Assembly: GCA_033807695.1 (NCBI GenBank)
Contig: CM066300.1
Coordinates: 310,001 to 374,000 of the forward strand
Origin: Daedaleopsis sinensis
Taxonomy: Eukaryota > Basidiomycota > Agaricomycetes > Polyporales > Polyporaceae
Direction: 5' to 3'
Length of the DNA stretch: 64,000 bases
Part shown: positions 1-64,000 of the stretch, piece after piece
Numbering within the stretch: position 1 is the first letter of the stretch
Layout: the number at the start of each line of letters is the position of its first letter
Translations under genes and position numbers: made by a program
Notes under the pieces: generated by a model
The model's database searches: none
Seen by the model: the letters and a program-made list of their open reading frames with translations, nothing else
What the model was told of the DNA's origin: nothing

Positions 1-3000
1 AGGTAGAAGCGATCTCCTGCAGATGGATGAACAAAGTGGATACGGCCTATGGCAAAGGACCTCTGTCTGGGGCTCCAGGTACGTGTTTTCTTATTCCATA
101 CAAAGCTCTCAGGAAAGTTCTGATACAGTATATTTCTAGCTTCGGGGTATGCTATATTGGCAGTGAACCATTCCGTCAATTGAGTCTTCTGCGAGCTCAC
201 TCGATCCACTACATCCTCAGCAATGTCTTCAGGGTCAAAGTACACAGTTTGTTCATTTTTCAGATGAACTGGCAAGCGGTATACTGCCGGAGACTCCTCA
301 TGCATAGACCACTCTTGCAAATGCCACATCGCTTCCGGAGGACCAATGTAACGCGCGTCAACATATTCACGGATTTCATCTGTTGGTCCCTGCTGCTGCT
401 CTTGACCCACCTCTACAGTAGCACGATCATGTCCCTTGTAAATATATTTATGTATATATTTCACCGCTTTCACTGATGCACATATCTCAACATTTATGTG
501 ACAGTTGAATGTCGCACAAAGATGGGGATTATACGGAACTACATCTTTGTTTGAGAAGACATTTCCCCTACTATCTGTAAATGTACGCCCATCCTCTGGG
601 CGGGCATATACCGGATAACCATCTTCACTCAAAGTAGTTTCTGCAACATATGGACGGGGAAAGCGTTTGGCACAGGGTGCATTGTCAGAGTCCTTGCACC
701 GTTGATCGCAAGGGCCATGAAGCATGCAACGGGTAATTGTATCATAGAGCAACGGTTGGGTAACAGGATCCGGAAGTTTCGCACACACAATACTGTCCAC
801 CATAGTCGCATCCCTGATCTTATATGGCTCTTTCAGAAATATAAGCAGATGTATATGCGGTAGGCCACGTTTCTGAAACTCAATGGTATAGACATCGGCA
901 GCTAACTCTCCAAAGAATCCATCTTTTATCATCTTCAACAACATCTGTTTCTTGAGATGAAACACTCTAGCCACAATGTCTGGACGGTCTGCGGGTTGTT
1001 GCTTGCGAGAAGGATCACCTCCGGCAAGCTTGAGTAATGCCTCTTCCACTTCTGGCCATCTCGGGTTCGCAGTCATAGTAAGAAAGATATCAGGTTTACG
1101 GAATCTCCGGCATATCGCCATAGAATCCTGAAATAGCTGATACATATGTCTACTACTACCTGGATGTGTGGATGGCAATATCACATTTTGACCCTGGTTA
1201 GCCAAATCAACACCTTCAGCATTTTGGTCAGCTGCATGGACAGCATCTACCAAACCCTGATACAAATCTGCACGGATTTGCTTTTGATTGTGGCGGATCC
1301 AAAATAGATTGCTTGCTTCGCATGACGCCCACGCATCGACCATATACTGTTGCAACAAACGGCCACCACGAAACAGATAGTCTACTTCATTATTTTGGAT
1401 ATGTCGAGGGTGTAGCACATATGCATAGTAGCATCGCTGAGAGACATTAGGTGCACGCACATTTCCATCTGGTCCAGCAACTGAAGAAATCGCTGTATGC
1501 CATCCCTGTTCAGCTCGAGGAAACAAAAGCACATAATGCAATGGTGCATATAAAGGGTTTAAATGACTAATGTATTTTAATCCTCCATCTTGCAAGTGCA
1601 AAACTATCTGACGGTGCTTATCGACATCTTCATTCTCTCCTGAGCCAGGGATAATGGCAGCAACCTCATCAGAAGTAGGCAGATTATAACGCCGCCCATC
1701 AGCAGATGGCTGTAGTACAATCCGTGCACTGAGCTGTCCGCGCTGTTCTGCTGGTTGTTCCATAAACCATTGATAAGCTGCCTTGTACAAAGGAACTAAT
1801 GGATTTTCCCTCATGAACATATCTTGTAGCTCTCGCATCGTGGTGGCGTTCAAAGTGCTGTATATATCAGATGTGCGTCTAGTTAATGCCATCTGAGAGT
1901 CATAAATATACAGCTGTGCATATTTTGCATTCCGCCCATCAGCATGTTGGGCTTGAAGCGGGCCCATACGATGATAGATGTTCCCTTGGATGATAAAAGA
2001 ATATGGACCTGGAACATCAAGAATACCCTGTCTTAATTTTGCTGCAGTCGATGTAAATGCAAATGCCACATTATACTTCCGTATATTTTTCAGAAACTCG
2101 CCTGACCGTGCATCAGTACCATCCATAAGATCCTTTAGTGGCTGCGGAGGTAGCCTTGGCAGAGGCAATGACACTTGACCCTGAAGACAACAGACACCAA
2201 ATCTCGGATTACGTTTTGAGCTACTGCTGAGCCGTTCATCAATAAAGTGTAGTGCTCCGCATTTACTGCAAACAACATTCATAGCACCAAGATTATGCCG
2301 AGAATTAGGCTCAGTGTAATTTCTTCGCCCTCGAGGCAGAGCACGTTGAGCAGCAGCAGCAGCGGCTTCAGCAGCTTGTTGAGCAGCTATTTGCTCATTC
2401 AATATACGCTGCGCTTCAGCATGTGCAGCCGTTTCAGCTGCCCGCCTAGCGGCTTGTTCTTCCTGCAAACGCAATCGAGCGGCTGCTACAGCTTCAGCTT
2501 CTATTCTCTGTTGGTCAATTCGCTCTTGGGCCTCTCTGTTACGCAAAGCAGCATGTGCCTGATGGGTACTACCACTTGACATTCCCTGAACCTGATTCGC
2601 ACCATGATGACCTGAATTGCCCTCGCTAATATTATTGCCATTAGATGTATGATCACTATTTCGCACCCCTCGATTTCGAACTCTCTCTGCATGGCGAGCA
2701 TTGAAATTAGCCATTAAACCTGCATTCCAATCACGACCATAAGCTTGAACAAATCTGGGACCTGATGAAGGTCCAGCCATAGGCTGCATCGGCTGATTCA
2801 CTGCTCTCGGATAAGCTGCATTTCCTACACCCAAATTTGATCCCCCTGGTTGCGCATTATTCCCCCCAAATGACTGCCCCATAGAAACTGGTTGAAAGGG
2901 AGGTTGTAACTGAAATCCATTGCCCAAATTGTATGAAGAAAAGCCACTAAGTCCGCCTGCATTTTCAGCTCTAAAATGCGGCTGGGGGGGAGGTATAGGA

Positions 3001-3044
3001 TTGATTGTATGCAAACGTTCGCGTCGAAGAGAAGGAGAAGTCAT
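1..3044 (-). CDS. Helitron Rep-helicase, N-terminal part (runs off the left edge)
   Basis: This is the replicase of a rolling-circle Helitron, which nicks and ligates single-stranded DNA. The minus-strand frame from the ATG at 3044 is open for 1014 codons to the window edge. The order is: a low-complexity Gln/Asn/Pro start, an Ala/Glu/Arg-rich helical stretch, a Cys zinc ribbon (CSKCG near 2265, then CC), and the Helitron_like_N domain. The HUH motif LPHIHLLIFL has its two His codons at 857-855 and 851-849. The paired-Tyr region KYIHKYIYKGHD is at about 425-475. The Pif1-type helicase half must lie left of position 1. The reading frame stays open upstream to a stop at 3209, and a ccttcag acceptor-like site near 3132 suggests that a 5' exon may be spliced on. 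The base composition is clearly more A+T rich than the neighbours. Intactness cannot be judged without the missing part. Confidence 0.93.
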   Translation of the reverse strand, partial: MTSPSLRRERLHTINPIPPPQPHFRAENAGGLSGFSSYNLGNGFQLQPPFQPVSMGQSFGGNNAQPGGSNLGVGNAAYPRAVNQPMQPMAGPSSGPRFVQAYGRDWNAGLMANFNARHAERVRNRGVRNSDHTSNGNNISEGNSGHHGANQVQGMSSGSTHQAHAALRNREAQERIDQQRIEAEAVAAARLRLQEEQAARRAAETAAHAEAQRILNEQIAAQQAAEAAAAAAQRALPRGRRNYTEPNSRHNLGAMNVVCSKCGALHFIDERLSSSSKRNPRFGVCCLQGQVSLPLPRLPPQPLKDLMDGTDARSGEFLKNIRKYNVAFAFTSTAAKLRQGILDVPGPYSFIIQGNIYHRMGPLQAQHADGRNAKYAQLYIYDSQMALTRRTSDIYSTLNATTMRELQDMFMRENPLVPLYKAAYQWFMEQPAEQRGQLSARIVLQPSADGRRYNLPTSDEVAAIIPGSGENEDVDKHRQIVLHLQDGGLKYISHLNPLYAPLHYVLLFPRAEQGWHTAISSVAGPDGNVRAPNVSQRCYYAYVLHPRHIQNNEVDYLFRGGRLLQQYMVDAWASCEASNLFWIRHNQKQIRADLYQGLVDAVHAADQNAEGVDLANQGQNVILPSTHPGSSRHMYQLFQDSMAICRRFRKPDIFLTMTANPRWPEVEEALLKLAGGDPSRKQQPADRPDIVARVFHLKKQMLLKMIKDGFFGELAADVYTIEFQKRGLPHIHLLIFLKEPYKIRDATMVDSIVCAKLPDPVTQPLLYDTITRCMLHGPCDQRCKDSDNAPCAKRFPRPYVAETTLSEDGYPVYARPEDGRTFTDSRGNVFSNKDVVPYNPHLCATFNCHINVEICASVKAVKYIHKYIYKGHDRATVEVGQEQQQGPTDEIREYVDARYIGPPEAMWHLQEWSMHEESPAVYRLPVHLKNEQTVYFDPEDIAEDVVDRVSSQKTQLTEWFTANIAYPEARNILYQNFPESFVWNKKTRTWSPRQRSFAIGRIHFVHPSAGDRFY

Positions 3045-3315
3045 CGAATTAAGTCGATTATCTCTCTCATTTGCCCTCTCTGCTGCCCGATCACGCTCAG
3101 GGGTCCGTCTATAGTATGTTAGATTAGCTTGACTGAAGGGAAAGATAAGTAATCCAAACCTACGGGGACTGCGGAGGTGAAGGGTTATTTGTATTTTGAT
3201 TTGAATTCATTGTTGAGGTTTAACTGTAAGAGATATAAATAAAAGTAACAGGTCAGACAACAGACATGTTTTCACTTACCGGGATGTGAAGGGAGAGTAT
3301 GTGAAGCTGTGAGAT

Positions 3316-3577
3316 AACACAATAGTATAGACCTAGTAGAGCAGCGGATTGCTGAAGAAAACATTAGAAAAGCGGACTTAGTTGATTAGAATCCATCACT
3401 TACTGATTTTGGTAGCTGCTGTGCAGGGCAGAAGCCGTGGGAACACAGTAGTATAGACCCAGTAGAGCAGCAGAGTGCTGAAGGATACATTAGAACCATT
3501 AGAAAAGCGGAGTTACTTGATTAGAAACCCTCACTTACTAATTGTGGTAGCTGCTGTGCAGAGGAGAAGCCGCGGGA
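3316..3577. repeat. Two tandem copies of a 126-bp unit in the Helitron 5' flank
   Basis: Unit 1 (3316-3441) and unit 2 (3442-3577) both start aacacARTAGTATAGACC and both end near gtagctgctgtgcag. Unit 2 has a few extra bases. Read on the minus strand, each copy carries a GTAAGT splice-donor consensus (near 3400 and 3535). More GTAAGT sites occur on the same strand near 3282 and 3655. The block lies directly upstream of the Helitron reading frame, so it may be a duplicated 5' exon-intron segment or a subterminal repeat of the element. Confidence 0.75.
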
Positions 3578-5034
3578 ACAACAGGAACAACGGACTATAA
3601 CCGGGATCATCAACTGCAGTTCTAGATCAATAAGCCAAGCCCACTTACCGGATCCTGTGGTTTGAATTGATGTTGAACGGATGGGATCAAATGTAGTTGA
3701 TGTGATCAATGATGTAGCTTAAACTGGGGTAAGCACCCATTATAAACTTATTTAGTGCACACCATCAAACTCACAGCGAATGCGGCCGGGTCTTCTCCCA
3801 TGTAGTAGGCAGACCGGGCCGGTTAGACGCCCATTGACCGGCCGCGCATGAGGCGTGAAAAGTGGTGTCCACTATATCGCGTTTTGGCACAGGCTCCCCT
3901 TGCGCGTTATTTCGGGACTGCGCACATTTCCGCAGCTTTCCTCTCCCTCTATGGGCATTCACCAGGAGCTACTATAAGAGCGATTCTTAGGTACAGGCTA
4001 TAGTAAGCCTTATTTTTGTGTGCAATTAGACTCTATAAAAGTATCTAATAACATGCTAATGAACTTCTTCGTTACTTCAATAACTTAGCGAAGGAGCGCC
4101 TCGCAAGCTCGGCGGAGATGGTCGGCGCTTAGGGAGGCGGCCTCGCAAGCTCGGCGCGCCTAAACTGGGGCCTCGCAGGCTCGGCGGGGCACATGGCAGC
4201 CACATGGCACCACGTGGGCGCCATGTGCTTCGCACATGGCAAAAAAACACCCTCGTCCCATTCTTTATAGATCCCTTCTGCCAATGCTGACCTCATCCAT
4301 TCCAGATTCATACCGTGCAAAGATATGCTGCCCTCATACTTATGTCCCTCTTAAGGCCTGAGGCCTGAAGCCCGAGGCGAAGTAGTTAGTTGCAGGTAAG
4401 TAGACTGCAATCTGCAGATCGTAGCGCTCATCTATCACCCAACCGGAGTTGCTTGCAACACATACATCAGCAAAATCGCACATCATGTTACGGGACTTAC
4501 AGAAACTTACATCTTATAGAGCAAGTTTGAAGTTGCGAAAGTGTGGCTTATAGAATGTTAGATCAAGTTACTGAACTTACGGACCTTGCGGTACTAAGCT
4601 ATACTAAGCGCCGCCCCACTACTACCTCATCTGTTGGCCATCATAAGTATGCCGAACGTAGAACACCCTCATTGGTAGGTATATGTGTGCGTAGCTCATA
4701 TAGCTACAGCCTCCTGAGGATACTTAGTACTACTAGGAAGCATTGATACTTGGAACGGGTAAGTGGCGGTTAAGCGCTTGATAATGCTTGCCCTAAACAT
4801 TCCCGGCGATCCCCGTGATGTTGACGCCAGTGTGGCACTTGAACGTTTGAACGTTTGAACATTTTTCAACTCCCCGTTCCGCATATCCTCTGTCGCTGTT
4901 AACTGTGCTCGACTCAGCTGGCTCTACTCTGCAAGTGCTCTACTGCTCTAGCCTTTTCACCTGTTACTCTGTCGACTATCTAACTTGAGCTTGACGCCTC
5001 ACTGGCAGCTTCCCTCTCTTCGCTCCGCTGCCTC
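3578..5034. other. Non-coding flank between the Helitron and the MRD1 relic
   Basis: I see no convincing gene here. The stretch 4085-4240 is GC-rich and contains three near-identical copies of cctcgcaRgctcggcg, starting at 4099, 4141 and 4171. It also has a self-complementary catg-rich segment around 4190-4240. The Helitron 5' end (an expected TC terminus reading on the minus strand) probably falls between 3740 and 4400, but I could not fix it. From 4440 onward the sequence resembles other spacer DNA in the window, including one arm of a dispersed inverted repeat. Confidence 0.5.
4463..4493 (+). repeat. Dispersed 31-bp inverted repeat, left arm
   Basis: These 31 bases match the reverse complement of 19066-19096 at 30 of 31 positions. 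The core is tacatcagcaaaatcgcac. The two arms are 14.6 kb apart and bracket both the MRD1 relic and the Gypsy element. The similarity does not extend clearly beyond the 31 bases, except for a shared tendency to carry gttac/acttac words. Confidence 0.75.
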
Positions 5035-5205
5035 TCAAGCTCGCTGTTGCCGAGACACGCACGTCATCCAAGAGACAAAAACCTTCCTCGAGCAGCATGG
5101 CGTTGAACTCTCAGTACTCGACACAGTGGGCTCGCGTTGACCACCACGATCTGACCGCATCATTCTAGTCAAGAACATCTCATACGGCACATCTGCTGCT
5201 GACGT
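5035..5205 (+). pseudogene. MRD1-like gene relic, 5' piece (cut by the Gypsy insertion)
   Basis: MRD1 (RBM19 in animals) is a multi-RRM nucleolar protein needed for 18S pre-rRNA processing. In one frame this stretch reads as the linker and the start of an RRM: HVIQETKTFLEQHGVELSVL, then a stop, then IILVKNISYGTSAADV. The frame breaks at the last codon and resumes after the right LTR as RALFEDHGELRRVL, so the retrotransposon landed inside the RRM. A 2-base insertion in gagacacgcacgtc and the in-frame TGA near 5138 show that this copy was already, or has become, non-functional. Only a fragment of the gene is present: the first RRMs are not found to the left. Confidence 0.75.
5202..5205. repeat. 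Target-site duplication ACGT, left copy
   Basis: The four bases ACGT directly before the left LTR are repeated directly after the right LTR (17898-17901). The MRD1 reading frame continues across this duplicated site once the element is removed, which confirms both element boundaries. Confidence 0.8.
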
Positions 5206-6112
5206 TGATGGGGTAACTCTGGGTCGCTGGGCGAAACACACACCCAAACGAGCACGAGATCAGCTACCTAGTAGGGTGCGAGGTGGAGGACAGGTTCCCG
5301 GTGTAGTCGCTCTTCTTCACGTAGCCCGTCGACGATAGACAAGGAAGTTGAGCAACTTCAGACGGAAGTCAAGCAACTTCCGTGGGTGAGGCTAGTCTGC
5401 AAGAGGAGGTTTGAAGACGGACGGTCTTCAATTGAGTGTCGACTAGATGATTCTTGGACTCGGACTCGATCTCTGGAGCTACTGCGCTGCTTTGCTGGGC
5501 CGCAATCCCGCTGACTTATATACTGTACAAATCGTCACCAAATAAACTACAACTATCCTACCAATCGTCCAATCATAGGAAACCCTGCTCCTCCCACGCT
5601 CACGTCGCGATCCTCCTCTCCTGAACCCCTACGGCGCACTCCGGTGGTTAGGTAGGTGTTTGCACCGAGCCTATCACGTCGCCGCTCGACTTGCATCCGC
5701 GGTCACGAGAGCGCTTAGTCTTGTGGCGCGTCACCACGTGATCGCGTCTGAAGTCCATCCGCTCGTCTTCATAGGCCTCGGAAGGCCGTCCCCCTCACTC
5801 CCTTGTCTTCCGGGCCTCTTCCGACGACCTTCGTACCAATTACTGGACTCCGTGGCGGTCGCCTAGACCAGGCCCTCGATCGATCGCCTCCTCTGTCCTG
5901 GCTAGAGCTCTGGCGACCTCGGTCAGCCGCCGGCAGCTCGGCATCGGCTCCTTCGACCCTTGGAATGGCATGTCTCCGTACTCGCTCCTTCGGTAGTCGC
6001 TCGCCTTCCTTGTGAAGCCGCTCGTCTTCATACTGCGTGAATTGACTGACGGGCGCGAATAGTGATGTGCTGCGTGGTGTTTCCGGGGCCTAGCTGGTCC
6101 TGAGGCTCATCA
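5206..6112 (-). repeat. Left LTR (3' LTR of the element)
   Basis: This 907-bp long terminal repeat is bounded by TG...CA. It is the downstream LTR because gag-pol read on the minus strand. It contains a minus-strand TATATAAG at 5525-5518 and a short dyad, ggaagtcaagcaacttcc, near 5367. The small open frames inside it are identical in both LTR copies, as expected for a repeat, and are not genes. Confidence 0.95.
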
Positions 6113-6122
6113 CCTCCCCCCC
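6113..6122 (-). promoter_or_regulatory. Polypurine tract adjoining the 3' LTR
   Basis: On the minus strand the sequence directly upstream of the 3' LTR is GTGGGGGGGAGG, an all-purine run that would prime plus-strand DNA synthesis during reverse transcription. The position immediately against the LTR boundary is diagnostic. An identical 14-base version, cctcccccccactt on the plus strand, recurs at 10325-10338. Confidence 0.85.
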
Positions 6123-6153
6123 ACTTGCATTCGAACCGTCCTCGGTTTGTGCG

Positions 6154-6160
6154 TATATAA
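6154..6160 (+). promoter_or_regulatory. TATA box for the first antisense cassette gene
   Basis: TATATAA lies 37 bases before the ATG at 6197 and just inside the 3' LTR boundary, on the strand opposite to gag-pol. Similar TATA-like words precede the other two cassette genes: TATAAA at 6782-6787 (43 bases before the ATG) and TTAATAAA at 7585-7592. This suggests that each gene is transcribed from its own promoter. The assignment rests on sequence and spacing only. Confidence 0.6.
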
Positions 6161-6196
6161 ACTCCCTCGTTCCATCCTCGGTTTTCATCCTTCGCA

Positions 6197-6767
6197 ATGT
6201 CTGCCTTCATCTTCCTCAACGTCCCCATCCTCACGGAGACTGTCCGTCAGCTTGAAGTCGCGATCTCTGAGTTCGAGGCTCTTGCTGCCGCTCGTACTGA
6301 AGAGGACGTTGGAATCATCTACGATTCTTACGACCATATCGCTGAACTGGTGGTACGTCGTCCTCCTTCCGCGTGTAGGCCCTCGTCTTCGTGGCTGACT
6401 GTCTTCATGGCAGGACACTTTGATCACCTTGGGGGACGATGGCGAGGTTGCCGCGGACTTCGTGAAACGGACCGAGAATACGATCACCGAGGGCTGGCCT
6501 GCCTTGGCTGACCGTCAGCTCTTCCTTTTCCAAGAGCTTGTCGCCCGGTCCCGTCGATGCGCTCGTCGGGCCGACCTCGATGCTCGTCGCATTGCCTGTC
6601 AGCAGCGGCTCCGGAAGCAACTCTGCGCGCGCCGCGTCCTCAATCGCGCCGGAGGATCCTTGATCACGGAGTCTATTCTGGTTGATGCCCGGATCCGGAA
6701 GGTCGAAAAGGAAATGGAGGAGATAGATCAGGAGTTTGCCAGCCTCCGAGAGGACATCCACTTTTGA
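6197..6767 (+). CDS. Retrotransposon antisense cassette gene 1 (169 aa, unknown)
   Basis: The exons are 6197-6352 and 6414-6767, with a phase-0 intron (gtacgt...ggcag, 61 bp). The product is a small, charged, mostly helical protein. It starts MSAFIFLNVPILTETVRQL, has an Arg-rich middle, and ends in a Glu/Lys-rich segment likely to form a coiled coil (VEKEMEEIDQEFASL). I recognise no domain. It is encoded inside the Gypsy element, antisense to gag-pol and first in a head-to-tail trio with the genes at 6830 and 7658. The presence of a proper intron, stop and upstream TATA argues against a chance antisense frame. It could be a captured host gene or an element-specific accessory protein. Confidence 0.7.
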
Positions 6768-6829
6768 GTAGCCGCGTGTCGTATAAAGCCGCTGTAACTG
6801 CCTTCGAAGTTCATCAACTTCCATTTTTC

Positions 6830-7484
6830 ATGTCGTCGACCGTCCTCCCGCGTACGCTCGCCCTCCAAGTCAGCTCGCACCGCGAGTTGGCCCTTGAACT
6901 CCTCTCCCCGCTTCGTGCGCACATTGTTGAGCAAATCGAGTTCTTCGAGACGGTATCCGTCGACCACGGCTGTCCCCGCGTTGTGTATGAACACGCGCTT
7001 TCCCGTTTAGGACAACTTTTGGTGAGCTTCTCGGCCTGATGCTTCTCGCCCTTGATTGACACCTTCCCAGTATGGTTGGAGTATGCTTCATGACGGCCTT
7101 CTCGTCGGCGTTTCCGACCTACTTGCCCGCGTGTCCGTCGCCATCGACCAGTGTTTCTTCTCCAACGGCCTTGAGGCGTTCCTTGTCGACCTGGTCCAGA
7201 CGCACCGCCTGCCGTACCGCCTCCACTTCCTGGACTCAGTGCATGCCACTCTGCAACACGAACTTCAACTCCTGGAGGTCATGCGCGACCTGGCGCGCGA
7301 CGACCGGTACCGCGTTCATTTTTCGGAAGTACTCGCGCGTCTGGAATTGGTCGCCGCTGAACTGCGCGGGGTGCGTATTGAGCAGTCCGCCCTCCACGCG
7401 GCCATCAAGAAGCTGGAAAGGTCGCCGTCCTCTCTGTCAGACGAGGATGAAGTCTTCGGTTCTATTCCTTTGATGTGCGACTGA
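6830..7484 (+). CDS. Retrotransposon antisense cassette gene 2 (201 aa, unknown)
   Basis: The exons are 6830-7021 and 7071-7484, joined by a 49-bp phase-0 intron (gtgagc...tcccag). The start is MSSTVLPRTLALQVSS and the end is an acidic Ser/Asp/Glu tail. The body is rich in Leu, Glu and Arg with long predicted helices (HATLQHELQLLEVMRDL), so it is probably another coiled-coil protein. Its size, architecture and intron position resemble those of the gene at 6197, and the two may be diverged duplicates. No enzymatic motif is visible. It starts only 62 bases after the previous stop, with TATAAA in between. Confidence 0.7.
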
Positions 7485-7657
7485 TTGGGGCCGTCCTCGA
7501 TCGCCGTCGCGCGGAGAGCGCTTAGATTACCGCATTTGGACGTTGTACTTCACGGTTCCCTTCACGTTCTTCTGACTGTCGCCCTTAATAAACGTTTTGG
7601 CCTTCTGGTTGTCCGCCTTCGTGCATTCTCCTCTCGTCTTCTCATCCATCGCCCACC

Positions 7658-9921
7658 ATGTCCGCTTCCAACCGTCGCTCGTCTTCCAACGTCGCCGCCA
7701 CTCGCTCGTCTTCCGATGCTCCTCGGCGACCGATCCCCAAGGAGCTGTTCAAGTGGCTCCCGTTGCAATTCACGCGTGAATCCGATCGACTTGGCTGTGA
7801 GGAGCCCGTTCCTACTACGCCTGACGAGCTTCGCGATCAGGACGCCGCTCCGCTGACGATCAGCGACTTCCGGGCGATCTTGGAAGAGTACACCGACGAC
7901 CAGCTCGCTACGTTCTCATATGGCACGTTCAAGGCCATGTTTGATCGTATCGTCATGGCTCTGGTACGCCGTCCCGGCCTTCCAAGTCTTGTCTCGCTGA
8001 CACATTCCTTTTTCGCAGCACCGTCTCGTCCCGGAGTGGAATTGGTACCTGGATCCCCTGCTCCTCGCCGCGCTCCCGACGTTCGAGTTTTACGCGCCGC
8101 CCTCCCTGGTCTCGGAGTTCTTTCGCTCGTACGCGCTGACTTCTCGCCGGTTGCGGCTGTTCGCGGTTTCGAGCACCGTAGCGGAGTCCCCCCTGGAGAT
8201 CGACATCGCCTTCCAGGCTCACCGCCTTCGGCTGGGCTTCTTCGAGCGTAAGTACTTACGTTCTTCGCCCTCACTGTTGCTTGACTAAGACCGCTCCTCC
8301 TTGCAGTGAACTGGTACCACGAGATCATCCAGCCACGCTGGATGGAGGTCGCCGATTACCCGCCCGACATGCGCGCCTCTCGGGAAACCATCGACACTCG
8401 CGTCGACCAGTTCTTGCCTCTGCTGTCCGGCATGCGTTACGTCCCGGTCCTCGACAAGAAGCGTCTCACGAGGATACTCGTCACACGCCCCACTTCCTCG
8501 TCAACCGCGCCTTCGTCTGACCCCGATGCCCTTCCTGGCGACGCCTTCCTGGCTGCGATGGTCACTGGTGTCGAGTACGTTCCGGAAGAGGAAGCTTCGG
8601 ACGACGAGCCTCTGGCCGACACTGCCCAGCGCGACTCTCCTCGTCGTTTCCGCACACGCTCCCCCCTCTCGCCTGACCAACCTCCTCCTCCTCCGCTGTC
8701 TCAGCTGCCGCTGAAGAGGAAGAAGACGCCCCTCTTCTTCAGCACCGATGAGAGCGAGCCGCCCAAGAAGCCCGTCGACAAGGGAAAGCGTAAGGCGGTT
8801 TCTCCTCCCGCGGACGATTCCGACCGCGATGCCGAGGGCGAGGTCGACGATGAAGGCGAAGAAGAAGTCGACCAACTCGAGGAGGAGGAGCCTCCTAAGA
8901 AGAAGTCCCGCACCTCGCCCCGCAAACGTCCGCCTCCCGTCGTCGAGTTGTCGCCTAGGGTCAAGAAGCGCGACAAGAAGCCTCCTTCCACTCGCCAAGG
9001 TTCCGTGGAGTTGTCCAGCGCCGTGCAGATCGAGGGCGACTGCGACGAGTGCCGTCGCGCCGGGGTCACTTGCAGACGTCCGGACCCTTCCGCGTTCCGC
9101 TGCAACTTCTGCAAGAAGAAGGGGAAAAGCTTCTCTTGCGCGTACGACCACCTGAGTGTCCAGGGGACGGTCAAAGGTCAGTACCTTCCCCCTACTTCTC
9201 TTGGTCTTCTTGCTGACTTCTTGTCTTTTTTCTAGTGCACGCCCGTATCGGCGCGATGTACAACGGCGTCGGGTTTTCCTTCCGGGAACCCTCGCAGCTG
9301 CCGCCCGCCGACCGTCTTCTCGCCGTCGACTTCGTCCGCCAGTTCGAGAGGAACTCGCACAAATTCCTCTCCGTCGACAAGGCCGCGCTCCAGGAGTGTC
9401 TTCGTCCGAAGACCATCCGGAAGGACACCCCCGTCTACCCGTACCCGGAGGGTCCTACGCGTTATCCTTCGCTCGACGAGAAGGGCCGCCTGCTCGAGGA
9501 CTATGGCAACAGCAAGGCCGAACCCGACGACTCTACGCCGCCTCCTCGTTCGTCTCGCGCTTCTGGCAGCGTCAAGAAGGAGAAGACGAGCCCCACCAAG
9601 TCGACTTCCCAACCGGCGACGCCCCTCAAGATCTCGATCAAGTCCTCATCTTCCAAGCGCAAGTCGCCGGAGCCGGTCAGCTTCTCGCCGGAGGTCGTCG
9701 CGAAGGTCAACCATCTTCGCTCGCAGGTCAGCCTCGCACGCGCGCGCATCGTCGAGGACTTGGTGTCCATTCGGCAGCTTTCCCGCCGCGAGACTCGACA
9801 GACCCAGCTCGATTTTGGCGTGAAGATCGAAGGGTGCGACGACGTGCGGTCCTTCAAGGACTTGGTGGCGTCCAATGGCTATCGTGAGGATCTCCTCGAG
9901 CTTCTTCGCAATGCCGAGTAG
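7658..9921 (+). CDS. Retrotransposon antisense cassette gene 3: Zn2Cys6-type cysteine cluster protein (696 aa)
   Basis: There are four exons: 7658-7963, 8019-8247, 8307-9176 and 9236-9921. All junctions have GT-AG ends and keep frame. The N-terminal 250 residues form a Trp/Tyr/Pro-containing globular region (HRLVPEWNWYLDPLLLAALP). The middle is highly charged with several Lys/Arg clusters that could be nuclear signals (KRKK, KGKRK, PPKKKS). A cysteine cluster follows at residues 424, 427, 434, 444, 447 and 456, with spacing C-x2-C-x6-C-x9-C-x2-C-x8-C. That fits the fungal Zn(II)2Cys6 consensus, including basic residues after Cys2. The C-terminus has a Ser/Lys linker and a helical, likely coiled-coil segment. 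A sequence-specific DNA-binding or nucleic-acid role is the natural inference. The cluster is internal, which is unusual for classical Zn2Cys6 factors. Confidence 0.75.
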
Positions 9922-10324
9922 GGACTTCTTCGACGCGCGCGCGTCCACGGACTTCTTGTTATTAGCTTTTCTTGTCATCTCCTGCTTGGTCGTCGTCTCG
10001 TCCTGTCGTCGCGCGGCTCGCGCTGTCTTGTTTTCTGTTTTTCGCATATATCTCCTCTGCTCGTCTCTGTCTCCCGCGGACTAGTCTCTCCGTCTCCCTC
10101 CTGTCGCTCTGGGCTTTGTAATGTCTCCTTCTGGTTTTCTTTCCCGTATCCCGTCGCGCTCAGCTTCTGTTGTCCGTCTTAATCTGTACTGTATCTAGTA
10201 TCCCGAATGTATCGCATCGCCTTCTGCTCTTCTTCTTGTGTGATCTCCGAGATGACCGACGCGCGAAGCGCCTCTTGAAGCGCTCTTCGGCCTGTAGAGG
10301 AATTGACTTCCGTAGTCAAGCGAC

Positions 10325-10338
10325 TTCCTCCCCCCCAC
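10325..10338 (-). promoter_or_regulatory. Second polypurine tract, between pol and the cassette
   Basis: On the plus strand, cctcccccccactt at 10325-10338 repeats exactly the polypurine tract that adjoins the 3' LTR (6113-6126). It lies 34 bases beyond the pol stop codon (10372), where the tract of an ordinary Gypsy element would be. It could be the ancestral tract, left in place when the cassette DNA was added, or an internal second priming site. Confidence 0.6.
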
Positions 10339-10371
10339 TTTTTCCATTTGACGTCCTCGTCAACGTGAGTG

Positions 10372-13300
10372 TTAGCCGTGTTCGTCGTCGTCTGCTAATC
10401 CTTCCTCTTCGTAGTTTTCTGTTGTGTTTTCTAATTCTTGCAGTCGGCTCTGTGGTGCGTCCAGTTCCTCAATATTGAAGTTGATTGGGTCCTCACGCGC
10501 TAGGTAGGGGATGATTCTGAAGGCCGCTATGGGTCGATCGAAGACGGTCCCATCGAGTTCTGCAATGATGTACGCGCCGCCTCTGTTGCGCGATATCACT
10601 ACTAGAGGGCCTAGGTACCGTGGTCTCATCTTCCTGTTGAGCGACTTCTCAATTGCCGTGTTCCGCATCAGAACCAGCCTCCCTCGCTGGAAGTTGAAGT
10701 CTCGGATGGTTGCGCTGTGTTCCTTCTCGAATAGCTGCGCAGCTTGGACGCGTGTTCGGTAGACGGTTGACCGCAACCGCGCTATGTCCTCCGGTCTCTT
10801 CTGCAAGGCCATCGCCCTGTTGGTGATCAACTCCGTTGTGGACACGAGCTTCGTCGGTATAGGCAGCAGGTACGTGGCTTCTGTGATGTCCATGGGCAGG
10901 ATTGGATCCGTCCCAGTTACCGCGTAGTAGGGTGAGCACCCTAGTCTCCTGCGTACTGTGATTCGGTCCGCCCAGAGTACTGAATATACCCGCGCCACCC
11001 ATTGCGTCGTATCACCTTCGCATGCTTTGAAGAGCGCGTCCCGGACGTGGAAATGAGGCCGCTCGACGATTCCGTTCGCTCGTGAGTTGTATCCTGAGAT
11101 CCGTATGTGCTTGACGTGGTATTGCTTTGCCAGGTACTCCAACGCTGCAACCCATGGACTTCCGTTGTCTGAAACTATCTCGGACAGCGCTCCCCATCTG
11201 TACAGCAGGTCTTGATAGATCCAGTCGCCGACCGCCTTCGCTGTTTGGACTGTACTTGCCCGCCCTTCAGCATAACTTGTGGTTGCACACCTCGCATGGA
11301 AGAAGTGCTTGTACGAGCCAGGCATGTCCATAGAGTCGACGTGAACTCGTACGAACGGCGCCGCAGGATAGGAAACTGAAGGTGGTATGTAGATCCGCGT
11401 AGTTTGTCGAATTTGACATTGGTGGCAGCTTCTCACATACCAGGCCACATCCGCCTTCATTTCTGGCCACCAGAACCGTTCGGCCACGAAGGAGATTGTC
11501 GCCTGTACGCCTCTGTGTCCTATGAAGTCGTGCATGCTCACGAACGCTTTCGCCCGTAGTTCTGGGGGTAGTACTCTCCTGTGGTTCCCATTCTTCGCTA
11601 TCTTCCATAGTCGGCCATCCTTCACGAAGAATTGTCCTGCGTATTTGACGAACGCATCGAGCTCCTTCTGAACCAGCTTCGGTCTTCTCTTGGTGCACAG
11701 AAATTCGTAGACGTTCGCTATTCTGTGGTCAAACTTCTGGGCAACCTCCGTGCGCGGTACGATTGCGTAGTCAATTTCTGGAATGTCCGGTAGCTTGCCC
11801 GCCGTCCCGCTTGTCTGCTGCATGAGCGCCCTGAAGCCCATCGCTTCCGTCTTGAAGTTGCTCGTTTTCCGCTTAACCTCGTGTTGTAGAGGAGCGTCTC
11901 CCAGGTGTGGAGGTGGATTTATGAGGTGTGTAAAGCCGTACATGTTGTCCACCCAGTCATCGAATTCTCCGTTGTCTGCTTCTTCTGGTTCGTCTTCAGG
12001 CTGCGCAGGTCGTCGGCTGAGACCGTCCGGTCCATGGGAGATTCCAGGTACGTGCCGCATTTCGAAGTGGAACATATTGATGCTAATGATCCACCTATTC
12101 ATGACTGCATTCGGCGCGACATCCGGATTCTGGATCATGGCTTTCGTAGATGTCGCATCCATTTCTACTATTAGGTTTCGTACACCGACCAGCCAGAAGC
12201 GGAGCGCCTTCAATGCTCGGTACAGACCATATAGCTCGAGCTTCGGTTGTGAGAATCTGGCTTCCCTTTCGTTCAAGGTAATGGATCCAAAGCGGTTGTA
12301 GTATCGTTTCCGCGGGTCTTCCGGATCCTCTTGACACAGCTGGTAGCCGACCGCGATATAAGAGGTGTCCACCGCTAGAATTACCGGGGCCTTCGACTCG
12401 TAGTTGATCGACTTCAAGGCCGGGGATTCCACTAATGCTGTCTTTAGATCCTCCATGGCCTTGTCCTGTTCCTCTCCCCATTCGAACGGTACGTCCTTCC
12501 GCGTGAGCTTGACTAATGGTGCGGCCTTCTTCCCGAAGTTCTTGATGAAGATCCTCCCAACGCCTACCGTTCCCAGGAACGACCGTACTTCGGAAACATT
12601 TTTACACGGTCCCCATTTGAGTACCGCATCCACGCAACCTCTCTCTGGAAGACGGCCTTCCGGTGTGCATCGATGTCCCACCGCTACGAAGTCGCGCGCC
12701 GCGCAGACGAACTTTTTGCCCGAGAAGGTACCTCCCGCATGTTTCATCCGCTGTACAATCCTGTTGACGTCTTGCATGTGCTCCCAGATGTACCTCCTGA
12801 TGCCTGGATTCTCCTTCATACACTCGAAAGAACCATCTTCCCGTTCGTAGGACGACTCCGGTCCAATGACAGGTACGTCGTCGATGTAGGGAATCGTCGT
12901 ATCCGGAATTTCGGGCTGCAATATGTAGGTCACGTCGTCGTGGAAGATGGGTACTGAATTCGTCCATCCCATTGGTAGCGTCGTCAGTCGCATGGCTCCG
13001 AAAGGCGTTTGGAAGGTCGTGAGGTCGCGCGATTCTTCGTCCAGGATCCTCTCGTCGTATCCAACGTATAGATCCAAGGTCGTCCCGCACGCACGCCCTG
13101 CAAAGCGTTCTGCCATGTGGTCGGGTATCGGTGGTACACCGCTGTGTTGAATAGAGACTCTGTTGAGCGGCTCCAGACTATGGACGATCCTCAGACTCCC
13201 GTCCTTCTTCAGCACACAGAACCACCTGGATCGGTAAGACGCATTTGAGGGTTCGTATACGCCTGATTCTATTTTCTTCTTCATGATCTCACAGATTTGT

Positions 13301-14142
13301 CGGTAGGTTCCGGGTGGAATGGGGAAATTCGTTTCAATCCACGGAGTGTGAGGCACAACCGCAAACTTCACTGGTGGGAACATGTCCGTCCTGAAGTGGC
13401 CACGCTCGCTGTCTTCCCAAGCGAATCCCTGCTCCTGTTTGCACATCATGTCGTCTAGCAAAGCTAGCTCTTCTTCCGATAGGTGAGCATTGACTTTGTG
13501 GAGCTTCTCGCGTCGTTCAGCTGTGTACCGCCCAGTTGGTTCAAAAGGCTTTGGATTGAGGTCAAGCGGCTTCATCCCTTCGAGAGGGTCGCCGATTATC
13601 TCCCGTACAATTCTGTACTGCTTGGGAAGCTCCCCAATCACTGGTCGTACTTTCTTATCCACTGGCTTGTACTTCTTCTTCGATTTCACATAGCTGCGTA
13701 CGCTCTCGGGGTCCTCGGTGGCTGCTTGCCGCTCGTCGTCTTCTGGAAGTTGCTCGCCTTCCGCCTCTTGTTCTTGCTCGCTCGGCTCGGATTTCTCGCT
13801 CGCTCTTGCTGCTTCGCTGGACCTAGACCGGGTTCTGACTGCTCTTCTGCCTCTGGTTTTCGTAACGTATACTGGGAGTGCTCGTCCTCGGAAGAGGGCT
13901 CGGTCGACTTCGCGAGGTGGTTGTCGGCTCCGCATTCTATCCCCTTCCGATTCCTGGATCGGTACTTTCGAGAACATGGTTTTGATTTTCTGCTTTGTCT
14001 CGGAGTCGTCACAGGCCGATAGATATGCTGACTGAATTGTGGAATTTTCTAGGTTTTCTAAGTCCTTGTACGCCGTCGTGAAAACTTGACCCGTTCTTGC
14101 GTCATAGTCGAGGACGAGAGCGACCTCTCCCTGACTGTTCAT
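10372..14142 (-). CDS. Gypsy Pol: reverse transcriptase, RNase H, integrase (1256 aa)
   Basis: This is one uninterrupted frame. The N-terminus is charged and non-catalytic. Reverse transcriptase follows, with the first catalytic Asp in LDLYVGYD (about residues 356-363) and the YIDD box at about 419-422. RNase H begins at VDTSY (Asp about 592). Integrase carries an HHCC zinc finger, HDFIGH at 871-876 and CHQC at 906-909, and a D-D-E triad at about 936 (VHVDS), 992 (SDNGS) and 1027 (GIVER), with the expected 35-residue Asp-Glu spacing. The C-terminus has the usual basic domain and no chromodomain. The frame starts with ATG at 14142, one base inside the Gag stop codon. All catalytic residues are present, so the polyprotein looks functional. 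Confidence 0.96.
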   Translation of the reverse strand: MNSQGEVALVLDYDARTGQVFTTAYKDLENLENSTIQSAYLSACDDSETKQKIKTMFSKVPIQESEGDRMRSRQPPREVDRALFRGRALPVYVTKTRGRRAVRTRSRSSEAARASEKSEPSEQEQEAEGEQLPEDDERQAATEDPESVRSYVKSKKKYKPVDKKVRPVIGELPKQYRIVREIIGDPLEGMKPLDLNPKPFEPTGRYTAERREKLHKVNAHLSEEELALLDDMMCKQEQGFAWEDSERGHFRTDMFPPVKFAVVPHTPWIETNFPIPPGTYRQICEIMKKKIESGVYEPSNASYRSRWFCVLKKDGSLRIVHSLEPLNRVSIQHSGVPPIPDHMAERFAGRACGTTLDLYVGYDERILDEESRDLTTFQTPFGAMRLTTLPMGWTNSVPIFHDDVTYILQPEIPDTTIPYIDDVPVIGPESSYEREDGSFECMKENPGIRRYIWEHMQDVNRIVQRMKHAGGTFSGKKFVCAARDFVAVGHRCTPEGRLPERGCVDAVLKWGPCKNVSEVRSFLGTVGVGRIFIKNFGKKAAPLVKLTRKDVPFEWGEEQDKAMEDLKTALVESPALKSINYESKAPVILAVDTSYIAVGYQLCQEDPEDPRKRYYNRFGSITLNEREARFSQPKLELYGLYRALKALRFWLVGVRNLIVEMDATSTKAMIQNPDVAPNAVMNRWIISINMFHFEMRHVPGISHGPDGLSRRPAQPEDEPEEADNGEFDDWVDNMYGFTHLINPPPHLGDAPLQHEVKRKTSNFKTEAMGFRALMQQTSGTAGKLPDIPEIDYAIVPRTEVAQKFDHRIANVYEFLCTKRRPKLVQKELDAFVKYAGQFFVKDGRLWKIAKNGNHRRVLPPELRAKAFVSMHDFIGHRGVQATISFVAERFWWPEMKADVAWYVRSCHQCQIRQTTRIYIPPSVSYPAAPFVRVHVDSMDMPGSYKHFFHARCATTSYAEGRASTVQTAKAVGDWIYQDLLYRWGALSEIVSDNGSPWVAALEYLAKQYHVKHIRISGYNSRANGIVERPHFHVRDALFKACEGDTTQWVARVYSVLWADRITVRRRLGCSPYYAVTGTDPILPMDITEATYLLPIPTKLVSTTELITNRAMALQKRPEDIARLRSTVYRTRVQAAQLFEKEHSATIRDFNFQRGRLVLMRNTAIEKSLNRKMRPRYLGPLVVISRNRGGAYIIAELDGTVFDRPIAAFRIIPYLAREDPINFNIEELDAPQSRLQELENTTENYEEEGLADDDEHG

Positions 14143-14166
14143 CAGATCCTCGAAGCCCGAAAACCC
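14142..14166 (-). promoter_or_regulatory. Gag-Pol junction: TGATG overlap plus a GGGTTTT slippery heptamer
   Basis: The gag stop TGA (14144-14142) shares its last base with the pol ATG (14142-14140), the arrangement used for coupled termination-reinitiation. Eighteen bases before the stop codon, the minus strand reads G GGT TTT at 14166-14160 in the gag frame. This fits the X XXY YYZ rule, and a -1 slip there leads directly into the open pol frame. Either mechanism would make Pol at reduced level. I could not judge whether a stimulatory RNA structure follows. Confidence 0.6.
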
Positions 14167-16556
14167 TCGACTCTGAGTCCATAACTCGGAGAGTCTCCAT
14201 GTGCGTAGGTCGGTAGCGTCAATTCGCGGTTCGAGTTAGGGCAAGTGACGGTAATTGACAATTGGCCATCCATAGAGTTGCTCGACCTCGCACGCATCAC
14301 CGTCATGAACGGCCTTCCTAGGAGGATCTGGTAAGGCGCTGCCTTCACAACATGCATCTGGAGGTAGACCACGATCCCGCCACCTAATTCCACAGGCACG
14401 TTCTTTGCTAGACCGAGTGTCATGTCGACCGTCCCATTTGCGCTGATCATCCTCCTTCGCTTGGTAGGATCGTAGGGGATCTTCAACGCATAAGCGATTT
14501 GGTCGTTTATACCGACGATCTGGGACCCATCGTCGAGTGTACACTCTGTCGGCGTGTCCGTTCGAGCTACCCAGGTGAACAGCGACCTCAGCTTCTCCGA
14601 TTCCGAGGCTACGATGGTTGACTTCCGCCGACTGCTCGCAGGATAGCCTTGTCCCGGAGCTACATACGGTGCATTGTGCGACTTTGGCTCCTCGTCCTCG
14701 TCCTCGCTGCCTTCATAGTCCAGGTCTACAAATGCAAAGGATCCAAGCGTCGGCCTTCTAGTCCCTGAGGATGAACTTCCTGCTGTCTGGAGGTTATCTT
14801 CCGGGAAGTCTTCGTCTTCAGCGACTTCGGTCACTAGTACCTTGTTCCGAGGCCGCTCGCCTTCCCGGTTGGTCACTTCCTGCAGTTGCTCGTCTCTAAC
14901 TTGCGTTCGCCTGAGAGCTGTGGCCTCATGCACTCGCTTCCTGAGTCCTGGAGAAATACTGAGTAGCTCGGCTGGTGACACTGTGATACTCTGGCTGTCT
15001 CCGAAGCTTCGGTTGAAGACTCTTTCTTCCGCGGTCGGGTCGATGATCGCTGCGGTCCTTCTGACCGGTGGTTCGTCCTTCTTCGGCAGTTCCTGGCCTC
15101 TGGGTACCACAGTCGGCGCATAGGGATGGAAGGTCTCTTCAGGCTCTTTTGCCCTCGTGTCCCAGGTAACGTGCTTTTCCTTCTCCTTTCCCTTCTCTCT
15201 CGTTGGCTGGTGAGGCGGCTGATCACGCTCGGGCGTCCCTGCCCGCGTGTCGTCCCTCCCTTTCTCCGAGTTGCGCGTAACACGTCGAGGCCGCGTCTCT
15301 AGCTCGACTCCATCAAAAACCTGCCGTCCCGAGCGAGTGTTCATGCGCTCTTTAACCATGTTTGCTTTGTGCATGAGGACTTCTAACTCCTCTTCCAAGG
15401 TACGCTCGTCTTCCTGCATCTCGAACTGATAGATGTTGCTCATGGTTCCTCGCGCTCGTTGGTTTGGGTTCTTTTCGTGCCAAGCATTGACTCTATCGCG
15501 CATACAGTTCCCTGGCAGACTACGAGGGATCACACCGCCTCCTGGTAGGATGATTTTGTCGTATACGTCCTTCCGGATGAGTCCCGCCGTCATGTCCTCT
15601 GCGACTTTGGGGCACGTCTTCAACCGACATCCCGGTAGGCCACAGTAGATGCATTCGTCGTTAGCGGGTGGATTACGTCCGTATAGGCCCCCTTGCTGCT
15701 GCTGGTACCTTCCCTGGGGAGGTTGTGGTGGTGGAGGGTATTGTTCCCCTTGTTGCGGTGGTTGCGTGGCTTGCATCCTCTGCTGGCTCACGAAGTCGCG
15801 CATGGTCGAACTCATCATGGAGATCATCTCCCGCTTGAAGGCCGATAGATCCGGCTCGGTTTTCACCGTAACCGTGGAGGCCATGGCTGGAGCCGGAGGA
15901 TTGACTCGAGCGAGGTTACCGGACGTCGCAGTTGACCAACTTCCGATCCCGCCGAACGGGCCTCCGTCCGCCAGACAATAGGAAATTGCTTCATGCACTT
16001 GCGCGACCGTGTAAGCTTCTTCTTTGTGTTTTGCAGGCACCTGGTGTGCTAACCGCGCGGATACCGCCATTGTGTACTGCATAGGAACTAGCCGTAGCAA
16101 AGCTGTCGACGCGTCGCGCTCCGTTAGCTCTGGCTCGGTCTTCGCATGCAAGTACCGGTAGATGGGATAGAATTTGCCGTAGAACTTCATGTAGGTTTCG
16201 AGACTGGATATCCCCGTACGTACAGCTTCCCCGATGACTTCATTGTATTCTCGCAGTGTCCAGGTGTACTGGGCATCCGTCCCGAGGTAGAAGGATAGAA
16301 CCTCCGTCTTGAATTCTTCATACGTCTTCTGGGTGTCCGAGAACGTCGGCAGGGACTTCCATCGCTTGGCGACTCCCGCTGGTATGTAGTCGACCGCCGC
16401 CGCCTTGCAAGCTTGTTCATCAGTGATGCTATGCTTCTTCAGAAGTCGGGCAAGGTCGTCAAAGTACCGCTCGACGGTGTCCTTAGATTCCTCATCGAAT
16501 TGGGGCGCACTCCTTTCCGTACGCAACGGTAGTTTCGATAGATCTGCGCTAGCCAT
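14142..16556 (-). CDS. Gypsy Gag with C-terminal aspartic protease
   Basis: The first in-frame ATG (16556) gives 804 residues. The capsid-like region starts almost at once (SAPQFDEESKDTVERYFDDL). It is followed by a Gln/Pro-rich linker, a zinc-knuckle-like CX2CX4CX4C in place of CCHC (CIYCGLPGCRLKTC), charged linkers and a retropepsin domain. The catalytic triplet is in LDDGSQIVGI, with DDG where DSG/DTG is usual, and the second signature is ILLGRPF. Protease is therefore fused to Gag rather than to Pol. The same frame is open for a further 156 codons upstream, to position 17024 inside the LTR. That stretch looks protein-like (acidic and Pro-rich), but it contains no ATG, so use of a non-ATG start cannot be excluded. 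Confidence 0.9.
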   Translation of the reverse strand: MASADLSKLPLRTERSAPQFDEESKDTVERYFDDLARLLKKHSITDEQACKAAAVDYIPAGVAKRWKSLPTFSDTQKTYEEFKTEVLSFYLGTDAQYTWTLREYNEVIGEAVRTGISSLETYMKFYGKFYPIYRYLHAKTEPELTERDASTALLRLVPMQYTMAVSARLAHQVPAKHKEEAYTVAQVHEAISYCLADGGPFGGIGSWSTATSGNLARVNPPAPAMASTVTVKTEPDLSAFKREMISMMSSTMRDFVSQQRMQATQPPQQGEQYPPPPQPPQGRYQQQQGGLYGRNPPANDECIYCGLPGCRLKTCPKVAEDMTAGLIRKDVYDKIILPGGGVIPRSLPGNCMRDRVNAWHEKNPNQRARGTMSNIYQFEMQEDERTLEEELEVLMHKANMVKERMNTRSGRQVFDGVELETRPRRVTRNSEKGRDDTRAGTPERDQPPHQPTREKGKEKEKHVTWDTRAKEPEETFHPYAPTVVPRGQELPKKDEPPVRRTAAIIDPTAEERVFNRSFGDSQSITVSPAELLSISPGLRKRVHEATALRRTQVRDEQLQEVTNREGERPRNKVLVTEVAEDEDFPEDNLQTAGSSSSGTRRPTLGSFAFVDLDYEGSEDEDEEPKSHNAPYVAPGQGYPASSRRKSTIVASESEKLRSLFTWVARTDTPTECTLDDGSQIVGINDQIAYALKIPYDPTKRRRMISANGTVDMTLGLAKNVPVELGGGIVVYLQMHVVKAAPYQILLGRPFMTVMRARSSNSMDGQLSITVTCPNSNRELTLPTYAHGDSPSYGLRVEGFRASRI

Positions 16557-16969
16557 TGAATGGATTGTAGGTGGTACTACGGGTGGTAGAGCCGTAGGTA
16601 ATATTTGAGCGGCGTAGGCTAGCAGGGAAGGAAGGGGGTTCCTAGGTAGGTTGAAGGCCCCTGCGGTATGTGATAGCGTAGGTCTTGGGTTACTAATTGA
16701 TTCTGAAGTCAGGAACGGATGGTCCGGAACTTCAATGTCCTCCTGCTCGTCTTCGGAAGCGTCCTCTAGTTCGGTAAGCGGAGAGTCTGCGAAAACTGCG
16801 AAGTTGTTCTCGATAACGGTAGTGAGCTGCTCTGCTCTCTCGGGGTCTTCTGCTTCGATTTCCTCTAAAGCCTGTTCGGTTTGTCGATGGAGGCGACGGA
16901 TACGTTCGCTCCGCGTCGGCCGCAAACGTGGGATTCTTGAGCCGGAACCGGTGGAGACTGTTCTTGTAC

Positions 16970-16987
16970 CCCTCGCGGTGGGCTCCA
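16970..16987 (-). other. Possible primer-binding site
   Basis: Three bases inside the 5' LTR boundary (16991), the minus strand reads TGGAGCCCACCGCGAGGG. It starts with TGG, as expected for pairing with a tRNA CCA end. I did not identify the matching tRNA, so the call rests on position and the TGG start. Confidence 0.35.
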
Positions 16988-16990
16988 GAA

Positions 16991-17897
16991 TGATGGGGTA
17001 ACTCTGGGTCGCTGGGCGAAACACACACCCAAACGAGCACGAGATCAGCTACCTAGTAGGGTGCGAGGTGGAGGACAGGTTCCCGGTGTAGTCGCTCTTC
17101 TTCACGTAGCCCGTCGACGATAGACAAGGAAGTTGAGCAACTTCAGACGGAAGTCAAGCAACTTCCGTGGGTGAGGCTAGTCTGCAAGAGGAGGTTTGAA
17201 GACGGACGGTCTTCAATTGAGTGTCGACTAGATGATTCTTGGACTCGGACTCGATCTCTGGAGCTACTGCGCTGCTTTGCTGGGCCGCAATCCCGCTGAC
17301 TTATATACTGTACAAATCGTCACCAAATAAACTACAACTATCCTACCAATCGTCCAATCATAGGAAACCCTGCTCCTCCCACGCTCACGTCGCGATCCTC
17401 CTCTCCTGAACCCCTACGGCGCACTCCGGTGGTTAGGTAGGTGTTTGCACCGAGCCTATCACGTCGCCGCTCGACTTGCATCCGCGGTCACGAGAGCGCT
17501 TAGTCTTGTGGCGCGTCACCACGTGATCGCGTCTGAAGTCCATCCGCTCGTCTTCATAGGCCTCGGAAGGCCGTCCCCCTCACTCCCTTGTCTTCCGGGC
17601 CTCTTCCGACGACCTTCGTACCAATTACTGGACTCCGTGGCGGTCGCCTAGACCAGGCCCTCGATCGATCGCCTCCTCTGTCCTGGCTAGAGCTCTGGCG
17701 ACCTCGGTCAGCCGCCGGCAGCTCGGCATCGGCTCCTTCGACCCTTGGAATGGCATGTCTCCGTACTCGCTCCTTCGGTAGTCGCTCGCCTTCCTTGTGA
17801 AGCCGCTCGTCTTCATACTGCGTGAATTGACTGACGGGCGCGAATAGTGATGTGCTGCGTGGTGTTTCCGGGGCCTAGCTGGTCCTGAGGCTCATCA
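16991..17897 (-). repeat. Right LTR (5' LTR and promoter of the element)
   Basis: This is the second 907-bp copy of the repeat at 5206-6112. No difference was found by eye. In this copy the minus-strand TATATAAG box at 17307-17300 would drive the genomic transcript toward gag. Identical LTRs indicate little time since insertion. Confidence 0.95.
17300..17307 (-). promoter_or_regulatory. Retrotransposon TATA box
   Basis: TATATAAG on the minus strand lies about 310 bases before the end of the 5' LTR, with GC-rich DNA around it. It is the only strong TATA-like word in this orientation inside the LTR. Confidence 0.55.
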
Positions 17898-18780
17898 ACG
17901 TACGCGCTCTGTTTGAGGACCACGGCGAGCTTCGTCGTGTGCTTGTCCCGCATGCCAGAACGATCGCGGTCGTGACTCGTCGAGTTCGTGGATCCCGAGG
18001 AAGGCCGCAAAGCCTTCTGCGCCGTCGCCTATCGCCGACTCGGCAACTCCATCATCTACCTCGAGAACGGCTCCGAAGGCATGTCATGGCCGACGAACCA
18101 ATCGCCGACACCGTGGCCAGCGGCGAGCCTGTCACTGCGACTGGGGCTGTGCCGATCGCTGTGGGCGCAGGCACAACGCTCTTCGTCAAGAACCTGTCGT
18201 TCAGCACCACCGCAGAGAAGCTCACGCAGGTCGTCCACCACCTCCCGGGCTACGTGTTCATGCGGGTCCAGACGAAGCCCGATCCGGCGCGGCCTGGGGC
18301 GCAGCTCAGCATGGGCTATGGGTTCGTCGGGTTCAGGACGTCGGACAAGGCGCGGCGCGGGCTCAAGAGTATGGAGGACCTGGTGCTTGACGGCCACAAG
18401 CTCGTCGTGAAATGGGCAGGGTGCAGTGGGGACGAGGCCGACGCTGCGGGCGCCACGGACGAGGAGCAGGTCAAGGCGCGGACAACGAAGATGATCGTGA
18501 AGAATGTGCCATTCGAGGCGACGAAGAAGGGCATCTGCGAGCTGTTTGGGTGCATGTCTCGTTGTTTTTGTCATGATATGCTTGTGGCCTTGCCTGACCG
18601 ATTATTTTCCCCGCATACAGGGCACACGCCCAGCTCAAGTCCGTCCGCGTCCCACGCAAGTTCGACCATCGGACGCGTGGGTCCGCGTTCCTCGAGTTCA
18701 CAACGCGACACGAGGCCGAGTGCGCTTCTCAACTCCAGAACAACAGGTGGGGAGGCTGCATGGGTTGGGCTCATAGGCAG
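17898..18780 (+). pseudogene. MRD1-like gene relic, 3' piece (RRM domains)
   Basis: The MRD1 frame continues from the left flank of the retrotransposon. It completes an interrupted RRM (RALFEDHGELRRVLVPHART, then after a frame change DPEEGRKAFCAVAYRRLGNS). A full RRM follows with RNP2 TLFVKNLSFS and RNP1 MGYGFVGF, then the next RRM begins with KMIVKNVPFEATKKGI. An intron at 18550-18620 (gtgcat...atacag) splits that last RRM and is still present, so this is a DNA-level copy and not a retrocopy. After it the text reads AHAQLKSVRVPRKF and fades out near 18770. At least two compensating frameshifts between 17970 and 18080 make it a pseudogene even without the transposon. Confidence 0.8.
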
Positions 18781-18789
18781 GTGAACGGC

Positions 18790-20174
18790 GGCAGGATGTG
18801 ACTCTAGTAGCATACAGTCTAGACTACTGTAGCCGTTGACTGAATATATGCTATTCCGGTTATCCATATGAGTGTGCAATGGCTCTATTCTCAGGATACC
18901 TGCATGTTATGCAGTAAGTTACAAGTGAACTTAATGAACTTACACATGTTATGCAACTTGCTGTAAGATGACTCTACTTACCTAGGTAGAGGGACATAGA
19001 CCATGTAACCTTCGTTGAGGTTACAACTTACTGAGGTTACGGAACTTACATAACTTCTCTAACCTCCGTAACTTGATGTGCGATTTTGCTGATGTACCAC
19101 CCCAGCGTCTGCAGGCATGCCTTAAGTGCTGAGCCTCGTCGTGCATGATGAGTCTGCCAAAAATCTCAGGTGTACGTATATCCCTACTCCCATACTGTCT
19201 CACAGTTCTCTCGAGCTAGCTTTACAGCACGCCAATGATATAGTGCTCCCATGGCCAGTGGTCTACCGCCCTCTGAAGCATATCGATATTGAAGCATTAT
19301 AGCTATATGTAACTCTCGCTTGTAGTAATACAGTTCGCATACCGTCGAACGGTTTAAACTGGTGGCATAGGTACTATAACACAAGTGGCTTGAACTACGA
19401 GTACATGGCTCGGCCCAATACAACTTCACGTACGAGCACGCATGATATCGGCCCACCTCAACCTACTAGCAATGGTGACGATCCCCATTCAACATCTCTT
19501 TCAACACCTGAAGTGCGCACTCCCTTCAGCGCTGAAGCGTTTCGCTCAAGGGCTTAAACGATCGTGGAAGGGCTTAAGCGAATTACCTGCTAAAGAGCTT
19601 AAGTACTTTGCGTTTGTTATGGCACTTCGCACGACATGCACACGAACCGTGCGAAATATGGGTGACCACTGACTAGCGTACCATAACCGGTGACCTCTGC
19701 TTGTCCTCGAGCGCAAGTACAGGTTACTAACTTACACGTTCAAGCTGTTCAAGTCCCGGTTACACATATGTGAGTAGCTGGGACACTAGTATGTACTACG
19801 AAGGGCGCTGACTAGTAACACAGCGCCGCTAGACCCTCAGTACAACCAAATCCTGGGAGGATCACCGTTAGCTACATGTGGTACTACGCTCATACACACC
19901 CGTGTTACTGAGGGCACAGTACATGTTGCAGTCACCGAACCGCATTAGTGGTAGGTCTGCCCCCTGAACTAGTCATGCTCTTTGCTCTCGCGTTTCAGCG
20001 CCTGATGATGGACAACGAAGTCCTTCAGGGTGCATTTAAGCACTTAACCCTCTGAGCTGAACCGCAAACACTTCGGATTTCTGGCTACGATGCGCCACAA
20101 AATCACCGGTGTCCTTTCCCGCTCTCTAGTCCCTTTGCAACTCGCCCTTTCTGCCGTCCTCTACCTCTACCACC
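18790..20174. other. Spacer without a convincing gene
   Basis: Short open frames here have no recognisable composition or splice structure. The spacer holds the right arm of the 31-bp inverted repeat, several gttac/cttac-rich words at 18900-19080, and a cluster of cttaag-type motifs at 19573 and 19598. Confidence 0.5.
19066..19096 (-). repeat. Dispersed 31-bp inverted repeat, right arm
   Basis: This is the reverse complement of 4463-4493 with a single mismatch (30 of 31). Confidence 0.75.
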
Positions 20175-22113
20175 ATGGCGGATACGCCGTCCGACGGCGA
20201 TCTTTCGCTCCTCTTGTCCCACCTCAAAGCATGCACTGTGTGTACAGACGGCCGCATCAGTGTTCCTCTCATGTGTCGAGGGGTGAACGGTGACCAACAC
20301 AAGTACTGTTGGTACGAAGTAGTGAGTCGGGGATATCCTCCCAGTCGCATGTCATCTAGAGCTCGAGCCTCATAGGCATTCACCTATGATAGTGCACCAA
20401 CAACAGCTACCCTCTGCCTGGTCCATGCACGTATCATCACTGGCGCGATGATATACCCAAGGGATCATCCGGCAAAGCGCAAGCGTCGACGAAGAAGTGT
20501 CAGGGGCCTGGATGTCGCGCTCTCGCTGGCGGCCACAAACCAAACACCGAATGCTTCTTCGGGTTCTGCAAATCGTGCTGTGTATCGGCTCATGCTCAGC
20601 ACCCCCGTCTTCGCAAGTGCCGCATCTCTGACCACCAGTCGACAGGCGGACACCGCAGGGGCAACATTGGTGAGATCTGTGCCACTATTTCGGGTCTCAC
20701 CACTCCTTGACGACATCGTTCCCATAGGCCGCCGCAAGTCTAGTGCATCTATCGTTCAGCGTGCTCAGGATGATAGCGATGACGAGGTCGAAGTTCAAGT
20801 CGCTCTCCGCGGCAAAGTGCCCAGTGGGGCGAAATCGACTCTCCAACCACCACGGCCCTCGTATGCGGTCTCCATTTCTCCGAACTACCAACAGGATCTC
20901 GTCGGACTCCACGTCACCCGCAAAGAACGCATCGAACGCGAGGCTTTGAGGCGGCAAAAGGAGTCCGCTCAGGATAAGGATATCATGGTGAATTGGTGGC
21001 CCGAGGTCAGTCCCCGTCCTATTGCCCGATACCCCGTTCCCACATCCGAGTCGTCCACAGAACGATGCCCCGCGCCAGGTCATACCTGTACGAGTCGCTA
21101 TGACTCGTTGGCCCGATTTCCACCCCATGGATTCACCGGACCTGGTCAGTCTCTTCCACGTCGACACAATCAACTACCAGTACTTCGACTGGCAATTATC
21201 GTACTGGGTTCACGGTTCGCCGGTCTCTCCTCCTCGCAACATCGTCAAGTGCGGTGAATTGCACTATCGCACGTTGGGCGTCACACGTGCGCCTGACATG
21301 CCAGGGTCCGTCGTCCGACTCGTCTCTCGCAAACGCACGGCGGACGTCGCGTTCGAGAGCTCTCCGTTCGATGATCACGATATCACTTTGATGGGGTGCA
21401 TAGTATCGCCGTGCACATTCTCGACATAACTCAGCCAAAGCAGGTCCCTCCCCTCGACACCTCACTCCTCGAGTCGATTCACGACGCCGAGCGACGGCGA
21501 AAATCTGTCCACGCCACTGTCGGCGCGGTCACAGTCTCCCTTCCCTCCCGCCACCCCGTCTTCCAGCACGTTCATGGCAACACCGTCTTCGCGGGGCGAC
21601 ACCGAGCGTGGCGACGCCGAATTTCTGATAAGTCAGGCTCTAACACCCGCTATTTCCCATACGCCGGGCACTGCCTCGTCGGTATCGTCTCGTTACTCCT
21701 ATTATGCCAATCGTGATGCGCCACCGCTCCCCGCCCTGTTCCCGGGACTCCCCTCCGGCCCGTCCCGCGCCTCTGGCTCCAACCCGCTCGAGTCGCCCAC
21801 CGAGCTCGATCACGACGTTCCTCGTCGGCCGGGCGGGTATCCACTGATCTACGTCGTCGATATGGCCATCGGGTTCAGCCTTGTTCAAAAGAAGGTCCAT
21901 CAGCAGGTTCCACGGGCTAACACATTCGAGCAGGTCTTCGGCCACAAGTACTCCTCCTCTAGCTGGAGCGAGCACACCCGCGCTTGGCAGGCGGTGCAGG
22001 CTGTGGACGGGGAAGTTGAGAAGTGGATTGCCCACGGACGTACACCGCACGGGGAGTGGGGCAGCTTCATGAATCGGTGGAGACAGCCTCGACAGACTTG
22101 CAAACGGATTTGA
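20175..22113 (+). CDS. Accessory gene A: double Cys-cluster protein (565 aa), unknown function
   Basis: There are five exons: 20175-20321, 20393-20669, 20728-21005, 21079-21395 and 21435-22113. All have GT-AG junctions, and the total is an exact multiple of three. The N-terminus (about residues 20-65) has a Cys/His cluster with spacing reminiscent of GRF-type fingers: CTVC, then MCRGVNGDQHKYCWYEVC, then C..HHW. A second cluster follows at about 85-120 (CQGPGC...CFFGFCKSCC...C). The rest holds a basic, Gln-rich helix, a region rich in aromatic residues (NYQYFDWQLSYWVHG), a Ser/Thr/Pro linker, and a C-terminal domain with HTRAWQ and HGRTPHGEWGSFMNRWR. I recall this architecture from lineage-expanded Agaricomycete proteins without assigned function. 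Nucleic-acid binding by the Cys clusters is only an inference. It is the first of four co-oriented genes. Confidence 0.75.
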
Positions 22114-22931
22114 ACTCGAACGTACCATGTACCGCAGTGTCTTAATTTGGTCCCGTGTCATGCGGTCGCCCTAGGGTAGTGCTAGTGCTAGTTAACCGGC
22201 TGCTTCCGCGAGGTCAAACGCAACAAAGTCGGTGTTCGAACCGATCGACACCAAGCGAATATATACTACCGTTGATTGCGCCCTTCATCAATAATGCCCT
22301 CTGCCCGTCCTCGTGTTTGGCTTAGGCAGAAACGAGCATTCAATGTGTCTCCGGAACACTTAGTTTAGTTGAGACCAACAAGCCCTGCACGATGGGGTCG
22401 GGTGGACGTCTGAGTCCGGCCGTACCACGCGTCACGCTCCCTCGCCGCTGTTGACATCGCATACTTACGTGCATACCCTGCTTTCCCAACAGAAGTGAGC
22501 TGGTACCTTCTGTGGGTCGCAAATGTAATGATATAGAGTTTTTATAATGCGCACATTGAGGACTAGTAGTAAGTACGAGGTAGGGATATATTTTAACGTT
22601 ACAACGCGAAGGTTGTGGCAGTGGGCGCGTACATACTTGTTGGACATAAAAGGAAGGTGCATCGGTTCAGTGCTTAAGGTGAAGTGTCCAGCGCTTAATC
22701 ACAGCAGTCCTCGTAAAACTGTCCATCGTCTGCCCTGGATTAAGCCATTCTACTGGGATAGGATCAACACGCACCTCGTCAATCTGAATCTGCTTTCTGA
22801 TGGCTCGGGCTGGGATGTCGACGCACGTCATGTAGTGAGTCCAGCTGTACTTAAAGCCCTCATCTCGAACTCGACTCATTCCCCCAGAGTCTTCGTCGCA
22901 CTTCTCAGCTCTCCTACACAATCTCCTCTCA
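22114..22931. other. Intergenic region between accessory genes A and B
   Basis: I see no gene. The last 120 bases are pyrimidine-rich with a ctcctctcaATG context, typical of a fungal core promoter. A cttaag word lies at 22673. Confidence 0.4.
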
Positions 22932-25900
22932 ATGCAAGCTACAACCTTCGTCCGCACCCTCCTCCAGGTGGAAAATCTGTACGTGATCAGGGCTTCACGT
23001 CGTTATGGGGTCCGATAACAGAACACCTCTTCCCTTGGCAAAGAACGGGCCTCGATGTCGAGGAACTTCGGGTGAGCTCTTGATGTCTGCCGCTTGTATA
23101 CTCCCCCGGAAAACGTTTGAGCTCCCCATCCTCCAGACCATTCTCCGGGCTTGGGTGTCCAAAAAGGAGGTCGGCGCAGTCAACTTCGTCAAGGACGCGC
23201 CCCTCGCCATCGCCCGGATTCTAGAGAAGCAGATCACCGTCGCTTGGATGCGCGTCCACGGCCTGCTCGTACCGGGAGGCCCTCACCCGGGACTGGGGCT
23301 CGAGGGTAGGCACACTCGTGAGCGAGGTGTCGATGCGTACATTGCTACCCTCGTGAAAACAGGCAGGATGCAGGTACGCACACGAACGAACCCTTTCTCT
23401 CTCATGTTGTCTGCTGACCGCTGTCAAAGTCGCCTTTGGGATTGGCAAGTGCAGGCGCCAGCCGTGAAGGATCGGCCGCCCCTCTTGTCCCTCCGCCGGG
23501 CTTGCACGCTCCTCCTCTCGCGCATCCGCCCGATCTGGCGTTGGTGCCACACGCTGTAGCCCCTGCTGGATGGGGTCAGCATCCCGGCGTGCCTCAGGGC
23601 CCGCTGCCACCGTCTTCAGACCCTCCGAACGCGTACTCCATGGCGCTTGTGCTGGCACGCCCTCCAACGTCCCGGGCTTTTGTGCTCGCTCGGCAGGCAC
23701 AGGTTCCCCTTCGGCAACGAGGTGACCCCTCTTCCAGTGGTGTCGCTCGTCTGGCCCCCCGTCGCCTCATCGGTCCCGCGTCTTACAATGCTACGGAGCT
23801 CGCGAACCTCGCGGTCGTCAAGTATGGCGAGGACCGGTCTCTTGTTCCGGCGAATCCCGTCGTTCACCGCATACTCTCTTACGACCAAACCACCCCATCC
23901 GCTCAATATTCAGGCAGCCGCCCGGCGGGAGCCTCCGGGTCGAACACGCACATACCGGAGCCCGAGGATCATGTTTCGATGGAGAGATCGTCGGACTCAT
24001 CTTCGGAGCCCAAGAGTCCGATCGAGCCTCCTGGGCCACGCCAACGCTTCTACGAGGCCATCGAAGACGTGATTTTCGTCAGTCATTTCTTGCATCTCTG
24101 ACGATTGGCTTTGTATTGACATATCCTTGTAGTCAGGTTATGACGAAATCGAGAACTACGTAGTACGTTACGGTACACGATTGGCTTTCAGAGACTGACT
24201 ATGATGAACGTTTAGGGCCCTGGCGGATTTGCGAATCTCGACATCATTGCCATCGGAAACCACCCTCGCCTGTTCGGCCCGGACGGGCAACAGCTGTCGC
24301 TAGTGGCACGCTTGAAGGGCATCGAGGTCGAACTGCATTTCGAGCGTGAGGTCGTCACAGCCGTGACCGATGATCTCATGCTAGCCCTGCTAGAAGGTCC
24401 ATTGTCTTTGGAAAGTACGTGATCGACATCGCCTGGTTTGCCCAACATCAACAGCTTATGAAAGACTTGCAGACAATATACATATCAGCTTCCCCATCGA
24501 GATGGGCGATGGGGAGCCGGCGATCCAGCGTGTCGCCGGAGTTGATGCCTCCGGCACGGCGATATGTTTTTGTCCCAAAGAGAAAGTTATTCTCGAGCCG
24601 ATCGACCGTCGCACCCTTCCCCAACAGTTTGAAACCATCTGCTTTGCGATTCGGTTTCGTGTCGATGTCGTAAGTCTTCTCTCCCTGATGCCAGATAGAT
24701 TCTTACATCTCGCGCCAGGCCAACGATGTCCCCGATCATCAATATGCTCTCAAACGTTCCCGCGGGGACTCGTCCGGAGAGGAAAACCAGGAGACCAAGC
24801 GGCGAGGCGTTGAGGTGCCAAGACAAGAGCCGGCTGGTCCCCCTGACCTTCCTGCAGATCTTGTGGCCGCGCTCGCAGGTCAGGATGCCCCGCCCGGCCC
24901 CGCACAGCCCGACACAGCTCCTGCTCCATTCATGTACCCAGTGCCCGGCCAAGGCTTACCTCCCGACCTAGGTGGTGCGCTCTTCGCCGCACAGCCCCCC
25001 GTGGTGGCACATGATGCACCGTATCCACCCAATATGTTTGTGCCCCACCATCTCGCGTTCGGGCAGCCGTCCCATTTCGACGCGCAGCTGTACGCTCTCG
25101 GGGGCCACGCGTACGCTCAGCCATATCCTCCGCATGCTTTGCCTTCCCATCACATAAATCACCAACTTCCCCCTCCCCCTTCGTTTGGTCCCGCTGGTCC
25201 CCCCTATTTCTTTAATCCAGGCCTGCCTCATGCCCACGTGCACGGTCCCTTCCCCGATGGGGGTGCACCGCCTCTCAACGCTGCCGGCCTTGTGCCCCCG
25301 CGGCCTCACATTGCGGCGCCAGTCAATAACTTCCCGCCCCTCATGAACGACTTCGCCGGCCCCATGCACCACTTCGTCCCGCCCGCCAACCATGGTGCCC
25401 CTCCCGGAAACCATGGCGGCCCGCTCGTCAATGATAACGCGGCGGCGTTGGGGAACAACGCGCCCCCGGGGAACATGGCCGCGCCCGCCCCCAACATGGC
25501 TGCGCCTGCCCCAAACATCGCCGCGCCCGCCCCCAGCAACGCCGCGCCCGCTCCCAACAACGCCGCGCCCGTCGCGATCAACGTTCCCCCCCTCGCAAAC
25601 AATGTCGCGCCCGTCGCGAACATCGTCGCGCCCGCCCCCAACAACGCCGCGCCCGCTCCTAACAACGCCGCACCTGCCGCTAATCCTGCCCTGGCGCCGA
25701 ACGCCGCCGCCCCGCCCCTCCAGTTCTCGCGTGCCGAGCAGGACGCCGCCGTTCTCACTTGGTTGAGTACCACCCAAGGAGGGAGGTTCGAGGCAGATGA
25801 GCGCGTCTTGGAGATCCGCGAGTCGGGGAAGAAGCCGCACACCGTGCGGCGCATGCTGCGTTGGATCAGGCTGGTCGACACGATGATTAACTTGGGTCAT

Positions 25901-27184
25901 GCCGATCAGACGGCTGCGCCGGCTGGTGGAGGGCGGCGGATCACCCAAATTCTTGTGGGTCGCTTCCTCGAGCGGGGTCATGACTGGGTGCGTGAGGCTG
26001 CGAAATCACGTCGGCTCATAGCCGAGCACTGGGACCACGAAGGTCTGCGGGCCACACTACGGACTCTGTATCGTCGCAAGACCCTCGTCGGGATGAAGCG
26101 TCTACTCAACATCATTCAAGGTGCGCTGGGCCTTCCCGGCGTGGCCAGCGAGGTCATCAACGTCGACACATCGGATGAGAGCACGCACTCCGACGATGAG
26201 GTGCAGGAGGCCAATGAGAACGAGATCAACGATGGCGGTGAGCTCGATACCGAAGAGGAGTCTTTATTCGGCGATGACAGAGACACCTCCGACGAGTCGT
26301 ATGTCCCTCCCGAACAGAGTCCACCTACCACACCCGATCCTTACCTAGATGACAGCGTCTCTGAAGAGTCGTTGTCTCATTCGGACAAGGGCACGACGAA
26401 CGACTCTGAAGGATCTCAGACTGGCGACGAGAACGGCGAAGACGTTGGGGACGTCTCTGACGCTGATGGCGATGACCTCTTCCGGTTGTCGGCAGATGAA
26501 GAAGATCCGGCATCGGGCGACGAGGCTGAGGTCAATGGTAGTAACGAGGTCGACGGATCGGGTTCCGAGGACGATCCCGAGGACCAATCGGGCGCTCAAA
26601 GCGGCAGCGGCGTCGACGAGGGCGATCACTCGGCGTCGGGGGAGGACCGCGACACTGATCCGGACGCAGAGGGGTCAATTGTCAGCTCGGGTCACGACGA
26701 CGACCACGCAGCAGTCAACGTCACGGGAGCCGGTTCCGCTGTCGAAGAGGAGGCTGAAGAGGACACAGATGTGTCCGTCGTCGGCTCTGGCGACAATGCC
26801 GACAACACTGACTCCGATCACGACGCCGACATCGACGCCGATCATGACGACGACGGGGTTTCCGGTTCCAGCTCAGGTGGGTATGATGAGGATGCCGACG
26901 GCTCCGTCGTGGGGGAGGGAGAACATACCGATCATGCTGATGAGTCGGGGGTCAGCTCTGCGTGCGAGGATGACGTTGATGGGGATGCGGATGACTCCAT
27001 CTTCGGCGCAGGCGTCGACACGGACTCCGAGGAGGCTTGGCCCGGGCTTGATGTTGCACGTGAGGAGGCCACATCGACGGACGACGGCGAGTACATTGCG
27101 CCGGCCTCTGATGACCACAGGAGCTCCTCCTCAGCCGCCGACCACGGTGAATATCACTGGCAAGGGTTCTCGGAGTCGGAATAA
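22932..27184 (+). CDS. Accessory gene B: 1308-aa Pro/Ala-rich and acidic protein, unknown function
   Basis: There are seven exons: 22932-22978, 23022-23373, 23430-24077, 24133-24162, 24216-24418, 24489-24669 and 24719-27184. They sum to 1309 codons. The donor at 24419 (gtgatc) is the weakest and was chosen to keep frame. The N-terminal 130 residues are globular (TILRAWVSKKEVGAVNFVKD). A Pro-rich linker follows, then a second globular part (ELHFEREVVTAVTDDLML). A long Pro/Ala/Asn segment contains repeated NNAAPAP units near 25480-25690. A basic helical domain (RMLRWIRLVDTMINLGHADQ) comes next, and the last 330 residues are almost entirely Asp/Glu/Ser. There are no membrane segments and no signal peptide. 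Acidic low-complexity tails often belong to chromatin or histone-binding proteins, but nothing specific supports that here. It lies downstream of gene A in the same orientation. Confidence 0.75.
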
Positions 27185-27543
27185 GATGGCGTATGATAGG
27201 CCCACGTATTAGTTAGACGAAGTTTGTAATGCGCGAGGTAGAATAATGAATGGACTTCGTGGAGAAGGTGTGTTTATACATCGCGAAGCGTTAAGCCCTT
27301 AAGGGCCTAGCGGTGAGTAGATTGTCACATCAACGTGTGACGTCCGCGCAGTGTGCCAAAGTTAAAACAAGTTAGGCCACATCTGGCGCCAGTGCCTCCT
27401 TCCTTCTCACGACGACTATACCTTCGTGTCACCACAGGTCGCCCATCCACCCCTCCTCCCGTCCCCCACACACTGAAAGGGTGAGTGAGGGAAGTTCAGA
27501 CCCACCGCAGAGTACTTAACGCCATTTTACAAACAGACACGCC
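27185..27543. other. Short spacer after gene B
   Basis: There is no gene. It contains the palindrome cccttaaggg at 27296-27305, immediately after gcgttaag. Confidence 0.4.
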
Positions 27544-27829
27544 ATGGCCCCTGCTAGCGACACTCCCCTTGATTGTGCATGTGGCGAGCGTTGTGAGCAC
27601 GATCTCCTCATGGAGGCACTTGATATCCTGACGTGCTCTTCTAGGTCATCATCACCAAGCGCAGGCGGTCCAGATTGAGAGGCTCAAGCGGGAGCTTCGA
27701 GAACAACACGAGCTGCAGCTTGAGCTCGAAGTCCGCCTCGCCCAAACGGGGTCACTCGCGTACAAGTACATGATGATGACCGTCGGTGCCGAGGAGATCT
27801 CAGAGGACGTTGAATCCAAGTCCCCGTAA
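27544..27829 (+). CDS. Accessory gene C: 77-aa Cys-start coiled-coil microprotein
   Basis: The exons are 27544-27592 and 27645-27829. The 52-bp intron has a strong gtgagc donor, a ctgac branch-like word and a cttctag acceptor. Splicing joins MAPASDTPLDCACGERC to HHHQAQAVQIERLKREL. The short Cys-Cys-Cys head (C-x-C-x3-C) leads into a His run and a Leu/Glu/Arg heptad-like helix. The protein ends EEISEDVESKSP. It is too small to assign to a family. Its exact in-frame splice and its place between two other co-oriented genes support it, but a relic cannot be excluded. Confidence 0.5.
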
Positions 27830-28084
27830 TCGGTCGCAGGGCGCAGGGCTGAGGGCTGGCGAAGGGGACGGGGGGAACGCCAACAATGTCGCGGTGGAAC
27901 CAGGACTTTGTATCGTACGTCAATGTGTTATCTGTCTCATATCATTGCCTCGCCCGTGATCATCCCTCGCGCGTGAAACCACTGTGCCCGTATGACCCGC
28001 ACACCATCGATGGTGGCAACACCGCCGTTATAAAATGACTATGTCGGCCGTGCAACATACTATCCCTACCCTCACTGTCTCCGC

Positions 28085-29093
28085 ATGCCTTCCGCCATGT
28101 CCTACATCCCACCTCAGCGTCGCCGCGGGCCCATGATTTTCGCTGGCCTCCTCCCTGTTGACGTTGACAACCCAGGGGACGTGCACGGCTTTTATGAGAC
28201 GATGAGCATTGTACGCAACTGCGATTGGGGAGTGACGACTGGGCCTGGGTGGATTCCTATGGATCCCGTCCCCGAGATAGAGCCGCCGCCCGACGCTCAG
28301 CCGGCCCCCCACTCTGCCACCCCGTTGTCTATGTCTCCCCCGCCAAATGTCTCCCCCACCAAATGAGGAGGCGTCGACCTCGGCGACATGGTGGGGTCCT
28401 GGCGCGAGCAGTCCCGGTCCGTGGGTGGCGAACAGCTCCTCCGGGTCATGGGGCAACGGTGGCTCCTCGTCTCGGGAACCACAGCAGCCAATGCTCTACC
28501 TCGTCTGCGATCCGGACGTCGCGCAGCAAGAAGTTCGCTTGGGGCACATCAACATCCGGCTCGTCGCCGAGGAGGTCGCTTTCGTGGACAGCCAATGGAG
28601 TGGGGAGGTGACGGTAAGTAGTGTAGTATTCGACATTGTACACGGGCCTCACCTATACGTCCCAGATTCCGTTCCCTCGCAGCGTAGAGGACACCGCGGA
28701 GTGGCGCGATGGCTGCCCGATCAGGGTGCAGCCGCACAGTCTGACTGAGGCCTATCGCAGGCACTGGAATGAGCTCGTCTGCATTTTGCGGTACTTCGGT
28801 ACACCGGGGGACCGAGGCGTCGGGCGCACCCTTCGGCAAGAATGGTCGCTGTTCGCGGGGGTTGTCGTGGCGGCCTGCCGCGACCCGCTAGTGCCAGAGT
28901 CCGACCGCCTGTGGTGGTGTCAGATGCTCGCCGATCGGTTTCTTCCGGTACGTGAGCAGTCATCGTGGTAGTGGAACAAGGCTGATATGACAGCGCACAG
29001 AGGATTGCGTACACCTTCCCGGAGGAGGAGGTGCTTTCCGGGAGCGATTCTTCGGATGCGATGGGCGCTGACGGATGGGACTCCGCCGAGTGA
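28085..29093 (+). pseudogene. Accessory gene D, frame broken by a 16-bp tandem duplication
   Basis: The three exons are 28085-28613, 28666-28947 and 29001-29093, with clean GT-AG introns (gtaagt, gtacgt donors) and a TATAAAA at 28030-28036. The frame that starts at 28085 ends at 28366, but all later exons use the frame that begins at 28347. The cause is visible: atgtctcccccRccaa occurs twice in a row (28331-28346 and 28347-28362), and a 16-base duplication shifts the frame by one. With a single copy the gene would encode about 295 residues: a hydrophobic start (MIFAGLLPVDVDNPG), a Ser/Gly/Trp-rich linker, then a globular part with several Trp and Cys (LVCILRYFGTPGD, DRLWWCQMLADRFLP). I do not recognise the family. 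The break is either a recent inactivation or a sequencing error. Confidence 0.65.
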
Positions 29094-29342
29094 TATATGG
29101 AGATGTGCGTCTTCGTGATGACCTTTCCATGCATCGTATTGCACTTCCGCTCGCTGCATGTGTCCATTTCTGGCACGATCTGGCCGTACCTTTCGGGGCC
29201 AGAACTTGTAAGCTTTCAACGCTCATTCGCATATGTACATCGCGGACGATCTGGGACCCCGTGGACGAAGTCGTGTAGGAAATGGCGATTATGTAGTATT
29301 ATATGGTATATATCATATAGTATACGCACAGGCCCCTCTAGG

Positions 29343-30941
29343 CTACTCCCTACTAATCTCCAACTCGGATAGAGGCACAAGGCGCGGGTTCTTGCCGCAC
29401 TTGGCTAGAACCGCCTCTTTGTAGCTGTTGTGAATGGATATCATCTCATCTAAGAAGAAGTTGAAATGAACTTCGTTCATCTCCCGGACCACCGAGAGAA
29501 ACCGCCCGAACCACACGTTAATCTGCTCGCAAACAGATGAGTTGAAAATCCACTCATCCTTGTCGTCGTACAGCTCGGGGAAGCCAGCGGGATTGCAATG
29601 GCGCTGGCAGAACTCATCACGATCGGAATGTTTGCTCGTGGCGTGAAAAACGTCCACAGGCATGCCCATATCGCGAAGACGTGCTTCCCCGGAGGCCTCG
29701 ATGTGTGCCAGCAGCTTGCAATTGTTGTCGTAGAAAAGGAAGGACGGTTTGGAGTTCGGGTACAGGTCTGGAGGAAACACCGCAAGAACGAACCGCTATC
29801 TCGATAGTCAGTACCGTATGCCGGCCCGCGAGTGCTGCGTAGATCTCAACATACCAGCGCGTTCGAAGGAGATTCCGCTTCGAAGAAGGACGCCCGCCCG
29901 ACCACAATCCCGCAAGGACGTACGAGCAACTGCTCGTTATGCGTCCATTTGCGAGTAAGGCACGTCTTCATCCTGGGTTGTCTACTCTTCTTCTTGCGAG
30001 GTGTCGAATGATGTAGGCGGGGGTCTGAGCCCAAGACGTCTGCAACGTCAGGTCGATCGAAGGTTGTAGATACGGGCCACCGTCTCGGCCGAGGCGCTGC
30101 ATACGTATTCAATATTGATAGTGAGACTGGATTAGGACCAGACATACTGCGACAACGCCATCTGCGCTCGAAACAACACCATCAAATCGGTTTCGACGTA
30201 AGTGCGTTGAGACACCTCTAACGCGTCCGGGACCCCGCCATAGTATATCCTTTCGGCATTCTCATCAGAGGCTTGGTGCACCGAATAATTGGGGCGGTAC
30301 GTAGTGTGACAACCTGGACGGGGGAACACGTTATCGTCAAAAAACGGAACTCTCGATGGCCATATCACCGCTCGTACCTCTGCAGTATAGTGTAGCCACT
30401 TGAATGGGGAGTACTCCTCGTCTTCTAGTATACAAGTGTGCGTCGTAGAACTTGCGATCCCGCTGTCCGAGTTTGCGACCCTCGTCCGGACATCCAGGCG
30501 TCTGGCACGACCGTGCGGATGTGAGCATGATTTCGGCACCTGGCACGCGCGGGGACAGGAGTGCGTCAATGTGAATGCTCGTAGCACGAAAGCAATATGT
30601 CTACCTAGATTCGCATCCTTGCCTACTGCGCTGAGCGTGTTATCGGCGTCTGAGAATCCTGTAATCAGCTCGCCTGGGGTCGCCACCATGATGATGTCCC
30701 CGAGGGCATTCCACATGTCGAAAACATCATCTAATGAGAGAGTAGTATGCATGCTGAGGACGAGTGCTACATTGTCGGGCAGCGACGGCACGCGCTGAAG
30801 AGGTCCCCGGCCTGATAAGTCCATGAGCGGCACAAACCGCGAGGCTACGTCAAAATAGCCAAGCAGCTGTGACTGGGTCAACCGTCCATATAGTGATGTG
30901 CAGCCAGAGAGACGAGATACGATGTCTGAGAATAGGACCAT
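29343..30941 (-). pseudogene. KDZ transposase gene with CxC5 domain, internally deleted
   Basis: The 5' part is intact across four exons: 30941-30605, 30539-30378, 30313-30148 and from 30096. It gives the CxC5-type Cys cluster found with KDZ transposases (CQTPGCPDE, KFYDAHLYTRRRGVLPIQV, LYCRGCHTTYRPNYSV, YYGGVPDALEVS) and then the usual ARIYN. The frame stops soon after (TGA near 30045). It resumes in another frame at the KDZ core, WTHNEQLLVRPCGIVVGRAS. The next intron starts gtatgt just after the SNAL codons, and the rest is DVFHATSKHSDRDEFCQRHC, FNSSVCEQINVWFG and FNFFLDEM, down to the stop at 29343. The CxC6 segment and the first part of the transposase core, normally between ARIYN and THNEQ, are missing. 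It is a deletion derivative, probably unable to transpose by itself. Confidence 0.8.
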
Positions 30942-31028
30942 GATGTGTTGGGAGGACAGAACGAGAAGGGCAGTCTAGGAGGGGGTTCCAGTGAACGTTC
31001 ATGCGCAAACCTTCGTCGCAGCGAAGGC

Positions 31029-31036
31029 CTTATATA
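31029..31036 (-). promoter_or_regulatory. TATA box of the KDZ gene
   Basis: TATATAAG on the minus strand lies about 90 bases before the ATG at 30941, a usual fungal distance. The spacer up to the neighbouring minus-strand gene (31037-31523) has two cttaag words (31087, 31108) and no gene. Confidence 0.5.
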
Positions 31037-31523
31037 CCCGGCATGGTCCCTCGCGTGGAGGAGTCAACGCACACCCGCGATACGTGCTTAAGGGACGCAC
31101 GCTATAGCTTAAGGGACAGAGGTGTCTTGTCCACCGTAATCTCATTCCAACTGGTTCAGGAGGGAAACTTACCGTCGACCACCAATTTTTATACCCTGCT
31201 TGCCTGACCTATGTCGCTCCAACCTGAACCAACGATTTTCAAGGTGTGCTCCCGTGAAGAGTCATCACTGCGTCGAGTCGTGGCGGGATACAATTCGGAG
31301 TGATGTTGATATAGGACAATAGAACAAGGTAAGGAGACAATGACGGAACACAACGACGACGGCAGGAGGCATAGGCCAACATAGACGCTCGCCCACTCGC
31401 ACGTTCCCCGGCGCCAATGATGTAGACTGGATACGTCCATCTTTGAAGTGCGCAGGACGAGCTTGGCGAAGTCACTGCATATCTATCCATACAGACTACG
31501 GCGACGGGAAAGCGGTACAGAAG

Positions 31524-32503
31524 CTACGCGATGACCGTGGGGGCCTCTGCCAGCAGGTGGATACGCTCAATATCGAAGTAGATATCGCCGTCGACGTCCT
31601 TGGCCAAGTATAGCTCCAGATAGACCAGATCTCCTGTGTTGAGCATAGGGAAAGAGCGAGTTTGACCACAGTTGCATTTACGCGTGTGCACCGCGGCCAG
31701 CGCTTCGTGGATGCGCAACTCCCACTGAGATCGCAGGTCAGCGGATAAGGTCGACTGAAAGGATCAAGCGACTTACCGGATAGCGCTTCCGCGTGGCAAG
31801 GCCAGTTTGCAGCGTGAAGCCAGTAGGAAGTCGCTCTGCAAAGAGAGGTTAGCTCGAAGCGTTATTGGGCTATCGACGACATACGTTCAGGGGCCAACAG
31901 GGTAAACAGACGGTCACGAGCGTGGCAGTCCTCCTCGGACAGCAGTTCGATGTCCAGCTCATACGTCGCCGCCTCCGGCTTGTCGCGATCGTAATGAATG
32001 CGCGAAGCGATCCCAACGACAATCACACTAGCGATGCGCGAATGGACCCGTAGAATGCCGCGCTTCCAGTGCAACTCGCGGAGCGGGAGACAGCGCAGAG
32101 AGTATGCTGCACGTTTGCGGATGGAGATCTGACAGTAGCGGGCAAGCCGACTAATACAAGGGGGAAAAGGATAAGGCAAGGGATGCTTGGAGGGGTAGAC
32201 AGAAAAAGCAAGCACGCACTTCATCAACCTCATACTCCCCTGGACCCAGTCTGGGGGAACGATTCCTAGGGTGGTCGCGTCGACGATAGGACTAGCGACG
32301 GCGCCGTCGACAACAGTGCGATTGTCGTCGTCATCGCTGGCGGCATGTTCATTGCCGGGGATGGAGTGCGCGTGGAGGTCTAGGGGGACGAGGATGGGAG
32401 GCATATGTAGTGGCGAGACGTGGGCAAGAAAGTGATGGCATGCGGACCTGCTCGCTTTAAGTACTCGGAGGTGCGGGAGGTGTGAACTCATCTGTGATGC
32501 CAC
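31524..32503 (-). CDS. Hypothetical minus-strand gene, possibly OB-fold-like, 5' end uncertain
   Basis: Three 3' exons are well supported and in frame: 32220 upward to the 5' side, 32128-31885, 31835-31777 and 31724-31524. Their donors are gtgcgt, gtatgt and gtaagt. They encode ISIRKRAAYSLRCLPLREL, ILRVHSRIASVIVVGIASRI, a loop with LPTGFTLQTG, then CNCGQTRSFPMLNTGDLVYL and DIYFDIERIHLLAEAP. Alternating hydrophobic strands and the GDLVYLELYL / IYFDIERIHLL pair recall small OB-fold proteins, but this is impression and not a match. The first exon (around 32503-32250, rich in Pro and Asp) could not be joined without guessing. The protein would be about 200 residues. It is co-oriented with the KDZ gene downstream. 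Confidence 0.5.
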
Positions 32504-33474
32504 GACGACGAGATATTCCGGCTATGGTGCCCTTAAGCACTTCAGCAGCACGGAGAACATGAGCTAGAAGTGACATGGAGACGTACCCAGTAGCAGTTCG
32601 TTTGACGCCAGTCGAGCTTGCCATCGAGTTACTGGAGACGACAATGAGAGACTATCGTGTTCCGGTGGACACAGTCGTACACCTCGGACAAAATCTAGAT
32701 GTAAAGGGCTCAAGGGAGTAGAGCAATGGTTGAAGGCCTTAAGTGGCGAGCCGGAGGGCTTAAGGTACTATGCAAGACAGCATGTGCGCTCAAGGGTTTC
32801 ACGGCATCTTACGAGCACATGCGATGTCCTTTACTGGGAAGACCGGCTTGAGGCTTGACAGATCGAGCCTTCGAGAGACGAGTCTTCAGCTGGGGCAGTC
32901 TGAAGGCCCCCTTGAAGGCTCGGTCAGTCTCTCAGGATGTGATAAGTATATTGTATAGCTTACAGTGTTGCCCGCCAGACGGTCATATGCCTGAGGGACA
33001 TCCAGCCATGATGATATGCCAGAGGGACCAGCATGGGTGATGTCGAGGAGAGAACATCAATGGCGCAAGAGAGCAAACACATGCGGTATAGGTACTCACC
33101 TCATGCTATAGTGCTAATTAGACCCGACGTGATATAAGATACCTTGAACGTAGAATTGACTGTATCCATAAGTGCGGAACGGGTGCGTTAAGTGCTTAAG
33201 CAACACGTTAAGCGCGGAACGAGTGTGCCAAGTGCTGAAGGAATTGGCGACTCGAACTGATGTTCGACATCCATGGCGGTAGACGCCCTTGGCTCTGCGA
33301 GAGGGGGACACGTATGTCGTTAAACGCCCTATGCTCCCAGAGTGCACAGCCTCCCTGCCCCATCACCGCCCGCGCGCGTGGTCAACTGTTGGTACCTGAC
33401 GTCCGCCATCATCCGCCGGATTCCGTCGGAATCCGACGGAAAATGCCCCATGGTTCCGGTGTCCTCCGAGGTGG
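32504..33474. other. Spacer with clustered cttaag words
   Basis: I see no gene. Four cttaag sites (32532, 32738, 32759, 33195) and related gttaagYgc words lie here, in the same style as the spacer near 19.5 kb. Confidence 0.4.
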
Positions 33475-35071
33475 TGGCTCGAGCCGCGCTTGCGCGCCTC
33501 GCCCGCACTCGTCAGCGCGACATTCGCGATCCCGCGCTCACGGAGCACGCCGCCGAGCTTCTCGACGCGCGTGCTCCTGTTGCAGAACACGAGCACCTTC
33601 GACTTCGCGTGCCCCCTCTGCAGGTCGTCCGCCCACACGCGGCGCAGGCGTTCCTCGATGTCCGCGTCCCGGTTCCCGCCCGTCCAGCTGCAGTGCTCCG
33701 CCTGGAGCGTCGCCGGCAGGTGGTGCAGCTTCGGGGACGCGAGGCGCGTGAGCCCTGGGTGGAAGTGGTCGATGTACGCCGCGAGCGCGGAGGGGATCGT
33801 CGCTGAGGTGAGGACGAGTTGGAACCGGTAGTCGAGTGGGGTTGGCTCCGTCTTCGCGGAGAGGTCGAGGACGGGGTCGTATGGCACGGGGTGCCCGCGT
33901 GCAGCGGAGATTTGCGAGAGGATGGCGCGAGTGGCCTCCTGGAAGTCGGGGTCTGGGATCGATCGCATCAGTCTGATAGCGAGGAGTCGACGACAGACAC
34001 GCTTACCGAAGAGGACGTCCGCCTCGTCCACGATCACCCACTCGATATCTGCGAGACCCATCTGCGGCGGGCCAAGCGTGACGTTCCTCTTCGGATGTCT
34101 CTCCGCGCTCTTCGTGTCCCTGGTGTCACGGTCCCACCCCCGGCCGTGGATGAGCTCAAGCACCTCCCATGGCGTCCCGACGACGATGTCCACAGGATGC
34201 GACTGCCCGCCAGCTCGCATCAGGATCTCGTCCGACGGCTCAAGCGCGCCGTCTTCGCCCTCGACCAGCACCTCCGCCATCTTCTACGCACTGGCTAACG
34301 TTCTTGCGGGACGGGGTGTTCGTGCGCGACGCGCACAGCACACGGAGCTTCACGTTATGAAGCAGCTCTTTCGCAAAGCCGGACAGTTGGCGCGAGAGCT
34401 CGTGCGTGGGCGCGAGTACGAGTGCGCGGGGGATCATCGCATGGCGGGGCGCGGAGGGATCGCCGCGACGCTGCGTGTTGTTCGTCTCCGCCTGCTTGAG
34501 GTCCTGGATCACGGGCAGGAGGTACGCCATCGACTTCCCCGGCCTGTCTCCGACGCGAGGAGGTACTGGTGAAAGTGAGCGGGATCTGTCTCGGCGCCGA
34601 CGAGGTGTTCCATCGACAAGGCTTGGATACGCCGTATCCCGCCCGAGAACGTTGTGTTTCGATGTTATAAGCGGGGGCGAGGTGAACTCTTTCCGGGGGA
34701 GGTCGTTCGTCGACGCATAGCGCTTGGACTCTTCACTGAGTGGGTTGACAATTTTGGGCTTGCTCGCCGAAGCGGGACACGGAGCACGCCCCTGACGAGG
34801 CCGATCGTCCCGCCGAGGTCGCGATAGAGTGAGTGATAACTTTAAGGGCAGCTGGCCGAACCACCGCAGGTCTTGTTCTCGCGTACCGTGTCGGTTCGGC
34901 GTCGACCTGTCCTCGAACATCTGCGGCCGACATGTGGAGCGTCATCTCGGGCGAACTAAGGGGCAATCTCGATCTTGCCGCGCGACGACGGGTTCAAAGT
35001 CTTGACGAGACGGGTACGGGAGGGAGCAGATCCTGTGGAAGCAATGTTTTGTGAGTCAATCTTGCAGTGAA
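33475..35071 (-). pseudogene. MRH4-type mitochondrial DEAD-box helicase, relic copy 1
   Basis: MRH4 is an RNA helicase of mitochondrial ribosome assembly. This copy begins inside the first intron (its 3' end matches that of the copy at 58942) and runs through ALVLAPTHELSRQL, VDIVVGTP, WVIVDEADVLF (motif II), LTSATIPSALAAYID (motif III) and VLVFCNRSTRVEKLGGVL. It ends near SAGEARKRGSSHHL. An intron lies right after DEADVLF (gtaagc...atcccag), so DPDFQEAT follows. Defects include a stop replacing Phe in the APSF region (near 34962), frameshifts through motif I (GDRPGKS instead of TGSGKS), further frameshifts near 34290, and loss of the last third. It is clearly non-functional. Confidence 0.85.
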
Positions 35072-36602
35072 CCCCGGGCCCAGTCCAGTGTAACGGTCGC
35101 GGTGTCTAACAAGTAGATATAGAATGTACCTCAAAGATAGAGCCACCTGCAGGTCTAAAGAGATGCGAGGGGGGTAGCTATTGGTCATGTTGTGATGGAA
35201 TTGAGGGTACTAGAAGAAGTGAAATGGGACATAGGGGGAATGCTCTATCGGATGAATGAGAAGGAAAGGATCCAACGTACTAGTCGATGACCTGCCCGAC
35301 ATCTGTCTCGGAGGACGCCGCGTGTCGACAGGGCTCCGCACGGCTGTGCGACGGTAGGCTAGCCTCGACGCGGACGTCTCGCGTTCGACGGCCAACAAGG
35401 AAGGGATTGTCTTCTACCATGTCCGGCAGTCTCGACGCATTCAGTAAGCGTGTCAAATCGCATAGCTTGCACGTCCAAAGAGCTCTATGGTAGCTGCGGG
35501 ATTTCCGAGTGGAAAGGGGAGGAGGGTAGGTCCTGGTAGGTCTGCGCTGTCACGTCGACGAGCGCCTACGGATCCGACTGACGACTTCGACGGCTTGCGG
35601 CGGTTCTCGAGAGGGCGTAGACGGCTAAAGGAATCGCAGCTCGAGAGGCTTACAGATAGTGCCAGAAGTCACAACAGAAATGTCGCAGCTAACAGAATGA
35701 ACGAAGAACTCAGGAGGGGCTCGCTGGTCGCCTGAATGCTGGCGGTACGAAGGAAAGGGGCCCCGTCGTCGAAATTGCAGAGAACAGCGGAGGGATGGGC
35801 GAGATCTGGGCGAGATACAGTGAGTGCGAGACGGGATGCGGATGGTGGACGGGAGGGGCGGACGGGAGCCGTACGCGAGATGGCGGGCTGGGCGGATTGG
35901 CGCCGGCGACATCATCAATGCAAACAGCAATACTTACCCTTCCACGGACTTTACATCATGATGCTCAGCTACAATCGACTCCACCGACGACTCGACTCTG
36001 GTCTCTAATACCGCGCGTAAGTACTCGTATTTAGTTTATTAGATCATTGTCCAACTGACGACCTGTAAACCTTCCAGACCGAGGGTGCCGCCGCTCAGAC
36101 TCGACGGCACTGCCCGTGACATCAGCATTCTGTCATCTTGGTCCCAAGTTACCCAAGTTAGCTAAGTACCCTATCTTGTCAAGCAGACACACACTTACTC
36201 TAGCTAGGTCGATCGACCACACAAGTCAGGGTACTTGACCGAGTAGATGTACAAGTCATCTAAGCAGACAATCAAGCGGTATTTAAGTATAGCATGTTAT
36301 GGGCGTCGATGATGTTTTCAAATTTACACAGCTACTTGACGTGCATGCTTGACGTCGATGGAAACACTTAACGCACTGGTCGAGACACAACATTGCGGGT
36401 GAGTGGCGCCAGTATGTATATTGCATCCATATCGGACGGGGGACGACAGAAGAAGTGTGTACAAAGGGGCTGGGATAGTAACCCACGACGACGGCGGCGG
36501 TGGAGGCTACTATAGTACAAGTTAGTGAGCGTTTGTCGGAGAAGACGCACTATCGCACCTGACAGTGAAAATAGACAAATCATCGCACTACAGGGATCAA
36601 AG
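35072..36602. other. Spacer without a convincing gene
   Basis: The short frames here lack recognisable features. The part at 35480-35930 is GC-rich on both strands without codon structure. 36100-36380 is spacer rich in caagt/acttg words. Confidence 0.4.
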
Positions 36603-36994
36603 CAGCAGTGAAAGAGTGTGGTACGAGATGGCCTACACGTCGGTGGGGAACATCCTGCCAGTGAGCAATGTGTTGCTCCAGCAGCGTGGATTACACTTAC
36701 ACGGTCTACGAGTTGGACTGCAATCCTGAGAACGGCAGGGAGGAGACGTTGTTGAACGAGCGAAAAGCGGTTCAGAGGGAGACTCGAATGATAGATGCTA
36801 TGCGGAATTGGCAGCAGTGAACGAGTGTGGGGTGAGATGATCTACATGTTGCGGGAACATCAGGCTGAGAAGCGTGCCGGTCCATCAGTAGGGAAATCGT
36901 ACTTACACGATCTACAAGTTGGACTGCAATCCTGCCGATAGTGAGGATACACGATTGAACGAGGTGAGAAAGGAGACATGCTATGCGTAATTAG
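36603..36994. repeat. Diverged tandem repeat, 208-bp unit
   Basis: Unit 1 (36603-36810) and unit 2 (36811-36994) share gcagcagtgaaMgagtgtgg, then ctacacggt/ctacatgtt-type words, then acgRtctacRagttggactg caatcctg, and end tgctatgcgKaatt. Unit 2 is about 24 bases shorter. Both contain CGTGTAAGT on the minus strand. The repeat lies just 3' of the minus-strand gene at 37033-40128 and may be duplicated former 3' exon-intron DNA of that gene. Confidence 0.65.
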
Positions 36995-37032
36995 GTGTCA
37001 GTAAGGGTGTTTTGAATCGGCAGTGCTCGTAC

Positions 37033-40000
37033 CTAGTCAGAAGACAAGAAGTGGGGAGAGCGAGCGCGTTCCACAGCGGGAGGCTGACGTGCACGAGCAC
37101 ATGTGGATCTGATCTTCTCGCGACGTTGATCCAATGATTCCTTGGCGGCGGTGAGGATCGTCTCCCACTGCGCGTGCGTGAGGTTCGACGTGCGCTCGTA
37201 GAGGGCAGTCGCGGGCTTGCAATACACATCCTTGCCGGTCTCTGGGTCGCGGCGGTTACCGTCACCACAGTTGGTGTGCGAGAATGCGCCCGTCGCATGA
37301 GACGACTTGATGTGCGCCCCGGTGCGCCATGACTTGAGCGCGAACTCCACCTGTCAACGATCAGTGTGACGAGAAGTACAGGTGAAATCCTAAGACGCTC
37401 GCGCACCGCCAAAGCACTGGTCGCAAGCGCTCCCGCAGGCTGGGATTGCTCGCGCTGGGCGAGGTTCTCGCGCAAGTCCTTGGGCAACTGCTCAAGGGTG
37501 ATCAGATGGCCCCATGCAAACGTATCAATGACATGGCGGCCGGCTAAGCGTCCCTGATATAGGTATGTCAGTGTGGTCGCTGCATTTGGTGTGCTTGTGC
37601 ACTCACCTTGACCTGACCGGGCTCAAACTGCTGCCACAGAAATGGGGCCGCAGTGTCAGTGATTTGTTGCCTAAGCGGGTCGGGGCCTCCGAGCATCTTG
37701 TCGACGTAGCGGCGCCGGCCTTCGGGCGTGTGAACGTGGATGTTGAGTGGGTCCGAGAAGTAGTTGTATAATGATTTCTCCGCTGCTTCTCGAAGCTTGT
37801 GAAACCAGTCGGACACTCTGTGTCCGATCTGTGGTTGATCGTGATGAGTGTGACTGAGAAGCGAGGCGGCATGGAGTTGTATGAACGTCATACTTACAAT
37901 TTGCACGTACAAGTCCTTGTCAGACGTGAGGGTGTGCGGATGGTTGGGGAAGGAGAAGTTGTAGATTTCTTGACGAAGCTGGAGAGACGGGGTCTCGAAG
38001 GGAGGGAGCGTACCGGTGAACGCGGTTGTCAGCGGTGAGAGACGGCTGGAGTAGCCAGAGCGCATGTCCGCGGGGATTTGAGTCGTCTTCGCACGCGAGT
38101 CTGCAGCGTTCACCAGCTGCTCATCAACATGTTCGCCCGCCTTCTGTACCATTGTCACCTTAGTGAGCTTGTCACGCTGTTCAGAAGGCTATTTTGAGTA
38201 GAGTACAAAGGCAGAGTGCTGGACGACTAACACGAGGTGTCTCGAGTGGCTTCTTCAAGTACGTACTAGGTTTTGACGGATGAGATGTTGCCAGTTTGGC
38301 CTGGGATGATCGCGAAGGGCCGGACTGGTTCGCATGGAGTGCGTGCGAGGAACCTGACTGGCGCGAGTCATTGCGGGATGGGGTTTGGAGGCCTGATCGA
38401 TTGAAGGCGTCGGAATGGGGGTCATAGACCATACCTGGTGATGTGCGACGACCCCATGTGATTTGAAGGGCATCGTCGGGATCACTGTTGAGGGCATCAC
38501 GTTCGTCGGTGTCCAACTCGTCTTGGAATCCCCCATACTCCTTGACACCAGTGAAATCGAGGTTGTCTTCGTCACTAGCATCCGGGGAATGAGGGCGACG
38601 AGCTGATCGGATGGGAGTGAGGGTAACTTCGCGAGCTGCGCGCTCTTTACCTTTCGTCTTCGCCCGGCCCTTGGGAGCTACACGAGGTACACCGTCGAGG
38701 GCACGTGCGAGGGTGGTGGTCTGAGCAGAAGGACGAGGGGTGGCACGAGGATCACGATAGTGGTCCTCGAATTCACGGCGCAGTCCGCCGGGCTTGCTAG
38801 ACTTCTTCACTTTCTTGGTCCGGGGTACGACCTCCGAGTCCCTATAGCCAGTGGTATTGATGTTGCCGGTCGTCGGTATCGTGTCGAGATCGTGGGGTGC
38901 GAGGATGGAATGAGCGCCGTGAACCAACCGTGAGGTGCAAGGGCACAGAGATGAATCAAAATGTGAGACAGAGGAAGAAGGTGCGATGAAAGAGAATAGT
39001 CGATGGGGGAGATTGGAGGATGTGAGTGGATCCGAGTCAAGGAGCGACCGTGAGAGCAGCACATGGATAGAGTTTTGATTAACGCACCTGGCAGTCTCCG
39101 TGCCCTCGGTGGCTGCCTTCCGCTTTGACGCCGCGGGAACGCGCCTGTGGTTCGCGAAGGGCTTAGCCGCACGGGCGGGATGTTGCTCTTCTTCATCCAT
39201 CTCCATCTGCGAATCTGGGTAGTCCTCCTCGGACTCTTCTACCCCGTCAGGCTTGTACTCGGTTGAAGGAGAGAGACTCTGCTCTCGATTGCTCTCCTCT
39301 CGATCAGTGCTCTCCTCTCGATCACTCTCCTCTCGATCGCTGTCGTTACCTGGTATCAGTAGGCCGACAGTATTAGCAGACTGGTCCGAGTCTGCTTTAA
39401 GTGTGCGTTAAGCGTAGATCTGAGCTCATCCGAGTCAGTACTTACCCAATTCCAGTGCAGCCCCGGGCTTTCCTTGGAATTCATCGCGGCCATCACCCGA
39501 CTCGGACTCCGAAGAGCTGGACTCGGGATCGTACATTGAAAGCAGGGCCTCTCGAAGCGAGGGCCGACGCTGGGCGAGGGGCTGCAAGTGGCCTCCGGCG
39601 ATGGCTGCGCGATTGGGATTAGCTGGAGCTACGACTCGGAGTACAGTGAGGTAAGCCTTTGATCGTTAGCTTACGTTGTTCAGACGGGGAGGGCGACACC
39701 GGCAGATCGTCTGCCGCAGTAGGTGGTTCCTGGACTGCGGGTCCGAAGGGTTTGACCTTCTGAGGTATCGCTGGCGGCGGTGGGGGCTGCTGACGATGCT
39801 GCGCATCGAGTTCGTCCTTCTTGCGCATGCGATCACGAAGGAGATCGAGCTTGTCTTGTGCGGCATCGTTAGCAGCCTCGTGCTCGGCCCTTGCCTCGGC
39901 AGCTGCAGCTTTCTGCGAGGCTGCAATTCTGCGACGGTCCTGAGGTGGAGGGGGTACTTTATCAGGGTTATCGGGATCCCAACCTGGGAGATCTGGCGCT

Positions 40001-40128
40001 CCAGGATGAGGATTCACGTTCTTGCGACGTGTACGTCGTCGTCCAGAGTGACTGGGTGAAGGCGGCGGTGTATCTTGCGCAGGAGGAGGAGGGACAGTTG
40101 GCTGACTTTTCTTCTTGCGGGAAGACAT
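37033..40128 (-). CDS. DUF6532-like gene divergent from the Plavaka transposase (816 aa)
   Basis: There are eight exons: 40128-39675, 39604-39446, 39349-39088, 38841-38232, 38176-37898, 37828-37607, 37553-37407 and 37350-37033. They sum to exactly 817 codons. The N-terminal half is disordered: Pro/Ser-rich, with Arg/Lys runs (GRRRTRRKN), an Ala/Glu helix, and Asp/Arg/Glu/Ser repeats (DREES three to four times at about 39290-39345). The C-terminal 270 residues are globular (LRQEIYNFSFPNHP, DWFHKLREAAEKSL, GRLAGRHVIDTFAWGHLITL, ALATSALAVEFALKSWRTG, THAQWETILTAAKESL). The ALATSALAVEFALKSW segment and overall layout resemble the Agaricomycete DUF6532 family, which has no known function. The assignment is tentative. 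It shares a 296-bp upstream region with the Plavaka gene and may travel with it. Confidence 0.8.
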
Positions 40129-40424
40129 GAGAACGGGGAGGGGAGAGAAGCGCACAGGCGGCAAGGGCGACTTATCAATCGTCACTGTGGTCTGTGCGCC
40201 CCCGCTCCAGGCTGGAGCCCGATTGCGTGATCATTTGGGCTGCACTCGCACCGGCCCGCTCGTGGTGAGTCAAACATGATTCTGGGTTCCCAAATATCAT
40301 CACCCTCTAATTTTCATCTCCAGCTGCCGTCGCCCGTTCAATCTCTTCCTTCAACCTCGTCTGCGCTGAGGTACGAGGTGTCAGGCTTCGCGGTCGTTAC
40401 TACGGCTAATCACCCTGCAAATAG
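40129..40424. promoter_or_regulatory. Shared divergent promoter region
   Basis: These 296 bases separate the ATG of the DUF6532-like gene (minus) from the ATG of the Plavaka transposase (plus), so both promoters must lie here unless there are untranslated exons. CT-rich runs precede both starts. No clear TATA box was found on either strand. Confidence 0.5.
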
Positions 40425-43400
40425 ATGGCGCCTCGAAAACGCAATCACCAATTCCGTACGAAGACGGTAGAATGCTTGGTCCCCGATTGTGACGCTCTCT
40501 TCCATTCCAATCGCGGGCGGACTCAACATTACAATGCTATCCATGCCATACGAGACGCGGGTGCTCAGCAGCCGCCTGAACCTCACGCTCATGAAGAATA
40601 CCCCCGGGCCTCAGACTCACAATCTACTCCGCCTTCTACACCGGGGCCTGGTGTCTCTCCGCCGCCGCCGCCTTATCTGCCAGATGCCGGACATGGAGGC
40701 CTCGAAGCAGATGGTGAGCCTGACCAGCCTCTCCTTAACGGCCAAGGTCCTCCTCCGCTTCTGCCGCCGAACACGCAAACACATTTCCACCCTATCATGA
40801 CCGGTATGATATTCGTCGTTTTCCTACAGCCCTATCTTGCATGCTGATAGGGTCGTCAGGTCATCCTTGCGACCTGAATGGCGTGAGACTCCCAGACAGG
40901 GCGATCCCCACCGCGCTGCCGCGTCAGGCCCGTCGTGACTACACGCCCTTCGCATCCCGTGCCCAGTTTGAGGTCGCCGACTTCCTGTACACCCGCGTGC
41001 AGATGTCCGGTGGCCATGTCGATGAACTCATGCAGCTATGGGGTGCATATTCCCCCGGCGGCCCACCCTTCGCCAGCCGTAATCATCTCCACCGGACGAT
41101 TGACTCAATCGAGGTCGGGGATGTCGAGTGGCAATGCTTTTCTGTCAGATACACCGGTGCGCGACCTGATGGAGTACCGCCGTCGTGGATGGAGAACGAG
41201 TACAAGGTGTGGTTCCGCTGCCCACGCGCGGTCCTGCACAACCAGTTGGGCAACAGAGACTTTGCGGCTGAGATGGACTACACGCCGAAGAAGACATACC
41301 ACGGGGATGATCGGGTCTTCAAGGACTTCATGTCGGGTGATTGGGCATGGGAACAGGCGGTACGTAGCGCTACCTCCTTACGCACTCCGGGTTCTATGCT
41401 ATATCACGGTTCAATTTTGTCCTAATCTTCATGGCCGATTAGGACGAAATTGGCACAAATCCGCACATGCAGGACACGACATTCTGTCCTGTGCTTCTAG
41501 GCAGCGACAAGACTACAGTGTCCGTCGCTACCGGTCACAACGAATACTACCCACTCTATATGTCGAATGGCCTAGTCCGCAACACTACTCGTCGAGCTCG
41601 CCGCAATGCTGTTTCGCTGATCGCCTTTCTTGCTATTCCAAAGAGTATGTGCTAGTTACACCAATCTATGTATTCAACCGTCGCAATCGATCTCATGATC
41701 ACCCTTGATCTGCACAGCGGATCGCAAGCACGAGAACGATGCGACCTTCCGCAAGTTTCGGCGTCAACTATTCCACTCGTCGCTCCATACTATCTTGCTG
41801 CCTCTGAAAGCCGGAATGACCATCCCTGAAGTGGTTAGATATGCTGACGGCCACTTTCGACGGACTGTGTACGGTCTAGGACCGTATATTGCTGACTACC
41901 CTGAGCAGGCCCTCCTCGCCTGCATAGTTCAAGGGTGGTGTGCTAAGTGAGTCCCCGTATCAATTGCAGTCGCAACATGGTCTCTGACTCATAGCGTTTG
42001 GCGATACACCTAGATGTGATGCCAAACGCTATGATCTGGATGGTGGAGGGCTTCGAAGATCCCACGCTATCACCAACTTCTTGTTGCAGACTCGGGACCT
42101 CAAGTATTTATGGGACAAAGAGGGCATCGTTGGTGATCTGTTGGTGCGTGATTAACTAGACAGTTCTAGCCCGCCCAGAAAACGAAGCTAACTCTCGCGA
42201 TGTGCAGCCGTTCACGGTAGCATTTCCCCGCGCGGACATCCATGAGATGCTATCCCCAGACCTGCTCCATCAGGTCATCAAGGGGACCTTCAAGGACCAC
42301 CTCGTCACTTGGGTGGAGGACTATCTAATTCTGACGCACGGCAAGACAGAGGCCGCCACGATTCTCGCCGACATTGACCGGCGGTAAGTAGGCATGTTAC
42401 CTTGTACTACCACTTCGAGCTGCTGATCACATGCTGCACCATTCAGGATTGCCACTGCACCGCACTTCCCTGGCCTGCGGCGCTTTCCCGAAGGGCGTGG
42501 TTTCAAGCAGTGGACAGGTGACGACTCAAAGGCCCTCATGAAGGTATGCTCGGCACAAAATCAGTCTCTATACCGCTGTCGCACATCGTTTAACCATCAT
42601 TCTCGTACTCAGGTCTATCTCCCCGCAATCGCCGGCTATGTGCCCCCTCAAATGATCCAGTGTCTCAGCGCGTTTTTAGAGTTTTGTTACCTCGTTCGCC
42701 GCGATGTCATCACCACCACAACGCTCGTGGCGATCGAAGACGCGCTGCGCCGGTTCCATCGTGACCGAGTCGTCTTCGAAGAAGCAGGAGTACGACCCGA
42801 TGGATTCTCCCTTCCACGACAGCATTCTCTCAAACACTACCCCGCACTTATACAGAAATTTGGAGCACCAAATGGCCTGTGCTCCTCGATCACTGAGTCC
42901 AAGCACATCAAAGCGGTCAAGGAGCCGTATCGTCGATCGAACCGATACCAAGCCCTTGGGCAGATGCTGGTCACTAACCAGCGCCTCGACAAGCTCGCTG
43001 CCGCCCGGGTTTCCTTCTCAGCCCGTGGTATGTTGCAAGGCCCGCTCCTGCCTACCATCCTCGAGCATGACATGTGGGATGAGCTCAATCTCGACGACTC
43101 TTACGAGGATCCACACGATCGTTCTGAACGGCACGCTGCCCTCGACGAGGACGAAGACGGCGGCCCGGTAGACGACGAGCAGGTTATCGGGCGTGTGGTT
43201 TTGGCCGTGCGCAAAGGTATGTCACGGTCGCGCTAGATCTAGTATACCCAGAAGCTACACAGTATTGATCTACATGTCACCCTAGCGCGAGGTTACCCCA
43301 AGAACATCCATGACCTGGCAGCACACATCGATGTCCCGCATCTGCCCGAGCTGATACAGCGTTTCCTCTACACGCAGGTACACCCTGAATCTCTCTTACC

Positions 43401-43950
43401 AGGGGAATCTGTGGATCTCGCGCTGTGTCCTGCTGCTCCGCAAGACATCACTGTCTTCCCTTCCGCTGTTGCCTGTTTCTTCGCACCTAGCGACCTCAGT
43501 GGTGTCAAGGGCATGAAGAAAGAGCGCATACACGCTGCACCGTCGTGGCGAGGAGGGCCTGCGCGGTATGACTGTGCATACGTGGTTGAAGACGAAGCAC
43601 TTTCCGGCTTTCGAGGTCTCGCTGTGGTACGCATACGGTTATTTTTCTCCTTCCGACACGGCAATGGCACCACATATCCCTGTGCTCTTGTCACTTGGTA
43701 TGTCCCTTCAGGTGACAGACCATGTGAGGAGACAGGAATGTGGGTAGTTGAGCCACAGATGGACCAGTTCGGCCGCTACGTTATATCTGTAATCCATCTC
43801 GACTGTATGTTGCGTGCTGCCCATCTCATTGGTGTTGCGGGTGAAGATCCTATACCGACTCGTCTCACACATTCAGATTCATTAGATGCATTCAATGCTT
43901 TCTATGTTAACAAATACGCAGACCATCACACTCACGAAATTGTGTTCTAG
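40425..43950 (+). CDS. Plavaka transposase (993 aa), apparently intact
   Basis: There are nine exons: 40425-40803, 40860-41359, 41443-41644, 41718-41946, 42014-42143, 42208-42383, 42447-42543, 42613-43216 and 43286-43950. All have GT-AG introns, and the total is exactly 994 codons. The N-terminus has a C2H2 finger (ECLVPDCDALFHSNRGRTQH with a downstream His) and a Pro-rich linker. The Plavaka transposase core follows: DKTTVSVATGHNEYYPLYMS, RKFRRQLFHSSLHTILLPL, GLGPYIADYPEQALLACIVQ, a KC/H zinc segment, FPRADIHEMLSPDLLHQVIK, RRFPEGRGFKQWTGDDSKAL, RPDGFSLPRQHSLKHYPAL and SSITESKHIKAVKEPYRRSN. The C-terminal domain is also complete (DLSGVKGMKKERIHAAPSWR). Plavaka is a class of cut-and-paste DDE-type transposons common in Agaricomycetes. 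No stop or frameshift was found. Confidence 0.92.
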
Positions 43951-44679
43951 TTACTTGTATACACTTCTTGTTGTTGGACTACTATATGTACTTCCTCAGC
44001 CGAAAGACTTGAAAAGTCCCGGCCCCGAGTTCTGCTACCGATATTGTATGTGCTTCGTACTTCAGTCTCTATGGTATTTACGATAACTGAACCATCTATG
44101 TACGCCTCAGCGTACTCACCTTGCGATCCTGGTCACTTATGAGAGCGCCTACATTACTATTTCGGGGTTGCCAATGTCGCTTAGCTTGACTCCAGCGCTC
44201 TTTCTCTTGTACTTGTTCGCTCTCGTCGCCCATCCTCTCAGTGATTCTCACATATTGATAATGAGGTTTTGCATGCCATGAGTATGTTAATCCGTGTGTT
44301 TTTCCTGCCAGAAGGTAACCCAAGTAACACAATTATTCTCAAGTGAACATACGTGGCCGTAAGTAACAGACTTGATTCAAGGGCATGGGACCTTGATATA
44401 AGTCCGTGTACTTGTGCTCAAGTGACCTCTCAAGAGGGTGACAGAATGCTGATGGACATCCAGCACAGACTCCCTCAACATGCAAGAGCGGAACCCATTC
44501 GCACTCATACTAACGCGTGTAAGCGGACCAAGAAAACGACAGCATCTCCTCTTCTTCTGTAGGTGAGGGGAACCAGGTCTGGTGTAGGGTGTTGGGCCGT
44601 TGAACATTCTCGCGGATCGCCTTCGACAAAATGAGATCCATACAACATATAAGTAGTACCCGTCTCTGATCTCTTCTCT
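43951..44679. other. Spacer after the Plavaka gene
   Basis: There is no gene. It is A+T-richer than average. The right terminal inverted repeat of the transposon would be expected around here, but I could not match any pair with the left side. Confidence 0.4.
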
Positions 44680-45060
44680 GTAGTTCAACGTTCCGACTGC
44701 ATCATATGTGACAGAGGAAGAGATGGTAGGAGCCACATGCATCTCTTCAGACCCCGTCATCTGGGTGGCCATCTGCCAGTGGAACCAGAGACTCTCTCAA
44801 GATTTACAGACAATGTCAGCCTGAGGGAGAATACTCACCCAACCCCATGCTCCTGCCCTCGCTCCAGGCTCCTGCAGTACAGTACCTCCCGTGCCGACGG
44901 GGCTCAGCCTGCTGCTTGACACAGCGACGGCCGATGTCGAGGACTGTGTCTGCGCCATGCTACTATAGCTACTAGCGCTCCGCGACAACACCCCCGCAGA
45001 CGCTCAGCCTGCAGTCGAATGTCGGCCCGCTCATGTAGGGCTTCTTCGCGTCCAAGATCA
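44680..45060. repeat. Dispersed duplicated segment, copy 1 (with insertion)
   Basis: It is similar to 48917-49110. Shared words include ttctctgtagttc, gacagaggaagagat, gactctctcaRRatttacag, gctcWgcctgcagtc and ggcttcttcgcgtcc...aagatcatcgagg. Copy 1 has an extra 185 bp (44812-44996) plus a repeated cagac, and also differs in the 44730-44790 part. Short frames in both copies (TEEEMVGAT / TEEEIVRAT) suggest a decayed exon of an unidentified gene. Confidence 0.65.
44812..45001. mobile_element. 185-bp insertion flanked by a 5-bp direct repeat
   Basis: In copy 2 of the duplicated segment (48917-49110) the sequence reads atttaCAGACgctctgcctgcag. In copy 1 it reads atttaCAGAC, then 185 bp, then cccccgCAGACgctcagcctgcag. 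CAGAC therefore flanks the extra DNA exactly once on each side, like a target-site duplication. No terminal inverted repeats are evident. It may be a short non-autonomous element. The alternative is a deletion in copy 2 between two CAGAC words. Confidence 0.45.
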
Positions 45061-45398
45061 TCGAGGTCGCCCTCGTGGACGATGCCGGAGGCGGAGAAGT
45101 TCTGGAGGGTCCCGAAGGACGAGCGGGACAGCTTCAAGCTGCCGTGGGAGTGGGTGTGAAGAAGATACATGGGGAGGAGACCGGGAGCCACGAGGGCTGC
45201 TGTCTGTGCGGTTCACCAGGGTTCACCGCACGCGAACTATAATATAATACAGGACTTCCTGCAATAAACTACCATGGAGTCATCTACCGTTCATCACTTG
45301 TATACCACCACAGTAGTCCTCATCCTAACGCAGGACCCCCGTCATTCGATATACCACTGTCCTTGTTGGCCGTGTTGGCCGTGTCTTTGTCGGACTCA

Positions 45399-46736
45399 TC
45401 ATATGGATCCTGACGCGTCACAGTCAGTATGGTTCATGGTCGAAAAATCAGCAAAACCAACCAGATCTACACATATGCTGATTACACCACGAGCGTGAAG
45501 CTTCGGCAGCTTCTGGCGGACGATCTCAGCGATTTTGATTTCGGGGGGCGCAAAAGAAATCTCCGGGCGATCGGGGTATCTTCCGGAGACGTAGATTTCC
45601 ACGCTTGTCAGTTCCGCAAACTGAGCCTTCGCTAGGATGGGCTCTAGTAGCTCCAACCCGTCATCTTCGATCCCGACCGGGATCTCGCCCTCGATCCTGG
45701 CATAGACCCTGATCTCGAGATCATGTAGACGGGCCGGGAGGATTTGCAGGAGCGAGGCGACATCACGCCATGGCATCTCCTTGCTGCAGAAGAGCTCCAG
45801 CGCCAGCTCGCGTAGGTTCACAAGCTCAGCGATGGGGTAGCGGTCCACGTCTTTATAGAGATTTTCAAAAAGCGCCATCAAGCGGTGGGTTGCATGAGTA
45901 TCATGCGCGGGTAGTGAAGGACTCGAGCGCATACCTAGCGGCCATTCGAGACTCAACTTCGTGAGATGGGGAGCGACCACCTGCAGGAAGGCGCTATGCC
46001 TGTCCATCCACTCCGTATAGTACCTCAGCTCCCGGATAGATTGTCGAGAGGGCGTGTGAGCGAGCCATGTAAGCACATTGGCAATACAGTAGTCCTCGGG
46101 GACATCTGGCAAGATCTCTAGCCCCACGAGGGCTGGGGAGGTCACTGCGTGGACGGACGACAGGTCGTGCACCGCGGGCGGCCACCTCACGCACTGCAGA
46201 TACAGGTCTTCTAGGCGTGGAAGCGAAGCGAGAAGCCTGCGGAACGAGCTGAACGAGGGGAACTGATGTTCGAACAGCTCCAGCCGCCGTAGACTCGGCA
46301 GAGCGACGGGTGACCGCAAGATGTGGTGGACACTCGGATGAGGGGGCCGCTGGATCCAGTCTGCGTACCAAAGCGTGAGCTTGGTCAGATTCGGGAGGCG
46401 GCCGATGATGTCGTGGAGGAGATACTGGCTCCGCCGGAGACCGTTCTCTTCAGCCGTCAGGGGGACCCATTCGCCAGACGCGAATCCTCGATGGTCATGG
46501 AGTCGGAAATAGCGGACGGACGAGAGCCATGGTCGCATGGCCTCGGAATCGAGGACGCGGGCGACAAACAGATCGTACTGCATGCAGGTGATATCGATGT
46601 GCTCGAATAGACGATGTCTGCTGGCAGGCAACCAGTTGCGGCATACGAGCGCACATGCGAGTAGTGTCTTGCGATCAGTGACGAATCTGATAATGGCGTC
46701 CGTAAGCTCTCTGGGAATGAACTTGGGCGATGGCAT
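45399..46736 (-). CDS. F-box protein (445 aa)
   Basis: F-box proteins recruit substrates to SCF ubiquitin ligases. The ATG at 46736 is chosen because the F-box starts right after it: MPSPKFIPRELTDAIIRFV, then TLLACALVCRNWLPASRHRL. An ATG 48 codons upstream only adds Pro/Arg/Ser residues. The remaining 390 residues are Leu-rich with irregular repeats (LPNLTKLTLWYADW, LPSLRRLELFEH, LPRLEDLYLQCVRW, LVNLRELALELF), as in Agaricomycete F-box proteins that fold as leucine-rich-repeat-like solenoids. The gene is a single exon without frameshifts and looks functional. Such genes are numerous in mushrooms, and the substrate cannot be inferred. Confidence 0.9.
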   Translation of the reverse strand: MPSPKFIPRELTDAIIRFVTDRKTLLACALVCRNWLPASRHRLFEHIDITCMQYDLFVARVLDSEAMRPWLSSVRYFRLHDHRGFASGEWVPLTAEENGLRRSQYLLHDIIGRLPNLTKLTLWYADWIQRPPHPSVHHILRSPVALPSLRRLELFEHQFPSFSSFRRLLASLPRLEDLYLQCVRWPPAVHDLSSVHAVTSPALVGLEILPDVPEDYCIANVLTWLAHTPSRQSIRELRYYTEWMDRHSAFLQVVAPHLTKLSLEWPLGMRSSPSLPAHDTHATHRLMALFENLYKDVDRYPIAELVNLRELALELFCSKEMPWRDVASLLQILPARLHDLEIRVYARIEGEIPVGIEDDGLELLEPILAKAQFAELTSVEIYVSGRYPDRPEISFAPPEIKIAEIVRQKLPKLHARGVISICVDLVGFADFSTMNHTDCDASGSI

Positions 46737-47163
46737 CTTGTAGAGGTTTGTATGAGTTGTGTATTCATTGATGCGAGTGATAGGCTCACCTAGGCAGGGA
46801 TGGTGGTTGGATAGTCGCGATAGTCGACGAGGAGGAGGACGAGGAGGAGGAAGAGGTTGAGGTTGAGAGTCGTGCAGCATAGTAAAGGGCTACATGGCTG
46901 CGAGGCGATGCACCCATTGGCTTGGGAAAGTGATGAGAAGCCTGTCATCCGAGCCGCTGGTCGTCAGTAGCCGCTCGAGGCAGGAAAGACAGACAGACAG
47001 GTCCTCAGGATCTATCATCTTATTGTCAAGCCTTGAGATGTGCACAGTGTAGTGAGAGCGGGGATATTATTCTAAGGAAACACACGCAATTAGTAGATCC
47101 TAGACTTCACTCGCCACGACTGCCCAGTCATTCGAACAAGCTCATGAGTCGAGGTTGGTCACT

Positions 47164-48069
47164 TCACGCAGCAAGCGCGCCGACCTTCTTCCTCACCACC
47201 TTCGTCTTGTCCGAGCCCCGCCCCTTCGATTTTCCGAACACGACCACCTTCCCCTTCTCGCCAGCCCGCCCCGAGCGTCCTGCGCGGTGCAAGAAGTCGA
47301 CCATATTCCTCGTCTCGTCGACGATGAACACGTGCTTCACGTCGGGCGCGAAGTCGAGCCCGCGCGAGAGCAGCGACGTCGTGATCATCACATGCGGCAC
47401 GTCCTTCAAGTCGTCCATCGTCCTCGTCGCGGTCTTGTCCGCCGCCTCACCCGCGTCGGCGCTCTCCTCGCGCACGCGCAGGAAGCCGTCGAGGTGGTGG
47501 CTCGAGCCGCGCTTGCGCGCCTCGCCCGCACTCGTCAGCGCGACGTTCGCGATTCCGCGCTCCCGGAGCATGCCGCCGAGCTTCTCGACGCGCGTGCTCC
47601 TGTTGCAGAACACGAGCACCTTCTACTTCGCGTGCCCCCTCTGCAGGTCGTCCCCCCACACGTGGCGCAGGCGTTCCTCGATGTCCGCGTCCCGGTTCCC
47701 GCCCGTCCAGCTGCAGTGCTCCGCCTGGAGCGTCGCCGGCAGGTGGTGCAGCTTCGGGGAAGCGAGGCGCGTGAGCGCAGGGTGGAAGTGGTCGATGTAC
47801 GCCGCGAGCGCGGAGGGGATCGTCGCTGAGGTGAGGACGAGTTGGAACCGGTAGTCGAGTGGGGTTGGCTCCGTCTTCGCGGAGAGATCGAGGACGGGGT
47901 CGTATGGCACGGGGTGTCCACGTGCAGCGGATATTTGTGAGAGGATGACGCGAGTGGCCTCCCGGAAGTCGGGGTCTGGGATCGATCGCATCAGTCTGGT
48001 AATGATGAGTCCGCGACGGACATGCTTACCTGTGGACCTCCGCAAGGCTGGAGTCACTTGAACTCGCAT
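47164..48069 (-). pseudogene. MRH4-type DEAD-box helicase, relic copy 2 (C-terminal half)
   Basis: Homology to copy 1 starts at the intron that follows the DEAD box (about 48030) and continues to the natural C-terminus at 47164. It covers LTSATIPSALAAYIDHFHP, then VLVFCNRSTRVEKLGGML, then VPHVMITTSLLSRGLDFAPD, the motif VI region HRAGRSGRAG, and a basic Lys/Arg/Gly tail. A TAG replaces the Ser codon in HAKSKVLVF (at about 47623), so the frame is interrupted. No N-terminal half is attached. It is nearly identical to copy 1 where the two overlap. Confidence 0.85.
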
Positions 48070-50426
48070 CCAGGTAGGTACCTAGAAAGCTTCACGGCGG
48101 AGCGCACACGAAGAAACTGACGGATTTGTTAGTATCAGTGGCGGTCCCGAGACGACTCACCTGCACTGACGAAAGGTACATAGCGCGGCGGCGCAGTAAA
48201 TTCGCCGTTGTCGAAGAGGTCCTTTAATTTCGTGGACCCTTGTGCGAGGCCTGGAGTCTTAGACTCAGAATGGCGACTCGATGTCGCATATTACTGGTAC
48301 GTACGTTGACGGTTGATGAAAGGAAGGTCGAGGCTGACAGACCACTACAGGATAGTATGTTTAAGAGAGGACTCACACATGTGGCGGAGTCCAAGAGTGC
48401 GCGCAGCGGGAGAATGTACTAGATGTGCAGCGTGTTGGAGCACGTTAGGACGGTGAGTACTCGGGGTCTAGCCTGAGAGAGAGTGAAGGTGGCAGGGCGG
48501 AAGGCGCGAGTCGTCGGGGAGCCGGGTACGCGAGGAGGACGTCGGCGGGCGGGAGACAGTCCAGTCGGTGGGCGGCAGACAGCCTTCCGGCGGGCGGGAT
48601 ACAGTTTCAGCGGACGAGGACGACGAGCGTAGAGTCGGAGATGGCGCCCAGGAGCAGTCTCATGTCAGATATCAGGTGCGGGCACAGTCCATGCAGGTGT
48701 TTCGTTCAAGTCCAATCTAGTGCGGCCCCGTGGCACCAACTGCAGGTGTTTCGATTTCGAAGCTCAGGCTGATGACTCAAACATATAGGAATATAGCGGA
48801 CCGGACAGCAGCAGCGAGTGCGGAGGGGGACGGGAGGCACAGGCAACGGAGGTGGTGGTGGCAGGTGGAAGAGGTGCGAGCTCCCGCTGTCCGGAAACGG
48901 TGGCACTGTATGCCCATCTCTGATCACTTCTCTGTAGTTCCGTATTCCTACTGCATCATGACAGAGGAAGAGATTGTAAGAGCCACAGGCATCCCTTCCC
49001 CCGTCACGCCATTCGCAACCAGACTCTCTCAGAATTTACAGACGCTCTGCCTGCAGTCCGAGTCGAGCGTCGGCCTCATGTGAGGCTTCTTCGCGTCCGT
49101 CCAAGATCATCGAGGTCACCGTGACACTTTTCGTGCGGTTGACCAGCTACCGTTCGAGGCGCTCCGAGAGAGGTTTAAGGGGCAGAAAAAGAAAGGTGGT
49201 GGTGGTGGTGGTGGGACTAGAACAAGGAGCAAAACGTTACTGGTCTGTCTCGACGCGATACTTACCTCCATCGGCGCTTACCGTCAGCCACACACGCGTC
49301 GTTGTGCTCTATTTGCACAGGCGCCCTGATAGTCCGAATTTACCCATCTCCTCCTCCGAGTCCTCCTCAGGACTCGAGGACCACAGCAGTAGAGTCGTAA
49401 CGATACGACGTTCTTCTAAACTTCCTTAAGTCTAATACATACTCGGAGGACGTATCACATCGACAGCATGGCCGCGTTAATCTCTACAAGTACTGCCAAT
49501 TCGTCTTCCGATGCAACAGCCAGCGGGAGCTTTCTTCTCAGAGTCGCTGAGTCACTAATCACTACTCCTGCTGGAGCCTGGAATTTAGCACTCAAGGACC
49601 TCCTGACAACGAGGTTCTTGGTGCGGTGTTAGACTCACTGGTGAACTCATTGGTGAGTCTTGATTGAGATACGCAAGGGCGTCGATGTGCAACCCCCCAC
49701 CAATCTCCGTCCGTGCATCGCGCAATGCATCCCCACTGACTGTGGCAGGTCGCCCGGTCGAGAACTCAAGCTTCAAGCCCAACTGTATCAATCAACTATC
49801 TGGACACTGGACCAGATAAGCCAATCCTCCCCCTTTCATCAGAAAACCAACCACGGACTGGTAATCTACGATGTCGTTGATAATCCAACATCTCAGTGTC
49901 ACTCGTCGCAGTGTCCTCCATATACGGTACCATTCAAGAAGCATCATGGTGACTCCTCTCCCGGCCCTGCACGCACAAGCTCTACACATCTTGACTTCGT
50001 TTCTAACTTCAGGTCTCTCAGATCAATCATAAATCGTCGCCGATCTATTCGATGCCAACTTGTGCGTCAGTCTCGACATCGACGATCACCTGGACTGTAC
50101 GAACGTCTATGGCCGTCTGGGGTCGTCTAGCCCTACTTCTCCGTCTGCATCGCCTCCCCACTCCTTTGTGCGAAGACCCGCCGTGCATCGCCTCCGCACC
50201 CTAGAACATGTCCGTTCACCGACAAGTCTAATGCTCTGGTATGCCGACCCCACCTCGAGGCATGCCGCGAAGCCTCTTCAACCGACACATGACTGCAACA
50301 ACCTTCTCCACCCCACCTGCACGCGGAGTACAAAAGGCCTACCGTCCACTCTTACTCTATCCGTCCATCCTCAGCTTAACACCAGCAAGGTACTCCTACG
50401 CTCACCAACATCTACTCTTCACCATC
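48070..50426. other. Region without a confident gene, including duplicated segment copy 2
   Basis: 48917-49110 is the second copy of the segment at 44680-45060. A GGT microsatellite of about six units lies at 49196-49213. Other open frames here show no domain or splice logic. The last 100 bases (50330-50426) form the promoter of the secreted-protein gene, with a gtacaaaagg TATA-like word near 50330. Confidence 0.4.
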
Positions 50427-51338
50427 ATGCGTGCTGTCGCCCTCCTCGCTAGCGCTGCCGTCGCTGCCCTCCTCAGGACCGCGTCCGCCGCCTCGGTCTC
50501 GCGCGTCCCCCAGCCACATTGCTCCGACCCGCGGGTGGCGTACACCACGTTTATCGGCCCGGCCGAGAACGTCGAGATGCAGGTCTCGCACTGCGCAGAC
50601 ACCTCCGCGCCGCTCGTCGACGCGCACGGGCGCCAAGTCTCCTCCCTCACCAAGCGGCAGAGCAGCAACGTCTGCGGCACGGCCTGTGCGTTCCCTCATA
50701 CTCGTTAGATGAGTCAACTAGTCACGACTGACCTCCGGATATCGGACACCCAGGCAACACCTTCTGCTGGACGCCGGCGAGCGGCGCCCCGAGCGCCGAT
50801 GATTGCACCGTCATCGCCGACGCGCTCCTGTACGAGAGCCAGAACACGGGTGTTCTGTTTAACGTCTCTGCGTTCGGAGTACGTGTCTTCCCGTTTTACC
50901 GCGGTCGAGACCCTGGCAACTACTCATGCTGGATTTTCTGGCCGCCGCAGACACCGACGAGCCAGGTCACGATGAAGTACAACACATGCTTGACCTACTT
51001 CCTCAATCAGGACACGACCACACTCACCTACTGCCGCACCGAATGGGTACGCCGCGCGCTCTCTATTCCCGCCCCTGCTTCGAGCGTCTCATCATCTCAT
51101 CTCCCACTGATTGATGGCTCTGCATGCTCTACGTGACACAGTCGAAGCTCGTCAACTGGCTCGCGTCCGACTGCTCCGCGAGCAACGGCGCGCACGGTGG
51201 GCTGTGCGTCGCCAGCGACCAGCGCTGGTATGTCCAGTGAGTATCCGCTTCGTATCTACACTCGTGCCCGCCTCGTATTGGCACGTCCGAGCATGCGCTG
51301 ATTATACGACTGTGCATTGCAGAGTCCAGCATCTTTGA
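50427..51338 (+). CDS. Small secreted cysteine-rich protein (196 aa)
   Basis: There are five exons: 50427-50685, 50754-50878, 50951-51046, 51142-51236 and 51323-51338. All are in frame with GT-AG introns. The tiny last exon adds the family-typical VQHL end. The N-terminus is a signal peptide (MRAVALLASAAVAALL, Ala-rich cleavage region). The mature protein has about eight Cys, the motif CGTACNTFCWTPASGAPSAD, then DCTVIADALLYESQNTG, CLTYFLNQ, LTYCRTEW, LVNWLASDC and GGLCVASDQRWYVQ. I recall similar secreted proteins from wood-decay Agaricomycetes, where they are small secreted proteins of unknown role. It has no membrane anchor. It looks intact and expressed from its own promoter. Confidence 0.88.
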
Positions 51339-54300
51339 GGGTCTCGCTATGAGTGGCAACGAGCAAGGTTAAGGACATCTGAGTCGTTTCTTTATGAACT
51401 ACGGACGAGCTTGATGTGTATGAACAGCAGTGAATAAATCAAGACAGGATATTTCCCATTTGCTTCTGATCGTGTTGCCCGTCTCGATCGGCGCACGCGG
51501 TGTGTCTGTGCAACATCTGCAAAACCTCCCCCTGCACATTAGAAGTGAATGTTGATAATTGTACTAATAATCACCCAGTAGTCGAGTACCAATATTTAGA
51601 GTGGTCCCCTTTCTAACGTAGCAGGAATAGATTCAATAAGCAGCAAAATAGCAATCGAGTAGTACATATTCTTCATCCAATACCTGGTGATATTTCAATG
51701 TGTGCCACAATCGAGAAGGTTACTCAAACATACTTTATTGCAGCAGATGGTATATAACAACATGATGCAATATAACATATCTATGCGGGATACAATGTAT
51801 GATATAAAGCAAGACCAGTCATAGATCTAAGTGATAGGGGGAACAGCAGACGTGCAGCGGTTGCACCCATTCGGAAAAGGGAACCTGGGCAGTCTCACTC
51901 ACATGTAATCGTGGCAGACATGTCGCACTTGAAAGTGATGGGCGGGGTGTGCTGACGTGTCAGTCTGCAAACCTGTTGGCAAAGTGCAAGCACGACTCAC
52001 GTGGGCTAGCTGTGCGGGCACACAGGAGAAGTAGATGATCTCACCTCATGCACGGGCCACGTTGTGGTTGAGGGCACACTATAGGTGACGTGGAGCAGGC
52101 GGGGACAAACTGAGAGTCGACGACCTTGAGTTTGACGATGGCAGGGGCATTGATGAGCTGCAGGGACCGAGCGAAAGGAACTGTGAGCGTGGAGTGTTTG
52201 GGGGGTGCTGGAGGAGTGGACCTCTGCTTCCTACGCTGCACATGCGTGCTCCTACCGCATTGTGAGCTCGCACTCTTTGTGGTCGTGGGGGCGCCGGCCC
52301 GGGGCCACCATGGGGAAGGCAGGGAAAGGGTCGAGGCGCGAGAGCAGGGGTGGGGGAGGGGGGCGGTGATGCATGATGAGACCCAGGCCAATATATAGAC
52401 TGAATGGGACGCACCTTGTCAAATATCATCCTGAAGGAACTTCCCTGCAGTGTGCACCCTTCGGCGGCAGCAGCCGGTGTGGTGCTGTGATGTGTAAACT
52501 AAGATGTCAGTACACGGATACACAGCAAGAACTTCGGCTTAGTACTAGCCATCGGTCGCTCTGAAGCCTCTTAAGTCTTTTGGAGCGAAAAGAAAAGCCG
52601 CAGGGGTAGTCGGAGGCGGAGGAGGAGGAGGGGAGGAGGAGGAGAGACAGCCCACGGCGACATGATGTGGCGAGTTTCAAACTCCGACCGGGTGCCCCCG
52701 ATGAGGCGCCCAATGGGGGCGTGTGCCTAAGTCCGACTCCACTGTACGTACAACTCGGACCTCACATTTCTATGCTCACCGGCAGCTGCTTCAAACTTGG
52801 ATAGCCATCCGAGTCTCTTGAGGCACCTACTAATGCACTATATACCTTCTTATAACATACATATGTATATACCCTCCCTTTGTGTACCGGTAGTAGGTAT
52901 GATTATGTAAAATGAGGACAAATGTTGATCATTTAGACAGACAGATATTATAGTAGCCCTGCATTAGGTAAACCGTTCGAAAAATTCGGAACACAGTAGT
53001 ACACAATAGCATGGTAGCACGAACTAGATGCTAAATGTATATAATCTACACAACTTAGGAAAGGGGGTTTTTCCTGATGAAGACCGTGCATGCCGCACAC
53101 TAGCGATTCGCCTTGGTAACAATCGTACACAACCGTCATGCACCACGTTCTCCGAATTTAGTCTAGCTAAGGTAGGTCCTTTCTACACAGAGAGCGTGAT
53201 ACCGCGATGCTTACAGTGACTTCGTCTCCCTACAGACTCGGTGTTGCCGGTTCCAACCTGGTTCCAACCCTCCTGCTGCCATTTATGATTTCACGCCGGC
53301 TACATATATATGGCTTGCAAGTGCCAAGTGGTCCCCCGCGTCCTTCCTCATCTCACCACTCTGCGCCGGCTGCAAGAGCTTTATCCTTCAGCCAACCCTG
53401 TGCGACCCTCGCGATCCTCTATCTCCAACTGTGCACCGCGTGGCTAGCCACCCCCCGCAACAAGCTAGACATGTCAGAATCGCCAGTGAACAGCGGGTCA
53501 TCTGAGAGGCTACGAGTATGTTCAGTGTAAAGTTGTTTAGACAACGCTGTGAACCCAAGTTCTCTGCACATACATACACGGTAGTGCCGGGTCTTAAACT
53601 TTTAAGCTAAGTAGTAGTCGATGTCCAATGCCCTAAAAAGAGTACACATGTATGGTCACATCCGCAAGGGACCTTCCGCGATCTGAATCCAGTCATCCAG
53701 CAGTGGTTAACCCAGCTTGGTCTGCCGGTTGCGTGTCAACTGTTAGGCGCTTGTAACGCTTAGTCACGGAACACGGAGTCGCGTTTGGAGTTACAAAGAA
53801 TTGGCAGGCGCCTCCCTCCCTCCGGGCCCGCTGAACGCTGGTGACATCAAGGTGACATGATCGTCCTTCGTCCTAGAGCTACCTGAGTACTTAACCTGAC
53901 GATGCGGCTACGCCACTGCAAAGGGTATATCTTCTACTTGGATATAGTCGTCGCCATCGAAGTTTGTCGCTAACACATCTCGTTTTAACGCGCTGCTGAC
54001 GTCCTACGAAGAGGCTTGACTATTACCACGTCGGACGCTCCATCTGGGTTATGGACCCTGAAGATGGGCCTCGGGCATTCCTACTCAAAACCGAAGAAAG
54101 TCCGCCTCGTCTCCCGGACGATGCATCGGAAGAGTCAGCATTTCGTCGTCCGTTCCGCACCGCCATAGCTCGGACTCCTTCACATGCATACAGTTCATGT
54201 ACGCCGGTCCTCCCCCTCAGCCGGGCCCTCTCGTTCTGATCCAACGGATAGAGTGTCGAAGAAGGCTGGTTCGTTGCCGACGAAGGTGGAGTTTTTTTTC

Positions 54301-54784
54301 ATTCAAGTCGAAAGCTGAGTCCTCGTTTGTCCGAGATGAGCCTCCTCATCTCGGTCGAAAAGCAGTCGAGGTACGAGCAAAGCTTCGGCGCTTGTAGACT
54401 CGCGAGCAAGAGACGACACGGCAAATTGCAGTCGCCGTCGTCCACCTCAGCCGAATACAGGATCGGAGCCCACTCTTTCCGCGACAAGAATGACGTTTGA
54501 CAATGCATCCACGAGGTCACCGTATATGGAGTTATATCCATCGCAGTCGTAACCCCCACTCTCTGTAGGATTGTCCCAAGACGAGCGACTCCACGCTGGA
54601 AGTATGTTAGCTGATGCTTTCTTGGACCATCATGCATCAGATTCATAGGTGTACACTATCGTGTTGGAATGAGATAACGCACCGACGCTGTGAAACTCCC
54701 CGCATTGTCCTACAGAGGTCGTTATAGCAATATCTAGTTCGCGACCGTCTCCTAACGTTGCCCTCCATCGCCGCAAAATCACCA
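51339..54784. other. Long stretch without a confident gene
   Basis: 51.4-51.9 kb and 52.8-53.2 kb are A+T-rich. A minus-strand candidate around 52429-52040 has a TATA-like tatatattgg and gtaagt-like sites, but its frame is not conserved over plausible exons. Around 53.2-53.5 kb and 54.0-54.4 kb only short unrelated frames occur. Confidence 0.4.
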
Positions 54785-57470
54785 GTCAAGCTTCGCGTCT
54801 CCGCACCCGTCACCTCCACTACCCGCACTATCTATGCCAATCTCTACCTGCACAGATTCCGCAGGCTCAACCACCTCAATCCCCAGTGATCCACTTCTAC
54901 TCTGCACCCTGTCCAACACCTCCGCCGTCGCCTGCCGGACCATCCACTTCAACGTCCCGATGACCGCGTCCAAAACGGCAGGCTCAGGAAGGAGCAGCAG
55001 CAGATCGTCGCCGTCAGGGTTGATATCGAAGGTGATCACTCCGTACGAGGAGGTCGTTGAGGCATTCTCTAGTCGTGAGCGCGAAGTTGCGCTTGTGCAT
55101 CGGGCCTGGCGCGACAAGAGTCAGTGCATATCCGTGATCGTGACCAGGGTCGCGAGCAGACGTACAGGACACGTAAAGAGAGCCGGACTGAGAGTCGTCG
55201 CCGATAATGCCGTGGTCAAGCACAAACGCGCGTATGTGCGGACACATCGTGCGGACGCGGTCCGCGCGCAGTGGACAGCAAGCTTTATGTCAGTGACGCG
55301 TCCAACACCCGCCTGTCTCCGAGTGACTGACCTGCTGTGTCGCAAAGTAACCGCGTCCAGGGACGCGAAAATGGCGATCTGGCGTCACCGTATCTCACAG
55401 CTGCGGACCGAAAGGTGGCTTGATTGAGCGGTCGACCACGCAGTAAGTAGCTTGCGCTGCCATGGCGAAAATAGTAGACTCACGTCGTCCCACCGTCCCC
55501 GGCTACCAAATCACTGGTCGTTGCCAGCTTGCGCCACGTCCACTCGCTCTTCGGCGTAGCAACTTCTGTTTCCCGCAGGACCAGCGGCGGTGTCTCTTTC
55601 GACCAGTTCGCTGGCCACGTCTGGCCGCGCTCCACGATCTTCTCTACCTGGCGGACCCGCTCGTCCTGCCAGCCGCAGTATCGTTGATTTATCACTCAGA
55701 ATCCGAATGAACATGCAAGGCACCGTGGCGCGGACACACCGTATTCACAACTGGCGGAACTGCTTCTGGTGCTCGGCGTCCTCGACGACCGCCTTCCATT
55801 CGTCGAAGTACGTACCGACGACCTCCTCCATGTCGCGCTCGAGGTCCGCACATATGCTGAGCTCGTCGTCCATGACGACCCTGCGCAGTTTCTGCATGGA
55901 CGTCAAGGCTTCACGTTAACGGCCGCAGGGGAAGAAGAACGTTTGCGACACGACGCACGTCTATGCCTCCGTCCATAGCCTCGAGCCAGCGGGTGGTGCG
56001 GATGTAGTACATGTTGAACCTGTCCAGGACGCGGACGTGGCGCGACGGGGGCACGTCTGCGGCTAGGAGGGTCCCATGCCGCGGCATCGCGCCTGTTGAT
56101 GTTGGCTCTGCCATCAGAACGGAAACCACGTCAGACTTGTACGCACCTCCGTTCCCGCAGACGTATACTATGCACGCATCCGACGCCCGTCAGACATCAC
56201 AGGATGCTATAAGGGAAGGAAATGTACTCACTGTTCCAGCCCTTGTCGGTCGCGATCAGCCCGAAGTCCTTCCCCTGTGCCTCGGCACACTCGCGCACGC
56301 ATCCGCTCACGCTCATCCCACCAACGAGGTACTTCCCGTCCGTGCTGGAGATGTACCTGTAAACGAGCCAACGAAGATTAGTCAGAAGGTCCGATTAAGT
56401 CATACAAATACTGACTTCTTGTAAACTCCAGCAGACGGATCGCGGTACGTCAGAGCCTCAACAGGACCTTCCGCCGCGGCCACAGCTCCGTGTCGCTTCT
56501 TCGGTGCGGAAGCGTCGTGTTTCACTGGTTCTGTAGCTTCTGACTGAGACAGTGGAGCAACGGATCTACCGACACCCTTCTCCGCGGAAAACTCACCGGC
56601 GAAGGAGGCCACCTGCGAATTCGCAATTGAGACTGTCAGCAAGCGCGAGTAACCTGATCAGGAAAAAGGACACACATCTACACCCATGAGCTTCAGCTTC
56701 GTAGACAAGTCCGGAGTGTTCTACCATATCATCCCAAAATGTCAGTCAGTCCAAGGCCTGAGAGGCCACCAAGAGCGCACCATCTGCCGCGGCTTGAATG
56801 TCCCCACTGCGGTCTCCGCCTACGTGAAGTTGAACGCGAGGATGTCCGCCATGTCGATCCCGGGCACGATCAGCCAGTACGTGTTGTCCCTCCAGCTCGC
56901 GCACTCCCCAATCGCATACACGTCTCTCGCGCTCGTCTGCAGGGAGTTGTCGACGACGACGCCCCCGCGCGGGACGCACGCCAGCCCCGACTTGCGCCAC
57001 GTCGTCGCGCGAAGTGATCCCGATCGTGAATATGACGATGTTGCAGGCCAAAACGATTCCGTCCGAGAGCTCGACGCCGGAGAGAACCCCGGTCTCGTTT
57101 GTGACGAGGCGCTGGACGGAGGTATTCCCGAGGAAGCGCACGCCCATGTTCTCGATCCGCCGGAGGACGATCTCGTCTCCCTGCGCATCGAGCTGCCGGG
57201 AGAGAGGGAACGCCTTCGTATACCGCTTTCGCTGCAGGAGACCGCCTCCCAGGACGACAGCCTGAACGCGATGAGCGGGTCGGGGTGTACCCAGCGATCC
57301 AGAGGAGGGACGCTACTCACCGAAGCTTCTTTCATTTCCTCCTTCTCAGCATGCGCGAGAAGCTTGTTGACGTCTGCGATGTGGATGGTCGCATACCATC
57401 GGTGTTGAGGGTGATGGCGACGAACAGACCGTTCGTCGGCGCACAGAGCTCTCTCAAAGAGGCGGCGCCC
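54785..57470 (-). pseudogene. Nitrite reductase [NAD(P)H] relic
   Basis: Assimilatory nitrite reductase reduces nitrite to ammonium with FAD, siroheme and Fe-S centres. Reading the minus strand, pieces appear in the proper order. These are IADVNKLLAHAEKEE, the FAD/NAD part (VVLGGGLL; MGVRFLGNTSVQRLV; PRGGVVVDNSLQTSARDVYA then IGECASW), then VEALTYRDPSAGVYKK, DGKYLVGGM, the siroheme-domain words CVRECAEAQGKDFGLIATD and VCGNGGA, then LDRFNMYYIRTTRWLEAM. A Rieske-type tail follows (CPHIRAFVLDHGIIGDD, PMHKRNFALTTRECLND, LDAVIGTLKWMVRQ). Some introns remain, so the copy is DNA-derived. Several frameshifts and a large internal loss, which joins DGKYLVGGM almost directly to CVRECAEA, make it non-functional. 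The N-terminal nucleotide-binding part is also missing. Confidence 0.8.
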
Positions 57471-58463
57471 GCTAGCTGGCAGCTATTATCAACCAACCAG
57501 CCGTGGAGCGTGTAGCCCAATCATTCTTACAGGTAATCTCCGGATGGAGGCGGGCAGGGATCCACTCCAAGCTTAAGGTAAGATCGTAATAACCACTGTC
57601 GGACAGAAAGACCACGCACTGAAGTTGATTTCGATGACGTTTGTCAACGATCCTCGGCCCTGTCGGCTATAGCCGCGATCGGGGACGGGCCTCTGGGGAT
57701 GCGCGACGATGAGGTAGAATAGAGGCTACGACGACATTGTGATTCGCTCTGTCTCGTCTTCCATGGCCCGGACCATGGGAGATTCGAGACTTGGGCGCGT
57801 CGACGCCGTACTAGCATCAGCTTCTTGACGCTTTTTCCTATAACAGCGAAGCAGTCATTAAGGTATGAGTTGTAGGTAACTGTAACAGATAAGGTGAACC
57901 GTCGGTCAAGTGCTTGCTGACCCACTTCAACAAGTAGTGATCGATATGGGGAGAGTTTATTCCTGTTCCTCTCGGGACGATGAAATTATTGTCGACTTCC
58001 GCCATGGCTGCCCCAGCGCAGCTATCACGAGAAAGGACGTGAGAGCTCTGCTGCTGTCGGTGGAGCTCAGCAGGACCATGTTATATCGAACTTGCCAGGT
58101 CAGACGTAAAGAGCAGAGATACAGCGTTTGAGACGGGCTGCTGAGCATTGATGCAGAGAGAAGGGGGAATTAGAGCTGGATACAATACACGACAGCAGAC
58201 GACAACAGCAGACGACGATCCCAGGGCCGGATACAACGATGAGGGGTCTGGTCGAGAGAGATTATACGATCGTTGGTCAACGAACGAGAGTTATGATTCT
58301 GAAACGATTGCGTGCATGGTCAGTGTCTGTATTCAGCTAATATCTTGCGAAGCACGTACTTGGTCGCCCTCCCAGTCTGAGGACGTCCCTGCTCTAGACT
58401 TCCTTCAACCTCCTAACCCCCGTTCTCTAGTCCGTCCATCCCAGAGCCACGTCAGCTCCGTGC
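57471..58463. other. Spacer without a convincing gene
   Basis: Short open frames lack domain features. The segment serves as the 3' flank of the small minus-strand gene at 58464. Confidence 0.4.
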
Positions 58464-58682
58464 TCATGCTGGGATCATGAGCTCTCCCCATGTCCGCATC
58501 GCCGCAATGCCTCCGAAGAAGACAACGACTGAGGTGAGGATGCTGAGGTTCCCGGGGAGGTTTTCGGGCGAGAAGATTTCCTCGCGCATGAAGCGGGAGA
58601 TGGCGGACTCGTTGGGGTCGTGGATGACGCGACGTTGCGGTGCGCCAAACGGTGATGGACCAGGACCTGCTCGGCGAGACAT
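58464..58682 (-). CDS. Small single-pass membrane protein, Tom6-like (72 aa)
   Basis: This is a single exon. The N-terminal 35 residues are polar with basic residues (MSRRAGPGPSPFGAPQRRVI, then SAISRFMREEIFSPENLPGN). One hydrophobic segment follows (LSILTSVVVFFGGIAAM), and then a short tail, MRTWGELMIPA. The layout of cytosolic head, one helix and a WGEL.IP end is like fungal Tom6, a small subunit of the mitochondrial outer-membrane TOM complex. The match is from memory of the family pattern and is not proven. The gene lies 259 bp upstream of, and divergent from, the helicase fragment at 58942, which also begins with a mitochondrial-type presequence. Confidence 0.65.
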   Translation of the reverse strand: MSRRAGPGPSPFGAPQRRVIHDPNESAISRFMREEIFSPENLPGNLSILTSVVVFFGGIAAMRTWGELMIPA

Positions 58683-58941
58683 GACGAGTGATTGTGGTGG
58701 AAAGACGAGGACGAGGAGTAAGGGGAGGGCGAGTCAGAGGTTGATGACGGCGAGAGACAAGTTCTGCCGCTGAGCTCGCTGTGAGCGCTAGGCTGGAAAT
58801 CCTCTGGCGCAGAATGAGCGTCAACTTGTGCACTTTCTTCCGTCCCTTCCTCCATCTCCTCCATCTCCTCCTCTTCGTTGGCAGACCATCTTATACGAAT
58901 CAATACTGCTGCTAGACAGTCTTCTCTTGGATCCTATTGCT

Positions 58942-60411
58942 ATGCCGCTTCTGACTTCTCGTATCGCCTCTCGAGCAGCCAGCTTGCCACCGGAACTGGT
59001 CATCGCGTGCCTTCATACTTCTGCGCCATGTCTCATCAGTACAAGCTTGGCACAACTTGCTGCAGCAAGTGAGTAATCTCCCTGTCACTGCCTGTGAATA
59101 TATTCGACAGTCTCCACTCGGGGCTCTCTGCGAGATTGACTGACAAAACGTCGCTTCATAGGACCTGCTCCCTCCCGTACCCGTCTCGTCAAGACTTTGA
59201 ATCCATCTTCACGCGGAAAGATCGAGATCGCCCCTTCGTTCGTCCGAGAGGACGCTCCACATGTTGGTCGCAAGACATTCGAGGACAGGGCGAGGCCGAA
59301 ACGACTCGGTACTCGAGAACAAGACCTGCAGCGGTTCGGCAAGTTACCACCGTCACTCACTCTATCGCGACCTCGGCGAGACGACCGTCTTCGTCAGGAC
59401 CGTGCTCCATCTCCGAGCAAGCCCAAAGTTGTCAACCCGCTCAGTGAAGAGTTCGACATTTCCAAGCGGTCCGCGTCGACGAAAGACCTGCCCAAGGAGT
59501 TCACCTCGCCGCCGCTCATGGATGGGCTCTTAACGTCGATACACAACGTCCTCGGGCGGGATGCCCACCCGACTCCTATCCAAGCCTTGTCGATAAAACA
59601 CCTCGTCGGCGCCGAGACAGACCCCGCTCACTATCACGAGTATCTCCTCGCGTCCGAGACGGGGTCGGGGAAGTCGATGGCGTACCTCCTGCCCGTGATC
59701 CAGGACCTCAAGCAGTCGGAGACGAGCAACACGCAGCGGCGCGGCGATCCCTCCGCGCCGCGCCATGCGATGAACCCCCGCGCACTCGTCCTCGCGCCTA
59801 CACACGAGCTCTCGCGCCAGCTGTCCGGTTTTGCGAAGGAGCTGCTGCACAATGTGAAGCTCCGTGTGCTGTGCGCGTCGCGCACGAACACCCCGTCCCG
59901 CAAGAACGTCAGCGCGTCGAAGATGGCGGACGCGCTGGTCGAAGGCGAAGATGGCGTGCTTGAGCCGTCGGACGAGATCCTGATGCGAGCGGGGGGCCAG
60001 TCGCATCCTGTGGACATCGTCGTCGGGACGCCGTCGAAGGTGCTCGAGCTCGTACGGAGAGTGCGCAAGGTCGTGCTGCCGTTCCTGCCCGCGATGCCGG
60101 GTTGGCGCTGCGGTGCTTTGTACCTGTACTTAGCAATCCATACACGTCTGCGGCGAGCGAGCAGGGGCGGTCCGCGCCGCGGTGATGGCCAGAGAGATGC
60201 AAGTCGCGAGATGCAACTCGTAACTCTGTCTCGTACGTTGACTGGAATCTGGACGGCGGGTCTGTACGAGAAATCGACTGGATTCTGGACGGTACGTTGG
60301 TACGAGAAACCGACTGCAATCTGGACGGTGGGTCTGTACGAGAAACCGACTGGATTCTGGACGGTGGGTAGGAGTAGGTTGGCACACAATCTGGGCGGTA
60401 GGTGGAGGTAG
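58942..60411 (+). pseudogene. MRH4-type DEAD-box helicase, N-terminal half fused to a repeat-coded tail (copy 3)
   Basis: The exons are 58942-59068 and 59162-60411 (intron gtgagt...ttcatag). The start, MPLLTSRIASRAASLPPEL, looks like a mitochondrial presequence. The DEAD-box N-domain follows without defects: a Q-motif region (PTPIQALSIKHLV), motif I ASETGSGKSMAYLLP, motif Ia ALVLAPTHELSRQL, and VDIVVGTPSKVLEL. Homology stops at 60048, before motif II. The frame stays open for about 120 more codons of unrelated sequence, including a 12-residue tandem repeat (for example TGFWTVRWYEKP). The product would be a 458-aa chimera without motifs II-VI, so helicase activity is lost. The first half is the best preserved of the three helicase copies in the window. 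Confidence 0.82.
60240..60372 (+). repeat. 36-bp minisatellite, about 3.7 copies
   Basis: Units start at 60240, 60276, 60312 and 60348. The consensus begins gactggattctggacggt and continues with a ggtctgtacgagaaacc-type end. The 36-base period keeps the reading frame, so it encodes a 12-residue repeat in the chimeric frame of the truncated helicase. Confidence 0.85.
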
Positions 60412-63400
60412 GTGGACGGTAGGTGGATGTACTCGTATGTAGACTGTAGTTCGATAATCTAGACAAGTGGTGCAATCCAGACAAGTTGCACAAGACGTAC
60501 TGTGGGCTACAGAACTCGTATTCTCAAACACAGAGACGGACTCGCTGTGCACTGGACACAAAAATGGCACGAACGCACGGGCGTCGATATAACCATATTG
60601 GGCACGGGCAGTCCCGCGCTTCGCCACCTCTCTCTCAACCACCATCGCTCCCGACCGCCGTGTTCCCGCTGTCCGCTCGATTCCCCGCGTACTGACTGAT
60701 GCATGCGGGTGATAGCTGCGCAACGCTCGAGGCACATTCAGCGCCCCTGCTGAGATCCAGAAACACAGTCAGTCTCAATCACTTGACTCGGAACTTTGCA
60801 AAACGGCGTACCTCGACCGATGCTGCCGCCCGTCCTCCCCGAGATTGAAGACGACGGAATGGGCTCGTTCAGCCCGGCCTCGGATAGCCCAGAACGACCA
60901 CGTCGAAGGCACAGAGCCGTGCCAGCGACAGTCTCGCTGGGAGACAATGTGCGGCGCAGGACATGCAACAAACAGTGAGATCTCCAGTCCTGCAGCGTTC
61001 GCTAATACCACTCACCTCACGACCACAGTCGCTCAGCACTTATCATGGTACGTCGCCGTGATGCGGACAGTGCTGATCTCTGAGCTTTGTAGCATCTTTC
61101 AAGGGTTCGCCTCGCGATCTTGCGCCGCCGCCACTCCGAGGCCCGGAGTCCGAGCCGCCCGCCGTCCAGGGGCTCCGCCAGATCTACCGCCGCCATTCAC
61201 CTCCGAGTTGAATCTGCGCCAATGGACGTGCGACGGTGAGTGATCCCGACGCGGACTCCGCCGGCAATGCACTCGCCGCTTGCAGTGTCCGCCATTGTGT
61301 CCCGCTGCACGCTACAGCCATCGTGCCCGCTAGAACACACGATAGCGAGGATGGCACACAAATGTCCGGGACAATCACGCACGTCCAAGCGACGGTCCGA
61401 CTGCCAGCGACTCGGACGTTGGTCTCGCCGAGAGATACATGCGCAGGACCTGTGTCGACCGCCGGTGAGTGCGTGAACGTTCCACTGCCTGGAACATCGA
61501 GCTCACCTTGCTACCAGCGCCGCGTGCCGCCGCCGCCGTGCGCCTCGCCGATGACGCGGGACTCCGGAGTGCCGTGATGACCGCCGGCAACGACGGGGTC
61601 AGTGCATATTCTGCGCGACTCTCCCGACGCTCGCGTCGACAAGAGGCGAGCTGCAAGCAGACACAGCAGCCGGCGAACGCTGCCATGTCGTGAGCAAACC
61701 GCACTAGCCGGCACGCTGGATACCGATGTGAGTGGCACGTATCAGATCCTATCCCGAAGATACACTCACTATGTGTCACAGCTAGTACATGGACGCTCGG
61801 ACGTGTCCCGACGCACGATAGGTCGGGCCCGCGCACATCGAGCGCGATCGAGCGCTCTTGAGGTCGGACAGACCGTCTCACAGGGTGCCGTGATGACCGC
61901 CAGCAACGACGGGGTCACCGTGCGCACACACGAAGCCGCGCGTGACCTCCGGTCTGTGGCGACTTCCGACTATTAGATGTCCCGCATCAGTCGACGACCT
62001 GCGTAAGAGCTGAGCAAGGTACGTACTCGTCTGTCTGGTGTCGAGCTCGTCGACTGCGTCGTCCGACCTCCGCAAGCTCTAGGCCGGCTTCGACGCGGGC
62101 ACGTCGATCACAGCCTAGGTCCTGCCGGCTGACCAGGATGACTCTGCAGGGACAGAGTCAGTTCGTTGGCATCGCGGGTTGAGAGATAGGGCACACTCAC
62201 AATGACTGTCGTTCTATAAACGTACGTGTAGACCGCGCTGATGACATTCTCCAGCCCAGGAACCGTCTGGCGAAGACGTCCACTGTGAGCGCCGCGTGCG
62301 TCGACGCGAGCCGTCTGCCAGAAGGACTTGGCTCAGCACGGGCGACGCCTTCTGCTGTGATCCAACGCGACCACATGTGTGCGCTGCACGCGGCTCTACG
62401 CCGGCGGATACAAATGTGGGTGAGCGACGCCGAACCCGGCGAACATCGACGATCGGTATGACACTCACCGGGCGCCGTCGACGCTCTCTGAGCGGACGTC
62501 GAGCGTGTGTGGCCGCCGGCGACGTCGCGGTACGTGTACGAGATCAGGAGGTGAGTGTCGGACCACGTCTTGCCGCGTCGCCGGAGTGGTTGGAGAGAGA
62601 GAGGTGAGGGTAGGAGAGAGAGGCCCTCGCTGTCGATGTGCTTGGGGAAAGGATGGACGAGAGCGAGCAGCGAGAGTCGGACCCCATCGCGTCGGCCCTC
62701 GCCAGTGGGACAGTGCGTGGTGAAGGTGAGAGGGAGAGTCCCGGTCAAGCTCCAGACCTTTGTTCCCACAGTGCCTGTACCATCTGCCGCCCACCCTGCT
62801 GCATGTGGCTAAACTGGATATTCCGACGCCGCCCCGGGCCCGAGTATGTCAGAGCTAGAATGTTCACCTCCAACTCGGAGTCTGCCCTCCTCGTTAGCAT
62901 TGTACTACAGGATCTGTTACTAGTCGTATGCTTTAGGTGCCGTGACAGTTGAGTAGACAGTTCACTCGTGCAGACACTGTATCTTTCTGCCTTATTCCTG
63001 TGGCAGCTACTAGGAGAGCTATGTCTCTAACTCGATGACATTGATACCATATGGACATCACGGTGTGAACATTCCAGAGTGTGGGTCCCGAACAGCTGAC
63101 ATTCTCATCCCTTTCTTGCGACCTCTACCTCTCTGCGTGCACATCATACAGTGCTACTAATACCATGACATATCACTATTCAAGAAGATGCTGCTGCATC
63201 ATGCCCAAAAGCTGCAGGAATATTCAGGCTGCAGGCGAGCTCATGCTGCGAGCACAATTGTGGTCTTAATGACTCGAATCATCCTGTTCGCTTGCCGCAA
63301 TGTACCTAGTCCCCGAGCTTCCCGAGTCGCGGAAATTCTGACCGGACGGTACGTACAAGAATTGATCGGTCTCTTGAGTTGTCAATGTGACCATGAGAAC

Positions 63401-64000
63401 GGTGACATCAGCATGAGATCATTGAACTCGACCAAGTCCAGAGCCACCCTGTGCATAGTCAATTCACTCAGACTATTATCTCGTTAGTTCCAGTGTAGCA
63501 GACTCATATAGGAGCCTTCGTATTACATGTTTAGATAGTCATGTAGTAGCTCAGTGTATAGTTAGTGACTGCCAGCTCTATACACACAAAGTCAGGCAGT
63601 GAGTACTGAAGTGCTGAAGACTCGAAGTATTACCGTTCTTATGAGTGATTCTATCACTGCACAATAATCGAATAGCATCCTGCTAATGCACCAGACATAG
63701 ACGACGATGGACCAAATGGATTTCATCGGCATCGCAGGTGGACAATTATTCGGGTTATTGCATGCAGGCGACTCGTTTGGTCATCCTGCTCAATATGGCA
63801 ATGTAAGCGCTCTTGGCCCATCGCAAAACATCTCGAGTCCCTCACGGGCGTCGCGCACAGCGCAAAGTAGCTACACATCTCATAGAAGGTCTAGTACATT
63901 AAATGAAACATAGTGTTACAACCTGCCCCGCGGGCGTGAGACAGCGAGAATCGCGTATTTTCAAGTCTCTGTGTACAGGGACCACCGACTATGCACCTCC
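60412..64000. other. Right end: no convincing gene
   Basis: Many short frames are present, but none has a recognisable domain or consistent splicing. A 31-base segment recurs with one mismatch at 61571-61601 and 61887-61917 (gccgtgatgaccgccRgcaa...). 62.5-62.7 kb is GA-rich. From 62.8 kb on the sequence is mixed spacer. Confidence 0.4.

What the first reader, a model, noticed from the sequence alone, without database searches (positions are those of the whole stretch)
6113..10338. Gypsy retrotransposon carrying a three-gene, intron-containing antisense cassette with a Zn2Cys6-like factor
Seen directly: between pol and the 3' LTR of a complete, young-looking element lie three plus-strand genes of 169, 201 and 696 aa with five in-frame GT-AG introns and TATA-like words before each start. 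The largest has six Cys in C-x2-C-x6-C-x9-C-x2-C-x8-C spacing with basic flanks. Extra antisense ORFs next to the 3' LTR are known in some plant Gypsy elements (for example Grande), but an antisense, spliced cluster with a putative DNA-binding protein in a fungal element is not something I know. Antisense introns can persist because gag-pol RNA reads them backwards. Inferred roles: control of the element or of host silencing, targeting, or hitchhiking host genes.
Basis: partly seen in the sequence, partly recalled or inferred. Interest (0 to 1): 0.88.

Follow-up and report, generated by a model that had tools for sequence, protein, structure and literature searches.

The report
Retrotransposon with antisense spliced gene cassette
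A young fungal jumping gene carries on its reverse strand a block of three genes with predicted introns that selection has kept intact in copy after copy, one of them predicted to encode a DNA-binding protein that likely controls the element itself.

Summary
The window holds a 12.7-kb Ty3/Gypsy element on the minus strand (LTRs 907/907 identical). Between pol and its 3' LTR lie three plus-strand genes (169, 201, 696 aa; five GT-AG introns). In the same genome 34 of 34 places with gene 3 sit beside pol. In the 29 of 34 copies read, variation follows the spliced reading frame: variants shared by copies are 19 synonymous/1 nonsynonymous (g1) and 86/25 (g3), and no compared codon is a stop. Four more families, 16 elements with 74-77% identical integrase, carry a homologous antisense gene 3 at the same place. 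Where read, gene 1, gene 2 (one family) and three intron positions are shared too. A sister group (63-67%) has pol close against its LTR and no cassette. The cassette is bracketed by two copies of the polypurine tract, each next to a covarying hairpin where read: in the window, 10 of 10 elements of two families, 2 of 2 of a third. Gene 3 has a Zn2Cys6-like motif, below Pfam's cut-off. Antisense accessory genes are known (plant Grande/Retand, Botrytis Boty), so this is a new variant. Most likely it encodes a nuclear regulator of the element; expression, splicing and binding are untested.

The parts
16991..17897 (-). 5' LTR (907 bp)
   Evidence: 100% identical to 5206-6112
5206..6112 (-). 3' LTR (907 bp)
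   Evidence: 41 matching places listed in the genome, a lower bound
14142..16990 (-). gag-protease open frame
   Evidence: gag-asp_proteas 26.5 bits, just under its cut-off of 28.2
10372..14142 (-). pol: RT, RNase H, integrase zinc-binding domain
   Evidence: RVT_1, RT_RNaseH_2, RT_RNaseH, Integrase_H2C2 above cut-off
10348..10363 (-). hairpin next to the inner polypurine tract, just downstream of the pol stop
10327..10340 (-). PPT2: inner polypurine tract at the pol-cassette border
   Evidence: identical 14 bases to PPT1; kept in 29 of 29 aligned rows
6113..6126 (-). PPT1: polypurine tract at the 3' LTR
   Evidence: complete in 25 of 29 rows; 3 rows lack the region, 1 is cut by my fetch
6134..6147 (-). 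hairpin next to PPT1
6154..6160 (+). TATA-like word before gene 1
6197..6767 (+). gene 1 (169 aa), one intron 6353-6413
   Evidence: homologues in families F2 and F4
6782..6787 (+). TATA-like word before gene 2
6830..7484 (+). gene 2 (201 aa), one intron 7022-7070
   Evidence: homologue in F2
7585..7592 (+). TATA-like word before gene 3
7658..9921 (+). gene 3 (696 aa), introns 7964-8018, 8248-8306, 9177-9235
   Evidence: homologues in F2 to F5
9041..9139 (+). six-cysteine Zn2Cys6-like motif of gene 3

Best explanation
The block between pol and the 3' LTR is an antisense protein-coding module of the retrotransposon, kept by selection together with its intron-like sequences, and its largest product is predicted to be a nuclear DNA-binding protein that likely regulates the element's own transcription or shields it from host silencing. 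Inferred steps: each gene is transcribed from its own TATA promoter on the strand opposite to gag-pol; the introns are spliced from these mRNAs; gene 3 (acidic and basic stretches, Zn2Cys6-like motif, conserved C-terminal segment) binds element DNA, and the two small proteins act as partners. The introns would survive replication because the packaged gag-pol RNA carries them as reverse complement, which the spliceosome does not recognise. The second polypurine tract would prime an extra plus strand, so that the cassette would be made as its own plus-strand segment. Shown here: the gene order, the frame-specific selection, shared intron positions, the conserved place in five families, the polypurine tract duplication in four of them, and the absence of the cassette in a sister group.
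For: Copy number and context: 34 of 34 gene-3 places have pol beside them; 16 of 16 elements of families F2-F5 have a homologous gene 3 antisense at the 3' end of pol. Selection: shared variants 19S/1N (g1), 9S/8N (g2), 86S/25N (g3), no stop in the codons compared (28 copies against the window); intact frames 27, 24 and 27 of 29; GT-AG ends in 136 of 138 intron rows, and where introns are missing they lie inside larger losses. Homology between families: 0 of 300 shuffles reach the real score for g1 (3 pairs), g2 (1 pair) and g3 (3 pairs); the intron of g1 (F1, F2; F4 three columns off), of g2 (F1, F2) and the first of g3 (F1, F2) are at the same alignment column. Polypurine tract duplicated: F1, F2+F3 10 of 10 elements, F4 2 of 2. 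Hairpin: 34 of 36 pair cells kept, 6 of 6 pairs with a change on both sides. Sister group: 4 elements with about 300-355 bp between the integrase match and the LTR match. Zn2Cys6: 12 of 13 PDB rows at E<=10 are Zn2Cys6 proteins, against 1 of 1 and 0 of 13 rows for two scrambled controls of five sequences each.
Against: No RNA evidence. Zn_clus scores under Pfam's cut-off (14.1 vs 21) and best PDB E is 0.031; F4 has ten residues between Cys 2 and 3, outside the recalled canonical six. The structure model of the motif is poor (pLDDT 44.9) and matched no PDB chain. Gene 2 is absent in F4 and is under the weakest constraint, with broken frames in 3 of the 27 rows that hold it. The second and third g3 introns are not shared with F2, and no g3 intron with F4 by column. 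The N-terminal part of g3 shows no detectable similarity between families. In F5 the second polypurine tract was not found by exact match. No conserved binding site was found: an LTR palindrome has CGG in 1 of 21 LTR sequences and TGG in 20.
Confidence: 0.6

Rival explanations
1. The antisense genes are targeting factors: gene 3 binds chromosomal DNA and tethers the integration complex, replacing the chromodomain of other fungal Gypsy elements.
For: Pfam found no chromodomain in pol; a DNA-binding protein would suit; gene 3 is beside pol in five families.
Against: An antisense mRNA is not the obvious way to deliver a particle protein; insertion sites were not analysed; the sister group exists without the cassette, with an LTR pair 100% identical in one element.
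Confidence: 0.15
2. The antisense transcription is what matters: it makes double-stranded RNA or interferes with gag-pol, and the reading frames are incidental.
For: Antisense RNA control is discussed for such elements in the review PMC7264820.
Against: Codon-position pattern, low dN/dS and absence of stops are not expected from RNA-level selection alone.
Confidence: 0.05
3. Host genes captured by chance that hitchhike with the element.
For: Introns and TATA words look like host genes.
Against: Own-genome protein searches list only places beside pol (only 64 of 102, 73 of 97 and 19 of 19 candidates were scored); five families share gene 3 at about 30% identity between the most distant ones; selection acted while the family multiplied.
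Confidence: 0.05
4. An unrelated mobile element nested between pol and the LTR of an ancestor, now domesticated by it.
For: The cassette lies between two copies of the polypurine tract, and the sister group lacks it.
Against: No inverted repeats of 60 bases or more were found in 1-20000 (shorter ones were not sought there) and no Pfam match to a transposase in genes 1-3.
Confidence: 0.15

Closest known systems
Boty-like Gypsy elements of Botrytis (antisense gene brtn)
   Same: Fungal element with an extra gene antisense between pol and 3' LTR (PMC7264820, parts 1 and 2 of 3 read; PMC8365987, passages read; the primary paper, Zhao 2011, seen only as a reference).
   Different: One gene is named there; here three genes with five predicted introns, a Cys6 motif and two polypurine tracts. 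Whether the proteins are homologous was not tested.
Plant elements Grande, RIRE2, Retand
   Same: Long region between pol and 3' LTR with antisense genes kept in most copies; Grande gene23 is transcribed from a promoter upstream of it and its product is nuclear (PMC7264820); Retand antisense ORFs carry TRP28, probably DNA-binding (PMC11963269, passages read).
   Different: No TRP28 or other Pfam match here. The word intron is counted 0 times in PMC11963269 and in PMC7264820, though the latter asks to look for spliced antisense transcripts. No sequence comparison with the plant proteins was made.
HTLV HBZ
   Same: Antisense retroviral gene with a nuclear product that affects the virus cycle (passage of PMC11963269); antisense promoter inside the 3' LTR (PMC7264820). 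Splicing and bZIP type recalled.
   Different: Different domain; here three genes with TATA words inside the cassette. Resemblance in working only.
VANC anti-silencing proteins of VANDAL transposons
   Same: Transposon-encoded, sequence-specific anti-silencing proteins in an arms race with the host (titles and starts of abstracts of PMC10398659 and PMC5735166 seen in a listing).
   Different: A DNA transposon (recalled); anti-silencing is only a hypothesis here.
Fungal Zn2Cys6 transcription factors (Gal4, Hap1, Lac9)
   Same: Six-cysteine spacing; they are the best PDB matches of the profile.
   Different: Score below Pfam cut-off; motif lies in the middle of the protein; carried by a retrotransposon.

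Membership tests
Ty3/Gypsy LTR retrotransposon | Two LTRs, gag-protease, and RT-RNase H before integrase | tested here: met
   RVT_1 315-480, RNase H 555-690, Integrase_H2C2 859-914 of pol; the rve integrase core gave no row at E<=1
Ty3/Gypsy LTR retrotransposon | Polypurine tract next to 3' LTR | tested here: met
Ty3/Gypsy LTR retrotransposon | Primer binding site matching a host tRNA | not tested
   TGGAGCCCACCGCGAGG follows the 5' LTR; no tRNA was matched
[quoted passage not shown]
   34 of 34 and 16 of 16 gene-3 places beside pol
Gypsy elements with antisense accessory genes (Grande/Retand, Boty) | Own promoter and expression of the antisense gene | not testable with these tools
   TATA-like words conserved; no RNA data
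Retand lineage | TRP28 domain in antisense ORFs | tested here: not met
   no Pfam family at E<=1 for the three proteins
Zn2Cys6 transcription factors | Six cysteines in C-x2-C-x6-C-x5-12-C-x2-C-x6-9-C (spacing recalled) | tested here: met
   met in F1, F2, F3; F4 has x10 between Cys 2 and 3 and does not fit
Zn2Cys6 transcription factors | Pfam Zn_clus score above curated cut-off | tested here: not met
   14.1 bits vs 21; 3 of 4 members match at all
Zn2Cys6 transcription factors | Binuclear zinc cluster fold, DNA binding | tested here: inconclusive
   model pLDDT 44.9, short helices at both CxxC, no PDB chain found
Elements with a central polypurine tract | Second exact copy of the polypurine tract inside the element | tested here: met
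   F1, F2, F3, F4; not met by exact match in F5, where 4 of 4 elements show the word once
Elements with a central polypurine tract | Second copy primes plus-strand synthesis | not testable with these tools
   needs mapping of cDNA ends

The most novel reading that the evidence does not exclude
A retrotransposon lineage has built itself a reverse-strand operon-like block of spliced genes: three antisense genes whose introns have outlived the split of element families because replication copies them backwards, bracketed by a duplicated, hairpin-tagged polypurine tract so that the block is made as its own plus-strand segment, and encoding a fast-evolving zinc-cluster protein that defends the element against host silencing.
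Probability: 0.3. Interest if true: 0.9.

Novelty: new variant of a known kind. Interest (0 to 1): 0.74.

Why it matters
Retroelements that copy through RNA are expected to lose introns; here intron positions appear shared between element families whose gene 3 proteins are only about 30% identical, which makes the idea that antisense orientation protects introns directly testable. The genome offers five families with the cassette and a close relative without it, so the effect of gaining an accessory module can be compared. The duplicated polypurine tract ties the cassette to the replication mechanism, and gene 3, with dN about nine times that of the integrase region at similar dS (F2-F3), is a candidate for an arms race with host silencing in fungi.

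Tried and rejected
Host-gene hitchhiking and RNA-only function were tested by own-genome searches and codon statistics and are disfavoured. A recent cassette swap between families F2 and F3 was tested by dS: pol 0.95 and g3 1.15, so the same history; only the protein rate differs. A binding site for gene 3 was looked for as inverted repeats in the LTR: F1 has GGAAGT-N6-ACTTCC and a 21-base palindrome, but they lie downstream of the LTR's TATA word, the CGG of the first is TGG in 20 of 21 LTR sequences, and the LTRs of F4 and F6 (part) have none at arm length 8; dropped. A GAAGT-N6-ACTTC palindrome also stands before gene 2; it is broken in L031 and L014 and kept in the other 25 rows that span it; left as a lead. 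Hairpin free energies are not individually significant against shuffles (z from 0.5 to -1.7), and the hairpins were picked by eye, so the pairing percentage is inflated; changed stems with kept pairing and the shared place are the stronger points. My first hairpin count held one mistyped word, that of F2/F3, which does not occur in its source; it was corrected and recounted (34 instead of 33 of 36 cells). A possible extra gene in the cassette-less F6 element (L043) proved to be a neighbour reading into the LTR, listed next to one F6 element only. A copy (L033) whose match starts near an intron end was checked for a spliced join: its homology starts some bases inside exon 3, with unrelated sequence before it. 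The AlphaFold model of the Cys6 motif was too poor to use. One search's script stopped with an error on a fourth, optional subset after printing the three genes used here. Searches found no Rfam family and no tRNA in the window.
Full report
WHAT WAS CHECKED. A Ty3/Gypsy element lies on the minus strand, 5206-17897, with two LTRs identical over 907 bp and a shared ACGT at both flanks. Pfam finds RVT_1, RNase H and Integrase_H2C2 domains in the pol frame 10372-14142 and a sub-threshold aspartyl protease in the gag frame. gag ends in TGATG, where its stop overlaps the pol start. Between pol and the 3' LTR three plus-strand genes splice into 169, 201 and 696 aa with five GT-AG introns of 49-61 bases, none a multiple of three. 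None of the three proteins has a Pfam match at E<=1.

ARE THE GENES REAL? The genome search lists 34 places with gene 3 DNA and 34 of 34 have pol at the right distance and strand. Six of the 40 pol rows have no F1 gene 3: one at a contig edge, one short fragment, and four of other families. I read 29 of the 34 copies, the window's own included (20, 4, 5); five were not fetched. After alignment the differences of 26 copies from the window (L033 and L037 left out) at codon positions 1, 2, 3 of the spliced frames are 0.0025, 0.0007, 0.0259 (g1), 0.0112, 0.0066, 0.0154 (g2) and 0.0147, 0.0046, 0.0328 (g3), the introns 0.0405; pol in 19 copies against the window shows 0.0032, 0.0037, 0.0154. Codon variants seen in two or more rows are 19 synonymous and 1 nonsynonymous in g1, 9 and 8 in g2, 86 and 25 in g3, that is dN/dS 0.02, 0.30, 0.10; single-row variants, which include decay after insertion, give 0.22, 0.47, 0.37. 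No compared codon is a stop. Complete frames: g1 27 of 29 (two rows lack the region), g2 24 of 29 (three broken, two lacking), g3 27 of 29. GT-AG ends: 27/27, 27/27, 27/27, 26/28, 29/29; the two exceptions are one AT donor and one row with a large deletion. No precise intron loss was seen; missing introns lie in larger losses. TATA-like words before the three starts are kept apart from the first one in L031, and the inner polypurine tract in 29 of 29 rows. So the genes are protein-coding in the spliced frame, and were under purifying selection while the family multiplied; gene 2 rests on few variants.

IS THE MODULE OLDER THAN THIS FAMILY? Pol relatives in the same genome fall into groups by integrase identity to the window: F3 76-77% (7), F2 76-77% (3), F4 75% (2), F5 74% (4), F6 63-64% (3, plus one broken match of 67% and 53%), C4:4416196 at 73%, then 35% and less. 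Protein searches with gene 3 of F2 and F4 place a homologous gene 3 antisense at the 3' end of pol in 16 of 16 elements of F2-F5. I read the context for F2 (L035), F3 (L042, part), F4 (L029, L030); F5 is placed by coordinates only. F2 has homologues of all three genes in the same order; F4 has genes 1 and 3 and I found no gene 2 between them. Local alignment scores exceed all of 300 shuffles for g1 (F1-F2, F1-F4, F2-F4), g2 (F1-F2) and g3 (three pairs); mismatched gene pairs do not (162 and 74 of 300 shuffles reach the score), nor does the N-terminal part of g3 (147, 30 and 181 of 300). The g1 intron lies at alignment column 75, 75 and 78 in F1, F2, F4; the g2 intron at 64 and 64; the first g3 intron at 111 and 111 in F1 and F2; the other g3 introns are not shared. 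The relatives' splice sites were chosen by me with the homology in view, which favours agreement. Between F2 and F3 dS is alike in pol and g3 (0.95, 1.15) but dN is 0.052 and 0.455: co-inherited, with gene 3 changing about nine times faster.

WHERE IS IT ABSENT? Four elements of the F6 type have an LTR match about 300-355 bp from the integrase match: C11:2859417, C8:3633448, C8:3675232 and C9:860106 (there the LTR match is only 66-69% identical). That leaves no room for the cassette. In the first of them L043 was read (1.8 kb) and its LTR pair is 100% identical over 666 bp. C4:4416196 (L036, read) shows no cassette and C5:2308740 has no gene 3 match beside it.

THE POLYPURINE TRACT. In F6 the LTR is preceded by the tract and a hairpin, on the side where pol lies by coordinates. 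In the window hairpin and tract follow pol at 10363-10327, then comes the cassette, then again hairpin and tract at 6147-6113 next to the LTR. The two tracts are identical over 14 bases. F4 has another sequence, identical over 15 bases at both ends of its cassette, in 2 of 2 elements. For F2 and F3 the tract word occurs 26 times in the whole genome (reversed control: 1); 20 of these form 10 pairs that bracket the cassette in 10 of 10 elements, 6 lie elsewhere. In F5 the F4 word was found once per element, at the LTR side, in 4 of 4, and not at the pol border by exact match: a departure or a diverged copy. The hairpins read (two of F1, two of F4, one shared by F2 and F3, one of F6) keep 34 of 36 pairs with both-sided change in 6 of 6 positions (shuffles of the 3' letters reach the covariation score in 0 of 500); they were picked by eye and single energies are not significant. 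The hairpins at the LTR-side tracts of F2, F3 and F5 were not read. In the window the combined pattern of stem, four-base loop and tract occurs on the minus strand at these two places only, and once on the plus strand at 26909 with another loop. I read this as an insertion of the cassette together with a second tract between ancestral tract and LTR; that the inner tract is used as a primer is inferred.

WHAT DOES GENE 3 ENCODE? The six cysteines are invariant in F1-F4 and in the database relatives P0001 and P0002 that I aligned; P0003 has them too. Zn_clus matches 3 of 4 members, best E 0.05, 14.1 bits against 21. A profile of six sequences lists 13 PDB sequences at E<=10, 12 of them Zn2Cys6 proteins, best 0.031 (CBF3 subunit B, AlcR and the like counted as such from memory). 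Of two control profiles made from five of the six sequences (F4 left out), scrambled with the cysteines kept, one lists a single row, Leu3 at 1.1, the other 13 rows, none Zn2Cys6. The motif model has pLDDT 44.9 and no PDB match. So Zn2Cys6-like is likely, not shown. In the protein collection (about 5.8 billion) four relatives were listed, P0001-P0003 for gene 3 and P0004 for gene 1, all from one source label (lgn) without a name; for gene 3 only the 7995 candidates sharing most words were scored, and split exons can fall outside the length limits, so more may exist.

HOW IT LIKELY WORKS. The antisense orientation would explain how introns coexist with reverse transcription: the genomic RNA carries them as reverse complement. 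A nuclear, fast-evolving DNA-binding protein made by the element itself would resemble in working HBZ of HTLV and the VANC proteins of VANDAL transposons, and the proposed role of plant Grande and Retand antisense proteins (PMC7264820 parts 1-2; PMC11963269 passages; listing entries of PMC10398659 and PMC5735166). I therefore favour regulation or anti-silencing of the element; targeting of integration is the main rival.

NOVELTY. [quoted passage not shown] PMC8365987 passages, PMC7264820). Literature searches, of which I saw the listed titles and abstract starts, showed no fungal element with a multi-gene antisense cassette with introns, a Zn2Cys6-like protein or a duplicated polypurine tract. 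Most subscription papers are not held; the primary brtn paper was seen only as a reference. I file it as a new variant of a known kind.

CHANGES AFTER RE-CHECKING. 

Noticed in passing
window 3-3044 (-): Open frame of at least 1014 aa running off the window with a Helitron_like_N domain (E 7e-62): a Helitron next to the Gypsy element.
   Followed up: partly
window 34152-35076 and 59119-60051; 33467-34007 and 47490-48030: Dispersed repeats in the window, 85% identical inverted and 95% identical direct; not classified.
   Followed up: no
window 14142-14146 (-): gag stop and pol start overlap as TGATG, which suggests termination-reinitiation rather than frameshifting.
   Followed up: no
LTR 5341-5432 and 17126-17217: Two palindromes in the LTR downstream of its TATA word, GGAAGT-N6-ACTTCC and TTGAAGAC-N5-GTCTTCAA; a related GAAGTTCATCAACTTC stands before gene 2 at 6806.
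   Followed up: partly
G000 C11:2858398-2866733 (L043): F6 sister element of about 8.3 kb with pol close against the LTR, useful as a cassette-less control.
   Followed up: yes
L036 (G000 C4:4416100-4422100): Pol relative of 73% identity with a stop codon and no recognisable cassette; probably a decayed copy.
   Followed up: no
G000 C9:1137318-1161617: Three gene-3 places of the window's family lie within 25 kb of each other.
   Followed up: no
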